Source: Magnetospirillum sp. SS-4 (GTDB lineage: Bacteria; Pseudomonadota; Alphaproteobacteria; Rhodospirillales; Magnetospirillaceae). From it: DNA of 64,000 bases. Under the pieces are notes generated by a model. It had not been told where the DNA came from. It saw only the letters and a program-made list of their open reading frames with translations, and did not search any database. Shown here in pieces: positions 1 through 64,000 of this stretch. Location of the stretch: assembly GCF_902729425.1 (NCBI RefSeq), contig NZ_CACVCH010000001.1, positions 131,501 to 195,500 on the forward strand, written 5' to 3'. Each line of letters opens with the position of its first letter. The first letter of the stretch is position 1. The position numbers and the translations under genes are program-made.

Positions 1-214
1 GCAGCGCCGCCACCAGTTCCGGCGAAGCGTCGGGGTCGAAGGCGAGGATGCGTTCGCGCCCGCCCGACACCTTGAGCAGCTTGCGATACAGCTTGGGAGG
101 CCAGTTCCAGTTGAGCCCCGCCTGGGCGAAAGCCCGCATGAAGGCGTTGCGGTGCGCCTCCTCGGTTTCCGCCAGCGTTCCGTCCACATCGAAGATCAGC
201 GCTTTGAGGGTCAT
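1..214 (-). CDS. HAD-superfamily (CbbY-like) hydrolase, 5' part only
   Basis: The minus-strand frame starts with ATG at 214 and runs off the left edge, so only about 71 N-terminal residues are visible. They begin MTLKALIFDVDGTLAETEEA, the HAD motif I with the nucleophile Asp9 and acid/base Asp11. The following helical cap-like stretch (HRNAFMRAFAQAGLNW) matches the CbbY/Gph type of sugar-phosphate phosphatase or phosphoglucomutase. The substrate cannot be told from this part. A TATAAT lies about 70 nt upstream. The family call is secure, the exact function is not. Confidence 0.8.
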   Translation of the reverse strand, partial: MTLKALIFDVDGTLAETEEAHRNAFMRAFAQAGLNWNWPPKLYRKLLKVSGGRERILAFDPDASPELVAAL

Positions 215-282
215 GACCACACCACGGCGGACGGAAGGAAACAACGGCGGGTAAAGGGCCAGGCCGTTCCCGACGAAGGGAT

Positions 283-288
283 ATTATA
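283..288 (-). promoter_or_regulatory. Possible -10 hexamer (TATAAT on the minus strand)
   Basis: The plus-strand ATTATA reads TATAAT on the minus strand and lies in the gap upstream of the HAD hydrolase start at 214. No good -35 is visible at the right distance, so this is a weak call. Confidence 0.3.
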
Positions 289-337
289 CCCCTCGCCGGC
301 CCCGTGGGCCAGCGCCACCGGCAACGCCGCCCGGACC

Positions 338-832
338 TCAGCCGATTCCCAGGGCTTCCGGCCCGGCCAGCCAGGCCGCCAGCGCCAGCCAGGCCGCCAC
401 CGTCAGCATTTCCGCCGGCCCGCCGGTGCTGCACAGGGCGATGCCGAAACGCCGCTTGGCGGGCCACAGCAGCGGCACCCCCGACGGGGTCAGGGCATCG
501 GCCGCCAGGTGGGACAGATACCCCACCGCCAGCGGCGCCACGAACACGGCAAGGTCGGAGGAAGGAGCGACCAGAACCAGCGCCGCCACCCCGGCCAGCA
601 CCGCCAGCAGCGAGTGGGTCAGGCCGCGATGGCCGATCAGCATGGACAGCGGCCGGGATATCATCCACAGCCGGCGGCCGACCGCCGAACCGGGATGGTC
701 GATATCGGGCAGCAGCGCCCCCAGCACCGCCATGCCCATGCCCGCCGCCGACAGTTCAGGCGCGGCGCCGCCCAGCTTGGTCACCACCACCCAGGCGGCT
801 CCCCCCAGCGCCATATGCGAAGCCGCCATCAT
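338..832 (-). CDS. YdjM-type membrane-bound metal-dependent hydrolase family protein
   Basis: About 164 residues with several hydrophobic segments and the conserved motifs of the LexA-regulated YdjM family: LLPDIDHPGSAVGRR, then HRGLTHSL, then GYLSHLAADALTPSGVPLLWP. The His and Asp residues in these motifs would form a metal site at the inner membrane. No enzymatic activity is firmly known for the family. I chose the ATG at 832 because the minus strand has GGGGGAA about 6 nt upstream. The longer frame from 985 adds only an arginine-rich, non-conserved stretch that runs into the divergent hemerythrin gene. ATGs at 829 and 814 are also possible. Confidence 0.75.
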   Translation of the reverse strand: MMAASHMALGGAAWVVVTKLGGAAPELSAAGMGMAVLGALLPDIDHPGSAVGRRLWMISRPLSMLIGHRGLTHSLLAVLAGVAALVLVAPSSDLAVFVAPLAVGYLSHLAADALTPSGVPLLWPAKRRFGIALCSTGGPAEMLTVAAWLALAAWLAGPEALGIG

Positions 833-885
833 CCGTATTTCCCCCAAGACCAAAGCTCGGGTACAGTTGGCCTGGGAGGAGAGCC

Positions 886-1293
886 ATGTCAATCGTCTGG
901 GACGAGACGCTGGCGGTGGGCGATGCCGCCATCGATGCCGACCACCGCCGCATGATCGAGCTGATCGCGCTGCTGGAGGGGGCATCGGCCGACCCGCCGT
1001 CCGACGACCGGATCGCCCTGACCCTGGCGGAACTTTCGGCCCTGTGCCGCGAGCATTTCTCCCGCGAGGAGGCTTTCCAGCGGACCATCGGCTTTCCCGA
1101 CCACGAGGACCATCGCCTGGGCCACGAGATGCTGCTGAAGCGTCTCGACGCGGTGATGGCTCATTATGCCGACGGCTGCGCCGAGGTCCGGGCGGGCATC
1201 GTCCGGACCCTGGGCGATTCCCTGGCCACCTGGCTGACCACCCACATCACCACCAGCGACATGGAATTCCAGCCCTACGTCCGGGGACGGTGA
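886..1293 (+). CDS. Bacteriohemerythrin (single domain)
   Basis: 135 residues, the normal length of a stand-alone bacterial hemerythrin. The di-iron ligands are all visible: His20 (DADHRRM), His57 and Glu61 (HFSREE), His76 and His80 (HEDHRLGHEM), His120 and Asp125 (HITTSD). The protein binds O2 reversibly and may store, deliver or sense oxygen in the cytoplasm; such genes are numerous in microaerophilic Rhodospirillales. A strong GGGAGGA site at 874-880 fixes the ATG at 886. It is transcribed divergently from the YdjM-like gene and convergently with nth. Confidence 0.92.
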   Translation: MSIVWDETLAVGDAAIDADHRRMIELIALLEGASADPPSDDRIALTLAELSALCREHFSREEAFQRTIGFPDHEDHRLGHEMLLKRLDAVMAHYADGCAEVRAGIVRTLGDSLATWLTTHITTSDMEFQPYVRGR

Positions 1294-1299
1294 TTCGGC

Positions 1300-1935
1300 C
1301 TATGCCGTCTCCTTGCCGGCGAAGCCGCACAGATCGCGGACCACGCAGGCCGGACAATCGGGTTTCCTGGCCTTGCAGACATAGCGGCCGTGCAGGATCA
1401 GCCAGTGGTGGGCGTGGTTCTTCCAGCGGGCCGGCGTCGCCGCCATCAGGCCGTCTTCCACCTCCAGCACCGTTCTTCCCGGCGCCATGCCGGTCCGGTT
1501 GGCCACGCGGAAGCAATGAGTGTCCACCGCGATGGTGGGCTCGCCGAAGGCGACGTTGAGGACCACGTTGGCGGTCTTGCGCCCGACGCCGGGCAGCGCC
1601 TCCAGCGCCGCACGGTCCCGGGGCACCTGGCCGCCGTGCTGGTCCAGCAGGATTTGCGACAGGGCGATGACGTTCCGGGCCTTGGTCCGGTAAAGCCCGA
1701 TGGTCCGGATCGCCTCGGCCAGCCGGTCCTCGCCCAGCGCCACCATGGCGGCGGGAGTGCTGATTGCGGCGAACAGCGGCCCGGTCGCCTTGTTGACGCC
1801 GACATCGGTGGCCTGGGCCGACAGCACCACCGCCACCAGCAGGGTATAGGGGTCGGAATGGTCCAGTTCGCTCCTGGGCTCGGGATTGGCCGCCGCCAGC
1901 CGGGCGTAGAAGCGGTCGACCTGATCGGGAGTCAT
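1300..1935 (-). CDS. nth: Endonuclease III (DNA glycosylase/AP lyase)
   Basis: 211 residues. Removes oxidised pyrimidines and cleaves the abasic site in base excision repair. The helix-hairpin-helix with the catalytic Lys reads LPGVGRKTANVV and is followed by the catalytic Asp in TIAVDTHCFRV. The C-terminal 4Fe-4S loop has the exact spacing C-X6-C-X2-C-X5-C (about Cys187, 194, 197, 203). The ATG at 1935 overlaps the stop of the upstream phosphatase gene as ATGA, so the two are translationally coupled. The longer frame from 2031 only adds out-of-frame sequence of that neighbour. Confidence 0.96.
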   Translation of the reverse strand: MTPDQVDRFYARLAAANPEPRSELDHSDPYTLLVAVVLSAQATDVGVNKATGPLFAAISTPAAMVALGEDRLAEAIRTIGLYRTKARNVIALSQILLDQHGGQVPRDRAALEALPGVGRKTANVVLNVAFGEPTIAVDTHCFRVANRTGMAPGRTVLEVEDGLMAATPARWKNHAHHWLILHGRYVCKARKPDCPACVVRDLCGFAGKETA

Positions 1936-2708
1936 GCCCCCAGGACCTTCAGCGCCTCGCCATGGACCCGCGCGTCGCCGGCGGCGCAGACGCGGCCGTC
2001 GGATTGGATGGTGAGCGGCCGGCCGGACCATTCGGTCATGACGCCGCCGGCTCCCTCGATCACCGGAGCCAGGGCGCCGAAATCATAGGGCTTGAGCCCG
2101 GCCTCGACCACAAGATCCACATGGCCGGACGCCAGCATGGCATAGGCGTAGCAATCGGCGCCGTAGCGAGTGCGCTTGACCCTGGCGGCGACGCGGTCCC
2201 AACCCGGCCGGGTGTCGGGACCGAACAGTTCCGGAGCGGTGGTGAAGGCATAGGCGTGGGCGAGATCGGGGCAGGGCCGCACCCGCGCCGGAACGCCGTT
2301 CAAGGTGGTGGGGCGGCCGGCCACCCCCAGCCAGCGCTCATCCAGGACGGCCTGATCGATAACGCCCAGCACCGGCCGGCCATGGTGGAACAGCGAGATC
2401 AGGGTGCCGAAGCTCGGCATTCCGGTGATGAAGGCGGCGGTGCCGTCGATGGGGTCCAGCACCCAAACCCACTCGGCATCGCAATTGGCCCGACCGTGCT
2501 CCTCGCCGAAGATGCCGTGCCCCGGCTGCTCGGCGGCGATGATGGCGCGCATGGCGGCCTCGACCTCGCGGTCGGCGATGGTGACCGGACTGTTGTCGGC
2601 CTTGTCGTCGATGGAGAAGGCCGAACGGAAATAGCGGGCGATCACCGGCCGGGCGGCGTCGGCCAGGCGTCCGGCCAGGGTCACGAACTCGGAGGGGCAT
2701 GCGGTCAT
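1932..2708 (-). CDS. hisN: Inositol-monophosphatase-family phosphatase, HisN-type histidinol-phosphatase
   Basis: 258 residues. The Mg-dependent FIG/IMPase fold is shown by GEEHG, by the metal site WVLDPIDGTAAFITGMPSFG, and by the C-terminal GLKPYDFGALAPVIEGAGG. In Alpha- and Actinobacteria this subfamily commonly supplies histidinol-phosphate phosphatase in histidine synthesis. The KPYD (rather than WD) variant near the C-terminus fits the HisN branch, but inositol-1-phosphatase activity cannot be excluded. It is the first gene of a two-gene unit with nth, with a 4-nt overlap. Confidence 0.85.
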   Translation of the reverse strand: MTACPSEFVTLAGRLADAARPVIARYFRSAFSIDDKADNSPVTIADREVEAAMRAIIAAEQPGHGIFGEEHGRANCDAEWVWVLDPIDGTAAFITGMPSFGTLISLFHHGRPVLGVIDQAVLDERWLGVAGRPTTLNGVPARVRPCPDLAHAYAFTTAPELFGPDTRPGWDRVAARVKRTRYGADCYAYAMLASGHVDLVVEAGLKPYDFGALAPVIEGAGGVMTEWSGRPLTIQSDGRVCAAGDARVHGEALKVLGA

Positions 2709-2830
2709 GGCGGGCTATCCGGATAGCGTGGAGGCGGGGCGAGTGTGGCGCGAAAGCCGCCGCCTGACCAGCCCGGTTCGCAAGGATTCCGTCCCGCCGC
2801 GTCCGTTTCGCCACCGACCGGCCAAGGGGC

Positions 2831-5800
2831 TCAGTGCCCCCGGGCCTGCTCGGCGGCGTGGGCGGCGGCGGCGCGGACGTGGTATCCCGCCACCATCTTG
2901 CGGATCACCACGTAGAAGATCGGCGTGAAGACCAGCCCGAACAGGGTGACGCCCAGCATGCCGAAGAACACCGTGGTTCCAAGGCTCTGGCGCATCTCGG
3001 CGCCGGCGCCGGTGGCGATCACCAGCGGCAGCACGCCCAGCACGAAGGCAAGCGAGGTCATCAGGATGGGGCGCAGACGGGTGCGGCCGGCATGGACGGC
3101 GGCCTCGATGCGGTCCATGCCCTCGGCCTCGGCCTGGCGGGCGAATTCGACGATGAGAATGGCGTTCTTGGCCGCGAGGCCGATCAGGACGATGAAGCCG
3201 ATCTGGGCCAGGATGTTGATGGGCATGCCGCGCACGATCAGCCCCGAGACGGCGGCCAGAAGGCACATGGGCACGATCAGCACCACGGCGGCAGGCAGCG
3301 ACCAGCTTTCATACTGGGCCGCCAGCAGCAGGAAGACGAACAGCACCGAGGCGGCGAACACCCACAGGCCGTTGTCGCCGGCCAGCAATTCCTGCAACGC
3401 CAGTTCGGTCCATTCGAAGCCGAAGCCATCGGGCAGCCGCTCGTCCGCCAGTTGGCGCATCTGGGCCAGGGCATAGCCGCTGGCGTAGCCGGGCGCCGCC
3501 GCGCCCTGGATCTCGGCCGCCGGAAACAGGTTGTAGCGCGGCACCCGGTAGGGGCCGGTATCGGAGCGGAAGGTGGTGACCGCGCCCAGCGGCACCATCT
3601 GTCCCTTGTCGTTCCTGACCTTGATGGTGGAGATGTCGCCGATCTCGTCGCGGTAGGGCGCGTCTGCCTGGGCGGTGACGCGGAAGGTGCGGCCCAGGAA
3701 GTTGAACTCGTTGACGAAGGCCGATCCCAGATAGACCTGCAACGCCTCGGATATCCGCTCGGTCGGCACGCCCAGCATCTGCGCCCGCACCCGGTCGATA
3801 TCGAGCTGGACATTGGGGGTGCGGGTGTTGAACAGGGTGAAGATGCCGGACAGGCCGGGGACCTGGGCCGCCGCCGCCGCCATGTCCTGGGCGGCATCCT
3901 CCAGCGCCTTCGGCCCGCGCCCGCCCTTGTCCTGCAACATCATCTTGAAGCCGCCGGCGGTGCCGATGCCGCGCACCGGCGGCGGAGCGATGGTGATGAT
4001 GAAGGCGTCCTGGATGGCGCCCAGGCGCTTGCGCAATTCCGCGGTGATCGCGTCGGCCGACAGCCCCTGGGCATAGCGCTCCTCGAACGGCTTCAGCGGC
4101 GTGAAGATGGCGGCGGCGTTGGAGGCATTGGTGAAGGTGGCGCCGTCCAGGCCGGCGAAGGCGACGGTATGGCCGACTCCCGGCGTCGCCGCCATGATCC
4201 GGGCGGCACGTCCGACCACCTCGCGGGTACGCTCCAGCGACGAGCCCGGCGGCAATTGCACGACCGTGATCAGATAGCCCTGGTCCATGCCGGGGATGAA
4301 GCCCTTGGGGGTCTTGACGAATTCATAGCCGGCCAGCCCGATCAGCCCGGCATAGGCCGCCAGCATGATGAACGAGCGCCGCACCACCACGCGGGTCAGC
4401 CGGCCATAGCCGCCGGCCATGCGTTCGAAGCCCCGGTTGAACCCCCGGAAGAACAGGGTGAACGGCCGGGTCCAGGCCTTGCCCTCGTGATGGTCGTTGG
4501 GACCGTGGCCGCGGAACAGCAGAGCGCACAGCGCCGGCGACAGGGTCAGCGACACGATCAGCGAGATCACGGTGGAGGCGGCGATGGTGACGGCGAACTG
4601 GCGGAAGAACTGGCCGGAGATGCCGGGGATGAACGCCGCCGGGATGAACACCGCGCACAGCACCAGGGCGATGGAGATCAGGGCGCCGCCGACCTCGTCC
4701 ATGGTCTGGTGGGCGGCGGAGCGGGAATTCATGCCGTCGCGCATGTTGCGCTCGACGTTCTCGACCACCACGATGGCGTCGTCCACCACGATGCCCACCG
4801 CCAGCACCAGCCCGAACAGCGACAGGTTGTTCAGCGAATAGCCCATGGCGCTCAGCACCGCGAAGGTGCCGATCAGCGAGACCGGAATGGCCGCCACCGG
4901 AATCAGCGACGCCCGCCACGTCTGAAGGAAGACGATCACCACCACCACCACCAGGATCACCGCCTCGAAGATGGTCTTGATGACCTCCTTCACCGACTGG
5001 GCGATGAACTGGGTGGGATTGTAGGCGATGGTGTAGGTGATGCCGGTGGGAAAGGTCTTGGACATCTCCTCGACCTTGGCGATGATGCGCTCGGCGGTGG
5101 CGAGGGCGTTGGAGCCGGGCCGCTGGAACAGCGCCACCGGCACGGCGTTGTCGCCGTTCAGGCTGCCGCTGACGCTATAATCCTGCGCCCCCAGCTCGAT
5201 GCGGGCGATGTCCTTCAGGCGGACGATCCGCCCGGACGGATCGGTCTTGACGATGACGTTCTCGAACTGGGCGGGCTCGGTCAGGCGGCCCTGGGTCTGC
5301 ACCGACAGCTGAAAGGCGCCCTGGCTGGGAATCGGCGGCTGGTTCAGCACGCCGGCGGCGATCTGGACGTTCTGGGCCTGAAGCGCCTTCACCACCTCGC
5401 CGGCGGTCAGGTTGCGGGCCGCCGCCTTGTCCGGATCGATCCAGACGCGCATGGCGTAGTCGCGGGCGCCGAAGACCCGGACGTCGCCGACGCCGTCCAG
5501 ACGGGCCAGCACGTCCATCATTTGCAGCGTCGCGAAATTGGACATGTAGAGCTGATCGCGGGAACCGTCGGGCGAACTGAGGTGAACGACCATCAGCATG
5601 TCGGGAGAGTTCTTGGCGACGGTGACGCCGATGCGCTTGACGTCGTCGGGCAGCCGGGCGGTGGCGATGGCGACCCGGTTTTGCACCAGCACCTGGGCGG
5701 TGTCGAGATTGGTCCCCAGCGCGAAGGTCACCGTCATGCGGAGATTGCCGTCCCCGGTGGCCTGGCTGTTGATGTAGAGCATGTTCTCGACGCCGTTGAT

Positions 5801-6010
5801 CTTCTCCTCCAGCGGCGCGGCGACGGTGTCGCTCACCACCTGGGCCGAGGCGCCGGGATAGGAGGCGCTGACCACGATGGTCGGCGGCGCGATCTCGGGA
5901 TATTGCGCCACCGGCAGGCTGAAGAACGCGATGCCGCCGACGATGGTGATCAGCAGCGACACCACCGTGGCGAAGATCGGGCGATCGATGAAGAAGTGGG
6001 ACAGGCGCAT
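2831..6010 (-). CDS. RND multidrug efflux pump, inner-membrane subunit (HAE1/AcrB-MexF type)
   Basis: 1059 residues, normal for the family. It begins MRLSHFFIDRPIFATVVSLL, the typical first membrane helix of AcrB relatives. The proton-relay aspartates sit in VGIVVDDAIVVVENVER (TM4). Further RND signatures include the VAQYPEIAPPTIVV stretch and the GLAAKNAILIVEFARQAEAEG segment near the end. It exports hydrophobic compounds by proton antiport in complex with the adaptor encoded just upstream. The ATG at 6010 lies 2 nt after the adaptor stop. No outer-membrane factor gene adjoins, so the pump must use one encoded elsewhere. Confidence 0.95.
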   Translation of the reverse strand: MRLSHFFIDRPIFATVVSLLITIVGGIAFFSLPVAQYPEIAPPTIVVSASYPGASAQVVSDTVAAPLEEKINGVENMLYINSQATGDGNLRMTVTFALGTNLDTAQVLVQNRVAIATARLPDDVKRIGVTVAKNSPDMLMVVHLSSPDGSRDQLYMSNFATLQMMDVLARLDGVGDVRVFGARDYAMRVWIDPDKAAARNLTAGEVVKALQAQNVQIAAGVLNQPPIPSQGAFQLSVQTQGRLTEPAQFENVIVKTDPSGRIVRLKDIARIELGAQDYSVSGSLNGDNAVPVALFQRPGSNALATAERIIAKVEEMSKTFPTGITYTIAYNPTQFIAQSVKEVIKTIFEAVILVVVVVIVFLQTWRASLIPVAAIPVSLIGTFAVLSAMGYSLNNLSLFGLVLAVGIVVDDAIVVVENVERNMRDGMNSRSAAHQTMDEVGGALISIALVLCAVFIPAAFIPGISGQFFRQFAVTIAASTVISLIVSLTLSPALCALLFRGHGPNDHHEGKAWTRPFTLFFRGFNRGFERMAGGYGRLTRVVVRRSFIMLAAYAGLIGLAGYEFVKTPKGFIPGMDQGYLITVVQLPPGSSLERTREVVGRAARIMAATPGVGHTVAFAGLDGATFTNASNAAAIFTPLKPFEERYAQGLSADAITAELRKRLGAIQDAFIITIAPPPVRGIGTAGGFKMMLQDKGGRGPKALEDAAQDMAAAAAQVPGLSGIFTLFNTRTPNVQLDIDRVRAQMLGVPTERISEALQVYLGSAFVNEFNFLGRTFRVTAQADAPYRDEIGDISTIKVRNDKGQMVPLGAVTTFRSDTGPYRVPRYNLFPAAEIQGAAAPGYASGYALAQMRQLADERLPDGFGFEWTELALQELLAGDNGLWVFAASVLFVFLLLAAQYESWSLPAAVVLIVPMCLLAAVSGLIVRGMPINILAQIGFIVLIGLAAKNAILIVEFARQAEAEGMDRIEAAVHAGRTRLRPILMTSLAFVLGVLPLVIATGAGAEMRQSLGTTVFFGMLGVTLFGLVFTPIFYVVIRKMVAGYHVRAAAAHAAEQARGH

Positions 6011-6012
6011 GG

Positions 6013-7152
6013 CTATTCGATCTTGCCGGGCTGGGGCGTGACCTTGGCGCCGGGGCGGGCGCGCATCAGGCCGTTGACGATGACCTGATCGTCGGCGGCA
6101 AGGCCGTCCCTGATCACCCTGAGGCCGTCCTGAAGTGGTCCCAGCCGGACCGGCTTGGGAACGACGGTGCCGTCCTTGACCGTCATCACCAGCTTGCGGG
6201 CCTGGTCGGTGACGATGGCGGTATCGGGAACCAGCAGGGATTCGTAGGGCTCGGAGGCGGCGAGACGAACGCGCCCGAACGAGCCGGCGGCGATGGCGTG
6301 GTCGTCGTTGGGCAGAACGGCGCGGATGCGAATGGTGCCGGTGCCGCGATCGAACTGGTTGTCGACGAAGTCGATGCGGCCCTCGCGGGGCCAGCCGACC
6401 TCGTTGACCAGGCCGATGCGGACCTGGGCCCCCGACAGGGCCGCGCCGGGCTTGCCCTGGCCCCGCCGGGCCTGGGTCAGGAAATCGGCCTCGGTCATGT
6501 CGAAGATGAAATGGATGGGGGCCTGCGACACGATGGTGGTCAACAGGGTCGGCGCGGCGATGCTGGGGCCGCCGCTGACCAGATTGCCGACGCTGACCTG
6601 GCGGGCGCCGATCCGCCCCGAAATGGGAGCGGTGACACGGGTGAACGAAAGGTTCAGCTCGGCCTCGCGCAGGGCGGCGCGGGCGGCCTCGACGGTGGCG
6701 CCCGCCCCCCTGGAGGCCTCGGTGCGCTGGTCCAGGGTGCTTTCGGCGACGAAATCCTTGCGGCGCAGTTCGCCGGCGCGGCTGAGCTGGCGCGAGGCGT
6801 ATTCCTTGCTGCCCGCCGCCTGATCCAGCCGCGCCCTGGCCGACGCCACCGCGATCTCGTAGGGACGGGGGTCGATGACGAACAGCAGGTCGCCCTTGTC
6901 GACCATCTGGCCGTCGGTGAAGTGAATCTCGGTCAGATAGCCGGCGACCCTGGCCCGCACGTCGACGCTGTCGACCGCGACGAACTGGCCGGTATAGTCG
7001 GTCCATTCGGTGACGCTGCGCTTGGCCGGCTGCGCCACCGTCACCGGCGGCGCGGCGGTCTGGGCATCCGCCACGTCCCCCGCCGCCAGGATCAGGACCG
7101 CGGCCAGAAGAGCCGGCAGGAATGAAGGACCTCGGTTCGGCTTGCTCGACAT
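6013..7152 (-). CDS. RND efflux periplasmic adaptor (membrane fusion protein, MexE/AcrA type)
   Basis: 379 residues with an N-terminal hydrophobic signal ending near AGDVADAQT. The lipoyl/barrel-sandwich half-motif reads VRARVAGYLTEIHFTDGQMVDKGDLLFVIDPRPYE in segments, followed by an alpha-hairpin rich in Ala, Arg and Glu and the second half SFTRVTAPISGRIG. It joins the inner-membrane pump encoded directly downstream to an outer-membrane channel. A promoter with an inverted repeat between its -35 and -10 lies just upstream, suggesting repression by a TetR-type protein. Confidence 0.93.
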   Translation of the reverse strand: MSSKPNRGPSFLPALLAAVLILAAGDVADAQTAAPPVTVAQPAKRSVTEWTDYTGQFVAVDSVDVRARVAGYLTEIHFTDGQMVDKGDLLFVIDPRPYEIAVASARARLDQAAGSKEYASRQLSRAGELRRKDFVAESTLDQRTEASRGAGATVEAARAALREAELNLSFTRVTAPISGRIGARQVSVGNLVSGGPSIAAPTLLTTIVSQAPIHFIFDMTEADFLTQARRGQGKPGAALSGAQVRIGLVNEVGWPREGRIDFVDNQFDRGTGTIRIRAVLPNDDHAIAAGSFGRVRLAASEPYESLLVPDTAIVTDQARKLVMTVKDGTVVPKPVRLGPLQDGLRVIRDGLAADDQVIVNGLMRARPGAKVTPQPGKIE

Positions 7153-7169
7153 TGTTCCGATCCGGCTGA

Positions 7170-7198
7170 AGTAAACTGAACTGGACAGTTTTGTTCTA
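7170..7198 (-). promoter_or_regulatory. Promoter with TetR-like operator for the RND operon
   Basis: On the minus strand TAGAAC (7193-7198) and TTTACT (7170-7175) are separated by exactly 17 nt, a plausible -35/-10 pair upstream of the adaptor start at 7152. The spacer holds nested palindromes: plus-strand AAACTG (7173-7178) pairs with CAGTTT (7186-7191), and AACTG-GA-CAGTT spans 7179-7190. Such a repeat between -35 and -10 is where TetR/AcrR-type repressors of efflux operons bind. No regulator gene adjoins. Confidence 0.55.
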
Positions 7199-7236
7199 CA
7201 GAGCCGGGGCCGTCCCGGTCAATCGCCATCAACGGG

Positions 7237-7962
7237 TCAGGGCCGGACGGAAACGCCCATGGCGGCCGGAAAATCATCGGTCCGCACGAAGCCGGATTCG
7301 AAACCGACGATGCACAGGGTCACGATGTCGACCGAGCCGGAATAGCGGCAAGACACCTTGCCCTCGGTTCCGGCCTCGATCTTGGGCGTGATCGCGGGAC
7401 AGGACAAGGTGGCGGGATAGTCGGTCAGCGGCCGGACGCAGGGGTCGCCCTCCTCCTCCGACAGGCCGAGGACGACACGGGTCACCGGAAAGCCGTTGTG
7501 GTTACGCAAATGGACGGTCAGGGTGGAAAAACCGCTGACCGACCCCGAAAGCTTGGCCAGGCGGCTGGTGGCCAGGCGGTGAAGGCGCTGGACCCGACGC
7601 AATCCGTCGGCGCGGGCGTCGCTCAATCCGCGCGAGAACCGGCCGCCGGCGCGGGGATCGCTGGAATGGACCATGAAGCCGTGGCTGGCGTCGCGGTCGG
7701 CCACCCAGGCGACGAAGGGATTGTAGCCGGGATCCTGCTCCGCCGCCGCCGCATAGGGCAGCCGCAGGACGAAGCGGTTGTGGCAGGCGAGGCGGATGGA
7801 CTGTTCCCGCGAGTCCGACACCTCGCCCCGCATTTGCTCGGCGACGCATTCGTCATAGGTGGACGGGCCGTCGATACGGTCCAGCATCTGGGCCCGGACC
7901 GGGAAACCGAACAACAGGGCGGCGGCGAGACCGGCCGCCAGGGCGAATGTCGATGGCGTCAT
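7237..7962 (-). CDS. Secreted protein of unknown function
   Basis: 241 residues. An N-terminal signal peptide is clear (MTPSTFALAAGLAAALLFGFPVRAQ with a likely cut after RAQ). The mature part has six cysteines spread over its length (for example CVAEQ, LACHN, GDPCV, LSCPA, VSCRY, TLCIV), which could form disulfides in the periplasm. I do not recognise a family. It lies between the two RND systems on the same strand, about 80 nt from each, but nothing in its sequence resembles an efflux component or an outer-membrane factor. Confidence 0.7.
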   Translation of the reverse strand: MTPSTFALAAGLAAALLFGFPVRAQMLDRIDGPSTYDECVAEQMRGEVSDSREQSIRLACHNRFVLRLPYAAAAEQDPGYNPFVAWVADRDASHGFMVHSSDPRAGGRFSRGLSDARADGLRRVQRLHRLATSRLAKLSGSVSGFSTLTVHLRNHNGFPVTRVVLGLSEEEGDPCVRPLTDYPATLSCPAITPKIEAGTEGKVSCRYSGSVDIVTLCIVGFESGFVRTDDFPAAMGVSVRP

Positions 7963-8040
7963 CGGGCGTCAGTCCTCCGCTTGCGGGCGCGGGCAGAATC
8001 GCACGCCCGCCGGTGGCGGGGAAGTCCCCGTTTCACTCGG

Positions 8041-11000
8041 TCACGCCGCCTTGCCGTCGTCGCGCAGCCAGATGTAGAGCGCCGGAATCACCAGCAGGGT
8101 CAGCAAGGTGGACGACATCAGGCCGAACACCAGACTGAGCGCCAATCCCTGGAAGATGGGATCGGTCAGGATGAAGGCGGCGCCGATCATGGCGGCGGCG
8201 GCGGTCAGCACGATGGGCTTGACCCGGGTCGCCCCCGAATCCAGCAAGGCCCGGCGCAAGGACGCGCCCTCGGCCTGACGGTGGCGGATGAAGTCCACCA
8301 GCAAGATGGAATTGCGCACGATGATGCCGGCCAGGGCGATGAAGCCGATCATCGAGGTGGCGGTGAAGGGGGCTCCGAACAGCAGGTGGCCGACGACGAT
8401 GCCGATCAGGGTCAGCGGCACCGGCACCAGGATCACCAGCGGCAGCCGGAACGAGCCGAACTGCGCCACCACCAGCAGATAGATGCCGAGGATGGCGACG
8501 CCGAACGCGGCGCCCATGTCGCGGAAGGTGACGTAGGTGATTTCCCACTCGCCGTCCCACAGCAGGGTCGGGCTGGATTCGTCCCGGGGCTGGCCGTGAT
8601 AGGCGATCCGGATGTCCTCGAGGCGGTCGTTGACCGCGAACATGCCGTAGATGGGCGCCTCGAAGCGGCCGGCCAGCTCGGCGGTGATCATCTCGGCGAA
8701 ACGGCCGTCGCGGCGGAACAGCGGGGCCGAGGCGGGCTCGTACGACACCTTGACCACGTCGCCCAGTTCGACCACGCCGGCCCTGGACGGAACCGGCGTG
8801 TTGGCCAGCAACTCGCCGGGATGCATGTCGGATTTGGGCAGGCCGATGACGATGGCCAGGGGGGTGGCTCCACCGCCGCGATGGGAATAGCCGACCTTCA
8901 CGCCGCCCATCAGGGCGGTGATGGTGTCGTAGACCGCCTGTTGCTCGACGCCGTGGAATTCCAGCTTCTCCTGGTCGATGGAGATTCTGAGCCGCATTTG
9001 CGGCGCCGCCAGCGAATCGTCGACGTCGACGATGAAGTCCACCGCCTGGAACGCTTCCCTGACCTTGGCGGCGGCCTCGCGGCGGCTGGCGTGGTCGGGA
9101 CCGTAGATCTCGGCCAGCAAGGTCGACAGCACCGGCGGGCCGGGCGGCACCTCCACCACCTTGACGGCGGTCCCCTCGGGCATCGGCAATCCGTTCAGCC
9201 GCTGGCGGACATCGAGCGCGATGGCGTGGCTGGCGCGTTCGCGGTCGTGGCGCGACAGCAGGTTGATCTGGAGATCGCCCAGTTCCGGCGACTGACGCAG
9301 ATAGGAGTGGCGCACCAGACCGTTGAAATTGAACGGCGCGCCGGTACCGGCATAGGCCTGGATCGAGGACAGCTCGGCCAGATCCTTCAACCGCGCCGCC
9401 GCGTCCATCAGCACCCGCTCGGTATCTTCCAGCGCAGCCCCCTCGGGCAGGTCGATCACCACCTGAAGCTCGGACTTGTTGTCGAACGGCAGCAGCTTGA
9501 CCGTCACCAGCTTCAGCGGAAAGAACGCCATGGCGGCGAGGGTGGCCAGGGTCACCCCCAGCAGCAGGCGCTTGGACTTGCCGCGGCCTTCCAGCAGGGG
9601 CGTGGCGATGCGCAGATACAGATCGCTCAGCTTCGAGGATTCGGAATGGGCGTGGGCGGCGGTGGCGGCGGCGTTGCGGCCGGCCACCTTGACCAGCAGC
9701 CACGGCGTGATCGCCACCGCCACGAAGAACGAGAACACCATGGCCGACGAGGCGTTGGCGGGAATGGGGCTCATGTACGGCCCCATCAGGCCGGAGACGA
9801 ACATCATGGGCAGCAGCGCCACCACGATGGTCAGGGTGGCGACGATGGTGGGATTGCCGACCTCGGCCACGGCGCGGATGGCGGTGTCGGTGGTGTCGGT
9901 GCCCTTGTCCAGCCGCCAGCGCCGGACGATGTTCTCGACCACCACGATGGCGTCGTCCACCAGGATGCCGATGGAGAAGATCAGGGCGAACAGGCTGACC
10001 CGGTTGATGGTGTAGCCCATGACGTGCGAGGCGAACAGGGTCAGCAAGATGGTGGTGGGCACCACCAGCGCCACCACCACGCCCTCCCGCCAGCCCAGCG
10101 CCCAGGTGATCAGGGCGACGATAGACAAGGTGGCGAGGCCGAGATGGAACAGCAGCTCGTCGGCCTTGTCGGACGCGGTCTCGCCGTAATTGCGGGTGAC
10201 GCTGATCTCCACGTCGGCGGGCAGCAGCCGCGCCTTGATGGACTCGAGGCGTTCCAGCAGGTCGGCGGCCACCACCACCGCGTTGGCGCCGGCCCGCTTG
10301 GCCAGGGCCAGGCTGACGGCGGGAACGCGGACCAACTGGCCGTCGGCGCCCCTGGCCATATGCCATGCGCGATGCTCGGCGGTGTCGCCCCCCACCACCA
10401 CGCGCGCCACGTCCTTGACATAGACCGGGCGGCCGTCGCGGGCGGTCAGCAGCAGGTTGCCGATATCGGGGATGCCGGTCAGGGTCTGGCCGCCCACCAC
10501 CGGCAGGGTCTTGCCGGCCTCGCGGACCGCGCCGACCATGAACGAGCGGTTGGCGTTGGCGACCTTGTCCACCAGCTGGTTGAGGGTGACGGCGTACAGC
10601 GCCAGCTTCTCGGCATCGGGCTCGACCCGGATCTGGTCGCGCCGGGCGCCGGACAGATAGGTCAGGCCGACGTCGTCGACCTTGATCAGTTCGTGACGCA
10701 GTTGCTCGGCCAGTTCGGCCAGGGCGGTTCCGCTCCAGCGCTCGGCCGCCTCGGGCTTGGGCGCCAGCGTCAGCACCACGATGGCGACGTCGTTGATGCC
10801 GCGCCCGACGATCAGCGGTTCGGGAATCCCCACAGGAATCTCGTTCATGTGGGCGCGCACCTGCTCGTGCACCCTCAGGATGGCGATATCCTCCTGGGTG
10901 CCGACCTTGAAGCGGGCGGTGACCACCAGCCGGTCGTCGCCGGTCTGGGAATAGACATGCTCGACGGCGTCGATGCCCTTGACGATCACTTCCAGCGGCT

Positions 11001-11208
11001 TGGTGACCAGTTCGACCGCATCGGCGGCCTTCAGCCCATTGGCGGCGACCATGATGTCGACCATGGGGACGCTGATCTGCGGCTCCTCCTCGCGCGGGAG
11101 CGCCATCAGGGCGATCAGTCCCAGCGCCAGCGAGGCCAGCAGCAGCAAGGGCGTCAGCGGCGAGGCGATGAAGGCCTTGGCGATATGGCCCGAGAGACCC
11201 AGCTTCAT
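8041..11208 (-). CDS. RND-family efflux pump, inner-membrane subunit (second system)
   Basis: About 1055 residues starting MKLGLSGHIAKAFIASPLTP, with PREEEPQISVPMVDIMV after the first helix and the TM4 relay motif SIGILVDDAIVVVENIVRR. This branch differs from the AcrB/MexF type of the first system and often occurs with DUF2892 and YeeE proteins in sulfur-related loci. Its substrate is unknown; a sulfur-stress compound is an inference. I prefer the ATG at 11208, just after the adaptor stop. In-frame GTG codons at 11217 and 11220 would overlap that stop. Confidence 0.92.
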   Translation of the reverse strand: MKLGLSGHIAKAFIASPLTPLLLLASLALGLIALMALPREEEPQISVPMVDIMVAANGLKAADAVELVTKPLEVIVKGIDAVEHVYSQTGDDRLVVTARFKVGTQEDIAILRVHEQVRAHMNEIPVGIPEPLIVGRGINDVAIVVLTLAPKPEAAERWSGTALAELAEQLRHELIKVDDVGLTYLSGARRDQIRVEPDAEKLALYAVTLNQLVDKVANANRSFMVGAVREAGKTLPVVGGQTLTGIPDIGNLLLTARDGRPVYVKDVARVVVGGDTAEHRAWHMARGADGQLVRVPAVSLALAKRAGANAVVVAADLLERLESIKARLLPADVEISVTRNYGETASDKADELLFHLGLATLSIVALITWALGWREGVVVALVVPTTILLTLFASHVMGYTINRVSLFALIFSIGILVDDAIVVVENIVRRWRLDKGTDTTDTAIRAVAEVGNPTIVATLTIVVALLPMMFVSGLMGPYMSPIPANASSAMVFSFFVAVAITPWLLVKVAGRNAAATAAHAHSESSKLSDLYLRIATPLLEGRGKSKRLLLGVTLATLAAMAFFPLKLVTVKLLPFDNKSELQVVIDLPEGAALEDTERVLMDAAARLKDLAELSSIQAYAGTGAPFNFNGLVRHSYLRQSPELGDLQINLLSRHDRERASHAIALDVRQRLNGLPMPEGTAVKVVEVPPGPPVLSTLLAEIYGPDHASRREAAAKVREAFQAVDFIVDVDDSLAAPQMRLRISIDQEKLEFHGVEQQAVYDTITALMGGVKVGYSHRGGGATPLAIVIGLPKSDMHPGELLANTPVPSRAGVVELGDVVKVSYEPASAPLFRRDGRFAEMITAELAGRFEAPIYGMFAVNDRLEDIRIAYHGQPRDESSPTLLWDGEWEITYVTFRDMGAAFGVAILGIYLLVVAQFGSFRLPLVILVPVPLTLIGIVVGHLLFGAPFTATSMIGFIALAGIIVRNSILLVDFIRHRQAEGASLRRALLDSGATRVKPIVLTAAAAMIGAAFILTDPIFQGLALSLVFGLMSSTLLTLLVIPALYIWLRDDGKAA

Positions 11209-11213
11209 GTCGC

Positions 11214-12170
11214 TCACCACGTCACCACGTCGCCGTCGCGCAAGCCGGACAGTATCTCGACGCCGTCCGCCGTGATCTGGCCGGTCTGCACCACCACCTC
11301 GCCTCCTGACTTGAGGCGGACCACGTCGAGGCCGAGGCGGCGGCTGATGGCGTCCCTGGGCAGGACGAAGGCGTCGCGGCTGCCGGTGCTGACATGGACC
11401 GGAATACGCTCGCCGACGAAGAAGTCGCCAAGGCCGTCCACCGTCACGTCGGCGGTGACGCGGCCGTTCTCGATGCGGGGATAGACCTTGCGCACCACTC
11501 CGGTGCGCGGCGGCTGGTCCGCCATCCCGAGGGCGCGGGGACCGACCAGGACGGTGTCGCCCACCTTGATGAAGCGGGCGTGGCGTTCGGGCAGGGCGAG
11601 GCGCAGCGCGTAATTCTCCACCGCGATGGTGGCGACGACGTCGCCGGGCAGCACCACCGAGCCCTCGGTGACGTGAACCTTGAGGACGCGGCCGTTGGCC
11701 GGAGCCAGCACGGCGCCCTCGCCGCTGCGCTCGGTCAGGACGGTGCGTTCCGAGCGGGCGGCGGCGATGGCGCGTTCCGCCACTTCCAGCCGGGTCCGGG
11801 CGGCATCGAGCCGCATCTTGGTGCCGGCGCCCTTCTCGAACAGCTCGGCCGAGCGCTGGAACTCGGTCCGCGCCAGATCGCGCTCGGCCTCCAGCGACTT
11901 GATGCGGGCCTCGGCCCCGCCGATCTGCGGCGCCAGCTTGGTGTCGGCGACGGTGGCCAGGCGCTGGCCGGCCTCGACCCGCTGGCCCTCGTCGGTGGCG
12001 AGATCGGTGACGGTGCCGCCCAGGCGGGCGCGGGCGGCGGCCTCGTGCTCGCTCTCCACGGTGGCGGCCACCGCCTTCAGATCGTCGACGCGGCGCAGCC
12101 TGACCTCGACCTCCCCGGCCAGGGAGGGAGAGGCGAGCGCCAGGATCACAAGGGCGGGCAGCAGTCTCAT
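11214..12170 (-). CDS. RND efflux periplasmic adaptor (HlyD-like)
   Basis: 318 residues. A signal peptide (MRLLPALVILALASPSLAGE) is followed by a lipoyl half-motif (RARLGGTVTDLATDEGQRVEAGQRL), a short coiled hairpin, and the second half (AVLAPANGRVLKVHVTEGSVVLPGD). The adaptor is short for the family. It is co-transcribed with the pump encoded 5 nt downstream. Its start faces the sulfur-gene block across a palindromic region, so both directions may share one regulator. Confidence 0.92.
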   Translation of the reverse strand: MRLLPALVILALASPSLAGEVEVRLRRVDDLKAVAATVESEHEAAARARLGGTVTDLATDEGQRVEAGQRLATVADTKLAPQIGGAEARIKSLEAERDLARTEFQRSAELFEKGAGTKMRLDAARTRLEVAERAIAAARSERTVLTERSGEGAVLAPANGRVLKVHVTEGSVVLPGDVVATIAVENYALRLALPERHARFIKVGDTVLVGPRALGMADQPPRTGVVRKVYPRIENGRVTADVTVDGLGDFFVGERIPVHVSTGSRDAFVLPRDAISRRLGLDVVRLKSGGEVVVQTGQITADGVEILSGLRDGDVVTW

Positions 12171-12196
12171 GGAACGACCTTCACTGAGGATTGGGC

Positions 12197-12225
12197 TTGA
12201 CTAATATATTAGCATTAGCTAATTT
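12197..12225 (+). promoter_or_regulatory. Divergent promoter with two adjacent palindromic operators
   Basis: CTAATATATTAG (12201-12212) is a perfect 12-bp palindrome, and ATTAGCTAAT (12214-12223) a perfect 10-bp palindrome one base later. They overlap a good plus-strand promoter: TTGACT at 12197-12202, 17-nt spacer, TAATTT at 12220-12225. On the minus strand a TTGTAA/TATATT pair with a 16-nt spacer overlaps the same DNA and would drive the adaptor/pump operon. ArsR-family sulfide sensors of the BigR/SqrR type control similar gene sets in other Proteobacteria. That identity is inferred; no arsR gene is in the window. Confidence 0.65.
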
Positions 12226-12262
12226 TACAACAGTTCAATTCGCAGACACTGGAGTCTCCCCC

Positions 12263-12466
12263 ATGACCATCGACCGCGCCGTCATGACCTTCGCCGGCCT
12301 CATGATACTCCTCAGCCTCGCCCTGTCCCAGGTTCATAGTGCCAATTGGCTGTGGTTCACCGCTTTTGTCGGCGCCAACATGCTGCAAGCCTCGTTCACC
12401 GGCTTCTGCCCGCTGGTGATGATGCTCAAGCGCCTCGGCATGAAGCCCGGCTGCGCCTTCGCCTGA
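12263..12466 (+). CDS. DUF2892 family small membrane protein
   Basis: 67 residues with two hydrophobic segments: MTIDRAVMTFAGLMILLSLAL and FTAFVGANMLQASFTGFCP, ending LVMMLKRLGMKPGC. The conserved pattern of a mid-protein TGFCP followed by a C-terminal Cys matches the DUF2892 (YgaP-like membrane part) family, often found with rhodanese or sulfur-transport genes. The ATG at 12263 has GGAG 8 nt upstream. Transcription likely starts near 12232 from the promoter overlapping the paired palindromes. The role is unknown; a link to sulfur handling rests on gene context. Confidence 0.8.
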   Translation: MTIDRAVMTFAGLMILLSLALSQVHSANWLWFTAFVGANMLQASFTGFCPLVMMLKRLGMKPGCAFA

Positions 12467-12798
12467 TCCGGCCGGACCTTTGCCGGAATCGCGGCCGCCC
12501 CCCGGAATCGCGATCGGCGAAGGTCCACCCCGGTCATTAAGCCTGCGCGTATATGAGTCTTGCTAAATGTATCGGACCTGAAATACACTATGCGAAACGT
12601 TATTTGCGCAGGCAGATGGCGATCCCGAATCGGCCACGAAGAGCCGGTGGGGATGGGAGGAGGCGAATGGGGGGTCTCTCCTGGTCGGAGAGATTGCGGC
12701 GAACGCCGCGGCATCCATTTGCAGGGTTGACGATCTTGAATGTCTCCGCTCCCCTTGGGGCGCGGCGGCGTGACGCCTGATCCGCGAATGGAGGGGAC
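12467..12798 (+). other. 332-nt gap upstream of the YeeE gene; possible promoter at 12560-12589
   Basis: No gene is convincing here. TTGCTA (12560-12565) and TACACT (12584-12589) with an 18-nt spacer could start the YeeE-sox-fcc transcript, leaving a leader of about 200 nt. A CCGGAATCGCG direct repeat occurs at 12483-12493 and 12502-12512. An 8-bp inverted repeat GCCTGCGC/GCGCAGGC occurs at 12541-12548 and 12606-12613. Neither has an obvious function. Confidence 0.4.
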
Positions 12799-13899
12799 GT
12801 GTCGGACATAGCTGCAACCACAATAGTCGGCGCGGGCGCCTTCGTGGTCGGGTCGGTGTTTGGCTGGACGGCGCAGAAAACCAATTTCTGCACCATGGGC
12901 GCCATTTCCGACATCGTATTCATGGGCGACTGGCGCCGGTTCCGGGCCTGGATGCTGGCGGTGGCGGTGGCGATCATCGGCACCCAGACGCTTCAGCTGA
13001 CCGGGCTGGTCAATATCGGAAAATCCATCTACCTCACCCCCAACCTGGGCTGGGCCGGCGCCATCCTGGGCGGCGCCATGTTCGGCTTCGGCATGACCAT
13101 GGCCGGGGGCTGCGGCAACAAGACCCTGGTGCGCATCGGCGGCGGCAACCTCAAATCGGTCATCGTCTTCCTGGTGCTGGGCTTCTTCTCCTACATGACG
13201 CTGCGCGGCCTGATCGCGCTGGGCCGCATCCAGATGGAGGCGCTCAACCTCAATCTCGCCTCGCTGGGCCTCGCCAGCCAGGGCATGCCCGACATCCTGG
13301 CCAAGATCACCGGACTTCCGGCCGCCACCGCGCGGATGCTGCTGACCGCGCTGGTCGGCGGCGGCCTCGCCCTGTGGTGCTTCAAGGACGCCGAGTTCCG
13401 GGGATCGGGCCACGACGTGATCGGCGGCCTGGTCATCGGCCTACTGATCGTCGGCGGCTGGGCGGTCAGCGGCATCCTGGGGGCCGACGAATTCGAACCC
13501 TTGCCGGTGACCTCGTTCACCTTCGTCGCCCCCATCGGCGGCGCCATGCAATATCTGATGAGCTTCACCGGCGCCACCATCGATTTCGGCATCGCGGCGG
13601 TGGGCGGCGTCATCTTCGGCTCGTTCCTGGCGGCCAGGACCGGCGGCAGCTTCCAACTGGAAAGCTTCACCGGCACCGACGACCTGCTGCGCCACCTGCT
13701 GGGCGCCGCTCTGATGGGCACCGGCGGCGTGCTGGCGCTGGGCTGCACCGTCGGCCAGGGCATCACCGGCATGTCGACCCTGGCCCTGTCGGCACCGATC
13801 GCCCTGGGCTCCATCGTGTTCGGCGGCGTGCTGGGGATGAAATACCTGGAGGAGGGAACGCTGCCGGGCGCCCTCAAGGCCGTTTTCGGGCGGGCCTGA
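12799..13899 (+). CDS. YeeE/YedE (TsuA-like) sulfur-compound transporter
   Basis: 366 residues, polytopic, with the two family repeats each carrying a conserved Cys-Gly motif: MTMAGGCGNKTLVRIGGGN and LALGCTVGQGITGMSTLA. Other conserved cysteines include TNFCTMG near residue 31. In TsuA such cysteines line the path for thiosulfate. Import or export of thiosulfate or another sulfur species into the neighbouring Sox/FCSD pathway is inferred from this and the context. The start is a GTG at 12799 with GGAGGGG only 2 nt upstream, an unusually tight spacing. No better start is visible. Confidence 0.88.
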   Translation: MSDIAATTIVGAGAFVVGSVFGWTAQKTNFCTMGAISDIVFMGDWRRFRAWMLAVAVAIIGTQTLQLTGLVNIGKSIYLTPNLGWAGAILGGAMFGFGMTMAGGCGNKTLVRIGGGNLKSVIVFLVLGFFSYMTLRGLIALGRIQMEALNLNLASLGLASQGMPDILAKITGLPAATARMLLTALVGGGLALWCFKDAEFRGSGHDVIGGLVIGLLIVGGWAVSGILGADEFEPLPVTSFTFVAPIGGAMQYLMSFTGATIDFGIAAVGGVIFGSFLAARTGGSFQLESFTGTDDLLRHLLGAALMGTGGVLALGCTVGQGITGMSTLALSAPIALGSIVFGGVLGMKYLEEGTLPGALKAVFGRA

Positions 13900-13952
13900 A
13901 CCAAGGCCCGCCCCATCGTCTTGCTCTTGGGCAAAGAACAGGAAAGAGGATC

Positions 13953-14426
13953 ATGCCGCAATCCCGTAACCAAGCCTTCACCATGAACCGCCGCCGGGCG
14001 GTGGGCGTTCTCGGCGCCGCCGCCGGCATCACCTGCGCCGGCTTGCTGCCCGGCCGGGCCGCAGCCACGCCGGCCGAGGCCGACGCCCTGATGAAGACCC
14101 TGACCGGTGCCGCCGCGCCAAGCGAGGGCAAGGTGAAGCTGCACCTGCCCCAGATCGCCGAGAACGGCGCCACCGTGCTGATGAAGGTCACCGTGGACAG
14201 CCCCATGACCGCGAACGATTACGTCAAGGTGGTGCATGTGGTCGCCGAGGGCAATCCGCTGCCCGCCGTCGCCTCGTTCCACTTCACCCCCAAAAGCGGC
14301 AAGGCCGAGGTGTCGACCCGCATCCGCCTGGGCAAGACCCAGAACGTGCACGCCGTGGCGATCATGAGCAACGGAACCGTCTGGCACACCAAGGAAGAGG
14401 TCAAGGTCACGGCCGGCGGCTGCTGA
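13953..14426 (+). CDS. soxY: SoxY, sulfur-carrier subunit
   Basis: 157 residues. SoxY carries sulfur intermediates of thiosulfate/sulfide oxidation on a C-terminal cysteine. That Cys is present in the last residues, VTAGGC, the required flexible Gly-Gly-Cys arm. A twin-arginine-type signal starts MNRRRAVGVLGAAAG after a short leader, fitting export of a folded SoxYZ. The ATG at 13953 has GGAAAGAGG just upstream; the ATG at 13983 is an alternative. soxZ follows after 24 nt. Confidence 0.95.
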   Translation: MPQSRNQAFTMNRRRAVGVLGAAAGITCAGLLPGRAAATPAEADALMKTLTGAAAPSEGKVKLHLPQIAENGATVLMKVTVDSPMTANDYVKVVHVVAEGNPLPAVASFHFTPKSGKAEVSTRIRLGKTQNVHAVAIMSNGTVWHTKEEVKVTAGGC

Positions 14427-14450
14427 CCCAGATACGAGGAAGCGAAGACC

Positions 14451-14777
14451 ATGGCGACTGCCAACGCGAAGATCAGGGTGCCGGAAAAGGCCAAGAAGGG
14501 CGAGATCGTCGAGATCAAGACCGCGATCACCCACGACATGGAATCGGGCCAGCGCAAGGACAGCTCGGACAAGCCGATTCCGCGCAGGATCATCAATAAG
14601 TTCCTGTGCACATACAACGGCGCCGAGGTATTCCGCATGGACATGCAGCCCGCCGTTTCCGCCAACCCGTTCATTTCGTTCTTCGTACTTGCCACGGAAA
14701 CCGGCAAGATCGAGATGACCTGGTTCGACGACAATGGAGAGACCTATACCTCGGCCGCGCAGATCACGGTCGAGTGA
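14451..14777 (+). CDS. soxZ: SoxZ, partner of the sulfur carrier
   Basis: 108 residues with no signal peptide, as expected because SoxZ is co-exported with SoxY. It contains the SoxZ core: IKTAITHDMESGQRKD, IPRRIINKFLCTYNG, and the C-terminal beta strands (IEMTWFDDNGETYTSAAQI). It forms the SoxYZ heterodimer that presents the Cys arm to other enzymes. The start at 14451 follows AGGAAG with normal spacing. SoxX, A, B, C and D are not in the window. Confidence 0.95.
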   Translation: MATANAKIRVPEKAKKGEIVEIKTAITHDMESGQRKDSSDKPIPRRIINKFLCTYNGAEVFRMDMQPAVSANPFISFFVLATETGKIEMTWFDDNGETYTSAAQITVE

Positions 14778-14826
14778 TCATTCACTGTCATAAAAAACAA
14801 CCAACGTTTCCTGGGGAGGAGAACAG

Positions 14827-15132
14827 ATGAAGAGATCCCTTGCAGCGATCCCGGCGATCCTGGGCCTCGCGATTCTCGCCGCCCCCGCCGAGGCGGGACC
14901 GATCAACGTCATGGCCGACGCCTGCTCCGGCTGCCACGGCACCGACGGCCAGAGCGTCGGCGCCATGCCCGGCTTCGACGCCAAGGCGGCCGACGCCAAA
15001 TCCGCCGCGGAACTGAAGAAACTGCTGCGCGACTACCGCAGCGGCGCCCGCGAGGCAACCGTGATGGGGCGCATCGCCAAGGGCTATACCGAAGCCCAGC
15101 TCGACGCCATCGTCGACCACTTCAAGAAGTGA
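14827..15132 (+). CDS. fccA: Monoheme cytochrome c, probable FCSD cytochrome subunit
   Basis: 101 residues. A signal peptide ends near AAPAEAG, and one heme site (CSGCHG) is followed by a likely Met ligand (VGAMPGF or ATVMGRIA). The length and the position 10 nt before the flavoprotein gene indicate the cytochrome subunit of flavocytochrome c sulfide dehydrogenase, which takes electrons from the FAD subunit in the periplasm. The site GGGGAGGAG at 14813-14821 fixes the start. The classical Allochromatium partner is diheme; this one is monoheme. Confidence 0.85.
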   Translation: MKRSLAAIPAILGLAILAAPAEAGPINVMADACSGCHGTDGQSVGAMPGFDAKAADAKSAAELKKLLRDYRSGAREATVMGRIAKGYTEAQLDAIVDHFKK

Positions 15133-15142
15133 GGGCCCGGCC

Positions 15143-16414
15143 ATGATCAATATTTCCCGCAGGACCTTCACCGGCTTCGTCGGCGCGGCCGGCGCCCTGT
15201 CCGCTCTCGGCCTGTCCGGCTGCGGCGGCGGTCCCCGCATCGTGGTGGTGGGGGGCGGCTTCGGCGGCGCCACGGCCGCCAAGTACGTCAAGCGCTACCT
15301 GCCGTCGGCCAACGTCGTCCTGATCGACGCCGACAAGAGCCACTTCACCTGCCCGTTCTCCAACACCGTCATCGCCGGCATGAACGACATGGCCTTCATC
15401 GAACGCAAGTTCGACGCCCTGGCCAACAAGCACGGCATCACCGTCGTCACCGATCTGGTGGTCGGCATCGATCCGGTGTCCAAGGCGGTCAAGACCAAGG
15501 GCGGCAACACCTTCAACTACGACAAGCTGGTGGTTTCGCCCGGCATCGACCTGAAGTGGGGCGCCCTGGCGGGCTATGACCAGGCCGCCGCCGAGATCAT
15601 GCCGCACGCCTGGAAGGCCGGCCCGCAGACCATGCTGCTCAGAAAGCAGATCGAGGCCATGCCCAACGGCGGCGTCGTCGCCATCAGCGCCCCCGGCAAT
15701 CCGTTCCGCTGCCCGCCCGGCCCGTACGAGCGCGCCAGCCTGATCGCCAATTACCTGAAGCGCAACAAGCCCAAGTCCAAGATCCTCATCCTGGATTCCA
15801 AGGACGCCTTCGCCAAGGACAAGCTGTTCAAGGAAGGCTGGGAAAAGATGTACGACGACATCATCGAATGGGTGCCCGCCGCCAAGAACGGCAAGGTCAC
15901 CAGGGTCGACGCCAAGGCCGGCGTGCTGGAGACCGATTTCGAGAAGATCAAGCCGGCGGTCGCCAACGTCATTCCGCCGCAATCGGCCGGAGCCATCGCC
16001 ATATCGACCGGCCTGACCGACAAGAGCGGCTTCTGCCCCGTCAATCCGAACACCTTCGAATCCACCCTGGTGAAGGACGTGTTCGTCATCGGCGATTCCT
16101 GCATCGCCGGCGATATGCCCAAGTCGGGCTATTCCGCCAGCAGCCAGGCCAAGGTGGCGGCCGGGGCCATCGCCGCCATGGTGATGGGCGACAAGCCCGC
16201 CCCCATGTCGGCCATCAACACCTGCTACTCGCTGCTCGCCCCGGATTACGGCATCTCGGTCGCCGGCGTCTATTCGGTGCAGGACGGCAAGATCGCCGCC
16301 ATCAAGGGATCGGGCGGCGTCAGCCCGATGGGGGCGCCCTATCAGTTCCGCAAGAAGGAAGCCGATTTCGCCGGCGGTTGGTATGCCAGCATCAGCCAGG
16401 ACAGCTGGGGCTGA
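15143..16414 (+). CDS. fccB: Flavocytochrome c sulfide dehydrogenase, flavoprotein subunit
   Basis: 423 residues. It oxidises sulfide to sulfur/polysulfide and passes electrons to the cytochrome. An N-terminal twin-arginine-type signal (ISRRTFTGFVGAAG) is followed by the FAD Rossmann motif VVVGGGFGG (37-42). Cys70 in FTCPFSN matches the Cys that binds FAD covalently, and Cys190 (FRCPPGPYERA) and Cys361 (NTCYSLL) match the redox-active pair. A second FAD motif is VFVIGDSC. It is the last gene of the block and is followed by a 12-bp hairpin. Confidence 0.95.
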   Translation: MINISRRTFTGFVGAAGALSALGLSGCGGGPRIVVVGGGFGGATAAKYVKRYLPSANVVLIDADKSHFTCPFSNTVIAGMNDMAFIERKFDALANKHGITVVTDLVVGIDPVSKAVKTKGGNTFNYDKLVVSPGIDLKWGALAGYDQAAAEIMPHAWKAGPQTMLLRKQIEAMPNGGVVAISAPGNPFRCPPGPYERASLIANYLKRNKPKSKILILDSKDAFAKDKLFKEGWEKMYDDIIEWVPAAKNGKVTRVDAKAGVLETDFEKIKPAVANVIPPQSAGAIAISTGLTDKSGFCPVNPNTFESTLVKDVFVIGDSCIAGDMPKSGYSASSQAKVAAGAIAAMVMGDKPAPMSAINTCYSLLAPDYGISVAGVYSVQDGKIAAIKGSGGVSPMGAPYQFRKKEADFAGGWYASISQDSWG

Positions 16415-16443
16415 CGCCAAGAAACTGACGGAACATTACATTC

Positions 16444-16476
16444 CCCACCACGCCTTTATTTAGGCGTGGTGGGTTT
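16444..16476 (+). terminator. Terminator-like hairpin after fccB
   Basis: A perfect 12-bp stem (CCCACCACGCCT at 16444-16455 with AGGCGTGGTGGG at 16462-16473) encloses a 6-nt loop and is followed by TTTCGTC. The U-tract is short, but the stem and its place at the end of the block support termination. Confidence 0.75.
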
Positions 16477-16634
16477 CGTCATGGCGTGCCATTGCTATTA
16501 TACTTTCACCTTACGTAAAACCTCAAAAGCTGCCCTTGCAATGTATTTGCTGGTTTGTTTATATAAGATTTGTGTCGATTGAGGCGCGGCCAACGCGCCC
16601 GGAAGACGACCAAGCCGGAGGGAGGACCACCCAT

Positions 16635-17336
16635 ATGATCGCGCGCAGTCTCTTTGCCCTTGCCATCGCCGTGACCGTCCTGACGGGCGGCGCTTTCACC
16701 GCGGCCGCGGCCGAACAGGAATCGGCCATCGCCCGCGGCGGCCGCCTCTACGACAACTGGTACAAGGAAAAGAAGATGGATCGGCCCGACAAGGCCCATC
16801 CGGCTTATCCGGCGACCGGCAAATATCCCAAGCAGTCCTGGCGCTGCAAGGAATGCCACGGCTGGGATTATCGCGGCAAGGACGGCATCACCGCCAACAA
16901 CGACCACAATGTCGGCATCAAGGGCATCAACGCCGCCGCCGGCAAGGACCCGGCCGCCATCGCCGCCCTGCTGCGCGACAAGACCCATGCCTACGCCCCC
17001 GAACAGCTGAACGACAAGGATGTCCAGGATCTGGCCCTGTTCGTCTCCAAGGGACAGGTGGATACCTCGAAATTCATCGATTCCGCCTCGGGAAAGCCCA
17101 AGGGCAACGCCGCCAAGGGCGAGGTCTACTACAACACGCTGTGCGCCGGCTGCCACGGCATGGACGGCAAGAAGGTCAGCACCGGCATTCCGCTGGGCCA
17201 GGCCGCCGAGAACCCCTGGGACATGCTGCACAAGTCGCTGAACGGCCTGCCGGCCGAGGCGATGCCTGCCCTGCGCTCGCTTGACCCGTCGGTGGCCTCG
17301 GATACCGTCGCCTATACCCAGTCGCTGCCGAAATGA
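16635..17336 (+). CDS. Secreted diheme c-type cytochrome
   Basis: 233 residues. A signal peptide (MIARSLFALAIAVTVLTGG...AAAAE) is followed by two CXXCH sites, CKECHGWDYRGKDG near residue 75 and CAGCHGMDGKK near residue 173. The first sits in a conserved-looking SWRCKECHGWDY context, the second in a class I domain with a likely distal Met. It probably carries electrons in the periplasm, receiving them from the membrane-anchored tetraheme protein encoded next (4-nt overlap). The upstream AT-rich DNA (16536-16567) could hold a promoter. The partner enzyme is unknown. Confidence 0.85.
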   Translation: MIARSLFALAIAVTVLTGGAFTAAAAEQESAIARGGRLYDNWYKEKKMDRPDKAHPAYPATGKYPKQSWRCKECHGWDYRGKDGITANNDHNVGIKGINAAAGKDPAAIAALLRDKTHAYAPEQLNDKDVQDLALFVSKGQVDTSKFIDSASGKPKGNAAKGEVYYNTLCAGCHGMDGKKVSTGIPLGQAAENPWDMLHKSLNGLPAEAMPALRSLDPSVASDTVAYTQSLPK

Positions 17337-17881
17337 CCAGCGGGGCCGGAAACGGCGGCCGCAAGTGGCGAACGATGGGGCTGGCGGCGATTGCCGTCGT
17401 CGCCGGCATGGCGCTGATGCTGGGCATGATCGGGGCGATGGAGTGGACGAACCGTACCGAGTTCTGCGTCTCGTGCCATTCCATGCAGACCAATTACGAT
17501 GAACTGAAGAAATCGGTTCATTACACCAACCGGTCCGGCGCGCACGCCCAATGCGCCGATTGCCACGTCCCCAAGGAATGGGGGGCCAAGGTGATCCGCA
17601 AGGTGCTGGCGGTCAACGACGTCGTCGCCGAGATCAAGGGGACGCTGGACACGCCGGAAAAGTACGAGGCCAAGCGCGGCGAACTGGCGGAAAGGGTATG
17701 GAAATACATGGCGGCCAGCGGTTCGCGCGAATGCATGACCTGCCATTCCTACGAGTCCATGGGGGGGCCGAAGCAGAGCACGGCCGCTCGCCAGAAGCAT
17801 AAGGACGCCGCCCAGGAAGGCCGGACCTGCATCGCCTGCCACAAGGGCGTGGCCCATAAGATGCCGCCCCGCGAGGAGTGA
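17333..17881 (+). CDS. NapC/NirT-type membrane-anchored tetraheme cytochrome c
   Basis: 182 residues. One N-terminal membrane anchor (GLAAIAVVAGMALMLGMIGAM) precedes four CXXCH sites: CVSCH, CADCH, CMTCH and CIACH. This is the NapC/NirT/NrfH pattern, in which quinol electrons pass to periplasmic redox proteins. The ATG at 17333 overlaps the stop of the diheme cytochrome (ATGA). A hairpin terminator follows at 17922. There is no nitrate or nitrite reductase next to it, so its partner is probably the diheme cytochrome. Confidence 0.92.
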   Translation: MTSGAGNGGRKWRTMGLAAIAVVAGMALMLGMIGAMEWTNRTEFCVSCHSMQTNYDELKKSVHYTNRSGAHAQCADCHVPKEWGAKVIRKVLAVNDVVAEIKGTLDTPEKYEAKRGELAERVWKYMAASGSRECMTCHSYESMGGPKQSTAARQKHKDAAQEGRTCIACHKGVAHKMPPREE

Positions 17882-17921
17882 CCCGCCACCGGCTCGGGTG
17901 GAACGACGCGACAGTGAACCC

Positions 17922-17953
17922 GCCCTTCCCGCCACCGCGCGGGAAGGGCTTTT
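17922..17953 (+). terminator. Intrinsic terminator after the tetraheme gene
   Basis: An 11-bp perfect stem (GCCCTTCCCGC at 17922-17932 with GCGGGAAGGGC at 17939-17949) has a 6-nt loop and is followed by TTTT. Confidence 0.8.
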
Positions 17954-18000
17954 CATTGCTGAGTGGAACCGCCTCGATGCAGACACCAAAGGAAATCGTG

Positions 18001-18531
18001 ATGGCGAACCTGTGGACGACACTCTCCTGCACGTCCCGTTTATCTCTTTCCGCATTCGTCGGGGCGGCTCTGCTGGCGATAACCGGGCCTACGGCTGCGG
18101 CGGACGACCTGCACGTCCTGTGGAACCGGCAATGCGGCGGATGCCACGATCACGCCGGGGATTTCGCCCGCGACTCGCTGCGGGTGATCGACGGACAACT
18201 CGTCGGCAAGAGGCTGGGCGACACCGTCAACACCTATCTGGAAAAGCACAACGGCGGCTATTCCCCAGAGATCATTGCCGCCATGGCCGACATGCTGAAG
18301 GCGCAGGCGGGGACGCCGGATCTGTTCCGAACCATGTGCAATGAGTGCCATGGCCTTGCCACCCAATTTGTCCGTGAGCAGATCGTCAGCCGTGACGGTC
18401 GGCTCTATGGGCGCTATTCCGGCCACGATGTCGGCGTTACCCTACGTCGCCACGGCGGTCTGGATGACGAACAGGCGGCATTGATGTTGCAGGTGCTCGC
18501 CAGGATCGAGCGCGAGGTCCACCGCCCGTGA
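18001..18531 (+). CDS. Secreted diheme c-type cytochrome
   Basis: 176 residues. A signal peptide ends near PTAAA-DDL, and two heme sites are visible: CGGCHDHAGDF near residue 45 and CNECHGLATQFV near residue 115. The protein looks like two short repeated heme modules. I chose the ATG at 18001 (AAAGGAAA about 5 nt upstream); an in-frame ATG at 17977 is possible. It lies beyond the terminator of the preceding cytochrome pair, so it may be read separately or by read-through. The function is unknown beyond electron transfer. Confidence 0.8.
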   Translation: MANLWTTLSCTSRLSLSAFVGAALLAITGPTAAADDLHVLWNRQCGGCHDHAGDFARDSLRVIDGQLVGKRLGDTVNTYLEKHNGGYSPEIIAAMADMLKAQAGTPDLFRTMCNECHGLATQFVREQIVSRDGRLYGRYSGHDVGVTLRRHGGLDDEQAALMLQVLARIEREVHRP

Positions 18532-18666
18532 CCAGGACGCCGTTACGGCAAGAGGCATTGGGAAGTTACTTCAGAACAATTCCGTTTCCCGTTTTTGCCA
18601 CCCCGTCTATACTCCCGCCGATTTGTGCTGCGATGCAGCACCAACAAGCGCCATGGAGATGCAGTA

Positions 18667-19101
18667 ATGAACGGCGAATCCCTGAACGGAATGTATTTCG
18701 AGGAACTGTCGGTCGGTCAGTCGGCCATCTTCGCCAAGACCGTGACCGAAGCCGACATCGTCGCCTTCGCCGGGGTGTCGGGCGACTTCAACCCGGTGCA
18801 CATCAACGAGGAATTCGCCAGCCAGACCATGTTCAAGGGTCGCATCGCCCACGGCATGCTGTCGGCGGCCTTCGTCTCCACCGTGTTCGGCACCAAGCTG
18901 CCCGGACCGGGCTGCATCTACGTGTCGCAGCTGCTGAAGTTCAAGGCGCCGGTGCGTATCGGCGACACCGTCACCGCCCGGGTCGAGGTCACCGGCCTGA
19001 CCCCGGAAAAGAAATTCGCCACCTTCAAGACCACCTGCTCGGTGGCCGGCAAGATCGTCATGGACGGCGAGGCCACCCTGATGGTTCCGTCCAAGGGCTG
19101 A
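18667..19101 (+). CDS. phaJ: MaoC-family (R)-specific enoyl-CoA hydratase
   Basis: 144 residues with the hydratase-2 signature VSGDFNPVHINEEFA, in which the Asp and His five residues apart form the catalytic pair. This single-hotdog PhaJ type hydrates trans-2-enoyl-CoA to (R)-3-hydroxyacyl-CoA, feeding polyhydroxyalkanoate or lipid metabolism. A longer frame from 18595 starts in non-conserved sequence, so I chose the ATG at 18667. It is a single-gene unit ending in a hairpin, with no polymer synthase nearby. The fold call is strong, the pathway assignment moderate. Confidence 0.85.
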   Translation: MNGESLNGMYFEELSVGQSAIFAKTVTEADIVAFAGVSGDFNPVHINEEFASQTMFKGRIAHGMLSAAFVSTVFGTKLPGPGCIYVSQLLKFKAPVRIGDTVTARVEVTGLTPEKKFATFKTTCSVAGKIVMDGEATLMVPSKG

Positions 19102-19114
19102 CAGCCGCAAACGA

Positions 19115-19142
19115 GGGGGGCCGCCATTCCTAACGGCCCCCC
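19115..19142 (+). terminator. Hairpin after the MaoC-family gene
   Basis: GGGGGGCCG (19115-19123) pairs perfectly with CGGCCCCCC (19134-19142) across a 10-nt loop. The run of T appears only about 14 nt further on, so it may work poorly or need Rho. Confidence 0.6.
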
Positions 19143-19290
19143 ACTCCCGTCTCCCCTTTTCAGCCATGTGCGCCGCGCATGGCCGATCTACCCGCCCTTT
19201 CGCATGTGCGAGAGGCGATGTACATCTCCGGCACGCGCAGTCACCGCGACACCCGAACCGGCATCGCCGTCCGGGGCCAAGGAGAGCAGA

Positions 19291-19443
19291 ATGTACTTTT
19301 CCACCATGGATATCGTGTTGGCGGCCATCGCCCTGCTTGCCGTCGTCGGCGCGGCGATCTCCATCAGCGCATGGCGCCACGCCGTCCGCCTCGACCGCGA
19401 GGCCGCCGACCTTCCCGACGACGGCGTTTCCTCGACCGTCTGA
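19291..19443 (+). CDS. Small single-span membrane protein, 50 residues
   Basis: The ATG at 19291 has an ideal AAGGAG site at 19279-19284, which supports real translation. The protein has one membrane helix (MDIVLAAIALLAVVGAAISISAW) and then a charged tail (RHAVRLDREAADLPDDG). I do not recognise a family. Its size and topology resemble small accessory subunits of respiratory complexes, and it lies between cytochrome genes, but that is only suggestive. Confidence 0.6.
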   Translation: MYFSTMDIVLAAIALLAVVGAAISISAWRHAVRLDREAADLPDDGVSSTV

Positions 19444-19471
19444 CGCCCCCTCCGGTTCCGGAATCCCGGCG

Positions 19472-20167
19472 TCAGTCCATCAGCGACGACAGATAGGCCC
19501 ACAGATTGGTCCAGTCGGCGGCGGAACGGGCCTTGAGGATGTCCATGTCCTCGTGCTTGCGTTTGCCGTTCAGGAAGGTTTCCACCTGCACCTTGAGGTA
19601 ATGGATGTGCTGGCCGGCCAGCGGCGGCTTCTTGACGCGGCCCTCGCCCTTGCGGCCGTGGCAGGCGGCGCAGTCGGCGTCATAGAAGGCCTTGCCGGCG
19701 GCGACGTCGCCCGGCTCGCGCGGGATTTGCAGCACCTTCTTCATGATTTGCAGGCGGGCATAGCCGTCGGCCGGCATGTCGGCCGGCGGCTTGGTGTCCA
19801 GCTTGATCTCGGAGAGGTAGCGGGTGACGTCGAGGACGTCGGCCTCGGACAGTTCGCGATCCACCGCGAAGGGAATCATGGGGATGTTCTCGCGCTCGCG
19901 GGTCTTGAACTTGCGCATCTGGTCGGCCAGGTAATCGGCATTGATCCCGGCCAGGCGCGGATACTGCCCGCCGCCGCCGCCATTGCCCAGTTCGCCATGG
20001 CAGCCGCCGCAGATGCGCATCACGTCCTTGGCGTTGTCGGGATCGTAGACGTAGGGCTGTCCCTTGATCATGATGGGAGCCTGCTGGGCCCCGGCATCGG
20101 TCCCGGCCAGGAAAACGCCCCCCCAAACGGTGGCGGCGGCCATCGCCAGACGCAGTCCAATCCTCAT
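19472..20167 (-). CDS. Secreted diheme cytochrome c (c4-like)
   Basis: 231 residues. A signal peptide ends near TDAGAQQ, followed by two class I heme domains with CGGCHGELGN (near residue 53) and CAACHGRKGEG (near residue 167). Distal Met candidates are present in each half (for example ENIPMIPF). Such tandem-domain cytochromes pass electrons to terminal oxidases or periplasmic reductases. It is monocistronic on the minus strand and has a TTGA-N6-TCAA box 59 nt upstream, possibly an FNR-type site. Confidence 0.88.
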   Translation of the reverse strand: MRIGLRLAMAAATVWGGVFLAGTDAGAQQAPIMIKGQPYVYDPDNAKDVMRICGGCHGELGNGGGGGQYPRLAGINADYLADQMRKFKTRERENIPMIPFAVDRELSEADVLDVTRYLSEIKLDTKPPADMPADGYARLQIMKKVLQIPREPGDVAAGKAFYDADCAACHGRKGEGRVKKPPLAGQHIHYLKVQVETFLNGKRKHEDMDILKARSAADWTNLWAYLSSLMD

Positions 20168-20225
20168 CTCGGGTCCCTCCAGGTCAGGATGATGCCGTCG
20201 GTATCAACGCCACCGGCAAATTGCA

Positions 20226-20239
20226 TTGAGCAAAGTCAA
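20226..20239. promoter_or_regulatory. FNR/Crp-like box between the cytochrome and SGNH genes
   Basis: TTGAGCAAAGTCAA keeps the outer TTGA and TCAA of the FNR consensus TTGAT-N4-ATCAA but differs at the two inner bases. Its centre is 65 nt from the cytochrome start on the minus strand, compatible with an activator site near -41.5. This is a candidate only. Confidence 0.4.
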
Positions 20240-20292
20240 GTGACGCCCGGCATGGATGGACGGGCGGGCGGGCCTCGGCTATACAGACCCCC

Positions 20293-21333
20293 ATGCTGGG
20301 ACGCCTTATCCGGATCATCGCCGTCAACATCGCCATACTGGTCTTCGGGCTGCTGGCGATCGAGGCGCTGTTCGGAACCTGGTTCAGCAACGATCCGCTC
20401 GACCGTCTCAACATCGCCCGTTCCAGCGCCGCCCAGGTGGACGCCACCGGCCTTTATCCCGATGGCCGCGAATTCACCTATCGCCGCGATTCCTGGGGAT
20501 TTCGCGGCAACGGCATCGACCCGGCCGCCATCGACATCCTGACGGTGGGCGGCAGCACCACCAACCAGCTCTACCTGCCCGACGAACTGACCTGGCAGGC
20601 GGTGGCCGCCGCCCGGCTGGCCGAACGGGGCAAGCCGGTCGGCATCGCCAATTCCGGCATCGACGGCCAGAGCACCGTCGGGCATCTGTTCAATTTCGAG
20701 ACGTGGTATCCGGCGATTCCCGGCCTGAAGCCCCGCATCGTGCTGGCCTATGTCGGCATCAACGACGCCATGATCGGGGTCAACAGCACCGACACCCTGG
20801 CTTTTTCCAGTATCTTCAAATGGTTCCGCCACAACTCGGCGCTGTTCCGCCTGGGCCGCACCGTTACCGGGATGCTGGAGGCCCGGCGGACCAACCTGAC
20901 CCACAGCGCGCTGGACTTCGCCCGCGCCCAATGGACCGACACCCCGAACACCGCCACCAACCGCGAGGCCCGGCCGGTCGCCGACCCCGCCGCCTATGCC
21001 GAGCGGCTGCGCCGGATGGCCGGACGGATCGGAGCCATGGGAGCCAAGGCGGTGTTCGTCACCCAGACCCGCGGCGATTACAAGGTGGTGGACGGCAAGG
21101 TGTGGGGGCTGATCCGCGACGACGAGTTGAACGGCGTCGACAACTGGCGCCTGCTGGACGAGTTCAACCGGGTCACCCTGGCGGTGTGCGCCGAGGGCCA
21201 CGCGGTCTGCCTCGACCTCGCCGCCGAGCTCGCCTTCGCCGACGGCGATTTCTACGACCACGTCCACAATACCCCGGCCGGCGCCGCCAGGATCGGAGCT
21301 TGGCTGGCGGCGCGGCTGGAACCGCTACTCTGA
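20293..21333 (+). CDS. SGNH/GDSL-type hydrolase with N-terminal membrane anchor
   Basis: 346 residues. One hydrophobic segment (IIAVNIAILVFGLLAIEALFG) anchors it or serves as an uncleaved signal. The SGNH blocks are present: block I with the nucleophile Ser in TVGGSTTNQLY, block III Asn in YVGINDAM, and block V Asp/His in YDHVHNT. It is likely an esterase or acyl-transferring enzyme acting on envelope polysaccharide, but the substrate is not deducible. Its 3' end overlaps the convergent CBS gene by 9 nt. Confidence 0.8.
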   Translation: MLGRLIRIIAVNIAILVFGLLAIEALFGTWFSNDPLDRLNIARSSAAQVDATGLYPDGREFTYRRDSWGFRGNGIDPAAIDILTVGGSTTNQLYLPDELTWQAVAAARLAERGKPVGIANSGIDGQSTVGHLFNFETWYPAIPGLKPRIVLAYVGINDAMIGVNSTDTLAFSSIFKWFRHNSALFRLGRTVTGMLEARRTNLTHSALDFARAQWTDTPNTATNREARPVADPAAYAERLRRMAGRIGAMGAKAVFVTQTRGDYKVVDGKVWGLIRDDELNGVDNWRLLDEFNRVTLAVCAEGHAVCLDLAAELAFADGDFYDHVHNTPAGAARIGAWLAARLEPLL

Positions 21334-21714
21334 CGCGGCCTTCAGCTTGACCAGATCGCCGATGGACACCATGCCGACGACTACCCCGTCCCTGACCACC
21401 GGAATATGGCGGCAGCGGGTCTCGGTCATCACCGTCAGCAGGTAATCGACCTCGTCCTCCATGCGGCAGGTGATGACGTCGCGGGTCATGACCTCGGCAA
21501 CCGACATGTCGATGGAATCCCAGCCGTGGCGGGCGACGGCGCGGGCGAGGTCCCGTTCCGACAGAATGCCGATCACGCCGCCGGTGGGATCGGTGCAGAC
21601 CAGCGCCCCGATATTATTGTCCTGCAACAGCACCGCCGCCTCGTGCAGCGAATGTCCCGGGCTGACGCAATGAACGACATCGCCCTTTCCGGCAAGAACC
21701 TCTTCGACGCGCAT
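21325..21714 (-). CDS. Two-CBS-domain protein
   Basis: 129 residues made almost entirely of a CBS pair. The first repeat is about residues 10-65 (SLHEAAVLLQDNNIGALVC...GIISERD-like GILSERDLARAVA). The second is about 73-127 (VAEVMTRDVITCRMEDEVDYLLTVM...RHIPVVRDGVVVGMVSIGDLVK). Such stand-alone pairs bind adenosine nucleotides and act as regulatory modules. The partner is unknown. Confidence 0.9.
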   Translation of the reverse strand: MRVEEVLAGKGDVVHCVSPGHSLHEAAVLLQDNNIGALVCTDPTGGVIGILSERDLARAVARHGWDSIDMSVAEVMTRDVITCRMEDEVDYLLTVMTETRCRHIPVVRDGVVVGMVSIGDLVKLKAASE

Positions 21715-21904
21715 GGACGCTTCCTCAGGCTATGGGGAACACTCACCCGATCGAAAGTATGAGGCAAAACCCGGCTCCGGGCAAATCCGGCATGGACGGC
21801 GGGAATATGGCGGGCGAACCCGCCGACGCCCCACCCCGGTCTTGCGCTCTGTGCGGTAATCGAATACCCCTTGGGCCCTGGTTTTCGCTTAGGTCCCGTC
21901 CGAC

Positions 21905-22894
21905 ATGCGCCTGATCCGGCATTGTGGCGAGTTCAACCCCGAACACCGCGGTTGCGTGGTGGCGTTGGGCAATTTCGACGGCGTTCATCTCGGCCATCAG
22001 GCGGTGATCCTGACGGCCAGACGCATCGCCCGGGATATGGGCGTGCCCCACGCGGTGATGACCTTCGAACCGCATCCCCGCACCCTGTTCCACCCCGACC
22101 AGCCCCCCTTCCGCCTAACTCCGTTCCGGGTCAAGGCCCGCCTGATCGAGGCGCTGGGTATCGACCTGCTGCTGCAACAGCATTTCGATCTGGCCTTCGC
22201 CGGCATCACCGCCTCCCAGTTCATCGACGAACAGCTGGTCCAGTGCCTGGGAGCCCGCCATGTGGTGGTCGGCTACGACTACGTGTTCGGCAAGGGCCGC
22301 CAGGGCACCGGCGCCTTCCTCCAGAAGACCGGCGAGGAGCGGGGCTTCGGCGTCACCGTGGTGCCGCCGGAAACGGCGCCGTCCGGCGTGATCTATTCCT
22401 CGACCCAGGTGCGGGAATGCCTGCTGAACGCCCGGCCCGACGATGCCGCCCGGCTGCTGGGTCATTACTGGGAGATCGAGGGACGGGTCGAGCACGGCGA
22501 CGCCAGGGGCCGCATCCTGGGCTTTCCCACCGCCAACCTGCGCCTGGGCGAGTACCAGCATCCCGCCGCCGGCGTCTATGCGGTCCGCGCCGGCATCGAC
22601 AAGGGCGGCGCCACCGTCTGGCATGACGGCGTCGCCAATTTCGGCCGCCGCCCCACCTTCGACAAGACCGACGAATTGCTGGAAGTCCACCTGCTGGACT
22701 TCGACGAAGACCTCTACGGCCGCCACCTGCGGGTGGCGCTGATCGAGCACATCCGGCCCGAACGCAAGTTCTCCGGCCTCGACGAACTGAAGGCGCAAAT
22801 CGCCGCCGATGTCGAGACCGGGCGGACCCTGCTGGCCGGACGCCGTTTCACCGCGAATGCCGGCCCGATGGTGCCGGTCTCGCCCAACGCCTGA
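21905..22894 (+). CDS. ribF: Bifunctional riboflavin kinase/FAD synthetase
   Basis: 329 residues. The N-terminal FMN adenylyltransferase half has GNFDGVHLGHQAVI and the loop YSSTQVRECL. The C-terminal flavokinase half has RILGFPTANL and ends in the usual helix (FSGLDELKAQIAAD). It makes FMN and then FAD in the cytoplasm, needed by the local flavoproteins among others. It precedes ileS and lspA in the widespread ribF-ileS-lspA order, with ileS starting 7 nt after its stop. Confidence 0.96.
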   Translation: MRLIRHCGEFNPEHRGCVVALGNFDGVHLGHQAVILTARRIARDMGVPHAVMTFEPHPRTLFHPDQPPFRLTPFRVKARLIEALGIDLLLQQHFDLAFAGITASQFIDEQLVQCLGARHVVVGYDYVFGKGRQGTGAFLQKTGEERGFGVTVVPPETAPSGVIYSSTQVRECLLNARPDDAARLLGHYWEIEGRVEHGDARGRILGFPTANLRLGEYQHPAAGVYAVRAGIDKGGATVWHDGVANFGRRPTFDKTDELLEVHLLDFDEDLYGRHLRVALIEHIRPERKFSGLDELKAQIAADVETGRTLLAGRRFTANAGPMVPVSPNA

Positions 22895-22901
22895 GAATGC
22901 C

Positions 22902-25751
22902 ATGAGCGCCGACGTCAAAAGCACAGTCTTCCTGCCCAGGACCGATTTCCCCATGAAGGCCGGCCTGCCCGACCTCGAACCCCGGCTGCTGGAGCGCTGG
23001 GCCAGGATCGGCCTGTTCGGCCGGCTGCGCGCCGCGTCGAAGGGACGCGACAAGTTCATCCTTCACGACGGCCCACCCTATGCCAACGGCAACCTGCACA
23101 TCGGCCACGCGCTGAACAAGATCCTGAAGGACGTCATCACCCGCGGCCAGCAGATGCTGGGCAAGGATTCCGACTACGTGCCGGGCTGGGACTGCCACGG
23201 CTTGCCCATCGAATGGAAGATCGAGGAGAAATACCGCGAGGCCGGCAAGGACAAGGACGAGGTCGACATCGTCGATTTCCGCGAGGAATGCCGCCAGTTC
23301 GCCGCCAAGTGGATCGCCATCCAGAAGGAGGAGTTCCAGCGCCTGGGCATCACCGGCGATTGGGACCATCCCTACACCACCATGACCAACCACGCCGAAT
23401 CGGTGATCGTCGGCGAACTGGGCAAGTTCCTGATGGACGGCTCGCTCTACAAGGGCGCCAAGCCGGTGCTGTGGTCGGTGGTGGAAAAGACCGCCCTGGC
23501 CGAGGCCGAGGTGGAATACCACGACCACACCAGCGTCACCATCTGGGTTGGCTTTCCTGTCGTGAAGGCAAGCCATCCGGCCCTTGAAGGGGCCAAGGTG
23601 GTGATCTGGACCACCACGCCGTGGACCATGCCGGGCAACCGCGCAATCGCCTATGGGCCTGAGTTCGACTACGTGGTGGTCGAGGTGGAAAGCGCCGAGG
23701 CCGGCAGCCTCGCCGCCATCGGGGAAAAGCTGGTGCTCTGCGCCGATCTGGCAGGACAAGTGGCCAAGGATGCCAAATGCGGCTTCAAGACGGTGGCCAC
23801 CCTGAAGGGCGCCGATCTGGCCGGCACCATCTGCCACCATCCGCTGAAGCTCCATCCGGACGCCAGGAACGGCTATGATTTCGACGTGCCGCTGCTGGCC
23901 GGTTCCTTCGTCACCACCGATGCCGGCACCGGCTTCGTCCACATCGCGCCGGGCCATGGCGAGGACGACTGGCACCTGGGCAAGGAACACAATATCGCCA
24001 TTCCCGACACGGTGCAGCCCGACGGCAAGTACTTCCCCCATGTGGCGATCTTCGCCGGAATGGACGTGCTGGCCCAGGGCAAGAACGGCAAGTATTACTC
24101 ACCCGTCGCCAAGCCGGTGATCAACGCCATGACCGAATGCGGCACCCTGCTGGCCCACGGCAAGGTCGAGCATTCCTACCCCCATTCCTGGCGGTCCAAG
24201 GCGCCGCTGATCTTCCGCAACACGCCGCAATGGTTCATCTCCATGGAGAGCGCCGGCCTGCGCGCCAAGGCGCTGAAGGCCATCGACGACACCCGCTTCG
24301 TCCCCGACCAGGGCCGCAACCGCATCGGTTCCATGATCGAGAACCGCCCCGACTGGTGCGTGTCGCGCCAGCGCGCCTGGGGAGTGCCCATCGCCGTGTT
24401 CGTGGACAAGAAGACCGGCCAGCCGCTGCGCGACCAGGCGGTGGTGGACCGCATCGTGGCTGCGTTCCGGGCCGAGGGCTCGGATGCGTGGTTCACCTCG
24501 AAGCCCGAACGCTTCTTAGGGCAAGGCCGCGATCCCGCCGACTTCGATCAGGTGTTCGACATCCTGGACGTCTGGTTCGATTCCGGCTGCACCCACGCCT
24601 TCGTGCTGGAGGGCGAGGAATGGCCGCGCCTGTCGTGGCCGGCGTCGCTCTACCTGGAAGGCTCGGACCAGCATCGCGGCTGGTTCCATTCCAGCTTGCT
24701 GGAATCCTGCGGCACCCGTGGCCGGGCGCCCTATGACGCGGTGCTGACCCACGGCTTCGTCCTGGACGAGCAGGGCCGCAAGATGAGCAAGTCGCTGGGC
24801 AACGTGGTCAGCCCGCAGGACGTGGTGGGCACCCAGGGCGCCGACATCCTGCGCCTATGGGTGGTGGGCTCGGACTATTCCGACGACCTGCGCATCGGGC
24901 CGGAAATCCTGAAGACCCAGGTGGACATCTACCGCCGCCTCCGGAACACGCTGCGCTATCTGCTGGGCGCCCTGGACGGATTCACCGAGGCGGAAAGGCT
25001 GCCGGTCGACCAGATGCCGGAACTGGAACGCTGGGTGCTGCACCGCCTGACCGAACTGGACGCCCAGGTTCGGGCCGCCTGCGAGGGGTTCCAGTTCCAC
25101 GGCCTGTTCACCGAACTGCACAATTTCTGCGCCGTCGACCTGTCGGCGTTCTATTTCGACATCAGGAAGGACGCGCTGTACTGCGACGCTGCGTCCAGCC
25201 CGCGCCGCCGCGCGGCGCGGACCGTGTTCGACATCGTGCTGGACACCTTGTGCAAGTGGCTGGCCCCGTTCCTGTGCTTCACCGCCGAGGAAGCCTGGCT
25301 GGCGCGGCATCCGTCCGAGGACGGCTCGGTCCATCTGGAGCTGTTCCCCGAGATTCCCGCCGCGTGGCGCGACGACGCCCTGGCGGCCAAGTGGACCAGG
25401 ATTCGCGAGGTCCGCCGGGTGGTCACCGGCGCCCTGGAGGTCGAGCGCGTCGCCAAGCGCATCGGCTCCTCGCTCCAGTCGGCGCCGCTGCTGACGGTCT
25501 CGGCCGAGATTCACCAGTTGCTGGACGGCCTCGACATGGCCGAGATCTGCATCACCTCGGGCATGATGGTGATCGACGGACTGCCCCGCGACGAGGACTT
25601 CACCCTGCCCGACGTGGCCGGGGTCTCGGTGGTGCCGCACATGGCCCAGGGCACCAAGTGCCAGCGCTGCTGGAAGGTGCTGCACGAGGTCGGCACCGCC
25701 GCCCATGACGGGGTCTGCCACCGCTGCTCGGACGCTATCGATGAACGCTAG
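22902..25751 (+). CDS. ileS: Isoleucyl-tRNA synthetase
   Basis: 949 residues, class I synthetase. The HIGH signature appears as PPYANGNLHIGHALN and the KMSKS signature as GRKMSKSLGNVVSPQ. The editing (CP1) domain lies between, including TTPWTMPGN. A C-terminal zinc finger reads KCQRCWKV...CHRC, the normal bacterial type. The ATG at 22902 starts MSADVKSTVFLPRTDFPMKAG, matching family N-termini. It overlaps lspA by 11 nt. Confidence 0.97.
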   Translation: MSADVKSTVFLPRTDFPMKAGLPDLEPRLLERWARIGLFGRLRAASKGRDKFILHDGPPYANGNLHIGHALNKILKDVITRGQQMLGKDSDYVPGWDCHGLPIEWKIEEKYREAGKDKDEVDIVDFREECRQFAAKWIAIQKEEFQRLGITGDWDHPYTTMTNHAESVIVGELGKFLMDGSLYKGAKPVLWSVVEKTALAEAEVEYHDHTSVTIWVGFPVVKASHPALEGAKVVIWTTTPWTMPGNRAIAYGPEFDYVVVEVESAEAGSLAAIGEKLVLCADLAGQVAKDAKCGFKTVATLKGADLAGTICHHPLKLHPDARNGYDFDVPLLAGSFVTTDAGTGFVHIAPGHGEDDWHLGKEHNIAIPDTVQPDGKYFPHVAIFAGMDVLAQGKNGKYYSPVAKPVINAMTECGTLLAHGKVEHSYPHSWRSKAPLIFRNTPQWFISMESAGLRAKALKAIDDTRFVPDQGRNRIGSMIENRPDWCVSRQRAWGVPIAVFVDKKTGQPLRDQAVVDRIVAAFRAEGSDAWFTSKPERFLGQGRDPADFDQVFDILDVWFDSGCTHAFVLEGEEWPRLSWPASLYLEGSDQHRGWFHSSLLESCGTRGRAPYDAVLTHGFVLDEQGRKMSKSLGNVVSPQDVVGTQGADILRLWVVGSDYSDDLRIGPEILKTQVDIYRRLRNTLRYLLGALDGFTEAERLPVDQMPELERWVLHRLTELDAQVRAACEGFQFHGLFTELHNFCAVDLSAFYFDIRKDALYCDAASSPRRRAARTVFDIVLDTLCKWLAPFLCFTAEEAWLARHPSEDGSVHLELFPEIPAAWRDDALAAKWTRIREVRRVVTGALEVERVAKRIGSSLQSAPLLTVSAEIHQLLDGLDMAEICITSGMMVIDGLPRDEDFTLPDVAGVSVVPHMAQGTKCQRCWKVLHEVGTAAHDGVCHRCSDAIDER

Positions 25752-26253
25752 CCTGCGGCTGGGACTGGCGGTCGCCCTGGTGATCGCCATCCTCGACCAG
25801 ATCACCAAGTGGTGGATGATCGAAATGGTGATGCGGCCGGACGGAATCGCCGCCACGCCGTTCTTTTCGCCGGTCCGCATCGCGGTGACGCCGTTCTTCA
25901 ATCTGGTGATGACGTGGAATCGCGGCGTCAGCTTCGGCATCGGCAACAATGGTGGGGACTGGAACGCGCTGATCCTGTCGGGGCTGGCCCTGGCCATCGT
26001 CGCCGCCATGCTGGTCTGGCTGAGAAACGCCGACACCTTGATTTTGCGGCTGGCGCTGGGCGGCATCATCGGCGGCGCCCTGGGCAACGTGGTCGATCGC
26101 CTGCGCTTCGGGGCGGTCGCCGACTTCCTGGATTTCCATCTGGCCGGCTATCATTTTCCGGCCTTCAATCTGGCGGATTCGGCCATCACCGTCGGCGCGG
26201 TGATTCTTGTGTTCGACTCCTTGTTTACGAAACGGGATTCGACTAAGAATTAA
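25741..26253 (+). CDS. lspA: Lipoprotein signal peptidase II
   Basis: 170 residues with four membrane helices. Conserved blocks are ILDQITKWW, the N-R-G block MTWNRGVSFG, GNVVDRLRFGAVADFLDF with the first catalytic Asp, and FNLADSAI with the second. It cleaves prolipoprotein signal peptides in the inner membrane after lipidation. The ATG at 25741 gives the normal N-terminus; 25705 is an in-frame alternative. It is followed closely by a lipoprotein gene. Confidence 0.95.
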   Translation: MNASLRLGLAVALVIAILDQITKWWMIEMVMRPDGIAATPFFSPVRIAVTPFFNLVMTWNRGVSFGIGNNGGDWNALILSGLALAIVAAMLVWLRNADTLILRLALGGIIGGALGNVVDRLRFGAVADFLDFHLAGYHFPAFNLADSAITVGAVILVFDSLFTKRDSTKN

Positions 26254-26257
26254 GGCC

Positions 26258-26839
26258 ATGACACAGACACACCGCCCGTTCGGACGAATCGCCCGCGCCG
26301 CCTTCCTGGCGGCGCTGCTGCCGCTGGCGCTGTCGGCCTGCTCCGACGCCAAGCGCGCCCTCGGCTACGAGAAGGCCCCGCCGGATGAATTCCAGGTGGT
26401 CAGCCGCGCTCCGCTCAGCATGCCGCCGGACTTCTCGCTCCGGCCGCCGGTCGCCGGTGCCGACCGTCCCCAGGAAGGAACCACCCGCGATCAGGCCCGC
26501 AAGGTCATCACCGGCCAGCGCGGCACCACCCCCATCGCCACCGAGGGCCGCAGCCAGGGCGATCTGGCGATGATGCGCCGGGTCGGCGCCGATTCCATCC
26601 AGCCGGACATCCGGGTGCTGGTGAACAAGGAAAACCAGGCGCTGCTCGACGCCGACAAGGATTTCGCCGACCGCATCGTGTTCTGGCGCAAGCCCCAGCC
26701 GCCGGGCACCGCCGTCGACCCGGTCAAGGAGACCAGCCGGCTGCGCGAGAACCAGGCGCTCGGCCGCTCGGTATCGGAAGGCGAGACGCCGCAGATTCAG
26801 CGTCGCAAGCGGGCTTGGCTCGAAGGCGTCTTCAACTAG
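26258..26839 (+). CDS. DUF3035-type lipoprotein (BamF-like)
   Basis: 193 residues. The signal peptide ends in a lipobox (LPLALSAC-S), so it is a lipoprotein. The middle holds the DUF3035 pattern PPDEFQVVSRAPLSMPPDFSLRPP. This family occurs in Alphaproteobacteria next to lspA, and members have been described as BamF, an accessory lipoprotein of the outer-membrane beta-barrel assembly machine. I rely on memory for that link. It starts 4 nt after the lspA stop, so it is probably in that operon. Confidence 0.75.
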   Translation: MTQTHRPFGRIARAAFLAALLPLALSACSDAKRALGYEKAPPDEFQVVSRAPLSMPPDFSLRPPVAGADRPQEGTTRDQARKVITGQRGTTPIATEGRSQGDLAMMRRVGADSIQPDIRVLVNKENQALLDADKDFADRIVFWRKPQPPGTAVDPVKETSRLRENQALGRSVSEGETPQIQRRKRAWLEGVFN

Positions 26840-26895
26840 GTTGACCGCTGCCGCCCGGGCTGCTTCTCTGTGGGCCTCGACCACGGGAGCCCGCC

Positions 26896-28002
26896 ATGCT
26901 GTCCGATTGCCTCGCCGGTATTCGCGTCCTTGACCTGTCCATGTACATTCCCGGCCCCATCGCCAGCATGTGGCTGTCGGACCTGGGGGCCGAGGTCGTC
27001 AAGATCGAGGGACCGGCCGGCGACCCCATGCGGGTCATGGGGCCGGTGGACGAGGACGGCGTCACCCCGTTCTACAAACTGGCGAACCGCAACAAGGTGG
27101 TGGCGAGGCTCGACCTCAAGACCGAGGAGGGCGGGCGGCTGTTCGCCGGCTTGGCCGCCAAGGCCGACGTCATGCTGGACGGCTTCCGCCCCGGCGTACT
27201 GGACCGGCTGGGCTTTGGCGACGCCCGCCTGCTGGAACTCAATCCCCGCCTGATCACCTGCCGGCTGTCGGGCTATGGCGGCACCGGGCCGTTCGCCGAC
27301 CGGGCCGGCCACGACGTCACCTACCTGGCCGCCAGCGGCCTGCTGGCCGCCACCGGCCCGGCCGAGCGTCCGATCATGGCCTTTCCGCCGCTGGCCGACC
27401 ACGCCGGCGCCATGCTGGCGGTCAACGCCATCCTGGCGGCGTTGCTGCGGCGCGGCGCCACCGGCAAGGGCGCCACGATCGACGTCAGCCTGACCGAGGC
27501 GGCGCTGTCGTGGATGGGCGGCGTGCTGACCATGGCGCGGCGCTGGGGCGGGCCGGAGCGGGAAGCGGATCTGGTCAACGGCGGCGCCGCCCATTATCGC
27601 GTCTATCGCACCCGGGATGGCCGCTTCGCCGCCCTGGCCGCCCTGGAGGACAAGTTCTGGCGGTCGTTCTGCCGAACGGTCGGGCGCGAGGACTGGATAC
27701 ACCGCCACGACGACCCGATGCCGCAAAAGGCCATGATCGCCGAGTTGGAGACCCTGTTCGCCGGCCGCACCCTGGCGGAATGGACCGCCCTGCTGGAGCC
27801 GGCCAACTGCACCTTCGAACCGGTGCTGGAGCCGGCCGAGGTGCCCGACCATCCCCATCACCGCGCCCGCGGCTTCGTCCAGGCGGGCGACGACGGCATC
27901 GTCGACGTGCTGCTGCCCATCCTGATGGAAGGCGCGCGGGTGCGCGGCCGCCGCCCGTTCAGCGAACAATCGGCCGAGGCGGTGCTGGCGGGATGGCGGT
28001 GA
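26896..28002 (+). CDS. CaiB/BaiF-family (class III) CoA transferase
   Basis: 368 residues. The class III CoA-transferase N-terminus (LAGIRVLDLSMYIPGPIASMWLSDLGAEVVKIE) is followed by the GDPMRVMGP region and by DGFRPGVLDRLGF. The catalytic Asp of the family is expected in the segment after SGYGGTGPFADRAGHDVTYLA. It moves CoA between organic acids, or may act as an alpha-methylacyl-CoA racemase, which shares the fold. The substrate is unknown. Its stop overlaps the start of the downstream aminotransferase-like gene by 10 nt. Confidence 0.85.
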   Translation: MLSDCLAGIRVLDLSMYIPGPIASMWLSDLGAEVVKIEGPAGDPMRVMGPVDEDGVTPFYKLANRNKVVARLDLKTEEGGRLFAGLAAKADVMLDGFRPGVLDRLGFGDARLLELNPRLITCRLSGYGGTGPFADRAGHDVTYLAASGLLAATGPAERPIMAFPPLADHAGAMLAVNAILAALLRRGATGKGATIDVSLTEAALSWMGGVLTMARRWGGPEREADLVNGGAAHYRVYRTRDGRFAALAALEDKFWRSFCRTVGREDWIHRHDDPMPQKAMIAELETLFAGRTLAEWTALLEPANCTFEPVLEPAEVPDHPHHRARGFVQAGDDGIVDVLLPILMEGARVRGRRPFSEQSAEAVLAGWR

Positions 28003-28985
28003 ACCCGCCGCCGCATGGCGGTGACCTGCTGGCCGCCGAATTGCGCTGGGGCCGGCCGCAGGAAGGCTGGCTGGACCTGTCCACCGGCATCAATCCCTGG
28101 CCTTATCCACTGCCCGACATTCCCGCCGCCGCCTGGCGCCGCCTGCCCGGCGCCGCCGAGGACCGGGCGCTGCGCCACGCCGCCGCCGCCGCATGGAACG
28201 TTCCCGACCCCGCCATGATCGTGGCCGCCCCCGGCAGTCAGCCGCTGATCCAGGCGGTGCCGAGGATGGCGGGAAAAGCGTGCAAGGTGGCGGTGATCGG
28301 CCCCACCTACGCCGAACACGCCCGCGCCTGGAGCGCCGCCGGCCACGACGTTCGCGCGGTCGCCTCGGCCGACGAGGCCGGCGACGCCGACGCGGTGGTG
28401 GCGGTCAACCCCAACAATCCCGACGGCCGGATCATCGCGCCGGACCGGCTGGCCGATCTGGCGGAGCGGCTGCACCGGCGCCAAGGCCTGCTGGTGGTGG
28501 ACGAGGCTTTCGCCGAGACCTGCCCCCAGGTGTCGCTGGCCAGCCAACCCCGCCCCGGCCTGGTGGTGCTGCGCTCGTTCGGCAAGTTCCATGGCTTGGC
28601 CGGGCTGCGCCTGGGCTTCGCCATCGCCATGCCGGACGCGACGGCGCGTCTTGCCGAAATGCTGGGGCCGTGGGCGGTGTCGGGACCGGCCCTGGAGGTG
28701 GGGCGCCGCGCCCTGGAGGATCGGGCCTGGGCAGAGGCCACCCGTCCCCGCCTGGCGGAGGCGGCCGCCGCCCTGGCCCGAAGCCTGGAACGCGTCGGAT
28801 TCCAGGTGATGGGCGGCACCACCCTGTTCCAGTTGGCCCGCCATGCCGAAGCGGCGGCGCGCCACGACCGGCTGGGACGGGCCGGCATCCTGGCGCGCGC
28901 CTTCGCCGACCGCCCCGACCTGCTGCGCTTCGGCCTGCCCGGCGACGCGGCCGCCCGAACCCGGCTGGACCGGGCGCTGGGATAG
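27993..28985 (+). CDS. cobC: Threonine-phosphate decarboxylase-type aminotransferase (cobalamin synthesis)
   Basis: 330 residues. Fold-type I PLP enzyme: NPNNPDGRIIAPDRL, VVDEAFAETCP, and the Schiff-base Lys in RSFGKFHGLAGLRLGF. The N-terminal HGGDLLAAELRWG and LDLSTGINPWPYP are typical of CobC/CobD, which make (R)-1-aminopropan-2-yl phosphate for the cobalamin side chain. HisC is a paralogue, but the start pattern favours CobC. No other cobalamin genes adjoin. The ATG at 27993 overlaps the CoA-transferase stop. Confidence 0.85.
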   Translation: MAVNPPPHGGDLLAAELRWGRPQEGWLDLSTGINPWPYPLPDIPAAAWRRLPGAAEDRALRHAAAAAWNVPDPAMIVAAPGSQPLIQAVPRMAGKACKVAVIGPTYAEHARAWSAAGHDVRAVASADEAGDADAVVAVNPNNPDGRIIAPDRLADLAERLHRRQGLLVVDEAFAETCPQVSLASQPRPGLVVLRSFGKFHGLAGLRLGFAIAMPDATARLAEMLGPWAVSGPALEVGRRALEDRAWAEATRPRLAEAAAALARSLERVGFQVMGGTTLFQLARHAEAAARHDRLGRAGILARAFADRPDLLRFGLPGDAAARTRLDRALG

Positions 28986-29072
28986 GGGCGGCTTTGCCGG
29001 AGTCAATTCACCCGGACCGGCGGGCATGGTAGGGTCCGGCGCGTCCGTCCCCTCCAGCCTTCGGGTTCCGCC

Positions 29073-29567
29073 ATGCGCCGCCTCACCGCTCTTCTTGCCC
29101 TGCTGCTGCTCGCCGCCTGCTATCAGGTGGACAGCGACACCGTGCCGGCCTCGGCCTCGCTGCGGGTGGACGGGATCAGGGACGGGCGCTATGCCCGCCC
29201 CGACGGCGTCGAGATCACCGTGCGCTGGAACGCCTCCGAGAAGCTGTACGACGTCACCGCCAAGGGCGCCGAGCCCGGCCGGGCCGGCACCGCCAAGGCG
29301 GCGCGCGTCGGCTCCGGCATCTATCTGGTGCAATATTTCGACGCGGCCCGGCTGTCAGTGCTGGCCAAGGTCGAGGGCGACGACATCGTGCTGATGACGC
29401 CGACCAAGGAGGCCGAGGCGCGTCTGCTCAAGGCCCACGGACTGAGCATCCGCCCCGGCCCCGTCAACAGCCTGATCGGGTCGGCGGGGTCGGTGATCAA
29501 CTACTTCAAGGATCTGGCCGCCTCGGGCGACTTCACCGAGGGCGCCCGGGTGACCCGGCTGCCGTGA
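29073..29567 (+). CDS. Putative lipoprotein of unknown function
   Basis: 164 residues. The N-terminus is a lipoprotein signal (MRRLTALLALLLLAAC-Y). The mature part is predicted beta-rich, with a possible strand pattern RYARPDGVEITVRWNASEKLYDV and SGIYLVQYFDAARLSVLAKVEGDDIVLM. I do not recognise the family. It is transcribed convergently with the dehydratase gene whose stop begins at the next base. Confidence 0.7.
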   Translation: MRRLTALLALLLLAACYQVDSDTVPASASLRVDGIRDGRYARPDGVEITVRWNASEKLYDVTAKGAEPGRAGTAKAARVGSGIYLVQYFDAARLSVLAKVEGDDIVLMTPTKEAEARLLKAHGLSIRPGPVNSLIGSAGSVINYFKDLAASGDFTEGARVTRLP

Positions 29568-29861
29568 TCAGCGCGCCCCGGCCCGGTCGATGGCCCGGGC
29601 CAGGGCGATATCGCGTTCGGTGACGCCGCCGGCGTCATGGGTCGACAAGGTGACGTCCACCCGATTCCAGACATTGGTCCATTCGGGGTGGTGGTTCAGC
29701 CGCTCGGCCGCCAGCGCCACCCGCGTCATGAACGAGAACGCCCCGCCGAAATCATCGAACTCGAAACGTCTGGAAATGGCGTCGCGGCCGGCGACCTCGT
29801 CCCAGCCGGGCAGGGCGGCAAGGGCGGCGACGCGGGCGGAACCGGCAAGCTTCTCGATCAT
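29568..29861 (-). CDS. phhB: Pterin-4a-carbinolamine dehydratase
   Basis: 97 residues, the normal size. The PCD signature is present: [47 protein letters not shown] in segments, with the catalytic His-His-Pro motif NHHPEW. It recycles pterin cofactors after aromatic hydroxylation and may also act as a transcription cofactor. The ATG at 29861 is preferred; the 5' extension to 29933 is not conserved and contains further ATGs. Confidence 0.92.
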
Positions 29862-29935
29862 GGTCGAACCTCCCGACATTCCTTCAAACGTGGGTGCCCC
29901 TGGCGCGGTCATCAAGGACAGGCTAAATTCCAATC

Positions 29936-30343
29936 ATGAGCAGAGTCATTCCCCACCACTCCACCCCGCCGTCGCCGGCCGATCTGGAAACCATCGCCGC
30001 CGCCGCCTTCGCCGACATCCCGGAGGAACTGCGGCGCTACGCCGCCGACGTCATCATCCGGGTCGAGGACTTTCCCGATGACGACGTCGAGCAGGACATG
30101 GAACTGGACAGCCCGTTCGACCTGCTGGGCCTTTACCGCGGCAGCGCCATGGACAGCCACGCCTTTGGCGGCGTTCCGCCCTCGGTGGACATGATCTTCC
30201 TCTACCGCCGCCCGATCCTGGATTACTGGTGCGAGACCGGCGAAGACCTGTCGTCGCTGGTCCGGCATGTGCTGATCCACGAGATCGGCCACCATTTCGG
30301 CCTGTCCGACGAGGACATGGAGCGGATCGAGGACGAAGCGTGA
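29936..30343 (+). CDS. Minimal zinc metallopeptidase (Zincin_1 family)
   Basis: 135 residues. The metzincin-like active site HEIGHHFGLSDEDM is at residues 114-127, matching the HEXXHXXGXXD zinc motif. The first half (ETIAAAAFADIPEELRRYAADVIIRVEDFP) is typical of the small Zincin_1/DUF1025 proteins. The substrate is unknown. Its stop overlaps the GTG start of the LonB-like protease gene (GTGA), so the two are coupled. Confidence 0.88.
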   Translation: MSRVIPHHSTPPSPADLETIAAAAFADIPEELRRYAADVIIRVEDFPDDDVEQDMELDSPFDLLGLYRGSAMDSHAFGGVPPSVDMIFLYRRPILDYWCETGEDLSSLVRHVLIHEIGHHFGLSDEDMERIEDEA

Positions 30344-32790
30344 CCGAATTACCCCCCATCCCCGCCGGATTGCCGCCCGAAACCCTGCGCCGGAGCGTCG
30401 ATCCCGCCCAGTTGCCGTTCGACACCACCGCCGAATTGGCCGATTACGACGAAGCCATCGGCCAGGACCGCGCCATCGAGGCCATCCGCTTCGCCATCGG
30501 CATGCGCCATCGCGGCTTCAACCTGTTCGCCCTGGGGGAAGAGGGCACCGGCCGCCGCAACCTGATCTTGCAGTATCTGCGCGGCGCGGCGGCGCAACGG
30601 CCGGTTCCCGACGACTGGGCCTATGTGGACAATTTCGCCGAATCGTCGCGCCCGCGCGCGCTGCGCCTGCCGCCGGGGCGGGCCAGGGCGCTGGAACGCG
30701 ACATGGACCATCTGGTCGACGAACTGATCCAGGCCCTGCCCGCGGCCTTCGAATCCGACGAATACCGCGGCCGCCGCCGCCGCATCGAGGACGAGCAGAA
30801 GGAACGGCAGGAAGCCGCCTTCGGCGCGGTGCAGGAACAGGCCGCCGCCCGCGAGGTCTCGCTGATCCGCACCCCGGTCGGCCTCGCCCTGGCGCCGCTG
30901 AGGAATGGCGAGGTGGTCAGCCCCGACGATTTCAAGCTGCTGCCCGAGGACGAGCAGGACCGCTACCGCGCCGCCCTGGAGGCGATGCAGCAACAGCTTG
31001 AGGACGTCATCAAGCGGGTTCCCCGCTGGGAACGCGACACCCGCGCCCGCGTCCGCGAACTGGAACAGGAGGTGGCGGCCCAGACCATCGCCCACCTGAT
31101 GGAGGACATGACCGGGCGCTGGGCCGATCTGCCGGCGGTGACCGCCTTCCTGGACGATGTCGCCCGCGACGTCGCCGAGAACGTCGCCGAGTTCATCGGC
31201 AACGGCGAGGACGGAGAGGCGAGGACCGCCCCTCCCCGCCGCCGGCGCCATCACGGACCCGACGGCCATTTCCGCCGTTACCGGGTCAACGTCCTGGTCA
31301 ACAACGAGACCGTCGCCGGGGCGCCGGTGGTGCTGGAGACCTATCCCACCCAGCCCAACATCATCGGCAGGGTCGAGCACATCGCCCAGTTCGGTGCCCT
31401 GATCACCGATTTCAACCTGATCAAGCCCGGCGCGCTGCACCGGGCCAACGGCGGCTATCTGGTGATGGACGCCCGCAAGCTGCTGATGAACCCCTTCGCC
31501 TGGGAGGACCTGAAACGCGCCCTCAGGGCCCGCGAGATCCGCATCGAATCGCCGGGCCAGTCCCTGGGCCTGATGAGCACGCTGAGCCTGGAGCCCGAGC
31601 CGATTCCGCTGGACCTCAAGGTGGTGCTGATCGGCGATCCCATGCTGTATTACCTGCTCAGCCACCACGACCCCGAATTCAGCGACCTGTTCAAGGTCGC
31701 CGCCGATTTCGACTGGCGGATGGAACGCAGCTCCGGCAACACCTTGCTGCTGGCCCGTTCGGTCGCCACCCTGGCCCGCAAGGAAGGGCTGCGCCCGCTG
31801 GAACGGGGCGCCGTCGCCCGCGTCATCGAGCAGGCCTCCCGCGATGTCGGCGACGCCGCCCGGCTGTCGACCCACATGGCCAGCCTCGCCGACCTGGTGC
31901 GCGAGGCCGATTACTGGGCCGGCGAGGACGATGCCCCGCTGATCGCCGGTCGCCACGTCGACCGGGCGATCAGCGCCTCCATCTACCGCCAGGACCGGGT
32001 GCGCGACAGCGTCCAGGCGGAAATCCGCGACGGCACCGTCCATGTGGAGACCGCCGGCGAGGTGATCGGCCAGATCAACGGCCTCGCCGTCCTGGAACTG
32101 GGGCGCTTTTCCTTCGGCCGCCCCTCGCGTATCACCGCCCGCGTCCGGCTCGGCAAGGGCGACGTCATCGACATCGAGCGCGAGGTCCTGCTGAGCGGCC
32201 CGCTGCACGGCAAGGGCGTTCTGATCCTGTCCTCGTTCCTGTCGGCGCGATTCGGCGTCGAGAAACCGCTGTCCCTGACCGCGACCCTGGTGTTCGAGCA
32301 ATCCTACGGCGGAATCGAGGGCGATTCCGCCTCGTCCACCGAGTTGTACGCCCTGCTGTCGGCCCTGGCCGAAGCCCCCATCCGCCAGAATCTGGCGGTT
32401 ACCGGGTCGGTGGACCAGTTCGGCCGGGTTCAGGCCATCGGCGGCGTCAACGAGAAGATCGAGGGTTTCTTCGACCTGTGCCGGGCGCGTGGGCTGGACG
32501 GCAGCCACGGCGTGCTGATTCCCGCCACCAATGCCGGCCACCTGATGCTGCGCCAGGACGTGGTCGACGCCTGCGCCCGGGGGCTGTTCTCGGTGTTTCC
32601 CATCGCCACCATCGATCAGGGCATCGAATTGCTGACCGGTGTTCCGGCCGGCGGGATGGATTCGCGCGGGCGGTTCCCGCCGGGCAGCATCAACCGCCGG
32701 GTCGCCGCCCGACTGGCGACTTTCGCCCGCCGGGCCGAGGAAATGGGCGCGCCGCGTCAGGTCGCAGTGGTCGCCCGGAGCGGCGGCTGA
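30340..32790 (+). CDS. LonB-like ATP-dependent protease (Lon-related, AAA_32 type)
   Basis: 816 residues. The AAA part has a Walker A-like GEEGTGRRN, where Arg follows the usual GTG, and a long inserted coiled coil rich in Glu and Arg (about residues 110-250). The C-terminal Lon protease domain has Ser663 in EGDSASST and Lys706 in VNEKIEGFF, 43 residues apart as in Lon. This identifies the Ser-Lys dyad. It is a cytoplasmic quality-control or stress protease. The GTG start at 30340 overlaps the metallopeptidase stop. Confidence 0.92.
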   Translation: MTELPPIPAGLPPETLRRSVDPAQLPFDTTAELADYDEAIGQDRAIEAIRFAIGMRHRGFNLFALGEEGTGRRNLILQYLRGAAAQRPVPDDWAYVDNFAESSRPRALRLPPGRARALERDMDHLVDELIQALPAAFESDEYRGRRRRIEDEQKERQEAAFGAVQEQAAAREVSLIRTPVGLALAPLRNGEVVSPDDFKLLPEDEQDRYRAALEAMQQQLEDVIKRVPRWERDTRARVRELEQEVAAQTIAHLMEDMTGRWADLPAVTAFLDDVARDVAENVAEFIGNGEDGEARTAPPRRRRHHGPDGHFRRYRVNVLVNNETVAGAPVVLETYPTQPNIIGRVEHIAQFGALITDFNLIKPGALHRANGGYLVMDARKLLMNPFAWEDLKRALRAREIRIESPGQSLGLMSTLSLEPEPIPLDLKVVLIGDPMLYYLLSHHDPEFSDLFKVAADFDWRMERSSGNTLLLARSVATLARKEGLRPLERGAVARVIEQASRDVGDAARLSTHMASLADLVREADYWAGEDDAPLIAGRHVDRAISASIYRQDRVRDSVQAEIRDGTVHVETAGEVIGQINGLAVLELGRFSFGRPSRITARVRLGKGDVIDIEREVLLSGPLHGKGVLILSSFLSARFGVEKPLSLTATLVFEQSYGGIEGDSASSTELYALLSALAEAPIRQNLAVTGSVDQFGRVQAIGGVNEKIEGFFDLCRARGLDGSHGVLIPATNAGHLMLRQDVVDACARGLFSVFPIATIDQGIELLTGVPAGGMDSRGRFPPGSINRRVAARLATFARRAEEMGAPRQVAVVARSGG

Positions 32791-32792
32791 GC

Positions 32793-33854
32793 ATGAAGAG
32801 CGTCCTCGCCATGCTGCTGGCGATGCTGGCCGTGGCGGCATTCCCGGGCGGAGCGGTGGCCAGCGAGCTGCGCATCCTGGCTAGGGCCTCCTACGTCTCG
32901 TCGGACCTTCTGGAGAAATTCCGGCGCGAGACCGGCATCCGCGCCACCGTCGAGGAGATTCCCGACCATATCGCCATGATCGGGATCATGACCGCCGACG
33001 TTTCCGGCGCCCGTTCCCGCTTCGACATCGCCTTTCCCCCCGATCACCGGGTGGCGGAACTGATCGAGGGCGGGCGGCTGGAGCGCATCTGGGCCGACCG
33101 GCTGCCGGGATTTTGGAATATCGAGGACCCCTGGCGGTCGCGCTCGTTCGATCCCCGCAACGAGTACACCATCCCCCATCAGTGGGGCACCACGGCCTTC
33201 GCCGTCGATACCAGGCTTCACCGGGGCGAGATCGACACCTTGCGCCTGCTGTTCGACCCGCCGGCCGATCTGGCCGGCCGGCTTGGCGTCTTGGACGACG
33301 CCGACATGGTGCAACTGGCCCTGCTGTACCTGGACGCCCCCCGCTGCACCCTTGAGGCGGAGAGGCTGGAGCAGGCGGCGCGGCTGCTGGCGCCGCTGGT
33401 CGGCCGCGCCCGGATGCTGTCCCCCGATACGGTCACCACCGCCCTCAACGATCCGGCCCTGGCCCTGGCGGTCAGTTGGAACGGCGATTCCATGCGGGCC
33501 AGGGAGGGACGGCCGTCTCTGGCCTTCGCCTATCCGCAGGAAGGCAATCTGGTGTGGACCGACGTCATCGCCCTGCCGCGCAATCCGCCCAACCGGGCCA
33601 ATGCGCTGAAGTTCCTCACCTTCATGCTGCGGCCGGAAAACGCCGCCCTGCAATCCAACTTCAACCGCTACGCCAACATGATCCGCGGCAGCGAGACCCA
33701 CATGCTGCCCCAGGTGTTGAACGCCCCCGAACTGGTGGCCCCGTGGCCGGCCAAGGTCGGCTTCGCGGCATCGTGCGACGGCCCGGCCCAGCGCCGGCAC
33801 GAGGCGGTTTGGGCCACGGTCAAGGCCGCCGCCGATGCCGGAAACGGCCGGTAG
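32793..33854 (+). CDS. Periplasmic solute-binding protein (PotD/Fe3+-type)
   Basis: 353 residues. A signal peptide (MKSVLAMLLAMLAVAAFPGGAVAS) leads into the start of a type II periplasmic binding fold: ELRILARASYVSSDLLEKFRRETGIRATVEE. Other family blocks are FDIAFPPDHRVAELIEGG, IPHQWGTTAFAVDT and LPRNPPNRANALKFLTFML. It resembles spermidine/putrescine-binding proteins. No ABC permease or ATPase lies nearby, so it is an orphan whose ligand is unknown. It starts 2 nt after the LonB-like gene. Confidence 0.85.
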   Translation: MKSVLAMLLAMLAVAAFPGGAVASELRILARASYVSSDLLEKFRRETGIRATVEEIPDHIAMIGIMTADVSGARSRFDIAFPPDHRVAELIEGGRLERIWADRLPGFWNIEDPWRSRSFDPRNEYTIPHQWGTTAFAVDTRLHRGEIDTLRLLFDPPADLAGRLGVLDDADMVQLALLYLDAPRCTLEAERLEQAARLLAPLVGRARMLSPDTVTTALNDPALALAVSWNGDSMRAREGRPSLAFAYPQEGNLVWTDVIALPRNPPNRANALKFLTFMLRPENAALQSNFNRYANMIRGSETHMLPQVLNAPELVAPWPAKVGFAASCDGPAQRRHEAVWATVKAAADAGNGR

Positions 33855-33905
33855 GCGCCGTCCTGCCTCCTGCCATGCGCTCCCGGCAGCCCTCGCGATG
33901 ACGGA
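33855..33905. repeat. Possible degenerate dispersed intergenic repeat
   Basis: The stretch containing CCTGCCATGCGCTCCCGGCA and ending in TCGCGATGACGGAAT looks like the end of the small palindromic repeats common between genes in alphaproteobacterial genomes. Only one copy is seen here, so it is provisional. Confidence 0.3.
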
Positions 33906-33948
33906 ATGTGTTAGGCTGTCGTTAACCTCACGGTTCCGGGAGGACGTC

Positions 33949-34131
33949 ATGCCGAATATTTTCGAACTGGGCGAGCGCAGCGCCGGCGATATCCGCGATC
34001 ACGACGAACTGGACTACCGCGCCACCGAGGCCCGCGCCGTCACCGACGACCCCCGGCAGGCCTATGTGCCCCGGCTCAGGATTCAGTCCACCGACGCGCT
34101 GCTGGAGATCGGTCCCGGCCGCAAGCCCTGA
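33949..34131 (+). CDS. Small protein of unknown function, 60 residues
   Basis: A GGGAGGA site at 33938-33944 supports the ATG at 33949. The protein is hydrophilic and charged (FELGERSAGDIRDHDELDYR, ending LLEIGPGRKP), with no signal or membrane segment. I do not recognise it. A strong hairpin follows, so it may be its own transcription unit. Confidence 0.6.
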   Translation: MPNIFELGERSAGDIRDHDELDYRATEARAVTDDPRQAYVPRLRIQSTDALLEIGPGRKP

Positions 34132-34136
34132 TGATC

Positions 34137-34157
34137 GGGGGAGGACGCCTCCCCCTT
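34137..34157 (+). terminator. Hairpin after the 60-residue ORF
   Basis: GGGGGAGG (34137-34144) pairs with CCTCCCCC (34148-34155) across the 3-nt loop ACG, followed by TT. The T-tract is weak. Confidence 0.55.
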
Positions 34158-34228
34158 CCGATACATTGAGAATCTGTAATGACGCCAATTCTTGAGCCGG
34201 CCGAGAATCCGGAGTATGAAGTGCGCCC

Positions 34229-34963
34229 ATGCACCGCTTCGCCAATCCCGCCCGCTTCCTGAGACTGGCCAAGGTGATCCTGCCGTATTCGTCGGGCATC
34301 GCCGTGGTCTCGCTTGGCCTGGGCCTCTGGTTCGCCCTGCTGGGCTCCCCCGCTGACTACCAGCAGGGCGAGACCGTGCGCATCATGTATGTGCACGTCC
34401 CCGCCGCCTGGATGGGCCTGTTCTGCTATGTCGCCATGGCGGTGTTCTCGGCCATGGCCCTGATCTGGAAGCATCCGCTGGCCGATCTGCTGGCCAAGGC
34501 CACCGCCCCGGTGGGCGCCGCCTTCACCTTCCTCTGCCTGGTGACCGGCTCGCTGTGGGGCAAGCCCATGTGGGGGACGTGGTGGGTGTGGGACGCCCGG
34601 CTGACCAGCATGCTGATCCTGCTGTTCCTCTATCTCGGCTACATGGCCCTGGTGAACGCCTTCGACGATCCCGAGCGCGGCCACAAGGCCGCCGCCATCC
34701 TGGCCCTGGTCGGCGTGGTCAACGTCCCCATCATCAAGTGGTCGGTGGATTGGTGGAACACGCTCCACCAGCCGGCCAGCGTGGTGAAGATGGGGGGGCC
34801 GGCCATCGACGCCTCCATGATGGTGCCGCTGCTGCTGATGGCGCTGGGCTTCAAGGCCTACTGGGTCACCGTGCTGATTTTGCGGGGCCGCGCCGAGATC
34901 GCCGCCCAGAAGATCCGGGTCATCCGCATGGCCCAGATTCACGCAGCCTCCCGGGGAGAGTGA
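34229..34963 (+). CDS. ccmC: Heme exporter CcmC
   Basis: 244 residues, about six membrane helices. The tryptophan-rich heme-handling motif WGTWWVWDARLTSML is visible, with conserved His residues on either side (MYVHVPAAW and the later NTLHQPAS). CcmC delivers heme to CcmE in the periplasm for system I cytochrome c maturation. It opens the ccmCDEFGHI run. No ccmA or ccmB gene precedes it. Confidence 0.96.
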   Translation: MHRFANPARFLRLAKVILPYSSGIAVVSLGLGLWFALLGSPADYQQGETVRIMYVHVPAAWMGLFCYVAMAVFSAMALIWKHPLADLLAKATAPVGAAFTFLCLVTGSLWGKPMWGTWWVWDARLTSMLILLFLYLGYMALVNAFDDPERGHKAAAILALVGVVNVPIIKWSVDWWNTLHQPASVVKMGGPAIDASMMVPLLLMALGFKAYWVTVLILRGRAEIAAQKIRVIRMAQIHAASRGE

Positions 34964-34971
34964 TCAACGTC

Positions 34972-35169
34972 ATGGACTCGCTGTCGGGAATCCTTCACAT
35001 GGGCGGCTATGCCGGTTTCGTCTGGCCGGCCTACGGCATCAGCATCCTGGTCCTGGTGGCGGTCCTGGCTGCGTCGCTGCTGACCGCGCGCCACGCCGAG
35101 GCCGACCTGGACGTGTTGCAACGCAACCGCCGCGCCCGGCGCGGTGGCGACTCGGAGACGCCGGAGTGA
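34972..35169 (+). CDS. ccmD: Heme exporter protein CcmD
   Basis: 65 residues with one membrane helix (FVWPAYGISILVLVAVLAASLL) and a charged cytoplasmic tail, the usual CcmD form. CcmD helps release holo-CcmE from the CcmABC complex. The ATG at 34972 is used; a GTG at 34960 overlapping ccmC is possible. Its stop overlaps the ccmE GTG. Confidence 0.85.
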   Translation: MDSLSGILHMGGYAGFVWPAYGISILVLVAVLAASLLTARHAEADLDVLQRNRRARRGGDSETPE

Positions 35170-35624
35170 CCCGCAAGCAACGCCGCCTCTATTTCGTCCT
35201 GCTCGGCCTCGCCACCCTGGGCGTGGCGGTGGCGCTGGTGCTGACCGCCATCTCGGACAGCTTGGTCTATTTCTATTCGCCCACCGACATCGTCACCCAG
35301 CGCCTGCCCGAGGGCCGGCGGATGCGGGTCGGCGGCCTTGTCGAGGCCGAAAGCCTCAAGAAGGACGGCAAGACGGTGACCTTCAAGGTCACCGACGTCA
35401 CCAACGCCATTCCGGTGTCCTATACCGGCATGCTGCCCGATCTGTTCCGAGAGGGACAAGGGGTGGTGGTCGAGGGCCGCATGGAGAAGGACGGCGTGTT
35501 CCAGGCCAGCGAAGTGCTGGCCAAGCACGACGAGAACTACATGCCCAAGGAAGTAGCCGACGCCCTGAAGAAATCGGGACAGTGGAACGACGGCAAGCAG
35601 ACGCATCCGTCGCAGCCGCAGTGA
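35166..35624 (+). CDS. ccmE: Cytochrome c heme chaperone CcmE
   Basis: 152 residues. An N-terminal anchor (LYFVLLGLATLGVAVALVLTA) leads to an OB-fold domain with VGGLVEAESL and VTDVTNAIPVSYTGMLPDLFREGQGVVVEG. The heme-binding His lies in LAKHDENYMP, as in all CcmE. GTG start at 35166 (GTGA overlap with ccmD). Confidence 0.96.
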   Translation: MTRKQRRLYFVLLGLATLGVAVALVLTAISDSLVYFYSPTDIVTQRLPEGRRMRVGGLVEAESLKKDGKTVTFKVTDVTNAIPVSYTGMLPDLFREGQGVVVEGRMEKDGVFQASEVLAKHDENYMPKEVADALKKSGQWNDGKQTHPSQPQ

Positions 35625-35628
35625 TTTC

Positions 35629-35691
35629 AGCCGTCATGCCCGGTCGTCGATCCGGGCATCCATGGACTTCCGGGCCGCGCCCGGGAGTGAC
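35629..35691. repeat. Palindromic dispersed intergenic repeat between ccmE and ccmF
   Basis: GTCATGCCCGG ... CCGGGCATCCATGGA ... GCCCGGGAGTGACG forms a nested palindrome whose ends (GTCATGCCCG and CGGGAGTGACG) look like a REP-type element widespread between alphaproteobacterial genes. It interrupts the tight ccm gene order by 88 nt. Confidence 0.5.
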
Positions 35692-35712
35692 GAGAGCGAG
35701 GAACGAGCCCCC

Positions 35713-37698
35713 ATGATCGCCGAGATTGGCCATTTCGCCCTGATTCTGGCCCTGTGCGTGGCCATGGTTCAGGCCGTCGTCCCCCTGATGGGAGCCCGGC
35801 GCGGCCAGGCGTCGTGGATGGCGGTGGCCGAACCGGCCTCGGCCCTGCAATTCCTGTTCATCGCCGTGGCCTTCGCGGCGCTGACCAACGCCTATGTCAC
35901 CAGCGACTTCTCGGTGATGAACGTCGCCCAGAACAGCCACACCGAAAAGCCCATGCTGTACAAGGTGGCCGGCGTGTGGGGCAATCACGAGGGATCGCTG
36001 CTGCTGTGGATCACCATCCTGGCGCTGTTCGGCTTCGCCGTCACCTTGTTCGGCCGCAACCTGCCGATCGGGCTCAAGTGCCGCGCCCTGGCGGTCCAGG
36101 CGATGATCGCGGTGGGTTTCCTGCTGTTCATCCTGCTGACCTCGAACCCCTTCGCCCGGCTGGAGCCGCCGCCCTTGGACGGCAGCGGCCTCAACCCCAT
36201 GCTTCAGGACCCCGGCCTCGCCTTCCATCCGCCGTTCCTCTATCTGGGCTATGTCGGCTTCTCCATGGCGTTCTCGTTCGCCATCGCCGCCTTGCTGGAG
36301 GGCCGGGTGGACGCCGCCTGGGCGCGCTGGGTGCGCCCCTGGACCCTGGCCGCCTGGGTGTTCCTGACCGGCGGCATCATCCTGGGATCGTGGTGGGCCT
36401 ATTACACCCTGGGCTGGGGCGGCTGGTGGTTTTGGGACCCGGTGGAAAACGCCTCGTTCATGCCGTGGCTGGCCGGGACCGCCCTGCTGCATTCCGCCAT
36501 CGTGGTGGAAAAGCGCGACGCCCTGAAAAGCTGGACCATCCTGCTGGCCATCGTCGCCTTCGGCTTCTCGCTGCTGGGGACCTTCCTGGTGCGCTCGGGC
36601 GTGCTGACCAGCGTGCACGCCTTCGCCACCGATCCGGCCCGCGGCGTGTTCATCCTGCTGCTGCTGGTGCTGGCGGTGGGCGGGTCGTTCATGCTCTACG
36701 CCATGCGGGCGCCAGCCATGAAGATGGGCGGCCTGTTCGCGCCGCTGTCACGGGAAGGATCGCTGCTGCTCAACAACGTGCTGCTGTCCACCGGCGCCGC
36801 CACCGTGCTGTTGGGCACGCTGTATCCGCTGATCGCCGATGCGCTGAACCTGGGCAAGGTCACGGTGGGGCCGCCGTTCTTCAACTCCGTGTTCCTGCCG
36901 CTGATGGCGCCCATGGCGGCGATGATGGCGGTTGGCCCCATGATGGCCTGGAAGCGCGGCGATCTCGCCGGCGTGCTGGGCCGGCTGAAATTCGTCGCCG
37001 CCATCGCCCTGGGCGCCGGCCTGCTGGTGTGGTTCCTCCAGGGCGGCAGCGCCGGCCCGTGGTGGACCGGCGCCGGCTTCGCCCTGGCGGTGTGGCTGGG
37101 TCTCGGCACCCTGGTCGACCTGGCCGAGCGCATCGGCCTGATCGACGCGCCGGCCGAGGCGCTGGGACGCGCCGCCCGCCTGCCGCGTTCGACCTGGGGC
37201 ATGGTGCTGGCCCATTTCGGCGTGGCGGTGTTCATCATCGGCCTGACCGCCTCGGCCGCCTGGACCGAGGAACGCATCCAGACCCAGAAGATCGGCGAGA
37301 CCGTCATGGTGGGCGGCTACGGCGTCACCCTGAAGGCGGTCAACGACGTGCCCGGCCCCAATTACATGGCCCATCGCGCCACCTTCGAGATCAGCCGGAA
37401 CGGCAAGGTGATCGACGTGATGGAACCGGAAAAGCGGGTCTACCGCCAGCCGCCGCGACCGATCACCACGGCGGCCATCCGGTCCGGCATCATCGGCGAC
37501 CTCTACGTGGTCATCGGCGACCCCGACCCCGCCAAGGACGGCCACGTCACCCGGCTGTACTTCAATCCCTGCATTCCCTGGCTGTGGGCGGGCGCCGGCC
37601 TGCTGATCCTGGGCGGAACCATCAGCCTGCTCGACCGCCGCCACCGGGTCGGCGCCCCCACCCGCGCCCACGCCCGCGGCCGGAGGGCACGGGCATGA
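35713..37698 (+). CDS. ccmF: Cytochrome c heme lyase CcmF
   Basis: 661 residues, polytopic, normal CcmF length. The WWD motif reads LGWGGWWFWDPVENASFMPW, and conserved His residues flank it. NHEGSLLLW and HPPFLYLGYVGF are further CcmF blocks. It attaches heme from CcmE to apocytochrome CXXCH motifs. The ATG at 35713 is chosen from homologous starts (MIAEIGHFALILAL). Its stop overlaps ccmG. Confidence 0.97.
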   Translation: MIAEIGHFALILALCVAMVQAVVPLMGARRGQASWMAVAEPASALQFLFIAVAFAALTNAYVTSDFSVMNVAQNSHTEKPMLYKVAGVWGNHEGSLLLWITILALFGFAVTLFGRNLPIGLKCRALAVQAMIAVGFLLFILLTSNPFARLEPPPLDGSGLNPMLQDPGLAFHPPFLYLGYVGFSMAFSFAIAALLEGRVDAAWARWVRPWTLAAWVFLTGGIILGSWWAYYTLGWGGWWFWDPVENASFMPWLAGTALLHSAIVVEKRDALKSWTILLAIVAFGFSLLGTFLVRSGVLTSVHAFATDPARGVFILLLLVLAVGGSFMLYAMRAPAMKMGGLFAPLSREGSLLLNNVLLSTGAATVLLGTLYPLIADALNLGKVTVGPPFFNSVFLPLMAPMAAMMAVGPMMAWKRGDLAGVLGRLKFVAAIALGAGLLVWFLQGGSAGPWWTGAGFALAVWLGLGTLVDLAERIGLIDAPAEALGRAARLPRSTWGMVLAHFGVAVFIIGLTASAAWTEERIQTQKIGETVMVGGYGVTLKAVNDVPGPNYMAHRATFEISRNGKVIDVMEPEKRVYRQPPRPITTAAIRSGIIGDLYVVIGDPDPAKDGHVTRLYFNPCIPWLWAGAGLLILGGTISLLDRRHRVGAPTRAHARGRRARA

Positions 37699-38234
37699 AG
37701 CGCGCCCTGTATCTGCTGCCGGTCGCCATCTTCGCCGCCATGGCCCTGCTGTTCGTCAAGGGCCTGACCATGGACCCCAAGGCGATTCCATCGGTGCTGA
37801 TCGACCGGCCGGTGCCCGAGATGGCCCTGCCGCCGCTGCCGGGCCGCGGCGAGGATACCGGACTGGCCACCAGGGATCTGAAGGGGCGGGTGTCGCTGGT
37901 CAACATCTACGGCTCGTGGTGCATCGCCTGCGTCCAGGAGCATCCCTACCTGATGGAATACAGCAAATCCGGCATCGTGCCCATTCACGGCATCGACTGG
38001 CGCGACGACCCCGTCCAGGGCGCCGCCTGGCTGAAGAAGCACGGCGACCCCTATGACCGGGTCGGCGTCGACCCGGCCCCCGGCCGCGCCGCCGTCGATT
38101 TCGGCGTCACCGGCGCCCCCGAAAGCTTCATCGTCGATAAGAACGGCATCATCCGCTACAAGCATATCGGCCCCATCTCGCCCGAGGTCTGGAACAAGAC
38201 CTTGCTGCCGATCATCCGGGAGCTGCAAAAATGA
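37695..38234 (+). CDS. ccmG: Thiol:disulfide interchange protein CcmG/DsbE
   Basis: 179 residues. One N-terminal membrane anchor is followed by a thioredoxin domain with the active site GSWCIACVQEHP and the cis-Pro region GVTGAPESFIVD. CcmG reduces the apocytochrome heme-binding cysteines. It overlaps ccmF by 4 nt and ccmH by 4 nt. Confidence 0.95.
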   Translation: MKRALYLLPVAIFAAMALLFVKGLTMDPKAIPSVLIDRPVPEMALPPLPGRGEDTGLATRDLKGRVSLVNIYGSWCIACVQEHPYLMEYSKSGIVPIHGIDWRDDPVQGAAWLKKHGDPYDRVGVDPAPGRAAVDFGVTGAPESFIVDKNGIIRYKHIGPISPEVWNKTLLPIIRELQK

Positions 38235-38698
38235 AGTGGATTTTGGGTGTGCTGATGATGGCGCTCGCCACATCGGCGTTCGCCGTCAATCCCGACGAGA
38301 TGCTGAAGGACCCGGCCCAGGAGCACCGCGCCCGCGAACTGGGCAAGGATTTGCGTTGTCTGGTCTGCCAGAACCAGTCCATCGACGATTCCGACGCCGA
38401 TCTGGCCAAGGACCTGCGCGTCATCGTGCGCGAACGCATCATGGCCGGCGATTCCGACGATCAGGTCAGGAAATTCGTGGTCGATCGCTATGGCGACTAC
38501 GTGCTGCTGACGCCCCCGTTCAAGGGCACCACCCTGGTGCTGTGGGTAGGGCCGTTCGTGCTGTTCGCCGGCGCCCTGGCGGTGGTGTTCGGCTTCTATC
38601 GCCGCCGGCGCGCCGGCGACGCCGCCGCGCCGGTGACGCCGCTGTCCGCCGAAGAGAAGCGCCGCCTGGAAAAGTTGCTGAAGGAGCAGGGCCAGTGA
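38231..38698 (+). CDS. ccmH: Cytochrome c maturation protein CcmH
   Basis: 155 residues. A signal peptide precedes the redox motif LRCLVCQNQSI, and one C-terminal membrane helix (TLVLWVGPFVLFAGALAVVFGFY) is present. The CcmH dithiol works with CcmG on apocytochrome thiols. It overlaps ccmI by 4 nt. Confidence 0.95.
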   Translation: MKWILGVLMMALATSAFAVNPDEMLKDPAQEHRARELGKDLRCLVCQNQSIDDSDADLAKDLRVIVRERIMAGDSDDQVRKFVVDRYGDYVLLTPPFKGTTLVLWVGPFVLFAGALAVVFGFYRRRRAGDAAAPVTPLSAEEKRRLEKLLKEQGQ

Positions 38699-39528
38699 TC
38701 TGGATCGTCTTTGCCGCCATGGTGGCCCTGGCGCTGGCCGTTCTGCTGCGTCCGCTGCTGCGGCCCGCCGCCCCCGACGCCAGCCGCGCCGAGTACGATC
38801 TGGCGGTCTACCGCGACCAGTTGGACGAAATCGGCCGCGATATCGAACGCGGCCTGCTGTCCGCCGATCAGGCCGAGGCGGCCCGCACCGAGATTCAGCG
38901 GCGCATGCTGAACGCCGCCGAAACCGGGAGTTCTCCGGCCCCGGCCACCGGCAAATCCGGCGGCGCCATCGCCATGGCGATCGCGGTGGCGCTGCCGCTG
39001 GCGGCGCTGGGACTGTACCTGCCGCTGGGCGTTCCCGAACTGCCGGACCAGCCCTATTCCGGCCGTGCCGATCAGGTCGCCCGCATGAAGGAGCAGGCCT
39101 CCACCATCCAGGCCATGGTCGAGCGTCTGGCCGAGCGGCTTAAGACCGATCCCGCCGACGGCAAGGGCTGGGCCATGCTGGGGCGGTCCTACGCCGCGCT
39201 GGGCCAGATCGAGGAGGCCAAGGACGCCTACCGCAACGCCGTCACCCTGTTGAAGGACGACGTGCCGTCCCGCGTCGAATACGCCAGCCTGCTGATGGAC
39301 GAGGCCGAGGGCGGCAAGCTGCCGGTCGACGTGGTCCGGCTGATGACCGAGGTGCTGCTGCTCGACCCCGACCAGCCGGACGCCCTTTATTTCGTCGGTC
39401 TCGACGCCGCCATCCGCGAGGACAAGGAAACCGCCGGCAAGCTGTGGACCCGGCTGTTGAACCTGTTGCCGGCGGATTCCCCGGCCCGCGCCCATGTCCA
39501 GCAGCAACTGGACGCCCTGAAGTCGTAG
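38695..39528 (+). CDS. ccmI: Cytochrome c maturation protein CcmI (apocytochrome chaperone)
   Basis: 277 residues. Two N-terminal membrane segments (about residues 1-20 and 90-115) enclose a charged cytoplasmic loop with the family pattern YDLAVYRDQLDEIGRDIERG. A periplasmic TPR domain follows (GWAMLGRSYAALGQIEEAKDAYRNAV). It holds the C-termini of apocytochromes. GTG start at 38695 overlaps the ccmH stop. It ends the ccm operon. Confidence 0.92.
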   Translation: MIWIVFAAMVALALAVLLRPLLRPAAPDASRAEYDLAVYRDQLDEIGRDIERGLLSADQAEAARTEIQRRMLNAAETGSSPAPATGKSGGAIAMAIAVALPLAALGLYLPLGVPELPDQPYSGRADQVARMKEQASTIQAMVERLAERLKTDPADGKGWAMLGRSYAALGQIEEAKDAYRNAVTLLKDDVPSRVEYASLLMDEAEGGKLPVDVVRLMTEVLLLDPDQPDALYFVGLDAAIREDKETAGKLWTRLLNLLPADSPARAHVQQQLDALKS

Positions 39529-39584
39529 CGGCCCAGCCCCCACGGCGGGCCGCTACGATATCTGGACGGCAGGACGGTGCCTTG

Positions 39585-39905
39585 CTAGACCGTCGCTATC
39601 TCCTTAATTTTCACGTTGTCATAGATTGCAGCAGTGACCTTCAATCGGTCAGCATGGGCGAAAATATCGTCCAAACTCTCAATGCGAACCCGTTCCTCAT
39701 TTTTGTCCGCATCGAACAAACCGAGATATTTAACCCCTCGGTTAAGGTGCAGACGGCAGATGGGCCTCCGGTTGTTGTCGTCCAACAAGATTGCACAATA
39801 GCTCTTGGCATCGCGCATGGTGACTCGCTCCACCTTGACTACCTCACGCACAATGGCGCGGACGATGTGGTAGCCGTCGATTTCCTCTTGGGTAGTGCTC
39901 GGCTG
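39585..39905 (-). pseudogene. C-terminal relic of an HsdR_N-type restriction endonuclease
   Basis: The minus-strand frame reads about 106 residues: TTQEEIDGYHIVRAIVREVV, then RDAKSYCAILLDDNNRRPIC and GVKYLGLFDADKNEERVRIE, ending in SLDDIFAHADRLKVTAAIYD. This is the conserved C-terminal domain of proteins with an HsdR N-terminal-type nuclease. The frame is closed by a stop at 39906-39908. A different frame (start at 39951) gives unrelated-looking sequence, consistent with a frameshift at the break. The nuclease domain is absent. The DNA is clearly lower in GC than its neighbours, which points to past horizontal transfer. Confidence 0.8.
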
Positions 39906-40008
39906 TCACGCCCTCATTCACCCGTTCACCCTGGGCTGAGGCAGGAGACATCTTCCCAAAAGCGATGGCCGGCATTATGGTCCGGCAGCCTCAGGAAGAA
40001 TGAACTCC

Positions 40009-41811
40009 ATGACCAAGCTGACCCATATCCGCAACTTCTCCATCGTCGCCCACATCGACCACGGCAAGTCGACCCTGGCCGATCGGCTGATCCAGGCCTG
40101 CGGCGCCATCGAGGCGCGCGACATGAAGGATCAGATCCTCGATTCCATGGACATCGAGCGCGAGCGCGGCATCACCATCAAGGCCCAGACCGTCCGCCTG
40201 AACTACACGGCCAAGGACGGCAAGACCTATCAGCTCAACCTGATGGACACGCCCGGCCATGTGGACTTCGCCTATGAGGTCTCGCGCTCGCTGGCCGCCT
40301 GCGAGGGCTCGCTGCTGGTGGTGGACGCCAGCCAGGGGGTCGAGGCCCAGACCCTGGCCAATGTCTACCACGCCCTGGACGCCGGCCACGAGGTGGTGCC
40401 GATCCTGAACAAGATCGACCTGCCGGCGGCCGAGCCCGACCGGGTCAAGCAGCAGATCGAGGACGTCATCGGCCTGGACACCTCGGACGCGGTGATGATC
40501 TCGGCCAAGACCGGCATCGGCATCGATCTGGTGCTGGAAGCCCTGGTCACCCGCCTGCCGCCGCCCGAGGGCGAGGAGAACGAGCCGCTTCAGGCGCTGC
40601 TGGTCGATTCCTGGTACGACCCCTATCTGGGCGTCATCATCCTGGTGCGCATCAAGAACGGCGTCCTCAGGAAGGGCCAGAAGATCCGCATGATGGCCAC
40701 CGGCATCGCCTATCAGGTCGACACCGTCGGCTACTTCACCCCCAAGATCGTTCAGTGCGGCGAATTGAGGCCGGGCGAGATGGGATTCTTCACCGCCGGC
40801 ATCAAGGCGGTGGCCGACACCAAGGTGGGCGATACCGTCACCGACGATAAGAAGCCGGCTGAGGCGCCGCTGCCGGGCTTCAAGCCCAGCGTGCCGGTGG
40901 TGTGGTGCGGCCTGTTCCCCATCGACGCCGCCGATTACGAGGACCTGCGCGATTCGCTCGCCAAGCTGCGCCTCAACGACGCCAGCTTCCAGTACGAGCC
41001 CGAAACCTCGGCGGCGCTGGGCTTCGGCTTCCGCTGCGGCTTCCTGGGACTGCTGCATCTGGAGATCATCCAGGAGCGGCTGGAGCGGGAATTCAACCTG
41101 GACCTGATCACCACGGCGCCGTCCGTGGTCTATCGCGTCCACCTGACCAACGGCGAGATGCATGAACTGCACAACCCCGCCGACATGCCCGACCCGGCCC
41201 GCATCGACCACATGGAGGAGCCCTGGATCAAGGCCACCATCATGGTGCCCGACGAGTATCTGGGGCCGGTGCTGACCCTGTGCACCGAGCGGCGCGGCCA
41301 GCAGATCGACCTGACCTATGCCGGCTCGCGCGCCATGGCGGTCTACAAGCTGCCGCTGAACGAGGTGGTGTTCGACTTCTACGATCGCCTCAAGTCCATC
41401 TCGCGCGGCTATGCCAGCTTCGATTACGAGGTCGATTCCTATACCGAGAGTGAACTGGTCAAGGTTTCGATCCTGGTCAACGCCGAGCCGGTGGACGCTC
41501 TGTCCTTCGTGGTGCACAAGGCCAACGCCGAATCCAGGGGGCGCGGCATCTGCCAGCGCCTGAAGGAGCTGATTCCCCGCCAGATGTTCCAGATCGCCAT
41601 CCAGGCCGCCATCGGCGGACGCATCGTCGCCCGCGAAAGCATCAGCGCGCTGAGGAAGGACGTCACCGCCAAGTGCTATGGCGGCGACGCCACCCGCAAG
41701 CGCAAGCTGCTGGAGAAGCAGAAGGAAGGCAAGAAGCGCATGCGCCAGTTCGGCAAGGTCGAAATTCCGCAATCAGCCTTCCTCGCCGCCCTCAAGATGG
41801 GCGACGACTGA
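40009..41811 (+). CDS. lepA: Elongation factor 4 (LepA)
   Basis: 600 residues, a translational GTPase. The G1 motif is [15 protein letters not shown]3 is DTPGHVDF, G4 is NKID, and the LepA-specific C-terminal domain is intact ([21 protein letters not shown]). EF4 acts on stalled or back-translocating ribosomes. I prefer the ATG at 40009, 10 nt after AGGAAG; the ATG at 40000 is only 1-3 nt from the same site and is less likely. Confidence 0.96.
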
Positions 41812-41830
41812 TGGTCCCGGCGGCCTGACA

Positions 41831-42442
41831 TTGGATCCGTCCGCCTTTCTGCGCGGCGCGGCCATCGGCCTGTCCATCGCCGCCCCCATCGGGCCGGTCG
41901 GCATCTTGTGCATCAGAAAGGCGCTGGCCGACGGCCGGCTGGCCGCCTTCGTCGCCGGGCTGGGGGCAGCGCTGGCCGACACCCTGTTCGGCGGCGTCGC
42001 CGCCTTCGGCATCGGCGCGGTGATGGAAACCATCGACGGCATGATGACACCGCTGAAGCTGGTGGGCGGCCTGTTCATGCTGGGGCTGGGAGTCCGCACA
42101 TGGCGGAGCGCGGCCGTCGCCGTCGAGGCGGTGGCGGGCAAGGGGCCGGGCATGGCGCGGGATTTCCTGTCCACCTTCGCCATCACCCTGACCAATCCCG
42201 GCACCATCCTCGGCGTCGCCGGGGTGTTCGCCGCCCTCGGCGCCTCGGCCCGGCCGGGCGGCGCCCAGTCGGCGTTGCTGGTGGCCGGCATCTTCTGCGG
42301 CTCGGCCCTGTGGTGGATGATCCTGGCCAGCACGGCGGCGGCGGCGCGCTCGCGCTTCACGCCCGAACGGATGCGCCGGTTCAACCACCTGTCGGGCGGC
42401 CTGCTGGTGGTGTTCGGGCTGGTGGCGCTGGCCTGGTGGTGA
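41831..42442 (+). CDS. LysE/RhtB-family exporter
   Basis: 203 residues with about six hydrophobic segments. The N-terminal LysE signature appears as GLSIAAPIGPVGILCIRKALADGR, followed by FVAGLGAALADTLFG. Members export amino acids; the substrate is unknown. The best start is a TTG at 41831 giving LDPSAFLRGAAIG. No strong ribosome-binding site is visible, so read-through from lepA (19 nt upstream) may help. Confidence 0.82.
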   Translation: MDPSAFLRGAAIGLSIAAPIGPVGILCIRKALADGRLAAFVAGLGAALADTLFGGVAAFGIGAVMETIDGMMTPLKLVGGLFMLGLGVRTWRSAAVAVEAVAGKGPGMARDFLSTFAITLTNPGTILGVAGVFAALGASARPGGAQSALLVAGIFCGSALWWMILASTAAAARSRFTPERMRRFNHLSGGLLVVFGLVALAWW

Positions 42443-42455
42443 GACTCCTTGCCGC

Positions 42456-43112
42456 CTACACCACCCCCAGCAGGTCCCCAAAGCGGTGGAGGACGATGTC
42501 GGCCCCCAGATCCTCGACCGGACCGTGGGCATAGCCGAACGACAGCGCCACCGAGCGCACCCCCGCCGCCCTGGCGGAAACGATGTCGTTGCGAGAATCG
42601 CCCACCATCAGCGCCTGATCCGGCGTCACCCCCAGGCGGTCGAGGATAACCAGGACGTGGGCGGGATCGGGCTTGATAGCCGGGGCGTCGTCGGCGCCGA
42701 CCACCACGTCGAAGAAACGGGCGAGATCAAGAACGGCCAGCACCTCGGCGGTGGCCCGGCTGGGCTTGTTGGTGCACACCGCCAGCGCCAGCCCCCTGGC
42801 CCGCAGCGCGGCCAGGGTTTCCTCCACCTCCGGCCAGGGCCGGGTGGTCTCGGCCGAGCGCGGCTCGTAATCGGCCATGAACCGGTCCAGATAGGGCCTC
42901 ACCTCGGGGCCGGGCAGGCCACCGGTGGCGGCGAAGGCTCGGGCCACCAGCATGTCGGCGCCGTCGCCCACCATGGCCCGGATGACCTCGTCCGCCAGGG
43001 CCGGCCGATTCTCGCTCGCCAGCAGACGGTTCACCGCCGCCGCCAGATCGGGCAGGCTGTGGATCAGGGTTCCGTCCAGGTCGAACAGCACGGCGCGGAG
43101 CGTTCGGCTCAT
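42456..43112 (-). CDS. gph: Phosphoglycolate phosphatase (HAD family)
   Basis: 218 residues. HAD motif I is AVLFDLDGTLIHSLPDL, motif II is in LALAVCTNKPS, motif III Lys is in APAIKPDPAH, and motif IV is MVGDSRNDIVSARAAG. The Gph subfamily dephosphorylates 2-phosphoglycolate. The ATG at 43112 starts MSRTLRAVLFD. It diverges from glmU. Confidence 0.88.
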   Translation of the reverse strand: MSRTLRAVLFDLDGTLIHSLPDLAAAVNRLLASENRPALADEVIRAMVGDGADMLVARAFAATGGLPGPEVRPYLDRFMADYEPRSAETTRPWPEVEETLAALRARGLALAVCTNKPSRATAEVLAVLDLARFFDVVVGADDAPAIKPDPAHVLVILDRLGVTPDQALMVGDSRNDIVSARAAGVRSVALSFGYAHGPVEDLGADIVLHRFGDLLGVV

Positions 43113-43207
43113 TGAAACCTTCCGAAATAAAGATTGATTTGGTCCAGGTCGCCCTTTTGTGGCACCTTCGCGCCGCAGCCGCAACAGATTGAGTGTTGGC
43201 GATTTCC

Positions 43208-44548
43208 ATGGCCTCTTCGAAGCTTGCCGTCATCCTTCTTGCCGCCGGCATGGGTACCCGCATGAAATCGGCCCTGCCCAAGGTCATGCACCCCATCGCC
43301 GGCCGGCCGATGATCTCGCACCTGCTCGACACCGTGTCCGGGCTGAGCCCCGACCGGATGGTGGTGGTGGTCGGCCCCGAGATGGAGCGGATCACCCAGG
43401 CGGTCGCCCCCATTCCCACCGTGGTGCAGGCCGAGCGGCTGGGAACGGGTCACGCCGTCGCCCAGGCGCGCGAGGTGCTGAGGGATTTCGACGGCGACGT
43501 GCTGGTGCTGTACGGTGACACGCCGCTGATCGCCCGGGCCACCCTGGAACGGCTGCTGGCGGAACGGCGCGGCCCCCACGACCCGGCGGTGGTGGTGCTG
43601 GGCTTCAAGCCCGACGACCCCGGCCATTACGGCCGGCTTGTGGTCGGCGCCGAGGGGCTGAAGGCCATCGTCGAGTACCGCGACGCCAATCACGAGCAGC
43701 GCGACATCAGACTGTGCAATTCCGGCGTTCTCGCCATCGACGGCAAGCGGCTGTGGAGCCTGATCGACCGCATCGACAACAAGAACGCCAAGGGCGAGTA
43801 CTACCTGACCGACGTGGTGGCGCTGGCCCGTTCCGACGGCGCCAATTGCCGCCATGTGGAAGGCGCGCCGATGGAACTGCTGGGGGTCAATTCCCGCTCG
43901 GAACAGGCGGTGGCCGAGGCGGTGGTGCAAAACCTCCTGCGCGAGCGGGCCATGGAGGCCGGCGCCACCCTGATCGATCCCCAATCGGTGTGGTTCTCGT
44001 GGGATACCCGGCTGGGCAAGGACGTCACCGTCTGGCCGCATGTGGTGTTCGGCCCCGGCGTCGTGGTCGGCGACACCGTTGAGATCAAGGGATTTTGCCA
44101 TTTCGAGGGCTGCACCATCGCCGACGGCGCCGTCCTCGGCCCGTTCGCCCGCCTGCGCCCCGGCGCCGACATCGGCGAGGCCGCCCATATCGGCAATTTC
44201 GTCGAGGTCAAGAAGGCGGTGGTCGAGACCGGCGCCAAGATCAACCACCTCACCTATATCGGCGACGCCCGCGTCGGAGCCGGCGCCAATGTGGGGGCCG
44301 GCACCATCACCTGCAATTACGACGGCTTCCACAAATCCTTCACCGATATCGGCAAGGGCGCCTTCATCGGCTCCAATTCCGCCCTGGTGGCTCCGGTCAG
44401 GATCGGGGACGGGGCGGTGATCGGCGCCGGCTCGGTCATCACCAAGGAGGTGACGCCGGGCGCCCTGGCGGTGGCCCGGGGCTCGCAGATGGAACTGGCC
44501 GGCTGGGCCGACCGTTTCCGGGCCCAGAACGCCGTGAAGAAGGACTGA
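43208..44548 (+). CDS. glmU: Bifunctional GlcNAc-1-P uridyltransferase/GlcN-1-P acetyltransferase
   Basis: 446 residues. The N-terminal pyrophosphorylase has VILLAAGMGTRMKSALPKV. The C-terminal half is a left-handed beta-helix of hexapeptide repeats (for example GAVLGPFARLRPGADIGEAAHIGNFVEVKKAVVE in segments). It makes UDP-GlcNAc for peptidoglycan and lipopolysaccharide. The ATG at 43208 is used; a GTG at 43193 is possible. glmS follows 7 nt later, a common pairing. Confidence 0.96.
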   Translation: MASSKLAVILLAAGMGTRMKSALPKVMHPIAGRPMISHLLDTVSGLSPDRMVVVVGPEMERITQAVAPIPTVVQAERLGTGHAVAQAREVLRDFDGDVLVLYGDTPLIARATLERLLAERRGPHDPAVVVLGFKPDDPGHYGRLVVGAEGLKAIVEYRDANHEQRDIRLCNSGVLAIDGKRLWSLIDRIDNKNAKGEYYLTDVVALARSDGANCRHVEGAPMELLGVNSRSEQAVAEAVVQNLLRERAMEAGATLIDPQSVWFSWDTRLGKDVTVWPHVVFGPGVVVGDTVEIKGFCHFEGCTIADGAVLGPFARLRPGADIGEAAHIGNFVEVKKAVVETGAKINHLTYIGDARVGAGANVGAGTITCNYDGFHKSFTDIGKGAFIGSNSALVAPVRIGDGAVIGAGSVITKEVTPGALAVARGSQMELAGWADRFRAQNAVKKD

Positions 44549-44555
44549 GGATTAC

Positions 44556-46379
44556 ATGTGCGGCATCGTCGGCATCATCGGCAGGCAGGAGGTCGCCCCG
44601 CTGCTGGTGGAAGGGCTGAAGCGCCTGGAATATCGCGGCTATGACAGCGCCGGCATCGCCACCCTGGTCGACGGCGGCATCGAGCGCCGCCGCGCCGAGG
44701 GCAAGCTGGCCAACCTCCAGGCCCTGCTGCAAGCCCGGCCGGTCAGCGGCTTTATCGGCATCGGCCATACCCGCTGGGCCACCCACGGCGTCCCCAACGA
44801 ACGCAACGCCCATCCCCACGCCACCGGACGGGTGGCGGTGGTGCACAACGGCATCATCGAGAACTACCAGGACCTGAAGGCGGAGCTTGCCGCCGCCGGC
44901 CATGCGTTCGAGAGCGACACCGACACCGAGGCGGTGGCCCAGCTGATCGACCACCATCTCGGCCGGGGGCTCGATCCGGTCGAGGCGACCGCCAGGGCGC
45001 TGGAGCGGCTGAAGGGTGCCTTCGCGCTGGGCATCATCTTCGCCGGCCGCCCCGACATGATGATCGCCGCCCGCCAGGGATCGCCGCTGGCCATCGGCTA
45101 TGGCGAGGGCGAGATGTATCTGGGCTCGGACGCCCTGGCCCTGGCGCCGCTGACCCAGCGGATCAGCTATCTGAACGACGGCGACTGGGCGGTGCTGACC
45201 GCCGAATCCGTCACCATCCGCGACCGCTCCGGCCATGTCGTCACCCGCGAGATCCGCCAGACCCAATTCTCGGGCGCCATGATCGGCAAGGGCCAGCACC
45301 GCCACTTCATGCTGAAGGAAATCTTCGAGCAGCCGGAAGTGATCGGCGGCACCTTGAACACCATGCTGAACCCGGCCGAGCGCACCATCACCCTGCCCGC
45401 CCTGCCGTTCGATCTGGCCGGAATCAGGCGGGTGCGAATCATTGCCTGCGGCACTTCGTTCTACGCCGGATCGGTGGCCAAGTACTGGATCGAGACCCTG
45501 GCCCGCCTGCCGGTCGAAGTGGACATCGCCTCGGAATTCCGCTACCGCACGCCGCCCATGGAGGCCGACGGGCTGGCCATCTTCATCTCGCAATCGGGCG
45601 AGACCGCCGACACCCTGGCGGCGCTGCGCTATTGCCGCGAGCACGGCCAGCGCACCCTGGCGCTGGTCAACGTACCGGAAAGCACCATCTCGCGGGAAGC
45701 CGAGGCCACCTTGCTGACCCTGGCCGGCCCCGAGATCGGCGTCGCCTCCACCAAGGCCTTCACCACCCAGCTGACGGTGCTGGCCTGCCTGGCGGTGGGA
45801 CTGGCGCGGGCCAGGAACGCCATCGATGCCGGGCGCGAGGCCCGGATATGCCAGTCCCTGGCCGAGGTTCCGGCCCGCGTCGCCGAGGTGCTGCGCCGCG
45901 ACGACGACCTGCGCGTCATCGCCCAGGGCATCGCCGAGGCCCGCGACGTGCTCTACCTCGGACGCGGCACCGGCTTTCCCATCGCCCTGGAAGGCGCCTT
46001 GAAGCTGAAGGAAATCAGCTATATCCACGCCGAGGGCTATGCCGCCGGCGAGTTGAAGCACGGCCCCATCGCCCTGATCGACGATTCGGTGCCGGTGATC
46101 GTCATCTGCCCGACCGACGAGTTGTACGAGAAGACCGCCTCCAACGTGCAGGAGGTGGTGGCCCGCGGCGGCCGGGTGGTGTTCTTCTCCGATGCCCCGG
46201 GGGTCGGGCGCCTGGCCACCACCGCCTTCGCCACCATGGCCCTGCCAACGGTGGACCCGTTCGTCGCCCCCATCCTCTACGCCATCCCGGTGCAGTTACT
46301 GGCCTACCACGTCGCCATCGCCAAGGGCACCGACGTGGACCAGCCGCGCAATCTGGCGAAAAGCGTCACCGTCGAGTAA
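44556..46379 (+). CDS. glmS: Glutamine-fructose-6-phosphate aminotransferase
   Basis: 607 residues. The N-terminal glutaminase nucleophile is Cys2 (MCGIVGIIG), followed by RLEYRGYDSAGIA. Two SIS isomerase domains follow (CGTSFYAG, SQSGETADTLAALR), and the C-terminal GTDVDQPRNLAKSVTVE is complete. It makes glucosamine-6-phosphate, the substrate line feeding GlmU. Confidence 0.97.
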   Translation: MCGIVGIIGRQEVAPLLVEGLKRLEYRGYDSAGIATLVDGGIERRRAEGKLANLQALLQARPVSGFIGIGHTRWATHGVPNERNAHPHATGRVAVVHNGIIENYQDLKAELAAAGHAFESDTDTEAVAQLIDHHLGRGLDPVEATARALERLKGAFALGIIFAGRPDMMIAARQGSPLAIGYGEGEMYLGSDALALAPLTQRISYLNDGDWAVLTAESVTIRDRSGHVVTREIRQTQFSGAMIGKGQHRHFMLKEIFEQPEVIGGTLNTMLNPAERTITLPALPFDLAGIRRVRIIACGTSFYAGSVAKYWIETLARLPVEVDIASEFRYRTPPMEADGLAIFISQSGETADTLAALRYCREHGQRTLALVNVPESTISREAEATLLTLAGPEIGVASTKAFTTQLTVLACLAVGLARARNAIDAGREARICQSLAEVPARVAEVLRRDDDLRVIAQGIAEARDVLYLGRGTGFPIALEGALKLKEISYIHAEGYAAGELKHGPIALIDDSVPVIVICPTDELYEKTASNVQEVVARGGRVVFFSDAPGVGRLATTAFATMALPTVDPFVAPILYAIPVQLLAYHVAIAKGTDVDQPRNLAKSVTVE

Positions 46380-46386
46380 AGGCCGC

Positions 46387-46409
46387 CGCCGGATGGTTGG
46401 TATCCGGCG
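46387..46409 (+). terminator. Weak hairpin between convergent glmS and tonB genes
   Basis: CGCCGGAT (46387-46394) pairs with ATCCGGCG (46402-46409) across a 7-nt loop. There is no T-tract, so termination is doubtful. Confidence 0.35.
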
Positions 46410-46473
46410 ACAAAATAGCTTCACACTGAATTCCTCAAATCACGCATCAATCAACCGGAGCCGGCGCGAGGCG

Positions 46474-47250
46474 TCAGGACCGAAGCTTGAACTGGACCGG
46501 TATGACGAATTCCAGGTCCTGCCCGCCGCGGTCGCCGGCAAAGCCGGCGGGGACCGGCGGCAGCGGGTCGGCGGCGGCGATCATGTCCGTCACCGCCTTG
46601 TCCAGCAGGGGGCTGCCTGATCCCTTGACCACGCTCCAGGCCTGGAGCTTTCCCGTCCGGTCGATGCGGAACTTGAGCAGCACCACGCCCTCGGTATTGG
46701 TCAGGCGGGCGCGGCGGGGATACTGGCGGTGCTTCTCCAGCCAGGAGAACAGGGTTCCCAGATAGGCGGAGTTCTGCTTGTTGGCCAGCATGGCGGCATC
46801 GACCCGCAGGACGCCCGGTTGACCGCCGGCACCGCTGTTCGACGCGGCGGGGCCGGCCGCTGCCGGCGGAGTGGCGGCGACGCTTTCCGCCGCCGGCGCC
46901 GCCTCGCGCTGCGGCGTGGGCTGTTCGGCGGGCTGCGGCGCCGGTTCGGGCCGAGGCTCGGCCTTGGGCGCGGGCACCGGCCTGGCCGCCGCCGCCCGAG
47001 ACCGGACGACGGGCTTTTCCACCGGCTTGGGCGGTTGCGGCGCGGGTAGGACGGTGGCCGGCGGCGGAATGTCCTGAGCCTTGGGGGTGGCGGCCCCGCC
47101 TCCCTTGGGGCCGAGGCTCAACGGCGACAGCATCACCTGTAGCGGGACCGGCGGAGAGGGCGGCAGGCGAGCCGGCGGCATGGCGAAGAAGACCAGTCCG
47201 GTCAGGATGACGGCGTGCAGGGTGGCGGAAACGGGAAGGGCCGAACGCAT
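46474..47250 (-). CDS. TonB-family protein
   Basis: 258 residues. An N-terminal hydrophobic anchor is followed by a long Pro/Ala/Glu-Lys-rich spacer (about residues 60-140, such as PAPQPPKPVEKP and PEPAPQPAEQP). The C-terminal TonB domain reads SWLEKHRQYPRRARLTNTEGVVLLKFRIDRTG in segments. It transmits proton-motive energy to outer-membrane receptors for iron or other ligands. ExbB and ExbD are not adjacent. It lies downstream of a Fur-like box. Confidence 0.92.
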   Translation of the reverse strand: MRSALPVSATLHAVILTGLVFFAMPPARLPPSPPVPLQVMLSPLSLGPKGGGAATPKAQDIPPPATVLPAPQPPKPVEKPVVRSRAAAARPVPAPKAEPRPEPAPQPAEQPTPQREAAPAAESVAATPPAAAGPAASNSGAGGQPGVLRVDAAMLANKQNSAYLGTLFSWLEKHRQYPRRARLTNTEGVVLLKFRIDRTGKLQAWSVVKGSGSPLLDKAVTDMIAAADPLPPVPAGFAGDRGGQDLEFVIPVQFKLRS

Positions 47251-47251
47251 C

Positions 47252-47326
47252 TCATCCCCCCGCCGGCTGGAGGGCGTCGTCGGCCCGCAGGAACAGCCTC
47301 AACAGGGAGGTATCGACCTCGCTCAT
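47252..47326 (-). CDS. Possible 24-residue leader peptide before tonB
   Basis: ATG at 47326 has AAGGAGG about 11 nt upstream, and the stop lies 1 nt before the tonB ATG. The peptide begins MSEVDTSLLRLFLRADDAL. Close coupling to tonB suggests it may set tonB translation rather than act as a protein. It could also be chance. Confidence 0.35.
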   Translation of the reverse strand: MSEVDTSLLRLFLRADDALQPAGG

Positions 47327-47443
47327 GACGCCCTTGTCCTCCTTTTCCCGACCGGTCCCGGTTCCGGCGGAAAGATGCAATTGCGATACAATCGCGCCGC
47401 CAAATGCATACGGTTCATGGGGGCATGGGGTCAAGAAGATATT

Positions 47444-47462
47444 GCAAGTGACTATCACTTGC
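47444..47462 (-). promoter_or_regulatory. Fur-like operator upstream of tonB
   Basis: GCAAGTGACTATCACTTGC on the plus strand is a perfect inverted repeat with 8-nt arms (GCAAGTGA/TCACTTGC) and a 3-nt centre, close in form to Fur/Irr-type boxes. A TonB gene downstream fits iron control. Confidence 0.6.
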
Positions 47463-47687
47463 GGCGCAAGAGTGTCGGTCATCACTCTGGAACGGATGGA
47501 AAGTGGCGCCGCGACAGGTATTTCGGACCATGTGTGGCCAGCCCCAGGCATTGTCGGCCGCCGGCCTGCTGGTATTGCACGCCGCACGCCGACGATCAGC
47601 CCAAGCACCCGGAATAAGCGCGGTGACTCCGGGTGGCGGGCATGTTAGATTAGCCATCCCTACTTGACCGGAAGAGGTCCCGTATTG
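47463..47687. other. Gap between the Fur-like box and the metal operon
   Basis: I see no convincing gene here. It must contain the plus-strand promoter for the operon starting at 47688, but no clear -35/-10 pair or FNR-type box stands out. Short frames on either strand lack ribosome-binding sites and family features. Confidence 0.4.
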
Positions 47688-48077
47688 GTGCAGGGAAAGC
47701 ATCGCAGCAGCGTTCGGCAGTCGGGCCGTCTCGGACGGTTCGGCGCGTGGCTGGCTGCCCTTGCGCTCCTGCTTCAGGTAATTGTTCCATTGGTGCCGGC
47801 CCAGGCGGCCATGGCGCTGGAGCAGGACCTGACCGCCTCCATCTGCCATTCTTCCGACGCTCCGGGCGAGGCCGGTACTCCCGCCAAGGCCAAGGGCGAG
47901 CACTGCCAGTTCTGCCAGACCCACATGGGCGCCAAGATCCTGCCGCCCACGCCGACCGCCTGGGTCGCGCCGGAAGCGGAAAGCCGTCCGGCGCCCGGTC
48001 GCCCGACCGCGCATGCGGCGCCGGAGCAATCCGAACGCCAGCCCCAGACCCAGCGAGGTCCGCCTCTCCGCTCCTGA
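47688..48077 (+). CDS. DUF2946-like secreted Cys/His protein, first gene of the metal operon
   Basis: About 129 residues. A signal peptide (FGAWLAALALLLQVIVPLVPAQA) is followed by a putative metal site: Cys53-His54, then HCQFCQTH with Cys73, Cys76 and His79. The spacing (Cys, about 20 residues, then HCXXC) matches DUF2946-like proteins, which often occur with copper or TonB genes. The start may be GTG 47688 or TTG 47685 downstream of AAGAGG. A similar protein is encoded again at 58774, at the other end of the operon. Likely a periplasmic metal-binding or sensing protein; this is inferred. Confidence 0.75.
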   Translation: MQGKHRSSVRQSGRLGRFGAWLAALALLLQVIVPLVPAQAAMALEQDLTASICHSSDAPGEAGTPAKAKGEHCQFCQTHMGAKILPPTPTAWVAPEAESRPAPGRPTAHAAPEQSERQPQTQRGPPLRS

Positions 48078-48132
48078 CCGCCTGATCGTGGGGCCTAGCC
48101 CCATCGCCGTCGTGGAGAATGGAGGACAAGGC

Positions 48133-48321
48133 ATGAGCGCTTCCCCCGTCAAGGGTTTGGCCAAGACCGATTCCATCGGTTTCGGCTCGTTGGTCCTGAG
48201 CACCGGCCTGACCGTCGCGTCCCTGATCCTGGTGCCCGCCGTGTCGCAGAGCCTGGGCGTGGGGCCCAGCCTGACCGGCGCGCTTCGGGTCGTGCTGATG
48301 AAAGCGGCGGCCAGGGTCTGA
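48133..48321 (+). CDS. Small membrane protein, 62 residues, unknown
   Basis: A perfect GGAGG at 48121-48125 precedes the ATG. One hydrophobic segment (GFGSLVLSTGLTVASLILVPAV) suggests a single-span protein. I do not recognise a family. Its stop overlaps the start of the next gene by one base (TGATG), so it belongs to the operon. Confidence 0.65.
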   Translation: MSASPVKGLAKTDSIGFGSLVLSTGLTVASLILVPAVSQSLGVGPSLTGALRVVLMKAAARV

Positions 48322-48614
48322 TGCGCCCGTCGGACGCCTATCTCCTTGGATTGGCGCTGGCCGTGACCCTGTTCGCGGCCAGCTTCGCCGATGCCGCCCT
48401 GGGGCTGGCGCGGGAACGTTCCGCCCTGGCGCGCAAGGCGGAGTTGGTGGAGCGCCTGGGCCTGACGGACCTGGTGCTGTTCACCGAGGCTCGCTACACC
48501 CGCCACCCCAGTCAGGCCGACCTGCATTCCGCCTTTCAGGACCATCCCTTCGCCCTGGACCACTTCCCTTCCGGATCGCTGTTGCCGCCGCCGCGCCTGA
48601 AGGGCCGCTCATGA
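48321..48614 (+). CDS. Membrane-anchored protein of unknown function, 97 residues
   Basis: N-terminal anchor (YLLGLALAVTLFAASFADAAL) followed by a mainly charged periplasmic part (ARKAELVERLGLTDLVLFTEARYTRHPSQ). No known family recognised. The stop overlaps the permease start by 4 nt. Being directly before an ABC permease, it may be an accessory of that transporter. Confidence 0.65.
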   Translation: MRPSDAYLLGLALAVTLFAASFADAALGLARERSALARKAELVERLGLTDLVLFTEARYTRHPSQADLHSAFQDHPFALDHFPSGSLLPPPRLKGRS

Positions 48615-49744
48615 ATTCGTGGATCGGCAAGCAGCGGAACCTTCTCGACTTCACCTTGTCGTCGCTGTCGCGCAGACGGGGCAAGACGCTGGGCATGCTG
48701 GCCGTCTACACCAGTATCGTCTTCGTGCTGGCCTCGGTGATGCTGTTCTCGCACGCCATCCGGCGCGAGGCCGCCATCGTGCTCGTCAAGAGCCCCGAGG
48801 TGCTGGTCCAGCGCATGGTGGCCGGGCGCCACGACCTGATCCCCGCCCGTTACCTCGACGCCATCCGCGGCATCCGGGGCGTCCAGTCGGTCGAGGGTCG
48901 GCTGTGGGGCTATCTGTTCGATCCGTCGGCAGCGGCCAACTACACCCTGATGGTTCCGGCCAGCCCCCGCATCGAGCCGGGCAAGGTGATCATCGGCGAC
49001 GCGGTGGCGCGGGCCAGAAGCGCCGAGCCCGGCGATTTGATGAGCTTCCGCGCCCATGACGGAACCCTGGTCCAGTTCAAGGTGGATGGCGCCATCGGAC
49101 GTGAATCCGCCCTGGTTTCCGCCGATCTGTTCCTGGTGTCCGAGACCGACTTCCGCCGCCTGTTCGGCATTCCGGAGGGTTTGTTCACCGATCTGGCGGT
49201 CTCGGTCCGCAATCCGCGCGAGGTGGGGAAAATCGCCGAGAAGATCGACGCGGCCCTGCCCGACACCCGCATCGTGCTGAGAGACGAGATCCTGCGCACC
49301 TACGAATCGGTGTTCGACTGGCGCGAAGGCATGCTGCTGGTGTTGCTGGCCGGCGCCATCCTGGCCTTCGCCATCTTCTCGTGGGAAAAGGCCTCCGGCC
49401 TGTCGGCGGAAGAGAAGCGCGAGATCGGCATCTTGAAGGCGGTGGGCTGGGAAACCGGCGACGTGATCCGCCTCAAGATGCTGGAAGGGCTGGTGGTGTC
49501 GCTGTCGGCCTTCCTGCTGGGCTACCTGCTGGCCTACGCCCATGTCTTCCATTTGGGTGCCGGGCTGTTCGAGCCGGCGCTGAAGGGCTGGGCGGTGATG
49601 TATCCCAAATACCGCCTCACTCCCTTCGTGGACGAGTTGCAGGTGGCGACCTTGTTCTTCTTCACCGTCTTTCCCTATACGGTCGCCACTGTGGTTCCCA
49701 TCTGGCGGGCGGCCATCATCGATCCCGATCAGGTGATGCGATGA
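48611..49744 (+). CDS. FtsX-like ABC permease (MacB/LolC/E type)
   Basis: 377 residues. An N-terminal membrane helix, a large periplasmic domain (about residues 40-230) and three C-terminal helices give the FtsX/MacB topology. The conserved C-terminal coupling motif EEKREIGILKAVGWETGDVIRLKMLEG is clear. It works with the ATPase encoded next (ATGA overlap). The family acts as mechanotransmission or lipoprotein/substrate extrusion systems rather than import. The substrate is unknown. Confidence 0.88.
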   Translation: MNSWIGKQRNLLDFTLSSLSRRRGKTLGMLAVYTSIVFVLASVMLFSHAIRREAAIVLVKSPEVLVQRMVAGRHDLIPARYLDAIRGIRGVQSVEGRLWGYLFDPSAAANYTLMVPASPRIEPGKVIIGDAVARARSAEPGDLMSFRAHDGTLVQFKVDGAIGRESALVSADLFLVSETDFRRLFGIPEGLFTDLAVSVRNPREVGKIAEKIDAALPDTRIVLRDEILRTYESVFDWREGMLLVLLAGAILAFAIFSWEKASGLSAEEKREIGILKAVGWETGDVIRLKMLEGLVVSLSAFLLGYLLAYAHVFHLGAGLFEPALKGWAVMYPKYRLTPFVDELQVATLFFFTVFPYTVATVVPIWRAAIIDPDQVMR

Positions 49745-50421
49745 TCCGTCTCACCGACGTCAGGAAGGCCTTCAACCAGGGCCGGGAGAACGAGTTCTGG
49801 GCCTTGAAGGGCATCGACCTGTCGGTGGAGGCCGGCAAGGTGACGGTGTTCCGGGGGCCAAGCGGCTCGGGCAAGACCACGCTGCTCACCCTGGTGGGCT
49901 GTCTGGCCAGGCCGACCTCGGGGCGGGTGCGCCTGAAGGACCGCGACATTTCCGGCCTGCCCGAACGCTTCCTCACCGATATCCGGCGCTCCACCTTCGG
50001 CTTCGTGTTCCAGCAGTTCAATCTGCTGAAGGGCATCACCGCGATCGAGAACGTGATGATCCCGGCCTATCCCCTCGGCATCGACCGAACGGAGCTTTCC
50101 CGGCGCGCCCACGCGCTGCTCGAGCGTCTGGACATCGCGCCCAAGGCCCGGTCCAACGCCGAATGGCTGTCGGGCGGCGAGGCCCAGCGGGTGGCCATCG
50201 CACGGGCCTTGATCAACGACCCCGAGGTGGTGATCGCCGATGAGCCCACCGCCAACCTGGACAGCGAGCGCTCGAAACAGTTCCTGGATATCGTCGAGAC
50301 CCTGAAGGAATCCGGCAAGACCGTGCTGATGACCAGCCACGACCCCCTGGTGTGCGAGACGGCGGTGGTGGACCGGGTGGTGTCGTTGCGTGACGGGCAG
50401 TTGGTGGAGAGGGGGGGATGA
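49741..50421 (+). CDS. ABC transporter ATP-binding protein (LolD/MacB type)
   Basis: 226 residues. Walker A GPSGSGKTTLL, Q-loop FQQFNLL, signature LSGGEAQRVAIARAL, Walker B VVIADEPTANLD and the switch His in MTSHDP are all present. It energises the FtsX-like permease encoded just before. The signature and length match the MacB/LolD group. Confidence 0.93.
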   Translation: MIRLTDVRKAFNQGRENEFWALKGIDLSVEAGKVTVFRGPSGSGKTTLLTLVGCLARPTSGRVRLKDRDISGLPERFLTDIRRSTFGFVFQQFNLLKGITAIENVMIPAYPLGIDRTELSRRAHALLERLDIAPKARSNAEWLSGGEAQRVAIARALINDPEVVIADEPTANLDSERSKQFLDIVETLKESGKTVLMTSHDPLVCETAVVDRVVSLRDGQLVERGG

Positions 50422-51464
50422 TCTTTCAGCCCGCCATCATCGCCCTGCTGCTGGCCTCCCTGACCGGCGCCCTGCTGGTGGCCGGACAGCTGCCGTTCTC
50501 GGTCAGCGTGCTGCGCCACTGGAATACGGCCAGCGGGTCCGAACGTCAGCTGGAGATGGAGAAGCGGACATATCTGGTCTCGACGCTGCTGGCGGTGGTT
50601 CTCGCCGCCGAACTGGCCTCGCTGGTGCTGTTCGTGTTCAACGCCGACCGCATGTCCACCCTGTTCGTCGGCGCCATGTGCGCGGTAGGCACGCTCAACG
50701 TCAACGAGTTCGGCTTTCCTTCCCTGTACCTGAAGATGGCGGCCTTCTTTGCCGCCTCGGGCTGGCTGGCGCTCAATCACCTGGATTCGCGCGGCCATGA
50801 CTACCCGCTGGTCAGGGTGAAATACGGCGCGCTGCTGGTGCTCTGCCCCCTGCTGCTCGCCGCCGCAGGCGTGCAACTGGCCTATTTCCTGGGCTTGCGG
50901 GCCGATGTCATCGCATCGTGCTGCTCGACCCTGTTTTCCGGCAACACGCAGGTGACCAGCGACAGGCTGGCCACCCTGGACCCCGCCGTGGCCCTGGGCG
51001 TAATGGGAGGCGCGATGGCGGTGGTCTTCGCGCTGGGCCGCCGGGTCCAGGCGACCGGCCGCGGCGGCGTCGCCTTCGCCGCCGCCGCGCTGCTGGCGTT
51101 CGTCGCGGCGCTGGAAGCGGTGGTGGCCGCCCTGTCGGTCTATGTCTACGAAATGCCGCACCACCACTGTCCGTTCTGCATCCTGAAGGGCGAGTACGGC
51201 CATGTGGGCTATGCCCTCTATCTGCCGCTGTTCATCGCCGCCGCCCTGGGGCTGGCTGCCGGCATCTGCCAGCCGGCCTGCCGGATCGCCAGCCTGACCG
51301 AGGCGGCGCCCCGCATCCTGCGACGCTGCGTCACCGCCTCGATGGCGTCTTACGCCCTGTTCGGACTGGTGGCCGCTTGGCTGGTCTGGCGCTCGCACCT
51401 GATCCTGATGGAGGAATCGCCCATCAACGCCATCCTGCTCAATCTGTCCGGAGGCCAGCCATGA
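50418..51464 (+). CDS. Polytopic membrane protein with HHHCPFC motif
   Basis: 348 residues, about eight hydrophobic segments. Two cysteine motifs stand out: VIASCCSTLFSG near residue 175 and EMPHHHCPFCILK near residue 253. A CPXC motif at the membrane face, followed in the operon by a TlpA-type thioredoxin, suggests a thiol-redox or metal-relay role. No named family is recognised. It overlaps the ATPase gene and the TlpA gene by 4 nt each. Confidence 0.75.
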   Translation: MIFQPAIIALLLASLTGALLVAGQLPFSVSVLRHWNTASGSERQLEMEKRTYLVSTLLAVVLAAELASLVLFVFNADRMSTLFVGAMCAVGTLNVNEFGFPSLYLKMAAFFAASGWLALNHLDSRGHDYPLVRVKYGALLVLCPLLLAAAGVQLAYFLGLRADVIASCCSTLFSGNTQVTSDRLATLDPAVALGVMGGAMAVVFALGRRVQATGRGGVAFAAAALLAFVAALEAVVAALSVYVYEMPHHHCPFCILKGEYGHVGYALYLPLFIAAALGLAAGICQPACRIASLTEAAPRILRRCVTASMASYALFGLVAAWLVWRSHLILMEESPINAILLNLSGGQP

Positions 51465-51949
51465 GGATCTTTCGTTTCCTGGCCGTCCTGCTGCTGCTTT
51501 CCGCCTGTGGTGAATCGGGTGGCAAGACGCCTCATGTGGGCGATGCCCCGCCAGCCTTCAAGCTGGCCACCCTGGACGGGAGCACGGTGGATTATCCCGC
51601 GCAACTGGCTGGAAAGGTGGTTGTCCTGCGGTTCTGGGCAACCTGGTGCCCGTTCTGCAAGGACGAGATGAAGATGATCCAGACCGTCTGGAGCCAGTCC
51701 CGCGACAGGGGATTCGAGGTGCTGGCGGTCAATGCCGGGCAGGAGAAAGGCGACATCGCCGAGTTCATCGCCAAGCTGGGCGTCACTTATCCGGTCCTGC
51801 TCGACCCCGGCTCCAAGGTGACCAGGGCCTATGGCGTCACCGGCCTGCCCATGACCCTGTTCGTGGGACGCGACGGCAAGGTCAAGGGCCGCATCCTGGG
51901 CGAGACCGACGAGGCCACCTTCCGCCGCAAGGTGGAGGAACTGCTATGA
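51461..51949 (+). CDS. TlpA/ResA-type thioredoxin-like lipoprotein
   Basis: 162 residues. A lipobox (LLLLSAC-G) leads to a thioredoxin-like domain with the active site FWATWCPFCKDEM (WCPFC) and the cis-Pro GVTGLPMTLFVG. It probably reduces disulfides or metal-binding thiols in the periplasm, for example cysteines of the neighbouring metal proteins. TlpA-type proteins assist copper-centre assembly in other bacteria (family knowledge). Confidence 0.9.
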   Translation: MRIFRFLAVLLLLSACGESGGKTPHVGDAPPAFKLATLDGSTVDYPAQLAGKVVVLRFWATWCPFCKDEMKMIQTVWSQSRDRGFEVLAVNAGQEKGDIAEFIAKLGVTYPVLLDPGSKVTRAYGVTGLPMTLFVGRDGKVKGRILGETDEATFRRKVEELL

Positions 51950-52110
51950 GCACGCCCGAGACCTGCGACCTTTGCGGGCTGCCGGTGCCCAAGGACGGAA
52001 TACACTTGAAGGCCGGCGACAAGGACATGGCGTTCTGCTGCGAAGGCTGCCGGGGCATCTGGGTGATGCTGAACCCGGATGCCGTGAAGGAAAAAGGGGA
52101 CAGGAAATGA
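51946..52110 (+). CDS. Small zinc-ribbon-like metal-binding protein (P-type ATPase associated)
   Basis: 54 residues with CDLCGLPVPKDGI and FCCEGCRGIW, two cysteine pairs. This is the metal-binding module found N-terminal in some heavy-metal P-type ATPases, here as a separate protein. It would pass metal to the ATPase encoded later in the operon (inferred). Confidence 0.85.
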   Translation: MSTPETCDLCGLPVPKDGIHLKAGDKDMAFCCEGCRGIWVMLNPDAVKEKGDRK

Positions 52111-52400
52111 TGAACAACGAAACCAACCATCTTGGACATGAACTTGGAAAGGGGGCCGTCATGGCTGTTGGATATGTGGCGGGCAAGAGCCTGCTGGGGC
52201 GTCTGCTGTTCAATCCGGTCGTCATGCTGGGCGCGGGAATCGCGGTCGGCTATTACGGCTACAAGTACCGCAAGGAGATCGTCGCCGCCGTGGCCAGGGC
52301 CTCCGACATGGGCAAGGACATGGTGCTCAACGCCAAGGAGAACCTGGCCGATCTGGTGGAGGAGAACCGCGAGGCCGAGGAAGGCAAGGGCAAAGAATAA
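52107..52400 (+). CDS. YtxH-like small membrane protein
   Basis: 97 residues. One hydrophobic stretch (LLFNPVVMLGAGIAVGYYGY) is followed by an amphipathic charged helix (KEIVAAVARASDMGKDMVLN...ENREAEEGKG), the pattern of YtxH-type proteins. The role is unknown. It overlaps the previous gene by 4 nt and lies in a run of metal-transport genes. Confidence 0.7.
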   Translation: MMNNETNHLGHELGKGAVMAVGYVAGKSLLGRLLFNPVVMLGAGIAVGYYGYKYRKEIVAAVARASDMGKDMVLNAKENLADLVEENREAEEGKGKE

Positions 52401-52428
52401 CCCGGTCAGCTGACATGAGGGGGCCGTC

Positions 52429-53115
52429 ATGATCGCAAGACGGACGAAAGCGGCCAGGCAGGCGCGGGTCCAGGCGCTGTGGCAGGCCATGAGGGTGCGG
52501 CATCGCTCGGCCGGCCATGTGCGCTTCGACCTGCCCGAGGCCTTGCGTACCGACGAGGCGTCGTGGGCGTTCCGGACGGAACTGGCCCGCGTCGAGGGTG
52601 TCTACCGCGTCCATGTGTTCACCGGGGCGGGCAAGCTGTCCATCCGCTTCATGGAGGATGTGTGCCCGCTGCCAACGCTGGTGGCGGCCTTGTCCGGCCT
52701 GGTGGCAAGTCTGGCCGAGGGGGGGCAAGCGCCTGCCCCGGTCCCCGGCGGGCGAGAAGACGGCCCGGCGGGCCAGCCACCCGGCTGGCTGGCGCGGCTG
52801 AAGGAAGCGGCGCCCGTCCGCGCCGTCCGCCAGCGCTACGACGACCTGAGGGCCAAGGCCGAGGTGTTGGGCAAGATCGTCGCCATCAAGACCGGCAAGC
52901 CGATCCCGGCGGGAAATGATTTGCAGGAATGGATGATCCATTTCCTCAACGACCTGGTGGCCTTCTATCTGATCCGCCAGCACTGGGACCGCATCATCGG
53001 CCAGTGGCTGCCCCGGCCCTGGACATACCGCTATCAATGGCTGTCGGTGCTCTACCTCACCTTCCTGCTGGTCCGCTACCGCAAGGGGGCGGTGCCCAAG
53101 GTGGCGAGGAAATGA
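52429..53115 (+). CDS. HMA-like domain protein with C-terminal membrane segment
   Basis: 228 residues. Residues about 30-90 (HVRFDLPEALRTDEASWAFR, then VYRVHVFTGAGKLSIRF) look like a ferredoxin-fold HMA domain, but lack the CXXC metal site. The C-terminal part has hydrophobic segments (FLNDLVAFYLI and WLSVLYLTFLLVRY). It may dock with the ATPase encoded next (4-nt overlap). This is a structural inference. Confidence 0.65.
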   Translation: MIARRTKAARQARVQALWQAMRVRHRSAGHVRFDLPEALRTDEASWAFRTELARVEGVYRVHVFTGAGKLSIRFMEDVCPLPTLVAALSGLVASLAEGGQAPAPVPGGREDGPAGQPPGWLARLKEAAPVRAVRQRYDDLRAKAEVLGKIVAIKTGKPIPAGNDLQEWMIHFLNDLVAFYLIRQHWDRIIGQWLPRPWTYRYQWLSVLYLTFLLVRYRKGAVPKVARK

Positions 53116-55526
53116 GCGGAGCCATCCGGGTCGTCCACCTCTTGCGGCGCCGGGTCCGCATCCTGATCCCGGCGCTGAAGGGCGACGGCGAGCGTCTGTG
53201 CCTGCTGGAAATCCTGCTGAGAAAGCACGGGGCGATCCTGGACATCAAGGTGGTCGCAGCGCTGGGTTCGCTGGCCATCCGCTTCGACCCCAGGGCCATG
53301 CCGGCGGAAAACCTGCTGACCCTGCTGAACAAGGTGGCTGGAAACATCGCCCGCGCCCCCCGCGCTTCGATGGGGGAGCCCGACCGTTTGCCCGACGGCG
53401 CGGAGGGCGAGGTCTGCGTCGCCGTGGAAGGCATGACCTGCGCGTCCTGCGCCGCCCTGATCCAGATGAGCCTGAACCGCGATCCCGCCGTGCGCGCCGC
53501 CTCGGTCAACTACGCCACCGCCACGGCGACGGTGGTGGGTGTGCTGGACCGCCCCGCCCTGGAAGCCCGTATCCGGGCGCTGGGCTACGAGGCGCGGCCC
53601 ATGGACACGCTCTCTCAGCGCAAGCTGATCGTCGAGCGTGAGCGCGCCCTGGTCCGGGAGTCCCGCCGGCGCGCCATGGCGGCCTGCCTGCTCAGCCTGC
53701 CGGTGATGGTCATCGGCATGGCCATGCCCCGCTCGCGCCTGTGGCATCTGGTGGAATTCGCCCTGACCACCCCGGTGGTGCTGGGCGCCGGCCGCCCGTT
53801 CTTCCTGCGCGCCTGGAAGCTGGCGAGGAATCGTGCCGCCAACATGGATACCCTGATCGCCCTGGGCTCGGGGGCCGCCTACGGCCACTCGGTGTCCTCG
53901 CTTCTGGCCGGACGCCACCATCTCTATTTCGAGGCCGCCGCCGGCATCGTCTCCTTCGTGCTGCTGGGACGCTGGCTGGAAGAACGTGCCAAGGGCAAGG
54001 CCGGCGACGCCATCCGCAAGCTGCTGGACCTTCAGCCGCCCACCGCCACCGTGGTCCGTGGCGAGGTCGAGGTGGTGGTGCCGGTGGACGAGGTCGCCGT
54101 GGGCGAGGTCCTGGTGGTGAGGCCGGGCGAGCGCGTGCCGGTGGACGGCGAGGTGGTCTTCGGACGCACCACCATGGACGAATCCATGGTGACCGGCGAA
54201 AGCATGCCGGTGGTCAAGGGGCCGGGCGACGCGGTGATCGGCGGCTGCATCAACGGCGCCGGCAGCTTCCGCATGACGGCCTCCGCCGTCAGCCAGGATA
54301 CCGTCCTGGCCGGCATCGTGCGCATGGTCGATCACGCCCAGGCCGCCAAGCTGCCGGTTCAGCGCATGGCCGACCGGGTGTCGGCGGTATTCGTTCCCGG
54401 CGTGGTGGCGGTGGCCGGCGCCACCTTCGCCACCTGGCTCGCCGGCGGAGCGCGGATGTCCTCCGCGCTGGGCAATGCCGTTTCGGTGCTGCTGATCGCG
54501 TGTCCCTGCGCCCTGGGTCTGGCCACGCCCACCGCCATCATGGCCGCCACCGGACAGGCGGCGCGGCGCGGTATTTACATCCGCAACGGCGAGGCGCTGG
54601 AGACGGCGGCGGGCCTCACCGTCCTGGTGTTCGACAAGACCGGTACGGTGACCGAGGGACGGCCGGTGGTGTCGCATCTGCGCCTGGAGCCGGGCTTCGA
54701 CAAGGCAAGCGCCCTGGCGCTGGTGGCGGGAGCGGAACTGGGCTCCGAGCATCATCTGGGCCGCACCGTGGTCGATTTCGCCCGTTCCCTGGGGATCGAA
54801 CCCGTCCGGGCCGGCGACTTCTCCGCCGAAATCGGGCGAGGGGTGGTCGCCCGCATCGACGGCCACGAGGTGCTGGTGGGCAGCCGCACCTTCCTGGCCG
54901 AACGCGGCATCGCAGGGGGCGATGCGGTTCCCGCCGGCCAGACTCCGGTGCTGGCCGCCATCGACGGGCGTCTCGCCGTGACCATGGGCATCTCGGACCG
55001 GCCCCGTCCCACCTCCGCCGACGCCATCGCCCGCCTGCATCGTCTGGGGGTACGCACCATCATGGCCACCGGCGACGTGGAGGAGGCCGCCCGCGCCATC
55101 GCCGCCGAGGTGGGCATTCCCGAAGTGGTGGCCCAGGCCTCGCCCGCCGCCAAGCAGGCCCTGGTGGCCGGGCTGCGCGCCGCCGGCGAAAAGGTGGGCA
55201 TGATCGGCGACGGCGTCAACGACGCCCCGGCCCTGGCCTGCGCCGATGTGGGCTTCGCCATCGGCACCGGCACCGACATCGCCATCGAGGCGGCCCCGGT
55301 CACCCTGGTGGGCGGCGACATCGCCAAGGTGGCCGAGATGATCGAGCTCAGTCGCAAGACCATGCGGATCATTCGCCAGAATCTGGTCTGGGCCATGGGC
55401 TACAACACCATCGCCATTCCCGGCGCCGCCCTGGGCGAGCTCAGCCCCATGGTGGCGTCGTCGGCCATGGCGCTGTCCTCGGTCTCGGTGGTGACCAACT
55501 CGCTGCGGCTGCAGAAGGCCGGATGA
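53112..55526 (+). CDS. Copper-type P1B ATPase
   Basis: 804 residues. N-terminal HMA-like domain without CXXC (about 5-80), then an HMA with GMTCASC (Cys110, Cys113). The membrane metal site is IACPCALGLATP (464-466), the phosphorylated Asp is in FDKTGT (Asp508), and the hinge motif GDGVNDAP is intact. The CPC motif indicates copper or silver; direction is usually export to the periplasm. The nucleotide-binding motif reads SEHHL (545-549) instead of the usual SEHPL, a notable change. It ends one base before the TauE/SafE-like gene. Confidence 0.93.
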   Translation: MSGAIRVVHLLRRRVRILIPALKGDGERLCLLEILLRKHGAILDIKVVAALGSLAIRFDPRAMPAENLLTLLNKVAGNIARAPRASMGEPDRLPDGAEGEVCVAVEGMTCASCAALIQMSLNRDPAVRAASVNYATATATVVGVLDRPALEARIRALGYEARPMDTLSQRKLIVERERALVRESRRRAMAACLLSLPVMVIGMAMPRSRLWHLVEFALTTPVVLGAGRPFFLRAWKLARNRAANMDTLIALGSGAAYGHSVSSLLAGRHHLYFEAAAGIVSFVLLGRWLEERAKGKAGDAIRKLLDLQPPTATVVRGEVEVVVPVDEVAVGEVLVVRPGERVPVDGEVVFGRTTMDESMVTGESMPVVKGPGDAVIGGCINGAGSFRMTASAVSQDTVLAGIVRMVDHAQAAKLPVQRMADRVSAVFVPGVVAVAGATFATWLAGGARMSSALGNAVSVLLIACPCALGLATPTAIMAATGQAARRGIYIRNGEALETAAGLTVLVFDKTGTVTEGRPVVSHLRLEPGFDKASALALVAGAELGSEHHLGRTVVDFARSLGIEPVRAGDFSAEIGRGVVARIDGHEVLVGSRTFLAERGIAGGDAVPAGQTPVLAAIDGRLAVTMGISDRPRPTSADAIARLHRLGVRTIMATGDVEEAARAIAAEVGIPEVVAQASPAAKQALVAGLRAAGEKVGMIGDGVNDAPALACADVGFAIGTGTDIAIEAAPVTLVGGDIAKVAEMIELSRKTMRIIRQNLVWAMGYNTIAIPGAALGELSPMVASSAMALSSVSVVTNSLRLQKAG

Positions 55527-56216
55527 ATGGAGGACGATCTCGACTATATGCTGGCGTTCATGGCGGGCCTGCTGGGCAGCGGGCACTGCGTCGGCATGTG
55601 CGGCTCGCTGGTCTCCGCCTGTTTCATGCGCATGGGCGAGGCGGGCAAGGGGATCGTGCCGGCGCTGTCCTATCACGGCGCCCGGATCACCGTTTACGGA
55701 CTGGTCGGCCTGCTGGCCGCCGCCCTGGGGCTGGCGCTGGTCTCCACCGGCATCATCGGCAAGGTCCAGGGAATATTGCAGATCGTCGCCGGGGTGGTGG
55801 TGATCGTCCTGGGGCTGGATCTCCTGGGCTGGCTGCCCCGGCGGTTGCCGCTGATCGGGCTGCCCATGGCGGCCTTCGGCAAGGTCTATTTCGCCGCCGC
55901 CGGCCAAGGCCCGGCGCGGGGGACGGCACTGGCCGGGCTGATGAACGGGCTGATGCCCTGCGCGCTGACCCTGGCCATGGCGGTGAAGGCCACCGCCGCC
56001 GCGACGGTCTGGCAGGGCGGCCTGCTGATGCTGGCCTTCGGGGCCGGAACCCTGCCGTCCATGCTGTTCGTCAGTCTGGTGCTGGGGCGTCTGGGCGCCC
56101 GGGCGCGAGGCTGGCTGCTGAAGGGCGCGGCCATCGTGGTCATCGCGCTGGGCGCGGCGACCCTGATTCAGGGCCTGCGCTTCTTCGCCGTGATGAAAAA
56201 TCTGTCCAATTGGTGA
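55527..56216 (+). CDS. Sulfite exporter TauE/SafE family (DsbD-like) membrane protein
   Basis: 229 residues, about six hydrophobic segments. It starts with the family motif FMAGLLGSGHCVGMCGSLVSA, with two conserved Cys, and has a second motif GLMNGLMPCALT. This subgroup is often found next to P1B ATPases such as CcoI and is thought to take part in copper or thiol handling for oxidase maturation; this is family knowledge, not seen here. Confidence 0.87.
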   Translation: MEDDLDYMLAFMAGLLGSGHCVGMCGSLVSACFMRMGEAGKGIVPALSYHGARITVYGLVGLLAAALGLALVSTGIIGKVQGILQIVAGVVVIVLGLDLLGWLPRRLPLIGLPMAAFGKVYFAAAGQGPARGTALAGLMNGLMPCALTLAMAVKATAAATVWQGGLLMLAFGAGTLPSMLFVSLVLGRLGARARGWLLKGAAIVVIALGAATLIQGLRFFAVMKNLSNW

Positions 56217-56239
56217 GTTGTCTTGGAGAGGAGAGCAGA

Positions 56240-56839
56240 ATGAATCGTCGCAAGTTCCTGGCCGCCGGTACCACCCTGGGCCTGGCCGCCACAATCGCCG
56301 TTCCCGCCGTGGCCGCCGAGGGCGATGGCACGCCGGCGCAGTTCATGCCCAAGAAGCCCAAGGACCCCACCCCCCTGGTGGACGAACTGGCCAAATACCC
56401 GAAGTGCCCCTATTGCGGCATGGACCGCAAGGAATACCACTTCAGCCGTCACCTCGTTCACTACTCGGACGATCTGGTGGACGGCACCTGCTCCATCCAC
56501 TGCGCCGCCGTGTCGCTGTCGGTCAACCTGGACCGCATGCCGAAGGCCATCTATGCCCCCGACAACGGTTCGGGCGAGGCGTTGAAGCCCCTGACCAACG
56601 CCGAGACCGCCGCCTACGTCATCGGCGGCGAGCATCGTGGCGTCATGACCAGGAAGCCCAAGACCTCGTTCGCCTCCAAGGTCGCCGCCGAGGCCGCCAA
56701 GGGCGACGGCGAGGTGGTGGACTTCAACAAGGCCTTGATGCTCTCCTATATGGGCATGGCCGAGGACACCATGATGATCCGCATGAGGCGGGACGAAAAA
56801 CGCCGTAAGATGATGGGTGAAATGCAGCACAAGGGCTGA
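56240..56839 (+). CDS. NosL-like periplasmic metal-binding protein with Tat signal
   Basis: 199 residues. A twin-arginine-type signal (MNRRKFLAAGTTLGLAATIA) precedes KCPYCGMDRKEYHFSRHLVHY, the CXXCGM motif of NosL copper proteins. A further SIHCAAV provides another Cys. The C-terminal region is charged and Met-rich (MRRDEKRRKMMGEM). NosL delivers Cu(I) to nitrous oxide reductase in other bacteria; here the target is unknown. Confidence 0.85.
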   Translation: MNRRKFLAAGTTLGLAATIAVPAVAAEGDGTPAQFMPKKPKDPTPLVDELAKYPKCPYCGMDRKEYHFSRHLVHYSDDLVDGTCSIHCAAVSLSVNLDRMPKAIYAPDNGSGEALKPLTNAETAAYVIGGEHRGVMTRKPKTSFASKVAAEAAKGDGEVVDFNKALMLSYMGMAEDTMMIRMRRDEKRRKMMGEMQHKG

Positions 56840-56847
56840 GTTTTCCG

Positions 56848-56869
56848 GCGGGGGCCTTGGCGCCCCCGC
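56848..56869 (+). other. Hairpin inside the operon before the second nosL-like gene
   Basis: GCGGGGGC (56848-56855) pairs with GCCCCCGC (56862-56869) across a 6-nt loop, with no T-tract after it. It could stabilise the upstream mRNA end or slow transcription. Confidence 0.4.
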
Positions 56870-56890
56870 TGCCTATCCCGAGGAAACATC

Positions 56891-57379
56891 ATGCGTCCGA
56901 TCATCGTCGCGCTGCTGTCGCTGTTGCTGTTCGCCGCCCCGGCCACGGCGGGAGAAGTGGTGATCGCCCCGCCCGGCCCCGACAGCGTCTGCCCGGTCTG
57001 CGGCATGTTCGTCGCCAAGTACCCGGAATGGGTGGCCGCCGTGGTGTTCAAGGATGGTCACGCCCATTACTTCGACGGGGCCAAGGACCTGTTCAAGTTC
57101 CTGCGCGACCTCGGGCGTTACGATCCCGGCCACGAGGCGGCGGACATCGCCATCGTGGCGGTGACCGACTATTACGGGGTCAGGACCATCGACGCCCGTT
57201 CCGCCTTCTTCGTGGTGGGTTCGGATACACTGGGACCCATGGGGCATGAACTGGTGCCGCTGGCCAGCAAGGCCGACGCCGACGAATTCATGGCCGATCA
57301 CAAGGGCAAGCGCATCCTGACCTTCGACCAGGTCGGCGCGGAATTGCTGAAGAGTCTCGACCGGGGCGGGGTGAAGTGA
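56891..57379 (+). CDS. nosL: NosL-family copper chaperone
   Basis: 162 residues. A signal peptide ends near AAPATAGE. The metal motif VCPVCGMFVAKYPEW is the classic NosL CXXCGM. DGHAHYFDGAKDLFKFL and YYGVRTIDARSAFFVVGS continue the NosL fold. It is a Cu(I)-binding periplasmic protein, unlipidated here. It overlaps the ATP-grasp-like gene (GTGA). Confidence 0.9.
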   Translation: MRPIIVALLSLLLFAAPATAGEVVIAPPGPDSVCPVCGMFVAKYPEWVAAVVFKDGHAHYFDGAKDLFKFLRDLGRYDPGHEAADIAIVAVTDYYGVRTIDARSAFFVVGSDTLGPMGHELVPLASKADADEFMADHKGKRILTFDQVGAELLKSLDRGGVK

Positions 57380-58545
57380 GGGCCGTATCGGTCTCCGATG
57401 ATCGCCTTTGGGAAGCCATCGGGCGCGACATCGGCGCCCCGGAGGTCACCCAGGCCCTGCGGTCCCGCCAGGGATTGCTTTCCCCCTGCGCCGTGCTGCT
57501 GCCCCGGCATCAGGCGGAGCGGGTGGAAGCGGCGGTCAGGGCCCTTCACGCCGCCTTCTCCCATCCCGGCCTGGTGGCGGCCGCCCTGGAGATCGCCAGG
57601 GGCGAGGAATTGCCGGATAACGGCCTGGGAGGCTGGATTCTGGGGTTCGATTTCCACCTGACCCCGGAAGGGCCGAAACTCATCGAGATCAACACCAATC
57701 CCGGCGGCATGCTGGCGGTGGCGACGCAGGCGCGCGCCCTGGCGGCGCTGCACCCCGAACTGGGAGCCGCTTGCGAGGTTGAGGCCGTGGCCCTGGAGGC
57801 CTTTCACGAGGAATGGCGCCGCCAGAACGGAGACCATCCATTGCGGAGCGTCGCCATCGTCGATGACGACCCGCCCAACCAATATCTGGAGCCGGAATTC
57901 CAGCTGTACCGGCGGATGTTCGAGGCGGCCGGCATCAAAGCCGAGGTCATCGACCCCGGCCAGTTCTCCGCCGGCAGGGCCGACATGGTCTATAACCGGC
58001 TGGTGGATTTCAGCCTGGAATCCCAGGCCCATGCCGTCCTGGCCGAGGCGTGGCGTGGTGGGGGGACCGTGGTCACGCCGGACCCCCGCGCCCACTTCCT
58101 GTATTCCGACAAACGGGTGATGGCGCTGCTGTCCGACGAGGCGGCACTGCGCTCCATCGGGGTGCGTCCCGATATCGCCGCCCAGGTGGCGCGGGTGGTT
58201 CCCCCCACCGTGCCGGTGTCGGCGGCCAACGCCGAGAGCCTGTGGGCCGAACGCCGGCGCTGGTTCTTCAAGCCGGCCAAGGGCCATGCCGGCAAGGCGG
58301 TCTATCGCGGCGAGAAGATTACCAATTCGGCCTGGCCGACCGTGCTGTCCTCGCCCTACGTGGCCCAGCGTTATGTTCCCGCCGCCCGGGTCCATCTGGA
58401 CCATGTGGGAACTGATCTCAAGATGGATCTGCGCGCCAACGCCTGGCAGGGGCGGGTCATCCAGATGGCCGCGCGGCTATACGAAGGGCAGACCACCAAC
58501 TTCCGCACCCCCGGCGGCGGTTTCGCCCCGGTGTTCGTGGCATGA
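57376..58545 (+). CDS. ATP-grasp-like ligase, possibly circularly permuted
   Basis: 389 residues. Two ATP-grasp elements are visible but in unusual order. The acidic metal-binding motif KLIEINTNPGG (Glu104, Asn106, Asn108) comes first; in canonical ATP-grasp enzymes it follows the lysine motif. The ATP-lysine region RWFFKPAKGHAGKAVY (Lys299) and the strand YVAQRYVPAARV come later, with DLKMDLRANAW near residue 350. This order matches circularly permuted ATP-grasp proteins. Such enzymes join carboxylates to amines, often in peptide synthesis. The substrate is unknown; a link to a metal-binding product is speculation. It has no signal peptide, so it is cytoplasmic. GTG start. Confidence 0.75.
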   Translation: MRAVSVSDDRLWEAIGRDIGAPEVTQALRSRQGLLSPCAVLLPRHQAERVEAAVRALHAAFSHPGLVAAALEIARGEELPDNGLGGWILGFDFHLTPEGPKLIEINTNPGGMLAVATQARALAALHPELGAACEVEAVALEAFHEEWRRQNGDHPLRSVAIVDDDPPNQYLEPEFQLYRRMFEAAGIKAEVIDPGQFSAGRADMVYNRLVDFSLESQAHAVLAEAWRGGGTVVTPDPRAHFLYSDKRVMALLSDEAALRSIGVRPDIAAQVARVVPPTVPVSAANAESLWAERRRWFFKPAKGHAGKAVYRGEKITNSAWPTVLSSPYVAQRYVPAARVHLDHVGTDLKMDLRANAWQGRVIQMAARLYEGQTTNFRTPGGGFAPVFVA

Positions 58546-58694
58546 CCAGTGAAAGGCGGCGTTATCTTTCCGGTTCATACCCGGATAGCGGATATGGATA
58601 ATGCGGCACAGGTAAATCATTACATCGATGGCCTCCGATCTTTACCAAAGTAAACAATCTTAACCTTATGACATCTTTTCATTATCTTTCAAGG

Positions 58695-58736
58695 TTGACC
58701 ATGATCAAAGACGCCACCCCCGATCACTTCTAAGTA
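58695..58736 (+). promoter_or_regulatory. FNR/DNR-type box with promoter
   Basis: TTGACCATGATCAA (58695-58708) matches the FNR/DNR consensus TTGAT-N4-ATCAA at all but one base. If its centre is at -41.5, transcription would start near 58743, with TAAGTA (58731-58736) as the -10. It lies in AT-rich DNA after the 3' end of the metal operon and upstream of DUF2946-crp-nor, so it likely drives that unit under low oxygen or nitric oxide. Confidence 0.75.
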
Positions 58737-58773
58737 TTGCCCATGGCCGCCTCGGGGTGAGGGGGCCGCGAAA

Positions 58774-59190
58774 GTGAAGTCCGGCATGATTCGCCCGTCG
58801 CTGAAATCGGCCATCGTGGTCCTGCTGCTGTTCGTCGGCATGGCGACGCAGTCGCTGACCGCCGGTTTCGCCATGGTGGCGGGCGGCGGCGTTCCTGGCG
58901 CTGCCGCGTCCCTGACGGTGGCGGGCGATGCCGACGGCTTCCTCGCCGACGTGCTGCTGTCGGTCTGCTCGCAGGACAAGGGCAAGCGCGCCAAGACCGG
59001 GGCATCGGCCGACCACTGCCTGTACTGTCCGCCCCTGGCCCATCGGCTGGAAGCCGACGCCGCCTCGGCCGCCGTCCCGCTCCCGCGGACGGCGATCCTG
59101 GACGAACCCTGGCCCGGCCCCCAGGTTCCTCCCCCGTCGCGGCGGATGGCCGGCGACGGGCCATCCCGCGCTCCCCCGTCCATCGCCTGA
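58774..59190 (+). CDS. DUF2946-like secreted Cys/His protein (second copy)
   Basis: 138 residues. Signal peptide (SAIVVLLLFVGMATQSLTAGFA) followed by a Cys (Cys65) and HCLYCPPLAH (His81, Cys82, Cys85, His90). The same layout is encoded at 47688, at the other end of the adjoining metal operon. GTG start at 58774 is supported by GAGGGGG at 58759-58765. It lies just downstream of the FNR-type box and upstream of the regulator and nor genes, so it is probably co-regulated with them. Confidence 0.75.
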   Translation: MKSGMIRPSLKSAIVVLLLFVGMATQSLTAGFAMVAGGGVPGAAASLTVAGDADGFLADVLLSVCSQDKGKRAKTGASADHCLYCPPLAHRLEADAASAAVPLPRTAILDEPWPGPQVPPPSRRMAGDGPSRAPPSIA

Positions 59191-59297
59191 GCGTTCTCGC
59201 CCGCGAATGTGACCGGGATTTCCCGTCCGATCCTGCAACCGGCATCGCCTGACGACGCGGCACGGTTCGGCGCGACTCCCCCCGAAGGAGCAAAATC

Positions 59298-60119
59298 ATG
59301 AATCTGGATTATGTGGCGTCCCCTGCCAAGGGGGCTCCGGCCCTGGAATTCGGCCATTGGCCGAGACGCCATCCCGACCGGCTGGCCCTGGAGCGTCTGG
59401 CCGACGTAGCGCCGTTCGACCTGCTGGACGCCGACGAGATCGAGTCCTTGCTGTCGGTCGCCTCGGTATCGCATGTCACGGAAACGGCGACGCTGTTCAC
59501 TGCCCGCACCCCGGCCGACCATCTGCATGTGGTGATGCGGGGCAAGGTGGTTCTGCACGGTCCCGATGGCGTGATCGTCGATGGAGTCGCGGCGCCGGCT
59601 ATCCTGGATGCCGCCGATCTGTTCGTCGGCGGTCATGTCTTCGCCGCCGAGGCCATGACGGGGGCGCTGGTGGTGCGGATTCCGCGTGCCGCCATGCTGG
59701 CGCAGTTGCAGGCCAGCAGCCCGCTCGTTCACGCTTTTCTCGGCCTGGTGGCCGCCGCCACCCAAACCCTGGCCGATGCCTTGATGGCCCAGCGCTGCCT
59801 GACCAGCGTCCAGCGTCTGGCCGCCTTCCTCTTGGAGCAGGCAGCCAGGGCCGGAGCCGAGGACAGCTTCGCGCTCGACATCCCCAAGAAGGCCATCGCC
59901 GGTCAGTTGGGCATGACGCCAGCCCATTTCGCCCGCTCGCTGACCCGGCTGGTTTCGGCCGGCGTGGTCGAGCGGCGCAACCGCAACACCATAATCCTCA
60001 ATGATATTTCCGCCCTGCGTGCCGTGCTTGAAGGGGAGCTCGGCATCGCCACCCAGGACGGAAGCACGGCCCAGCACAAGCAACTGGCCGCCTACAGGAC
60101 CTTCAAGAGCCTTTCCTGA
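59298..60119 (+). CDS. Crp/Fnr-family transcription regulator (DNR/NnrR-like)
   Basis: 273 residues. An N-terminal cyclic-nucleotide-binding-like domain (LFTARTPADHLHVVMRGKVVLHGPDG) is followed by a winged helix with IPKKAIAGQLGMTPAHFARSLTRLVSAGVVERR. No N-terminal iron-sulfur cysteine cluster of the FNR type is seen, so a DNR/NnrR-type nitric oxide sensor is more likely. It sits immediately before norCB, and an FNR/DNR-type box lies upstream. Confidence 0.88.
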   Translation: MNLDYVASPAKGAPALEFGHWPRRHPDRLALERLADVAPFDLLDADEIESLLSVASVSHVTETATLFTARTPADHLHVVMRGKVVLHGPDGVIVDGVAAPAILDAADLFVGGHVFAAEAMTGALVVRIPRAAMLAQLQASSPLVHAFLGLVAAATQTLADALMAQRCLTSVQRLAAFLLEQAARAGAEDSFALDIPKKAIAGQLGMTPAHFARSLTRLVSAGVVERRNRNTIILNDISALRAVLEGELGIATQDGSTAQHKQLAAYRTFKSLS

Positions 60120-60141
60120 TCAATTCCACCGGAGGAGCGCA

Positions 60142-60591
60142 ATGTCGGACGTTCTGACAAAAGCCGCCGCCAGAAACATCTTCTATGGCGGCACGGCATT
60201 CTTTTTCATCATCTTCGTCGGTCTGGTGGCGCACAGCGTCAGCACCGTCAACGCCATGAACGAGACCCACCCCGTCACCGCCTCGGTGGCGGCGGGAAAG
60301 CATGTGTGGGAGAAGCACGCCTGCATCAACTGCCACACCATCATGGGCGAGGGCGCCTATTACGCCCCTGAACTGGGCAATGTCTGGGTCCGCTTCGGCG
60401 GGCGCGAGGACGCCCAGGCCGGTCGCGACGCCATCAAGAACTGGATCAAGGCCATGCCCACCGGCATCGAGGGCCGCCGCCAGATGCCCAAGTTCGACCT
60501 GACCGAAAGGGAACTGGACGATCTGGTCGACTTCTTCAAGTGGACCAGCGAGGTCAATACCCAGAACTGGCCGCCCAAGGTTTCCGGCTAA
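60142..60591 (+). CDS. norC: Nitric oxide reductase cytochrome c subunit NorC
   Basis: 149 residues. One membrane anchor (NIFYGGTAFFFIIFVGLVAHS) leads to the heme c site HACINCHTIMGEGAYYAPEL (61-65), the NorC signature, with a distal Met in RRQMPKFDLT. It feeds electrons to the catalytic subunit. GGAGGAG precedes the ATG; norB follows after 18 nt. Confidence 0.97.
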   Translation: MSDVLTKAAARNIFYGGTAFFFIIFVGLVAHSVSTVNAMNETHPVTASVAAGKHVWEKHACINCHTIMGEGAYYAPELGNVWVRFGGREDAQAGRDAIKNWIKAMPTGIEGRRQMPKFDLTERELDDLVDFFKWTSEVNTQNWPPKVSG

Positions 60592-60609
60592 AAAGGGGGA
60601 GCAATAAAT

Positions 60610-61950
60610 ATGAAATACGAATCGCAGAAGGTCGCGCTCTACTACTTCGCCGGAGCGCTGGGCCTGTTCGTCGCCCAGGTGCTGTTCGGCGTCGTGCTGG
60701 GCACCATCGTGGTTGCCCCCAACACCCTGTCCGAACTGCTGCCCTTCAACGTCGCCCGCATGATCCACACCAACGCGCTGATCGTGTGGCTGCTGATGGG
60801 TTTCTTCGGCTGCGCCTATTACCTGATCCCGGAAGAATCCGAGACCGAACTGCACAGTCCCAGGCTGGCCATCATCCAGTTCTGGCTGTTCCTGTTCGGG
60901 GCCGCCGCCGCGGTGGTCGGCTATCTGTTCCGCATCCACGAGGGACGCGAGTTCCTGGAACAGCCGCTGTGGATCAAGCTGGCCATCGTCGTGGTGGCGC
61001 TGATGTTCCTCTACAACGTCACCATGACGGTGTTGAAGGGCCGCAAGACCGCCATCACCAACGTCCTGCTGCTGGGGCTGTGGGGCATCGCGGTGTTCTT
61101 CCTGTTCTCGCTCTACAACCCCGCCAACCTGATCCTCGACAAGGTGTTCTGGTGGTGGGTCGTCCATCTGTGGGTGGAAGGCGTGTGGGAACTGGTCATG
61201 GCCTCGGTGCTGGCCTTCCTGATGATCAAGATGACCGGCATCGACCGCGAGGTGGTCGAGAAGTGGCTTTACGTCATCATCGGCCTCGCCCTTTTTTCCG
61301 GCATCCTCGGCACCGGGCACCATTACTACTGGATCGGCATGCCGGCCTATTGGCAGTGGATCGGCTCGGTGTTCTCGACGCTGGAGGTCTTGCCGTTCTT
61401 CGCCATGGTGATCTTCACCTTCATGATGGTGTGGAAGGGCGGCCGCACCCATCCCAACAAGGCGGCGCTGCTGTGGTCGCTGGGCTGCTCGGTCTTCGCC
61501 TTCTTCGGCGCCGGCGTCTGGGGCTTCCTGCACACCCTGGCTCCCGTCAACTACGTGACCCATGGCACCCAGATCACAGCAGCCCATGGGCATCTGGCCT
61601 TCTACGGCGCCTATGTGATGCTGAACATCGCCATGTTCACCTACGCCATGCCCAACCTGCTGAAGCGCGAGCCCTATAATCAGGTGCTCAACATGTGGGG
61701 CTTCTGGATCACCTCCTCGGGCGTGACCTTCATGACCTTCGCGCTCACCTTCGCCGGCGTGGTGCAGACGCATCTGCAACGGGTCATGGGCATGAATTTC
61801 ATGGAAGTGCAGGACGCGCTGGGCCTGTTCTACTGGATGCGTCTGGGGGCGGGCGTCGCCACCCTGGTGGGCGTCATCCTGATCGTCTGGTCGCTGGCGG
61901 TTCCCGGCGGCAAGCGGGCCGGGGCGGCGATCGTCCAACCGGCCGAGTAA
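60610..61950 (+). CDS. norB: Nitric oxide reductase catalytic subunit NorB
   Basis: 446 residues, 12 membrane helices expected. Heme and iron ligand blocks are seen in ARMIHTNALIVWLLMGFFG, WWVVHLWVEGVWELV (with the catalytic-site Glu), GTGHHYYWIG, and THGTQITAAHGHLAFYGAYV. It reduces two NO to N2O at the heme b3/FeB centre. A ribosome-binding site GGGGGAG precedes the ATG. Confidence 0.97.
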   Translation: MKYESQKVALYYFAGALGLFVAQVLFGVVLGTIVVAPNTLSELLPFNVARMIHTNALIVWLLMGFFGCAYYLIPEESETELHSPRLAIIQFWLFLFGAAAAVVGYLFRIHEGREFLEQPLWIKLAIVVVALMFLYNVTMTVLKGRKTAITNVLLLGLWGIAVFFLFSLYNPANLILDKVFWWWVVHLWVEGVWELVMASVLAFLMIKMTGIDREVVEKWLYVIIGLALFSGILGTGHHYYWIGMPAYWQWIGSVFSTLEVLPFFAMVIFTFMMVWKGGRTHPNKAALLWSLGCSVFAFFGAGVWGFLHTLAPVNYVTHGTQITAAHGHLAFYGAYVMLNIAMFTYAMPNLLKREPYNQVLNMWGFWITSSGVTFMTFALTFAGVVQTHLQRVMGMNFMEVQDALGLFYWMRLGAGVATLVGVILIVWSLAVPGGKRAGAAIVQPAE

Positions 61951-61958
61951 GTGAGAGC

Positions 61959-61991
61959 GGGGCGGCGGTGCGTTGCCGCCGCCCCATTTTT
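61959..61991 (+). terminator. Intrinsic terminator/attenuator between norB and norQ
   Basis: GGGGCGGCGG (61959-61968) pairs perfectly with CCGCCGCCCC (61976-61985) across a 7-nt loop and is followed by ATTTTT. Since norQ starts 15 nt later with a good ribosome-binding site, this probably reduces norQD relative to norCB. Confidence 0.75.
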
Positions 61992-62005
61992 CTTCGGAGA
62001 AATTC

Positions 62006-62788
62006 ATGTCATCCCCATTGCCGTTCTACCTGCCCCAGGGCAATGAATGCGGCCTGTTCGAACTGGCTTGGCGCAAGCGGTTGCCGCTGCTGCTGAAAGG
62101 CCCCACCGGCTGCGGCAAGACCCGCTTCGTCGCCCACATGGCCGCGCGCCTGGGCCGGCCCCTGTTCACCGTCTCCTGCCACGATGACTTGACCGCCGCC
62201 GATCTGACCGGGCGCTTTCTGCTCAAGGGCGGCGACACGGTATGGACCGACGGGCCGCTGACCAGCGCGGTGCGTTCGGGCGGCATCTGCTATCTCGACG
62301 AGGTGGTCGAGGCCCGCAAGGACGTCACCGTGGTGCTGCACCCGCTGACCGACGACCGCCGCATCCTGCCGCTGGAGCGCACCGGAGAACTGCTGGACGC
62401 GCCGTCCGAATTCATGGTGGTGGCGTCCTACAATCCCGGCTACCAGAACGTCCTGAAGCAGTTGAAGCCCTCGACCCGCCAGCGCTTCGTCGCCATCGAG
62501 TTCGACTTCCCCGCCCCCGACCTGGAGCGACGGGTGGTCGCCGAGGAATCCGGTCTGGACGAGGGCAAGGTCCAGCCGCTGATCCTGCTGGCCCAACGGC
62601 TGCGCGCCTTGAAGGGCCATGACCTGGAAGAGGGCGTCTCCACCCGCCTGCTGGTCTATTGCGCCACCCTGATGCAGGCCGGACTGGCGGTGCGCGACGC
62701 CGTCCACGTCACCATGGTCGAGCCGTTGTCCGACGACCCGGAGGTCAAGGCCGGGCTGGAGGAAGTGGTGAAAGCGGTGTTCGCATGA
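62006..62788 (+). CDS. norQ: MoxR-type AAA+ ATPase NorQ
   Basis: 260 residues. Walker A GPTGCGKTRF, Walker B GGICYLDEVVEA, and the sensor region VVASYNPGYQ identify the NirQ/NorQ/CbbQ family. It activates NorCB, probably by inserting non-heme iron with NorD. Starts after GGAGA; overlaps norD by 4 nt. Confidence 0.95.
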   Translation: MSSPLPFYLPQGNECGLFELAWRKRLPLLLKGPTGCGKTRFVAHMAARLGRPLFTVSCHDDLTAADLTGRFLLKGGDTVWTDGPLTSAVRSGGICYLDEVVEARKDVTVVLHPLTDDRRILPLERTGELLDAPSEFMVVASYNPGYQNVLKQLKPSTRQRFVAIEFDFPAPDLERRVVAEESGLDEGKVQPLILLAQRLRALKGHDLEEGVSTRLLVYCATLMQAGLAVRDAVHVTMVEPLSDDPEVKAGLEEVVKAVFA

Positions 62789-64000
62789 ACTGGCTGTCGC
62801 TTCTTGAACTGGAGGAGCGGGTCGGCGCGGTCTGGCACCGCTGGGTTGGGGAGAAGGCCAGTTGGCCCAGCCATCCCCAGGCCGCCGTGACGCTGGATTC
62901 CATGCGCCCCCGGCTGACGGTGCTGTTTCGCGGCCTGGGCGGCGACAAGGCGCTGGTCATCGCCTGCGCCCAGTCGCGCCAGTCCGGCCACCGTCTCGGC
63001 CTGAGGCAGCGCCTGGGGATGGAGGCCGAGCGCCTGGTCACGCCCACCCGCGACGAGACAACCCTGTCGCTTCCCGCCCAAATCTCACTGTTTCCCTCGG
63101 CGGAGTTGAACCGCGACCTCTATGTCTGGCTGGCGGCGTATTTCGCCGTGTTGGAGCCGACGCCCCTGCCCGATGATCCCCTGGCCGCCGATCTGGCGCG
63201 ACTTGATCAGGCGGCACGAGCCACCCGGGCGGTATTGGTGGCCTTTCCGGGATTGCGGCAGCGCCATGGCGCCCTGTGCGCGGCCTTGGCGGAGATTCGG
63301 CCCCAACGCCGCCTGTCGGGCATGGAAGCCGAGGTGGAAGCCATGGTGCGGGCGCTGCTGGCCGATCCATACGCCATGCCCACCCGCTTGCCGCCGAAGA
63401 CGTCCCGCGACTACCGCCGGTTCCTGCCGGTGCCGCTCTGGGGCGAGGCGGTGGCGGCCATGCCGGGGTTCGCCACCGCCGAGGACGGCGAATCCGAGGC
63501 GGGCGGCGGCTCCGAAGGCGGAGAGGACGGAGTGCGCCGCAAGGCCGGACGCCGTGGCCAGGACAATGCCGGCCGCAAGGACTCGCTGATCCTCAATCGC
63601 TTCGAGAAGATCCTGGCCATGGCCGACATGGTCAACGTCAACCGCGCCGCCGACGACACCGACGAGGAAGAAGCCAGGAAGGCCGCCGACGACCTGGACA
63701 CCATCACCCTGGCCAAGCATTCGCGCCGCGTCGCCACCAGGCTGAAGTTCGACCTGGACTTGCCGCCGTCGGCCACCGACGCCACGCGGCTCACCGGCCA
63801 ATTCCTGTTGCCGGAATGGGACTGGCGGGCCAGGGCCTACCTCCCCGACCATTGCTCGGTCCTGGTGGAGCCCGCGGCGGAAGAGGGCGACGACTGGGTC
63901 CCGGACGAGGCCACCCGGCAGCGCATCCGCATGGTCAAGCGCCAGTTCGAGGCCCTGCGCGCCCGCCCCCAATTGCTGCGCGCCCAATCCGACGGCCAGG
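62785..64000 (+). CDS. norD: NorD activation protein, 5' part
   Basis: About 405 residues before the window edge; no stop seen. It starts MNWLSLLELEERVGAVWHRW after an ATGA overlap with norQ. The visible part is the N-terminal region typical of NorD, ending before the VWA domain. A charged, low-complexity acidic stretch (EDGESEAGGGSEGGEDG) lies near residue 235. It works with NorQ in activating nitric oxide reductase. Confidence 0.88.
   Translation, partial: MNWLSLLELEERVGAVWHRWVGEKASWPSHPQAAVTLDSMRPRLTVLFRGLGGDKALVIACAQSRQSGHRLGLRQRLGMEAERLVTPTRDETTLSLPAQISLFPSAELNRDLYVWLAAYFAVLEPTPLPDDPLAADLARLDQAARATRAVLVAFPGLRQRHGALCAALAEIRPQRRLSGMEAEVEAMVRALLADPYAMPTRLPPKTSRDYRRFLPVPLWGEAVAAMPGFATAEDGESEAGGGSEGGEDGVRRKAGRRGQDNAGRKDSLILNRFEKILAMADMVNVNRAADDTDEEEARKAADDLDTITLAKHSRRVATRLKFDLDLPPSATDATRLTGQFLLPEWDWRARAYLPDHCSVLVEPAAEEGDDWVPDEATRQRIRMVKRQFEALRARPQLLRAQSDGQ

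Follow-up and report, generated by a model that had tools for sequence, protein, structure and literature searches.

A conserved gene core with NosL-like and ABC-type proteins in a predicted copper delivery operon of Magnetospirillum sp. SS-4

A long gene cluster of Magnetospirillum sp. SS-4 is very likely concerned with copper movement within the cell envelope, copper being the best reading of the metal. It is located on the plus strand (47688–58545) of the analysed window, i.e. the whole DNA stretch of 64,000 nucleotides, and probably constitutes an operon for delivery of copper(I) to cuproenzymes made at low oxygen; conservation of its core was observed directly, and from it and the protein families we infer the mechanism. 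The core comprises two NosL-like proteins, a small His-rich protein, a LolC-like permease, an ATPase and an HHHCPFC membrane protein. It was detected, with its order kept, in 46 of the 49 related loci with enough flanking sequence (a count demanding at least one NosL-like gene), and the grouping of these genes is therefore not due to chance. The conserved co-occurrence in other genomes on which the original prediction depended was thus found for the core. Copper handling combined with thiol chemistry, as proposed there, is likewise supported by the protein families, by conserved Cys, His and Met positions and by neighbouring genes in other genomes.

Re-derivation from the sequence yielded a single co-directional run of 15 genes (g01 to g15). 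The original prediction had recognised this run and counted 14 genes, its own list totalling 15; the gene types it named are all present on the plus strand in the claimed order, with some family labels revised below. Spacings at the successive junctions from g01 to g15 are 55, -1, -4, -4, -4, -4, -4, -1, 28, -4, 0, 23, 51 and -4 nt (computed with the start of g09 at 52110). Neighbouring genes overlap at nine of the 14 junctions, which agrees with the predicted prevalence of overlaps; the predicted range of 1–10 nt narrows to 1–4 nt, none of the overlaps measuring 5–10 nt.

For comparison, 69 related loci were found via relatives and genome contigs, and their genes were called by codon usage (high-GC DNA); family counts omit unrelated P-type ATPases (L034, L054, L065) and opposite-strand TlpA matches (L039, L060, L073). 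The core gene g03 (48321–48614; 64 of 69 loci) codes for a small His-rich protein of an unnamed family with an N-terminal hydrophobic stretch and, according to the alignment, a conserved TEARYTRHPSQADLHSAFQDHP..HFP. It is followed by the FtsX/LolC-like permease g04 (48611–49744; PF02687, 31.0 bits; 66 of 69 loci) and the ABC ATPase g05 of the MacB/FtsE/LolD kind (49741–50421; ABC_tran, 107.5 bits), the latter present at 67 of 69 loci, a count omitting an ABC match elsewhere in L067. The polytopic membrane protein g06 (50418–51464), likewise of an unnamed family, harbours the HHHCPFC motif and the invariant positions M87-C88, C168-C169 and H249-H250-C251-C254. No sequence match of g06 was found in Pfam, NCBIfam or PDB, no fold match of its predicted structure (pLDDT 87.5) at E ≤ 0.001 and no match on plasmids; among the 289 genomes of the class sample it occurs in one, that of strain SS-4 itself. 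Pfam matches were also absent for g03 and for the small membrane protein g02 (48133–48321; 25 of 69 loci).

Both NosL-like proteins exceed the cut-off of PF05573 (24 bits), g13 (56240–56839; 52 of 69 loci) with 34.5 and g14 (56891–57379; 57 of 69 loci) with 102.9 bits. The former possesses an RR signal (Tat profile 13.5, under the cut-off of 16.7), CPYCGM and C84..H87C88; the latter is an exported protein with CPVCGM, M117 and H137, and its profile matches the solved NosL chains 7og7, 7osf, 7znq and 2hpu. Inspection by eye revealed no lipobox in either protein. In alignments of homologues, Cys, His and Met residues of g06, g08, g12, g13 and g14 are near-invariant.

This combination resembles NosDFYL, the copper insertion system of nitrous oxide reductase, in pairing NosL-family chaperones with a periplasm-facing ABC complex, and four related loci are located beside nos genes (L023, L039, L064 and L079). 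In contrast to NosDFYL, the core has a LolC-like permease in place of NosY and no NosD (a NosD family match is absent from the unit in the window, which thus does not contain NosD, NosF and NosY together), it includes two NosL-like proteins, neither of them clearly a lipoprotein in the window, and it additionally contains g03 and g06. Similarity to the LolCDE/MacB family is apparent from the profile match of g04 to LolC (7arh, E 2e-9) and the affiliation of g05; however, g04 scores far under the cut-off of the LolC/LolE equivalog model TIGR02212 (33.9 versus 362.45 bits), and here the genes are conserved together with NosL-like genes. In the proposed mechanism, the two exported chaperones g13 and g14 would hold Cu(I), while the LolC/LolD-type complex of g04 and g05 with g03 and the Cys/His-rich g06 would use cytoplasmic ATP to drive movements in the periplasm. 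By analogy to NosDFY with NosL, these movements may pass copper to or from the chaperones; this step is drawn by analogy since g03 and g06 are without precedent.

Kinship to NosL and the nos genes adjoining the core at the four loci could also mean that, instead of providing general copper supply, the core is a maturation machine for one respiratory enzyme, either NosZ or a cuproenzyme not yet recognised. NosZ is indeed enriched, being detected in 34 of 50 core-bearing genomes versus 27 of 289 in the class sample, and in 12 of 12 core-bearing relatives versus 28 of 48 relatives without the core, these relatives not being independent of each other; within the genus the link is weak (10 of 10 with versus 4 of 7 without the core, p = 0.05). 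A one-enzyme machine is nevertheless quite unlikely, as 16 of the 50 core-bearing genomes have no NosZ match at E 1e-10 (a further difference from NosDFYL), in the own genome the nos genes, including a NosL of their own, are clustered separately on another contig, and no particular enzyme gene adjoins the core consistently across loci. At the same threshold, NorB is without match in 15 of these genomes, and three isolate genomes are without both. Because some core genomes thus are without NosZ and NorB, a general role for cuproenzymes at low oxygen fits better than one restricted to NO and N2O reduction. Within the fetched flanks norB was found at 4 of 69 related loci. Elsewhere, the core is adjoined by a SCO1/SenC-type cluster (16 loci) or PCuAC (3 loci), one member of each having been checked against Pfam, and in L072 by a TonB receptor with CPNHM, for which haem-receptor models outscore the copper model, all scores being below cut-off.

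Hosts of the core are Alphaproteobacteria, Betaproteobacteria, Campylobacterota and metagenome-assembled genomes filed under other phyla, including many denitrifiers and their relatives. One host is Rhodobacter capsulatus (assembly of DSM 1710, L045). Around the core, the TlpA, TRASH, YtxH-like, HMA-like, P1B, DsbD_2, DUF2946 and ATP-grasp genes form variable shells. The cluster is modular: among the 69 loci the core is accompanied by a TlpA gene at 30, by a cluster-type P1B ATPase at 24 and by an ATP-grasp gene at 11. It does not form a single inseparable route, and the complete supply route of the original prediction is putative. Shell genes of strain SS-4 comprise a TlpA/ResA-like thioredoxin (g07, 51461–51949; PF00578 (AhpC-TSA), 95.5 bits) with WCPFC, judged by eye a likely lipoprotein (LSAC), and a TRASH/ATPase-cat_bd protein of 54 residues with five invariant Cys (g08, 51946–52110; PF12156, 27.4 bits, cut-off 27). 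The small membrane protein g09 (52107–52400, start at 52107 or 52110; 24 of 69 loci) is present as predicted; its YtxH-like label comes from the original prediction, and the search gave only a sub-threshold match to an unrelated family. The HMA-like g10 (52429–53115; 24 of 69 loci) reaches only 15.7 bits with HMA_2 (PF19991, cut-off 30). The membrane protein g12 (55527–56216; GHC.GMCG), previously taken for TauE/SafE, belongs to DsbD_2 (PF13386, 138.7 bits). In the lineage of strain SS-4, g08 and g10 may load the P1B-type ATPase g11, which would export Cu(I) as an added supply branch, while g07 and g12 may keep Cys ligands reduced.

With respect to the metal, g11 (53112–55526; E1-E2_ATPase, 175.4 bits; HMA, 45.7 bits; CPC read from the sequence) is closest to copper ATPases: it scores 561.1 bits with the copper ATPase model TIGR01511 (cut-off 397), and its best PDB match is 3rfu. 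HMA and CPC are shared with the CcoI/FixI-type and CopA-type copper ATPases. CcoI carries a TRASH/ATPase-cat_bd domain, whereas TRASH is here encoded by the separate gene g08, and g11 with its homologues forms a clade apart from the CueR-side and FixHS-side paralogues of the own genome. Since g11 also passes the cadmium model TIGR01512 (388.8 bits, cut-off 313.5), one plasmid relative of the ATP-grasp gene g15 sits in a mercury operon and the shells vary among loci, the cluster could serve another metal (e.g. zinc, iron or mercury), or the shells could represent a loose metal island without a joint route. This is very unlikely given that the copper model fits g11 better by 172 bits, that copper is indicated alike by NosL, by the neighbouring SCO and PCuAC genes and by the leader of the DUF2946 type, and that the core order is kept. 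The iron system P19/FetMP was also considered and set aside, as the neighbours favour copper.

The last gene of the run, g15 (57376–58545), has weak sequence matches only and no Pfam membership. Its AlphaFold2 model (pLDDT 92.2) predicts an ATP-grasp ligase with a glutathione synthetase/glutathionylspermidine synthetase fold, to which Foldseek aligned most of the chain (best E 1.4e-12, query TM 0.65, rmsd about 6–7 Å in the best matches). Unlike these synthetases, to which it is 11–14% identical, g15 resides in metal-gene neighbourhoods: copper, mercury or other metal genes adjoin its plasmid relatives in 14 of 18 regions examined. The enzyme may make or modify a small thiol or peptide ligand.

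The DUF2946 gene g01 (47688–48077; PF11162, 46.9 bits) is present as an operon member as predicted, but a predicted role as a leader that senses copper suits it better than a structural one. As in CruR of Bordetella and CutF of Rhodobacter capsulatus, it stands first in its unit and contains a CxxC (CQFC), followed after 46 residues by RGPP, three residues and the stop codon; the distance between CxxC and R[AG]PP is 45 residues in CruR versus 46 in g01 and g16. The operon and the adjoining norCBQD unit (norC, norB, norQ and the start of norD, 60142–64000, plus strand, continuing beyond the window end) both appear to start with such a leader. Between them stand the second leader-like gene g16 (58786–59190, plus strand; CLYC, 46 residues, RAPP), which heads the Crp-norCBQD unit, and the Crp/FNR-family regulator g17 (59298–60119, plus strand; PF13545, PF00027), which scores under the FtrB and FixK cut-offs. 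The assignment of g16 relies on motif spacing and on relatives, in which its ATG at 58786 is conserved; with PF11162 it scores 18.8 bits (cut-off 23.7), and its homologue in L016 has no match. Leaders of this layout occur at 35 of 59 testable related loci and are absent from 24.

Upstream of g16, the FNR/Dnr-type box TTGACCATGATCAA (58695–58708, plus strand) is the sole instance of the palindromic pattern TTGAY-N4-RTCAA in the window and is conserved in L015, L016 and L018; none was found in the 490 nt preceding g01. Among relatives, such boxes were detected upstream in 14 of 32 cases versus 8 of 1198 control windows. In many relatives, expression may accordingly be gated by an FNR/Dnr-type box together with a DUF2946 leader sensing copper during its own synthesis. 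A CutF-style mRNA stem-loop, in contrast, is unsupported, because folding at both leader junctions did not exceed that of shuffled sequences (z 0.18 and 0.32); Rfam gathering scores gave no match within the window. The operon behind the leader also differs from the known cases in its NosL-like, FtsX/LolC-like and ABC genes: the available text of the CruR/CutF papers names TonB receptors, PepSY, SCO, PCuAC, RND, multicopper oxidase and NosZ/NosR, and contains no mention of NosL, FtsX, MacB or an ABC transporter (PMC9426467, PMC9973294).

According to the text available, CutF-type leaders increase expression with copper (PMC9973294), which, together with the metal genes beside the plasmid relatives of g15, would suit a copper stress operon whose pump, thiol ligand and NosL-like buffers clear excess copper. 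Such a function is unlikely, since the core itself has no pump (a cluster-type P1B ATPase was not seen at 45 of 69 loci, some of them short), is found under FNR/Dnr-type boxes and adjoins genes for enzyme assembly (SCO, PCuAC and nos).

Beyond the favoured reading as a copper(I) delivery operon, we tentatively envisage an undescribed ABC-powered copper-transfer machine, in which a LolC-type complex, two NosL-like chaperones and the two new families of g03 and g06 would serve several low-oxygen respiratory cuproenzymes and be controlled jointly by an FNR/Dnr regulator and a copper-sensing arrest peptide. The twin leader in the clade of strain SS-4 could then bring nitric oxide reductase, which itself is not a copper enzyme, under control by copper, copper status setting the extent of nitrogen oxide reduction, and g15 could make a copper-binding thiol also used by plasmid metal-resistance islands. 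No description of the gene set was found in full-text literature searches, whose coverage mostly did not extend to subscription journals.

N2O release by denitrifiers depends in part on how nitrous oxide reductase is supplied with copper, and apart from NosL, SCO and PCuAC few details of periplasmic copper hand-over are known. The conserved module, with its ATPase and two unnamed families, would represent a new device for this hand-over, and an unannotated glutathione-synthetase-like ligase recurring beside metal-resistance genes may point to a new metal-binding small molecule. The copper leader before norCBQD, if true, would link NO reduction directly to copper.

The window belongs to contig C6 of G000, a draft genome of 4.5 Mb, and carries 15 consecutive plus-strand genes (g01–g15) at 47688–58545, with overlaps of 1–4 nt at 9 of the 14 junctions. 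Downstream of g15 are located a second DUF2946-like gene (g16, 58786–59190), the gene of a Crp/FNR-family regulator, and then norC, norB, norQ and norD; in L083, a fetched locus, norD is followed by two small membrane-protein genes, norE/F-like by eye. Also by eye, a TonB-like protein gene divergent from the operon (46474–47250, minus strand), a sulfur-oxidation cluster (SoxYZ, flavocytochrome-like; 12844–16414, plus strand) and a cytochrome c maturation cluster (34229–39528, plus strand) were recognized.

A scan of genome contigs with the HHHCPFC membrane protein (g06) as query recovered 69 loci; it used six peptide patterns, so that distant relatives are under-sampled. Excluding matches outside the cluster, and with some contigs being short, the core families were counted in 69 (g06), 67 (ABC ATPase g05), 66 (LolC-like permease g04), 64 (small His-rich g03), 57 (NosL-like g14) and 52 (NosL-like g13) of the 69 loci. 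The remaining counts were 30 for TlpA-like g07, 25 each for the small membrane protein g02 and TRASH protein g08, 24 each for YtxH-like g09, HMA-like g10, P1B ATPase g11 and DsbD_2 membrane protein g12, 11 each for the DUF2946 leader g01 and ATP-grasp ligase g15 (the latter once on the opposite strand, L051), and 4 for norB. Sufficient flank, which we set as a g06 frame at position 4500 or later with 7500 nt behind it, is available for 49 loci; all but L036, L043 and L067 (46 of them) have g03, g04, g05 and one or more NosL-like genes on a single strand. Besides the long type of the window, whose closest loci belong to assemblies named Terasakiella, Paramagnetospirillum and Phaeospirillum, the layouts leader-NosL-NosL-g03-g04-g05-g06 (Rhodobacterales), SCO-g03-g04-g05-g06-(TlpA)-NosL-NosL (Rhodocyclales) and a Campylobacterota type (g06 identity 31–34 %) were found. 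The cluster thus consists of a core plus shells. One Magnetospirillum-like locus (L020) lies in a metagenome-assembled genome called Stygiobacter (Ignavibacteriota) and is probably a mis-binned contig.

Positions kept in 93–100 % of homologues include M87, C88, C168, C169, H249, H250, C251 and C254 of g06, five Cys of g08, H20, C21, M24 and C25 of g12, C56, C59, M61, C84, H87 and C88 of g13, and C34, C37, M39, M117 and H137 of g14, the profile of which matches solved NosL chains. Copper ATPases are the nearest solved structures of g11, which clears the copper model by 164 bits and also the cadmium model by 75; together with its cluster homologues it forms a clade of its own (24 rows, support 98/99) versus four G000 paralogues, several on long branches. 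Another P1B ATPase of G000 (L088, contig C66) follows three small genes in an arrangement resembling g09–g11. The core is adjoined by a SCO1/SenC-type cluster in 16 loci of other genomes, by PCuAC in L020–L022, by nos genes in L023, L039, L064 and L079 (by clustering; NosD Pfam-checked in L039 only), and in L072 by a gene for a TonB receptor containing CPNHM, whose scores of 117 bits with the copper-receptor model and 159 bits with a haem-receptor model are both under cut-off. The cluster is a real conserved module, probably for copper, composed of known component families plus two unnamed ones; no description of it was found in the literature searched. Cu(I) would be the cargo, a NosDFY-like ABC complex the driver, and g07 and g12 may serve redox upkeep.

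The model of g15 (pLDDT 92.2, from 12 sequences) matches glutathione, homoglutathione and glutathionylspermidine synthetases (best E 1.4e-12; 11–14 % identity, query TM about 0.5–0.68), and g15 may make a thiol ligand. In the phylum sample, 127 of the 398 genomes carry a relative, many of them belonging to a single family (f199), as do 3 of 289 in the class sample, G000 included. Relatives are also encoded on 31 plasmids, 30 with the annotation hypothetical or conserved hypothetical and one without annotation. Of these 31 plasmid regions, 18 were examined; judged by product names, with RND efflux or DUF305 alone not counted, 14 of the 18 carry genes named for copper, mercury or another metal, the exceptions being L097, L132, L135 and L142. 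Such genes occur in 9 of 12 g15 regions versus 2 of 12 control stretches taken from the opposite side of each plasmid (p = 0.006), a comparison favouring the test side, as 6 of its 12 regions span 13 kb versus 9.2 kb for controls. On plasmid pMR68 (L096), mercury genes lie upstream of the relative, and a small flavoprotein gene immediately precedes it.

NosZ was detected in 12/12 relatives with versus 28/48 without the core (p = 0.004) and, within the genus, in 10/10 versus 4/7 (p = 0.05). Among the core genomes behind 50 of the 69 loci, NosZ was matched in 34, in one of them by a 53-bit fragment only; the class sample (27/289, some fragments) differs in taxonomic make-up and is background rather than control. 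A NorB match of at least 540 bits is present in 29 of the 50, and 35 have one of any score at E 1e-10. Three core genomes (G363, G373, G377) have neither a NosZ nor a NorB match; therefore, the core does not require NO or N2O reduction. The nos cluster of G000, clade II-like by its low clade I model score, lies with NosL on another contig; by eye, this locus (L082, C40) contains two small c-type cytochromes, NosL and divergent SCO-, TlpA- and PCuAC-like genes. For an NO-reducing bacterium, PMC10390337 reports two nosL genes that have adjacent locus tags and are separate from the nos genes, one of them seen in the metaproteome.

CruR, according to PMC9426467, is a DUF2946 leader with CxxC, 45 residues and RAPP near the stop; g01 (CQFC-46-RGPP) and g16 (CLYC-46-RAPP) each differ from it by one residue in spacing. 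Across the 69 loci, 42 of 15739 frames fit the leader pattern (spacing 38–54), two of them on the minus strand; with the last motif reversed, 7 did. Leaders are present in 35 of the 59 loci with at least 900 nt before the core (the other 10 are not judgeable): in 32 the leader immediately precedes the core (33–209 nt), in L014 and L023 it lies within the core run, and in L060 it is 784 nt upstream. In 24 of the 59, no leader lies within 1.3 kb of the core, counting as leaderless L062 (DUF2946-like gene without terminal motif) and L026 (leader 2.8 kb ahead). An FNR/Dnr-type box, TTGAY-N4-RTCAA, a form selected after first matches were known, occurs in the 520 nt before 14 of the 32 direct leaders, related species among them not being independent, versus 8 of 1198 stretches of equal length drawn at random from these loci. 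For the plain FNR box, allowing one mismatch, the corresponding counts were 9/32 and 13/640. No TTGAY-N4-RTCAA box lies within the 490 nt preceding g01. Copper lowers expression via CruR and raises it via CutF according to PMC9426467 and PMC9973294, respectively; at these predicted leaders, the response could run in either direction.

The sole TTGAY-N4-RTCAA box of the window, at 58695, precedes g16 and is kept in L015, L016 and L018 (TTGACC-N4-TCAA), as is the order g16-Crp-norC-norB. Twenty nor loci were sampled from the 29 core-bearing genomes in which NorB matched strongly; g16-Crp-norC occurs in three of them, from these same three genomes, and in a fourth (L145, from a Terasakiella assembly) norC is preceded by an SCO-like gene, then a leader and then a putative Crp-like gene. 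The reverse complement of L145 (1–3983) has, ahead of the Crp-like gene and norC, a TonB-type receptor gene with ACPNHMNP, an SCO-like gene and a pair of CruR-like leaders. No leader was seen at the remaining 16 loci within the roughly 4 kb fetched (2.8 kb for L150), so the predicted copper leader before the NO reductase genes is a clade-specific trait; to the neighbouring nor operon it would add a regulatory twist.
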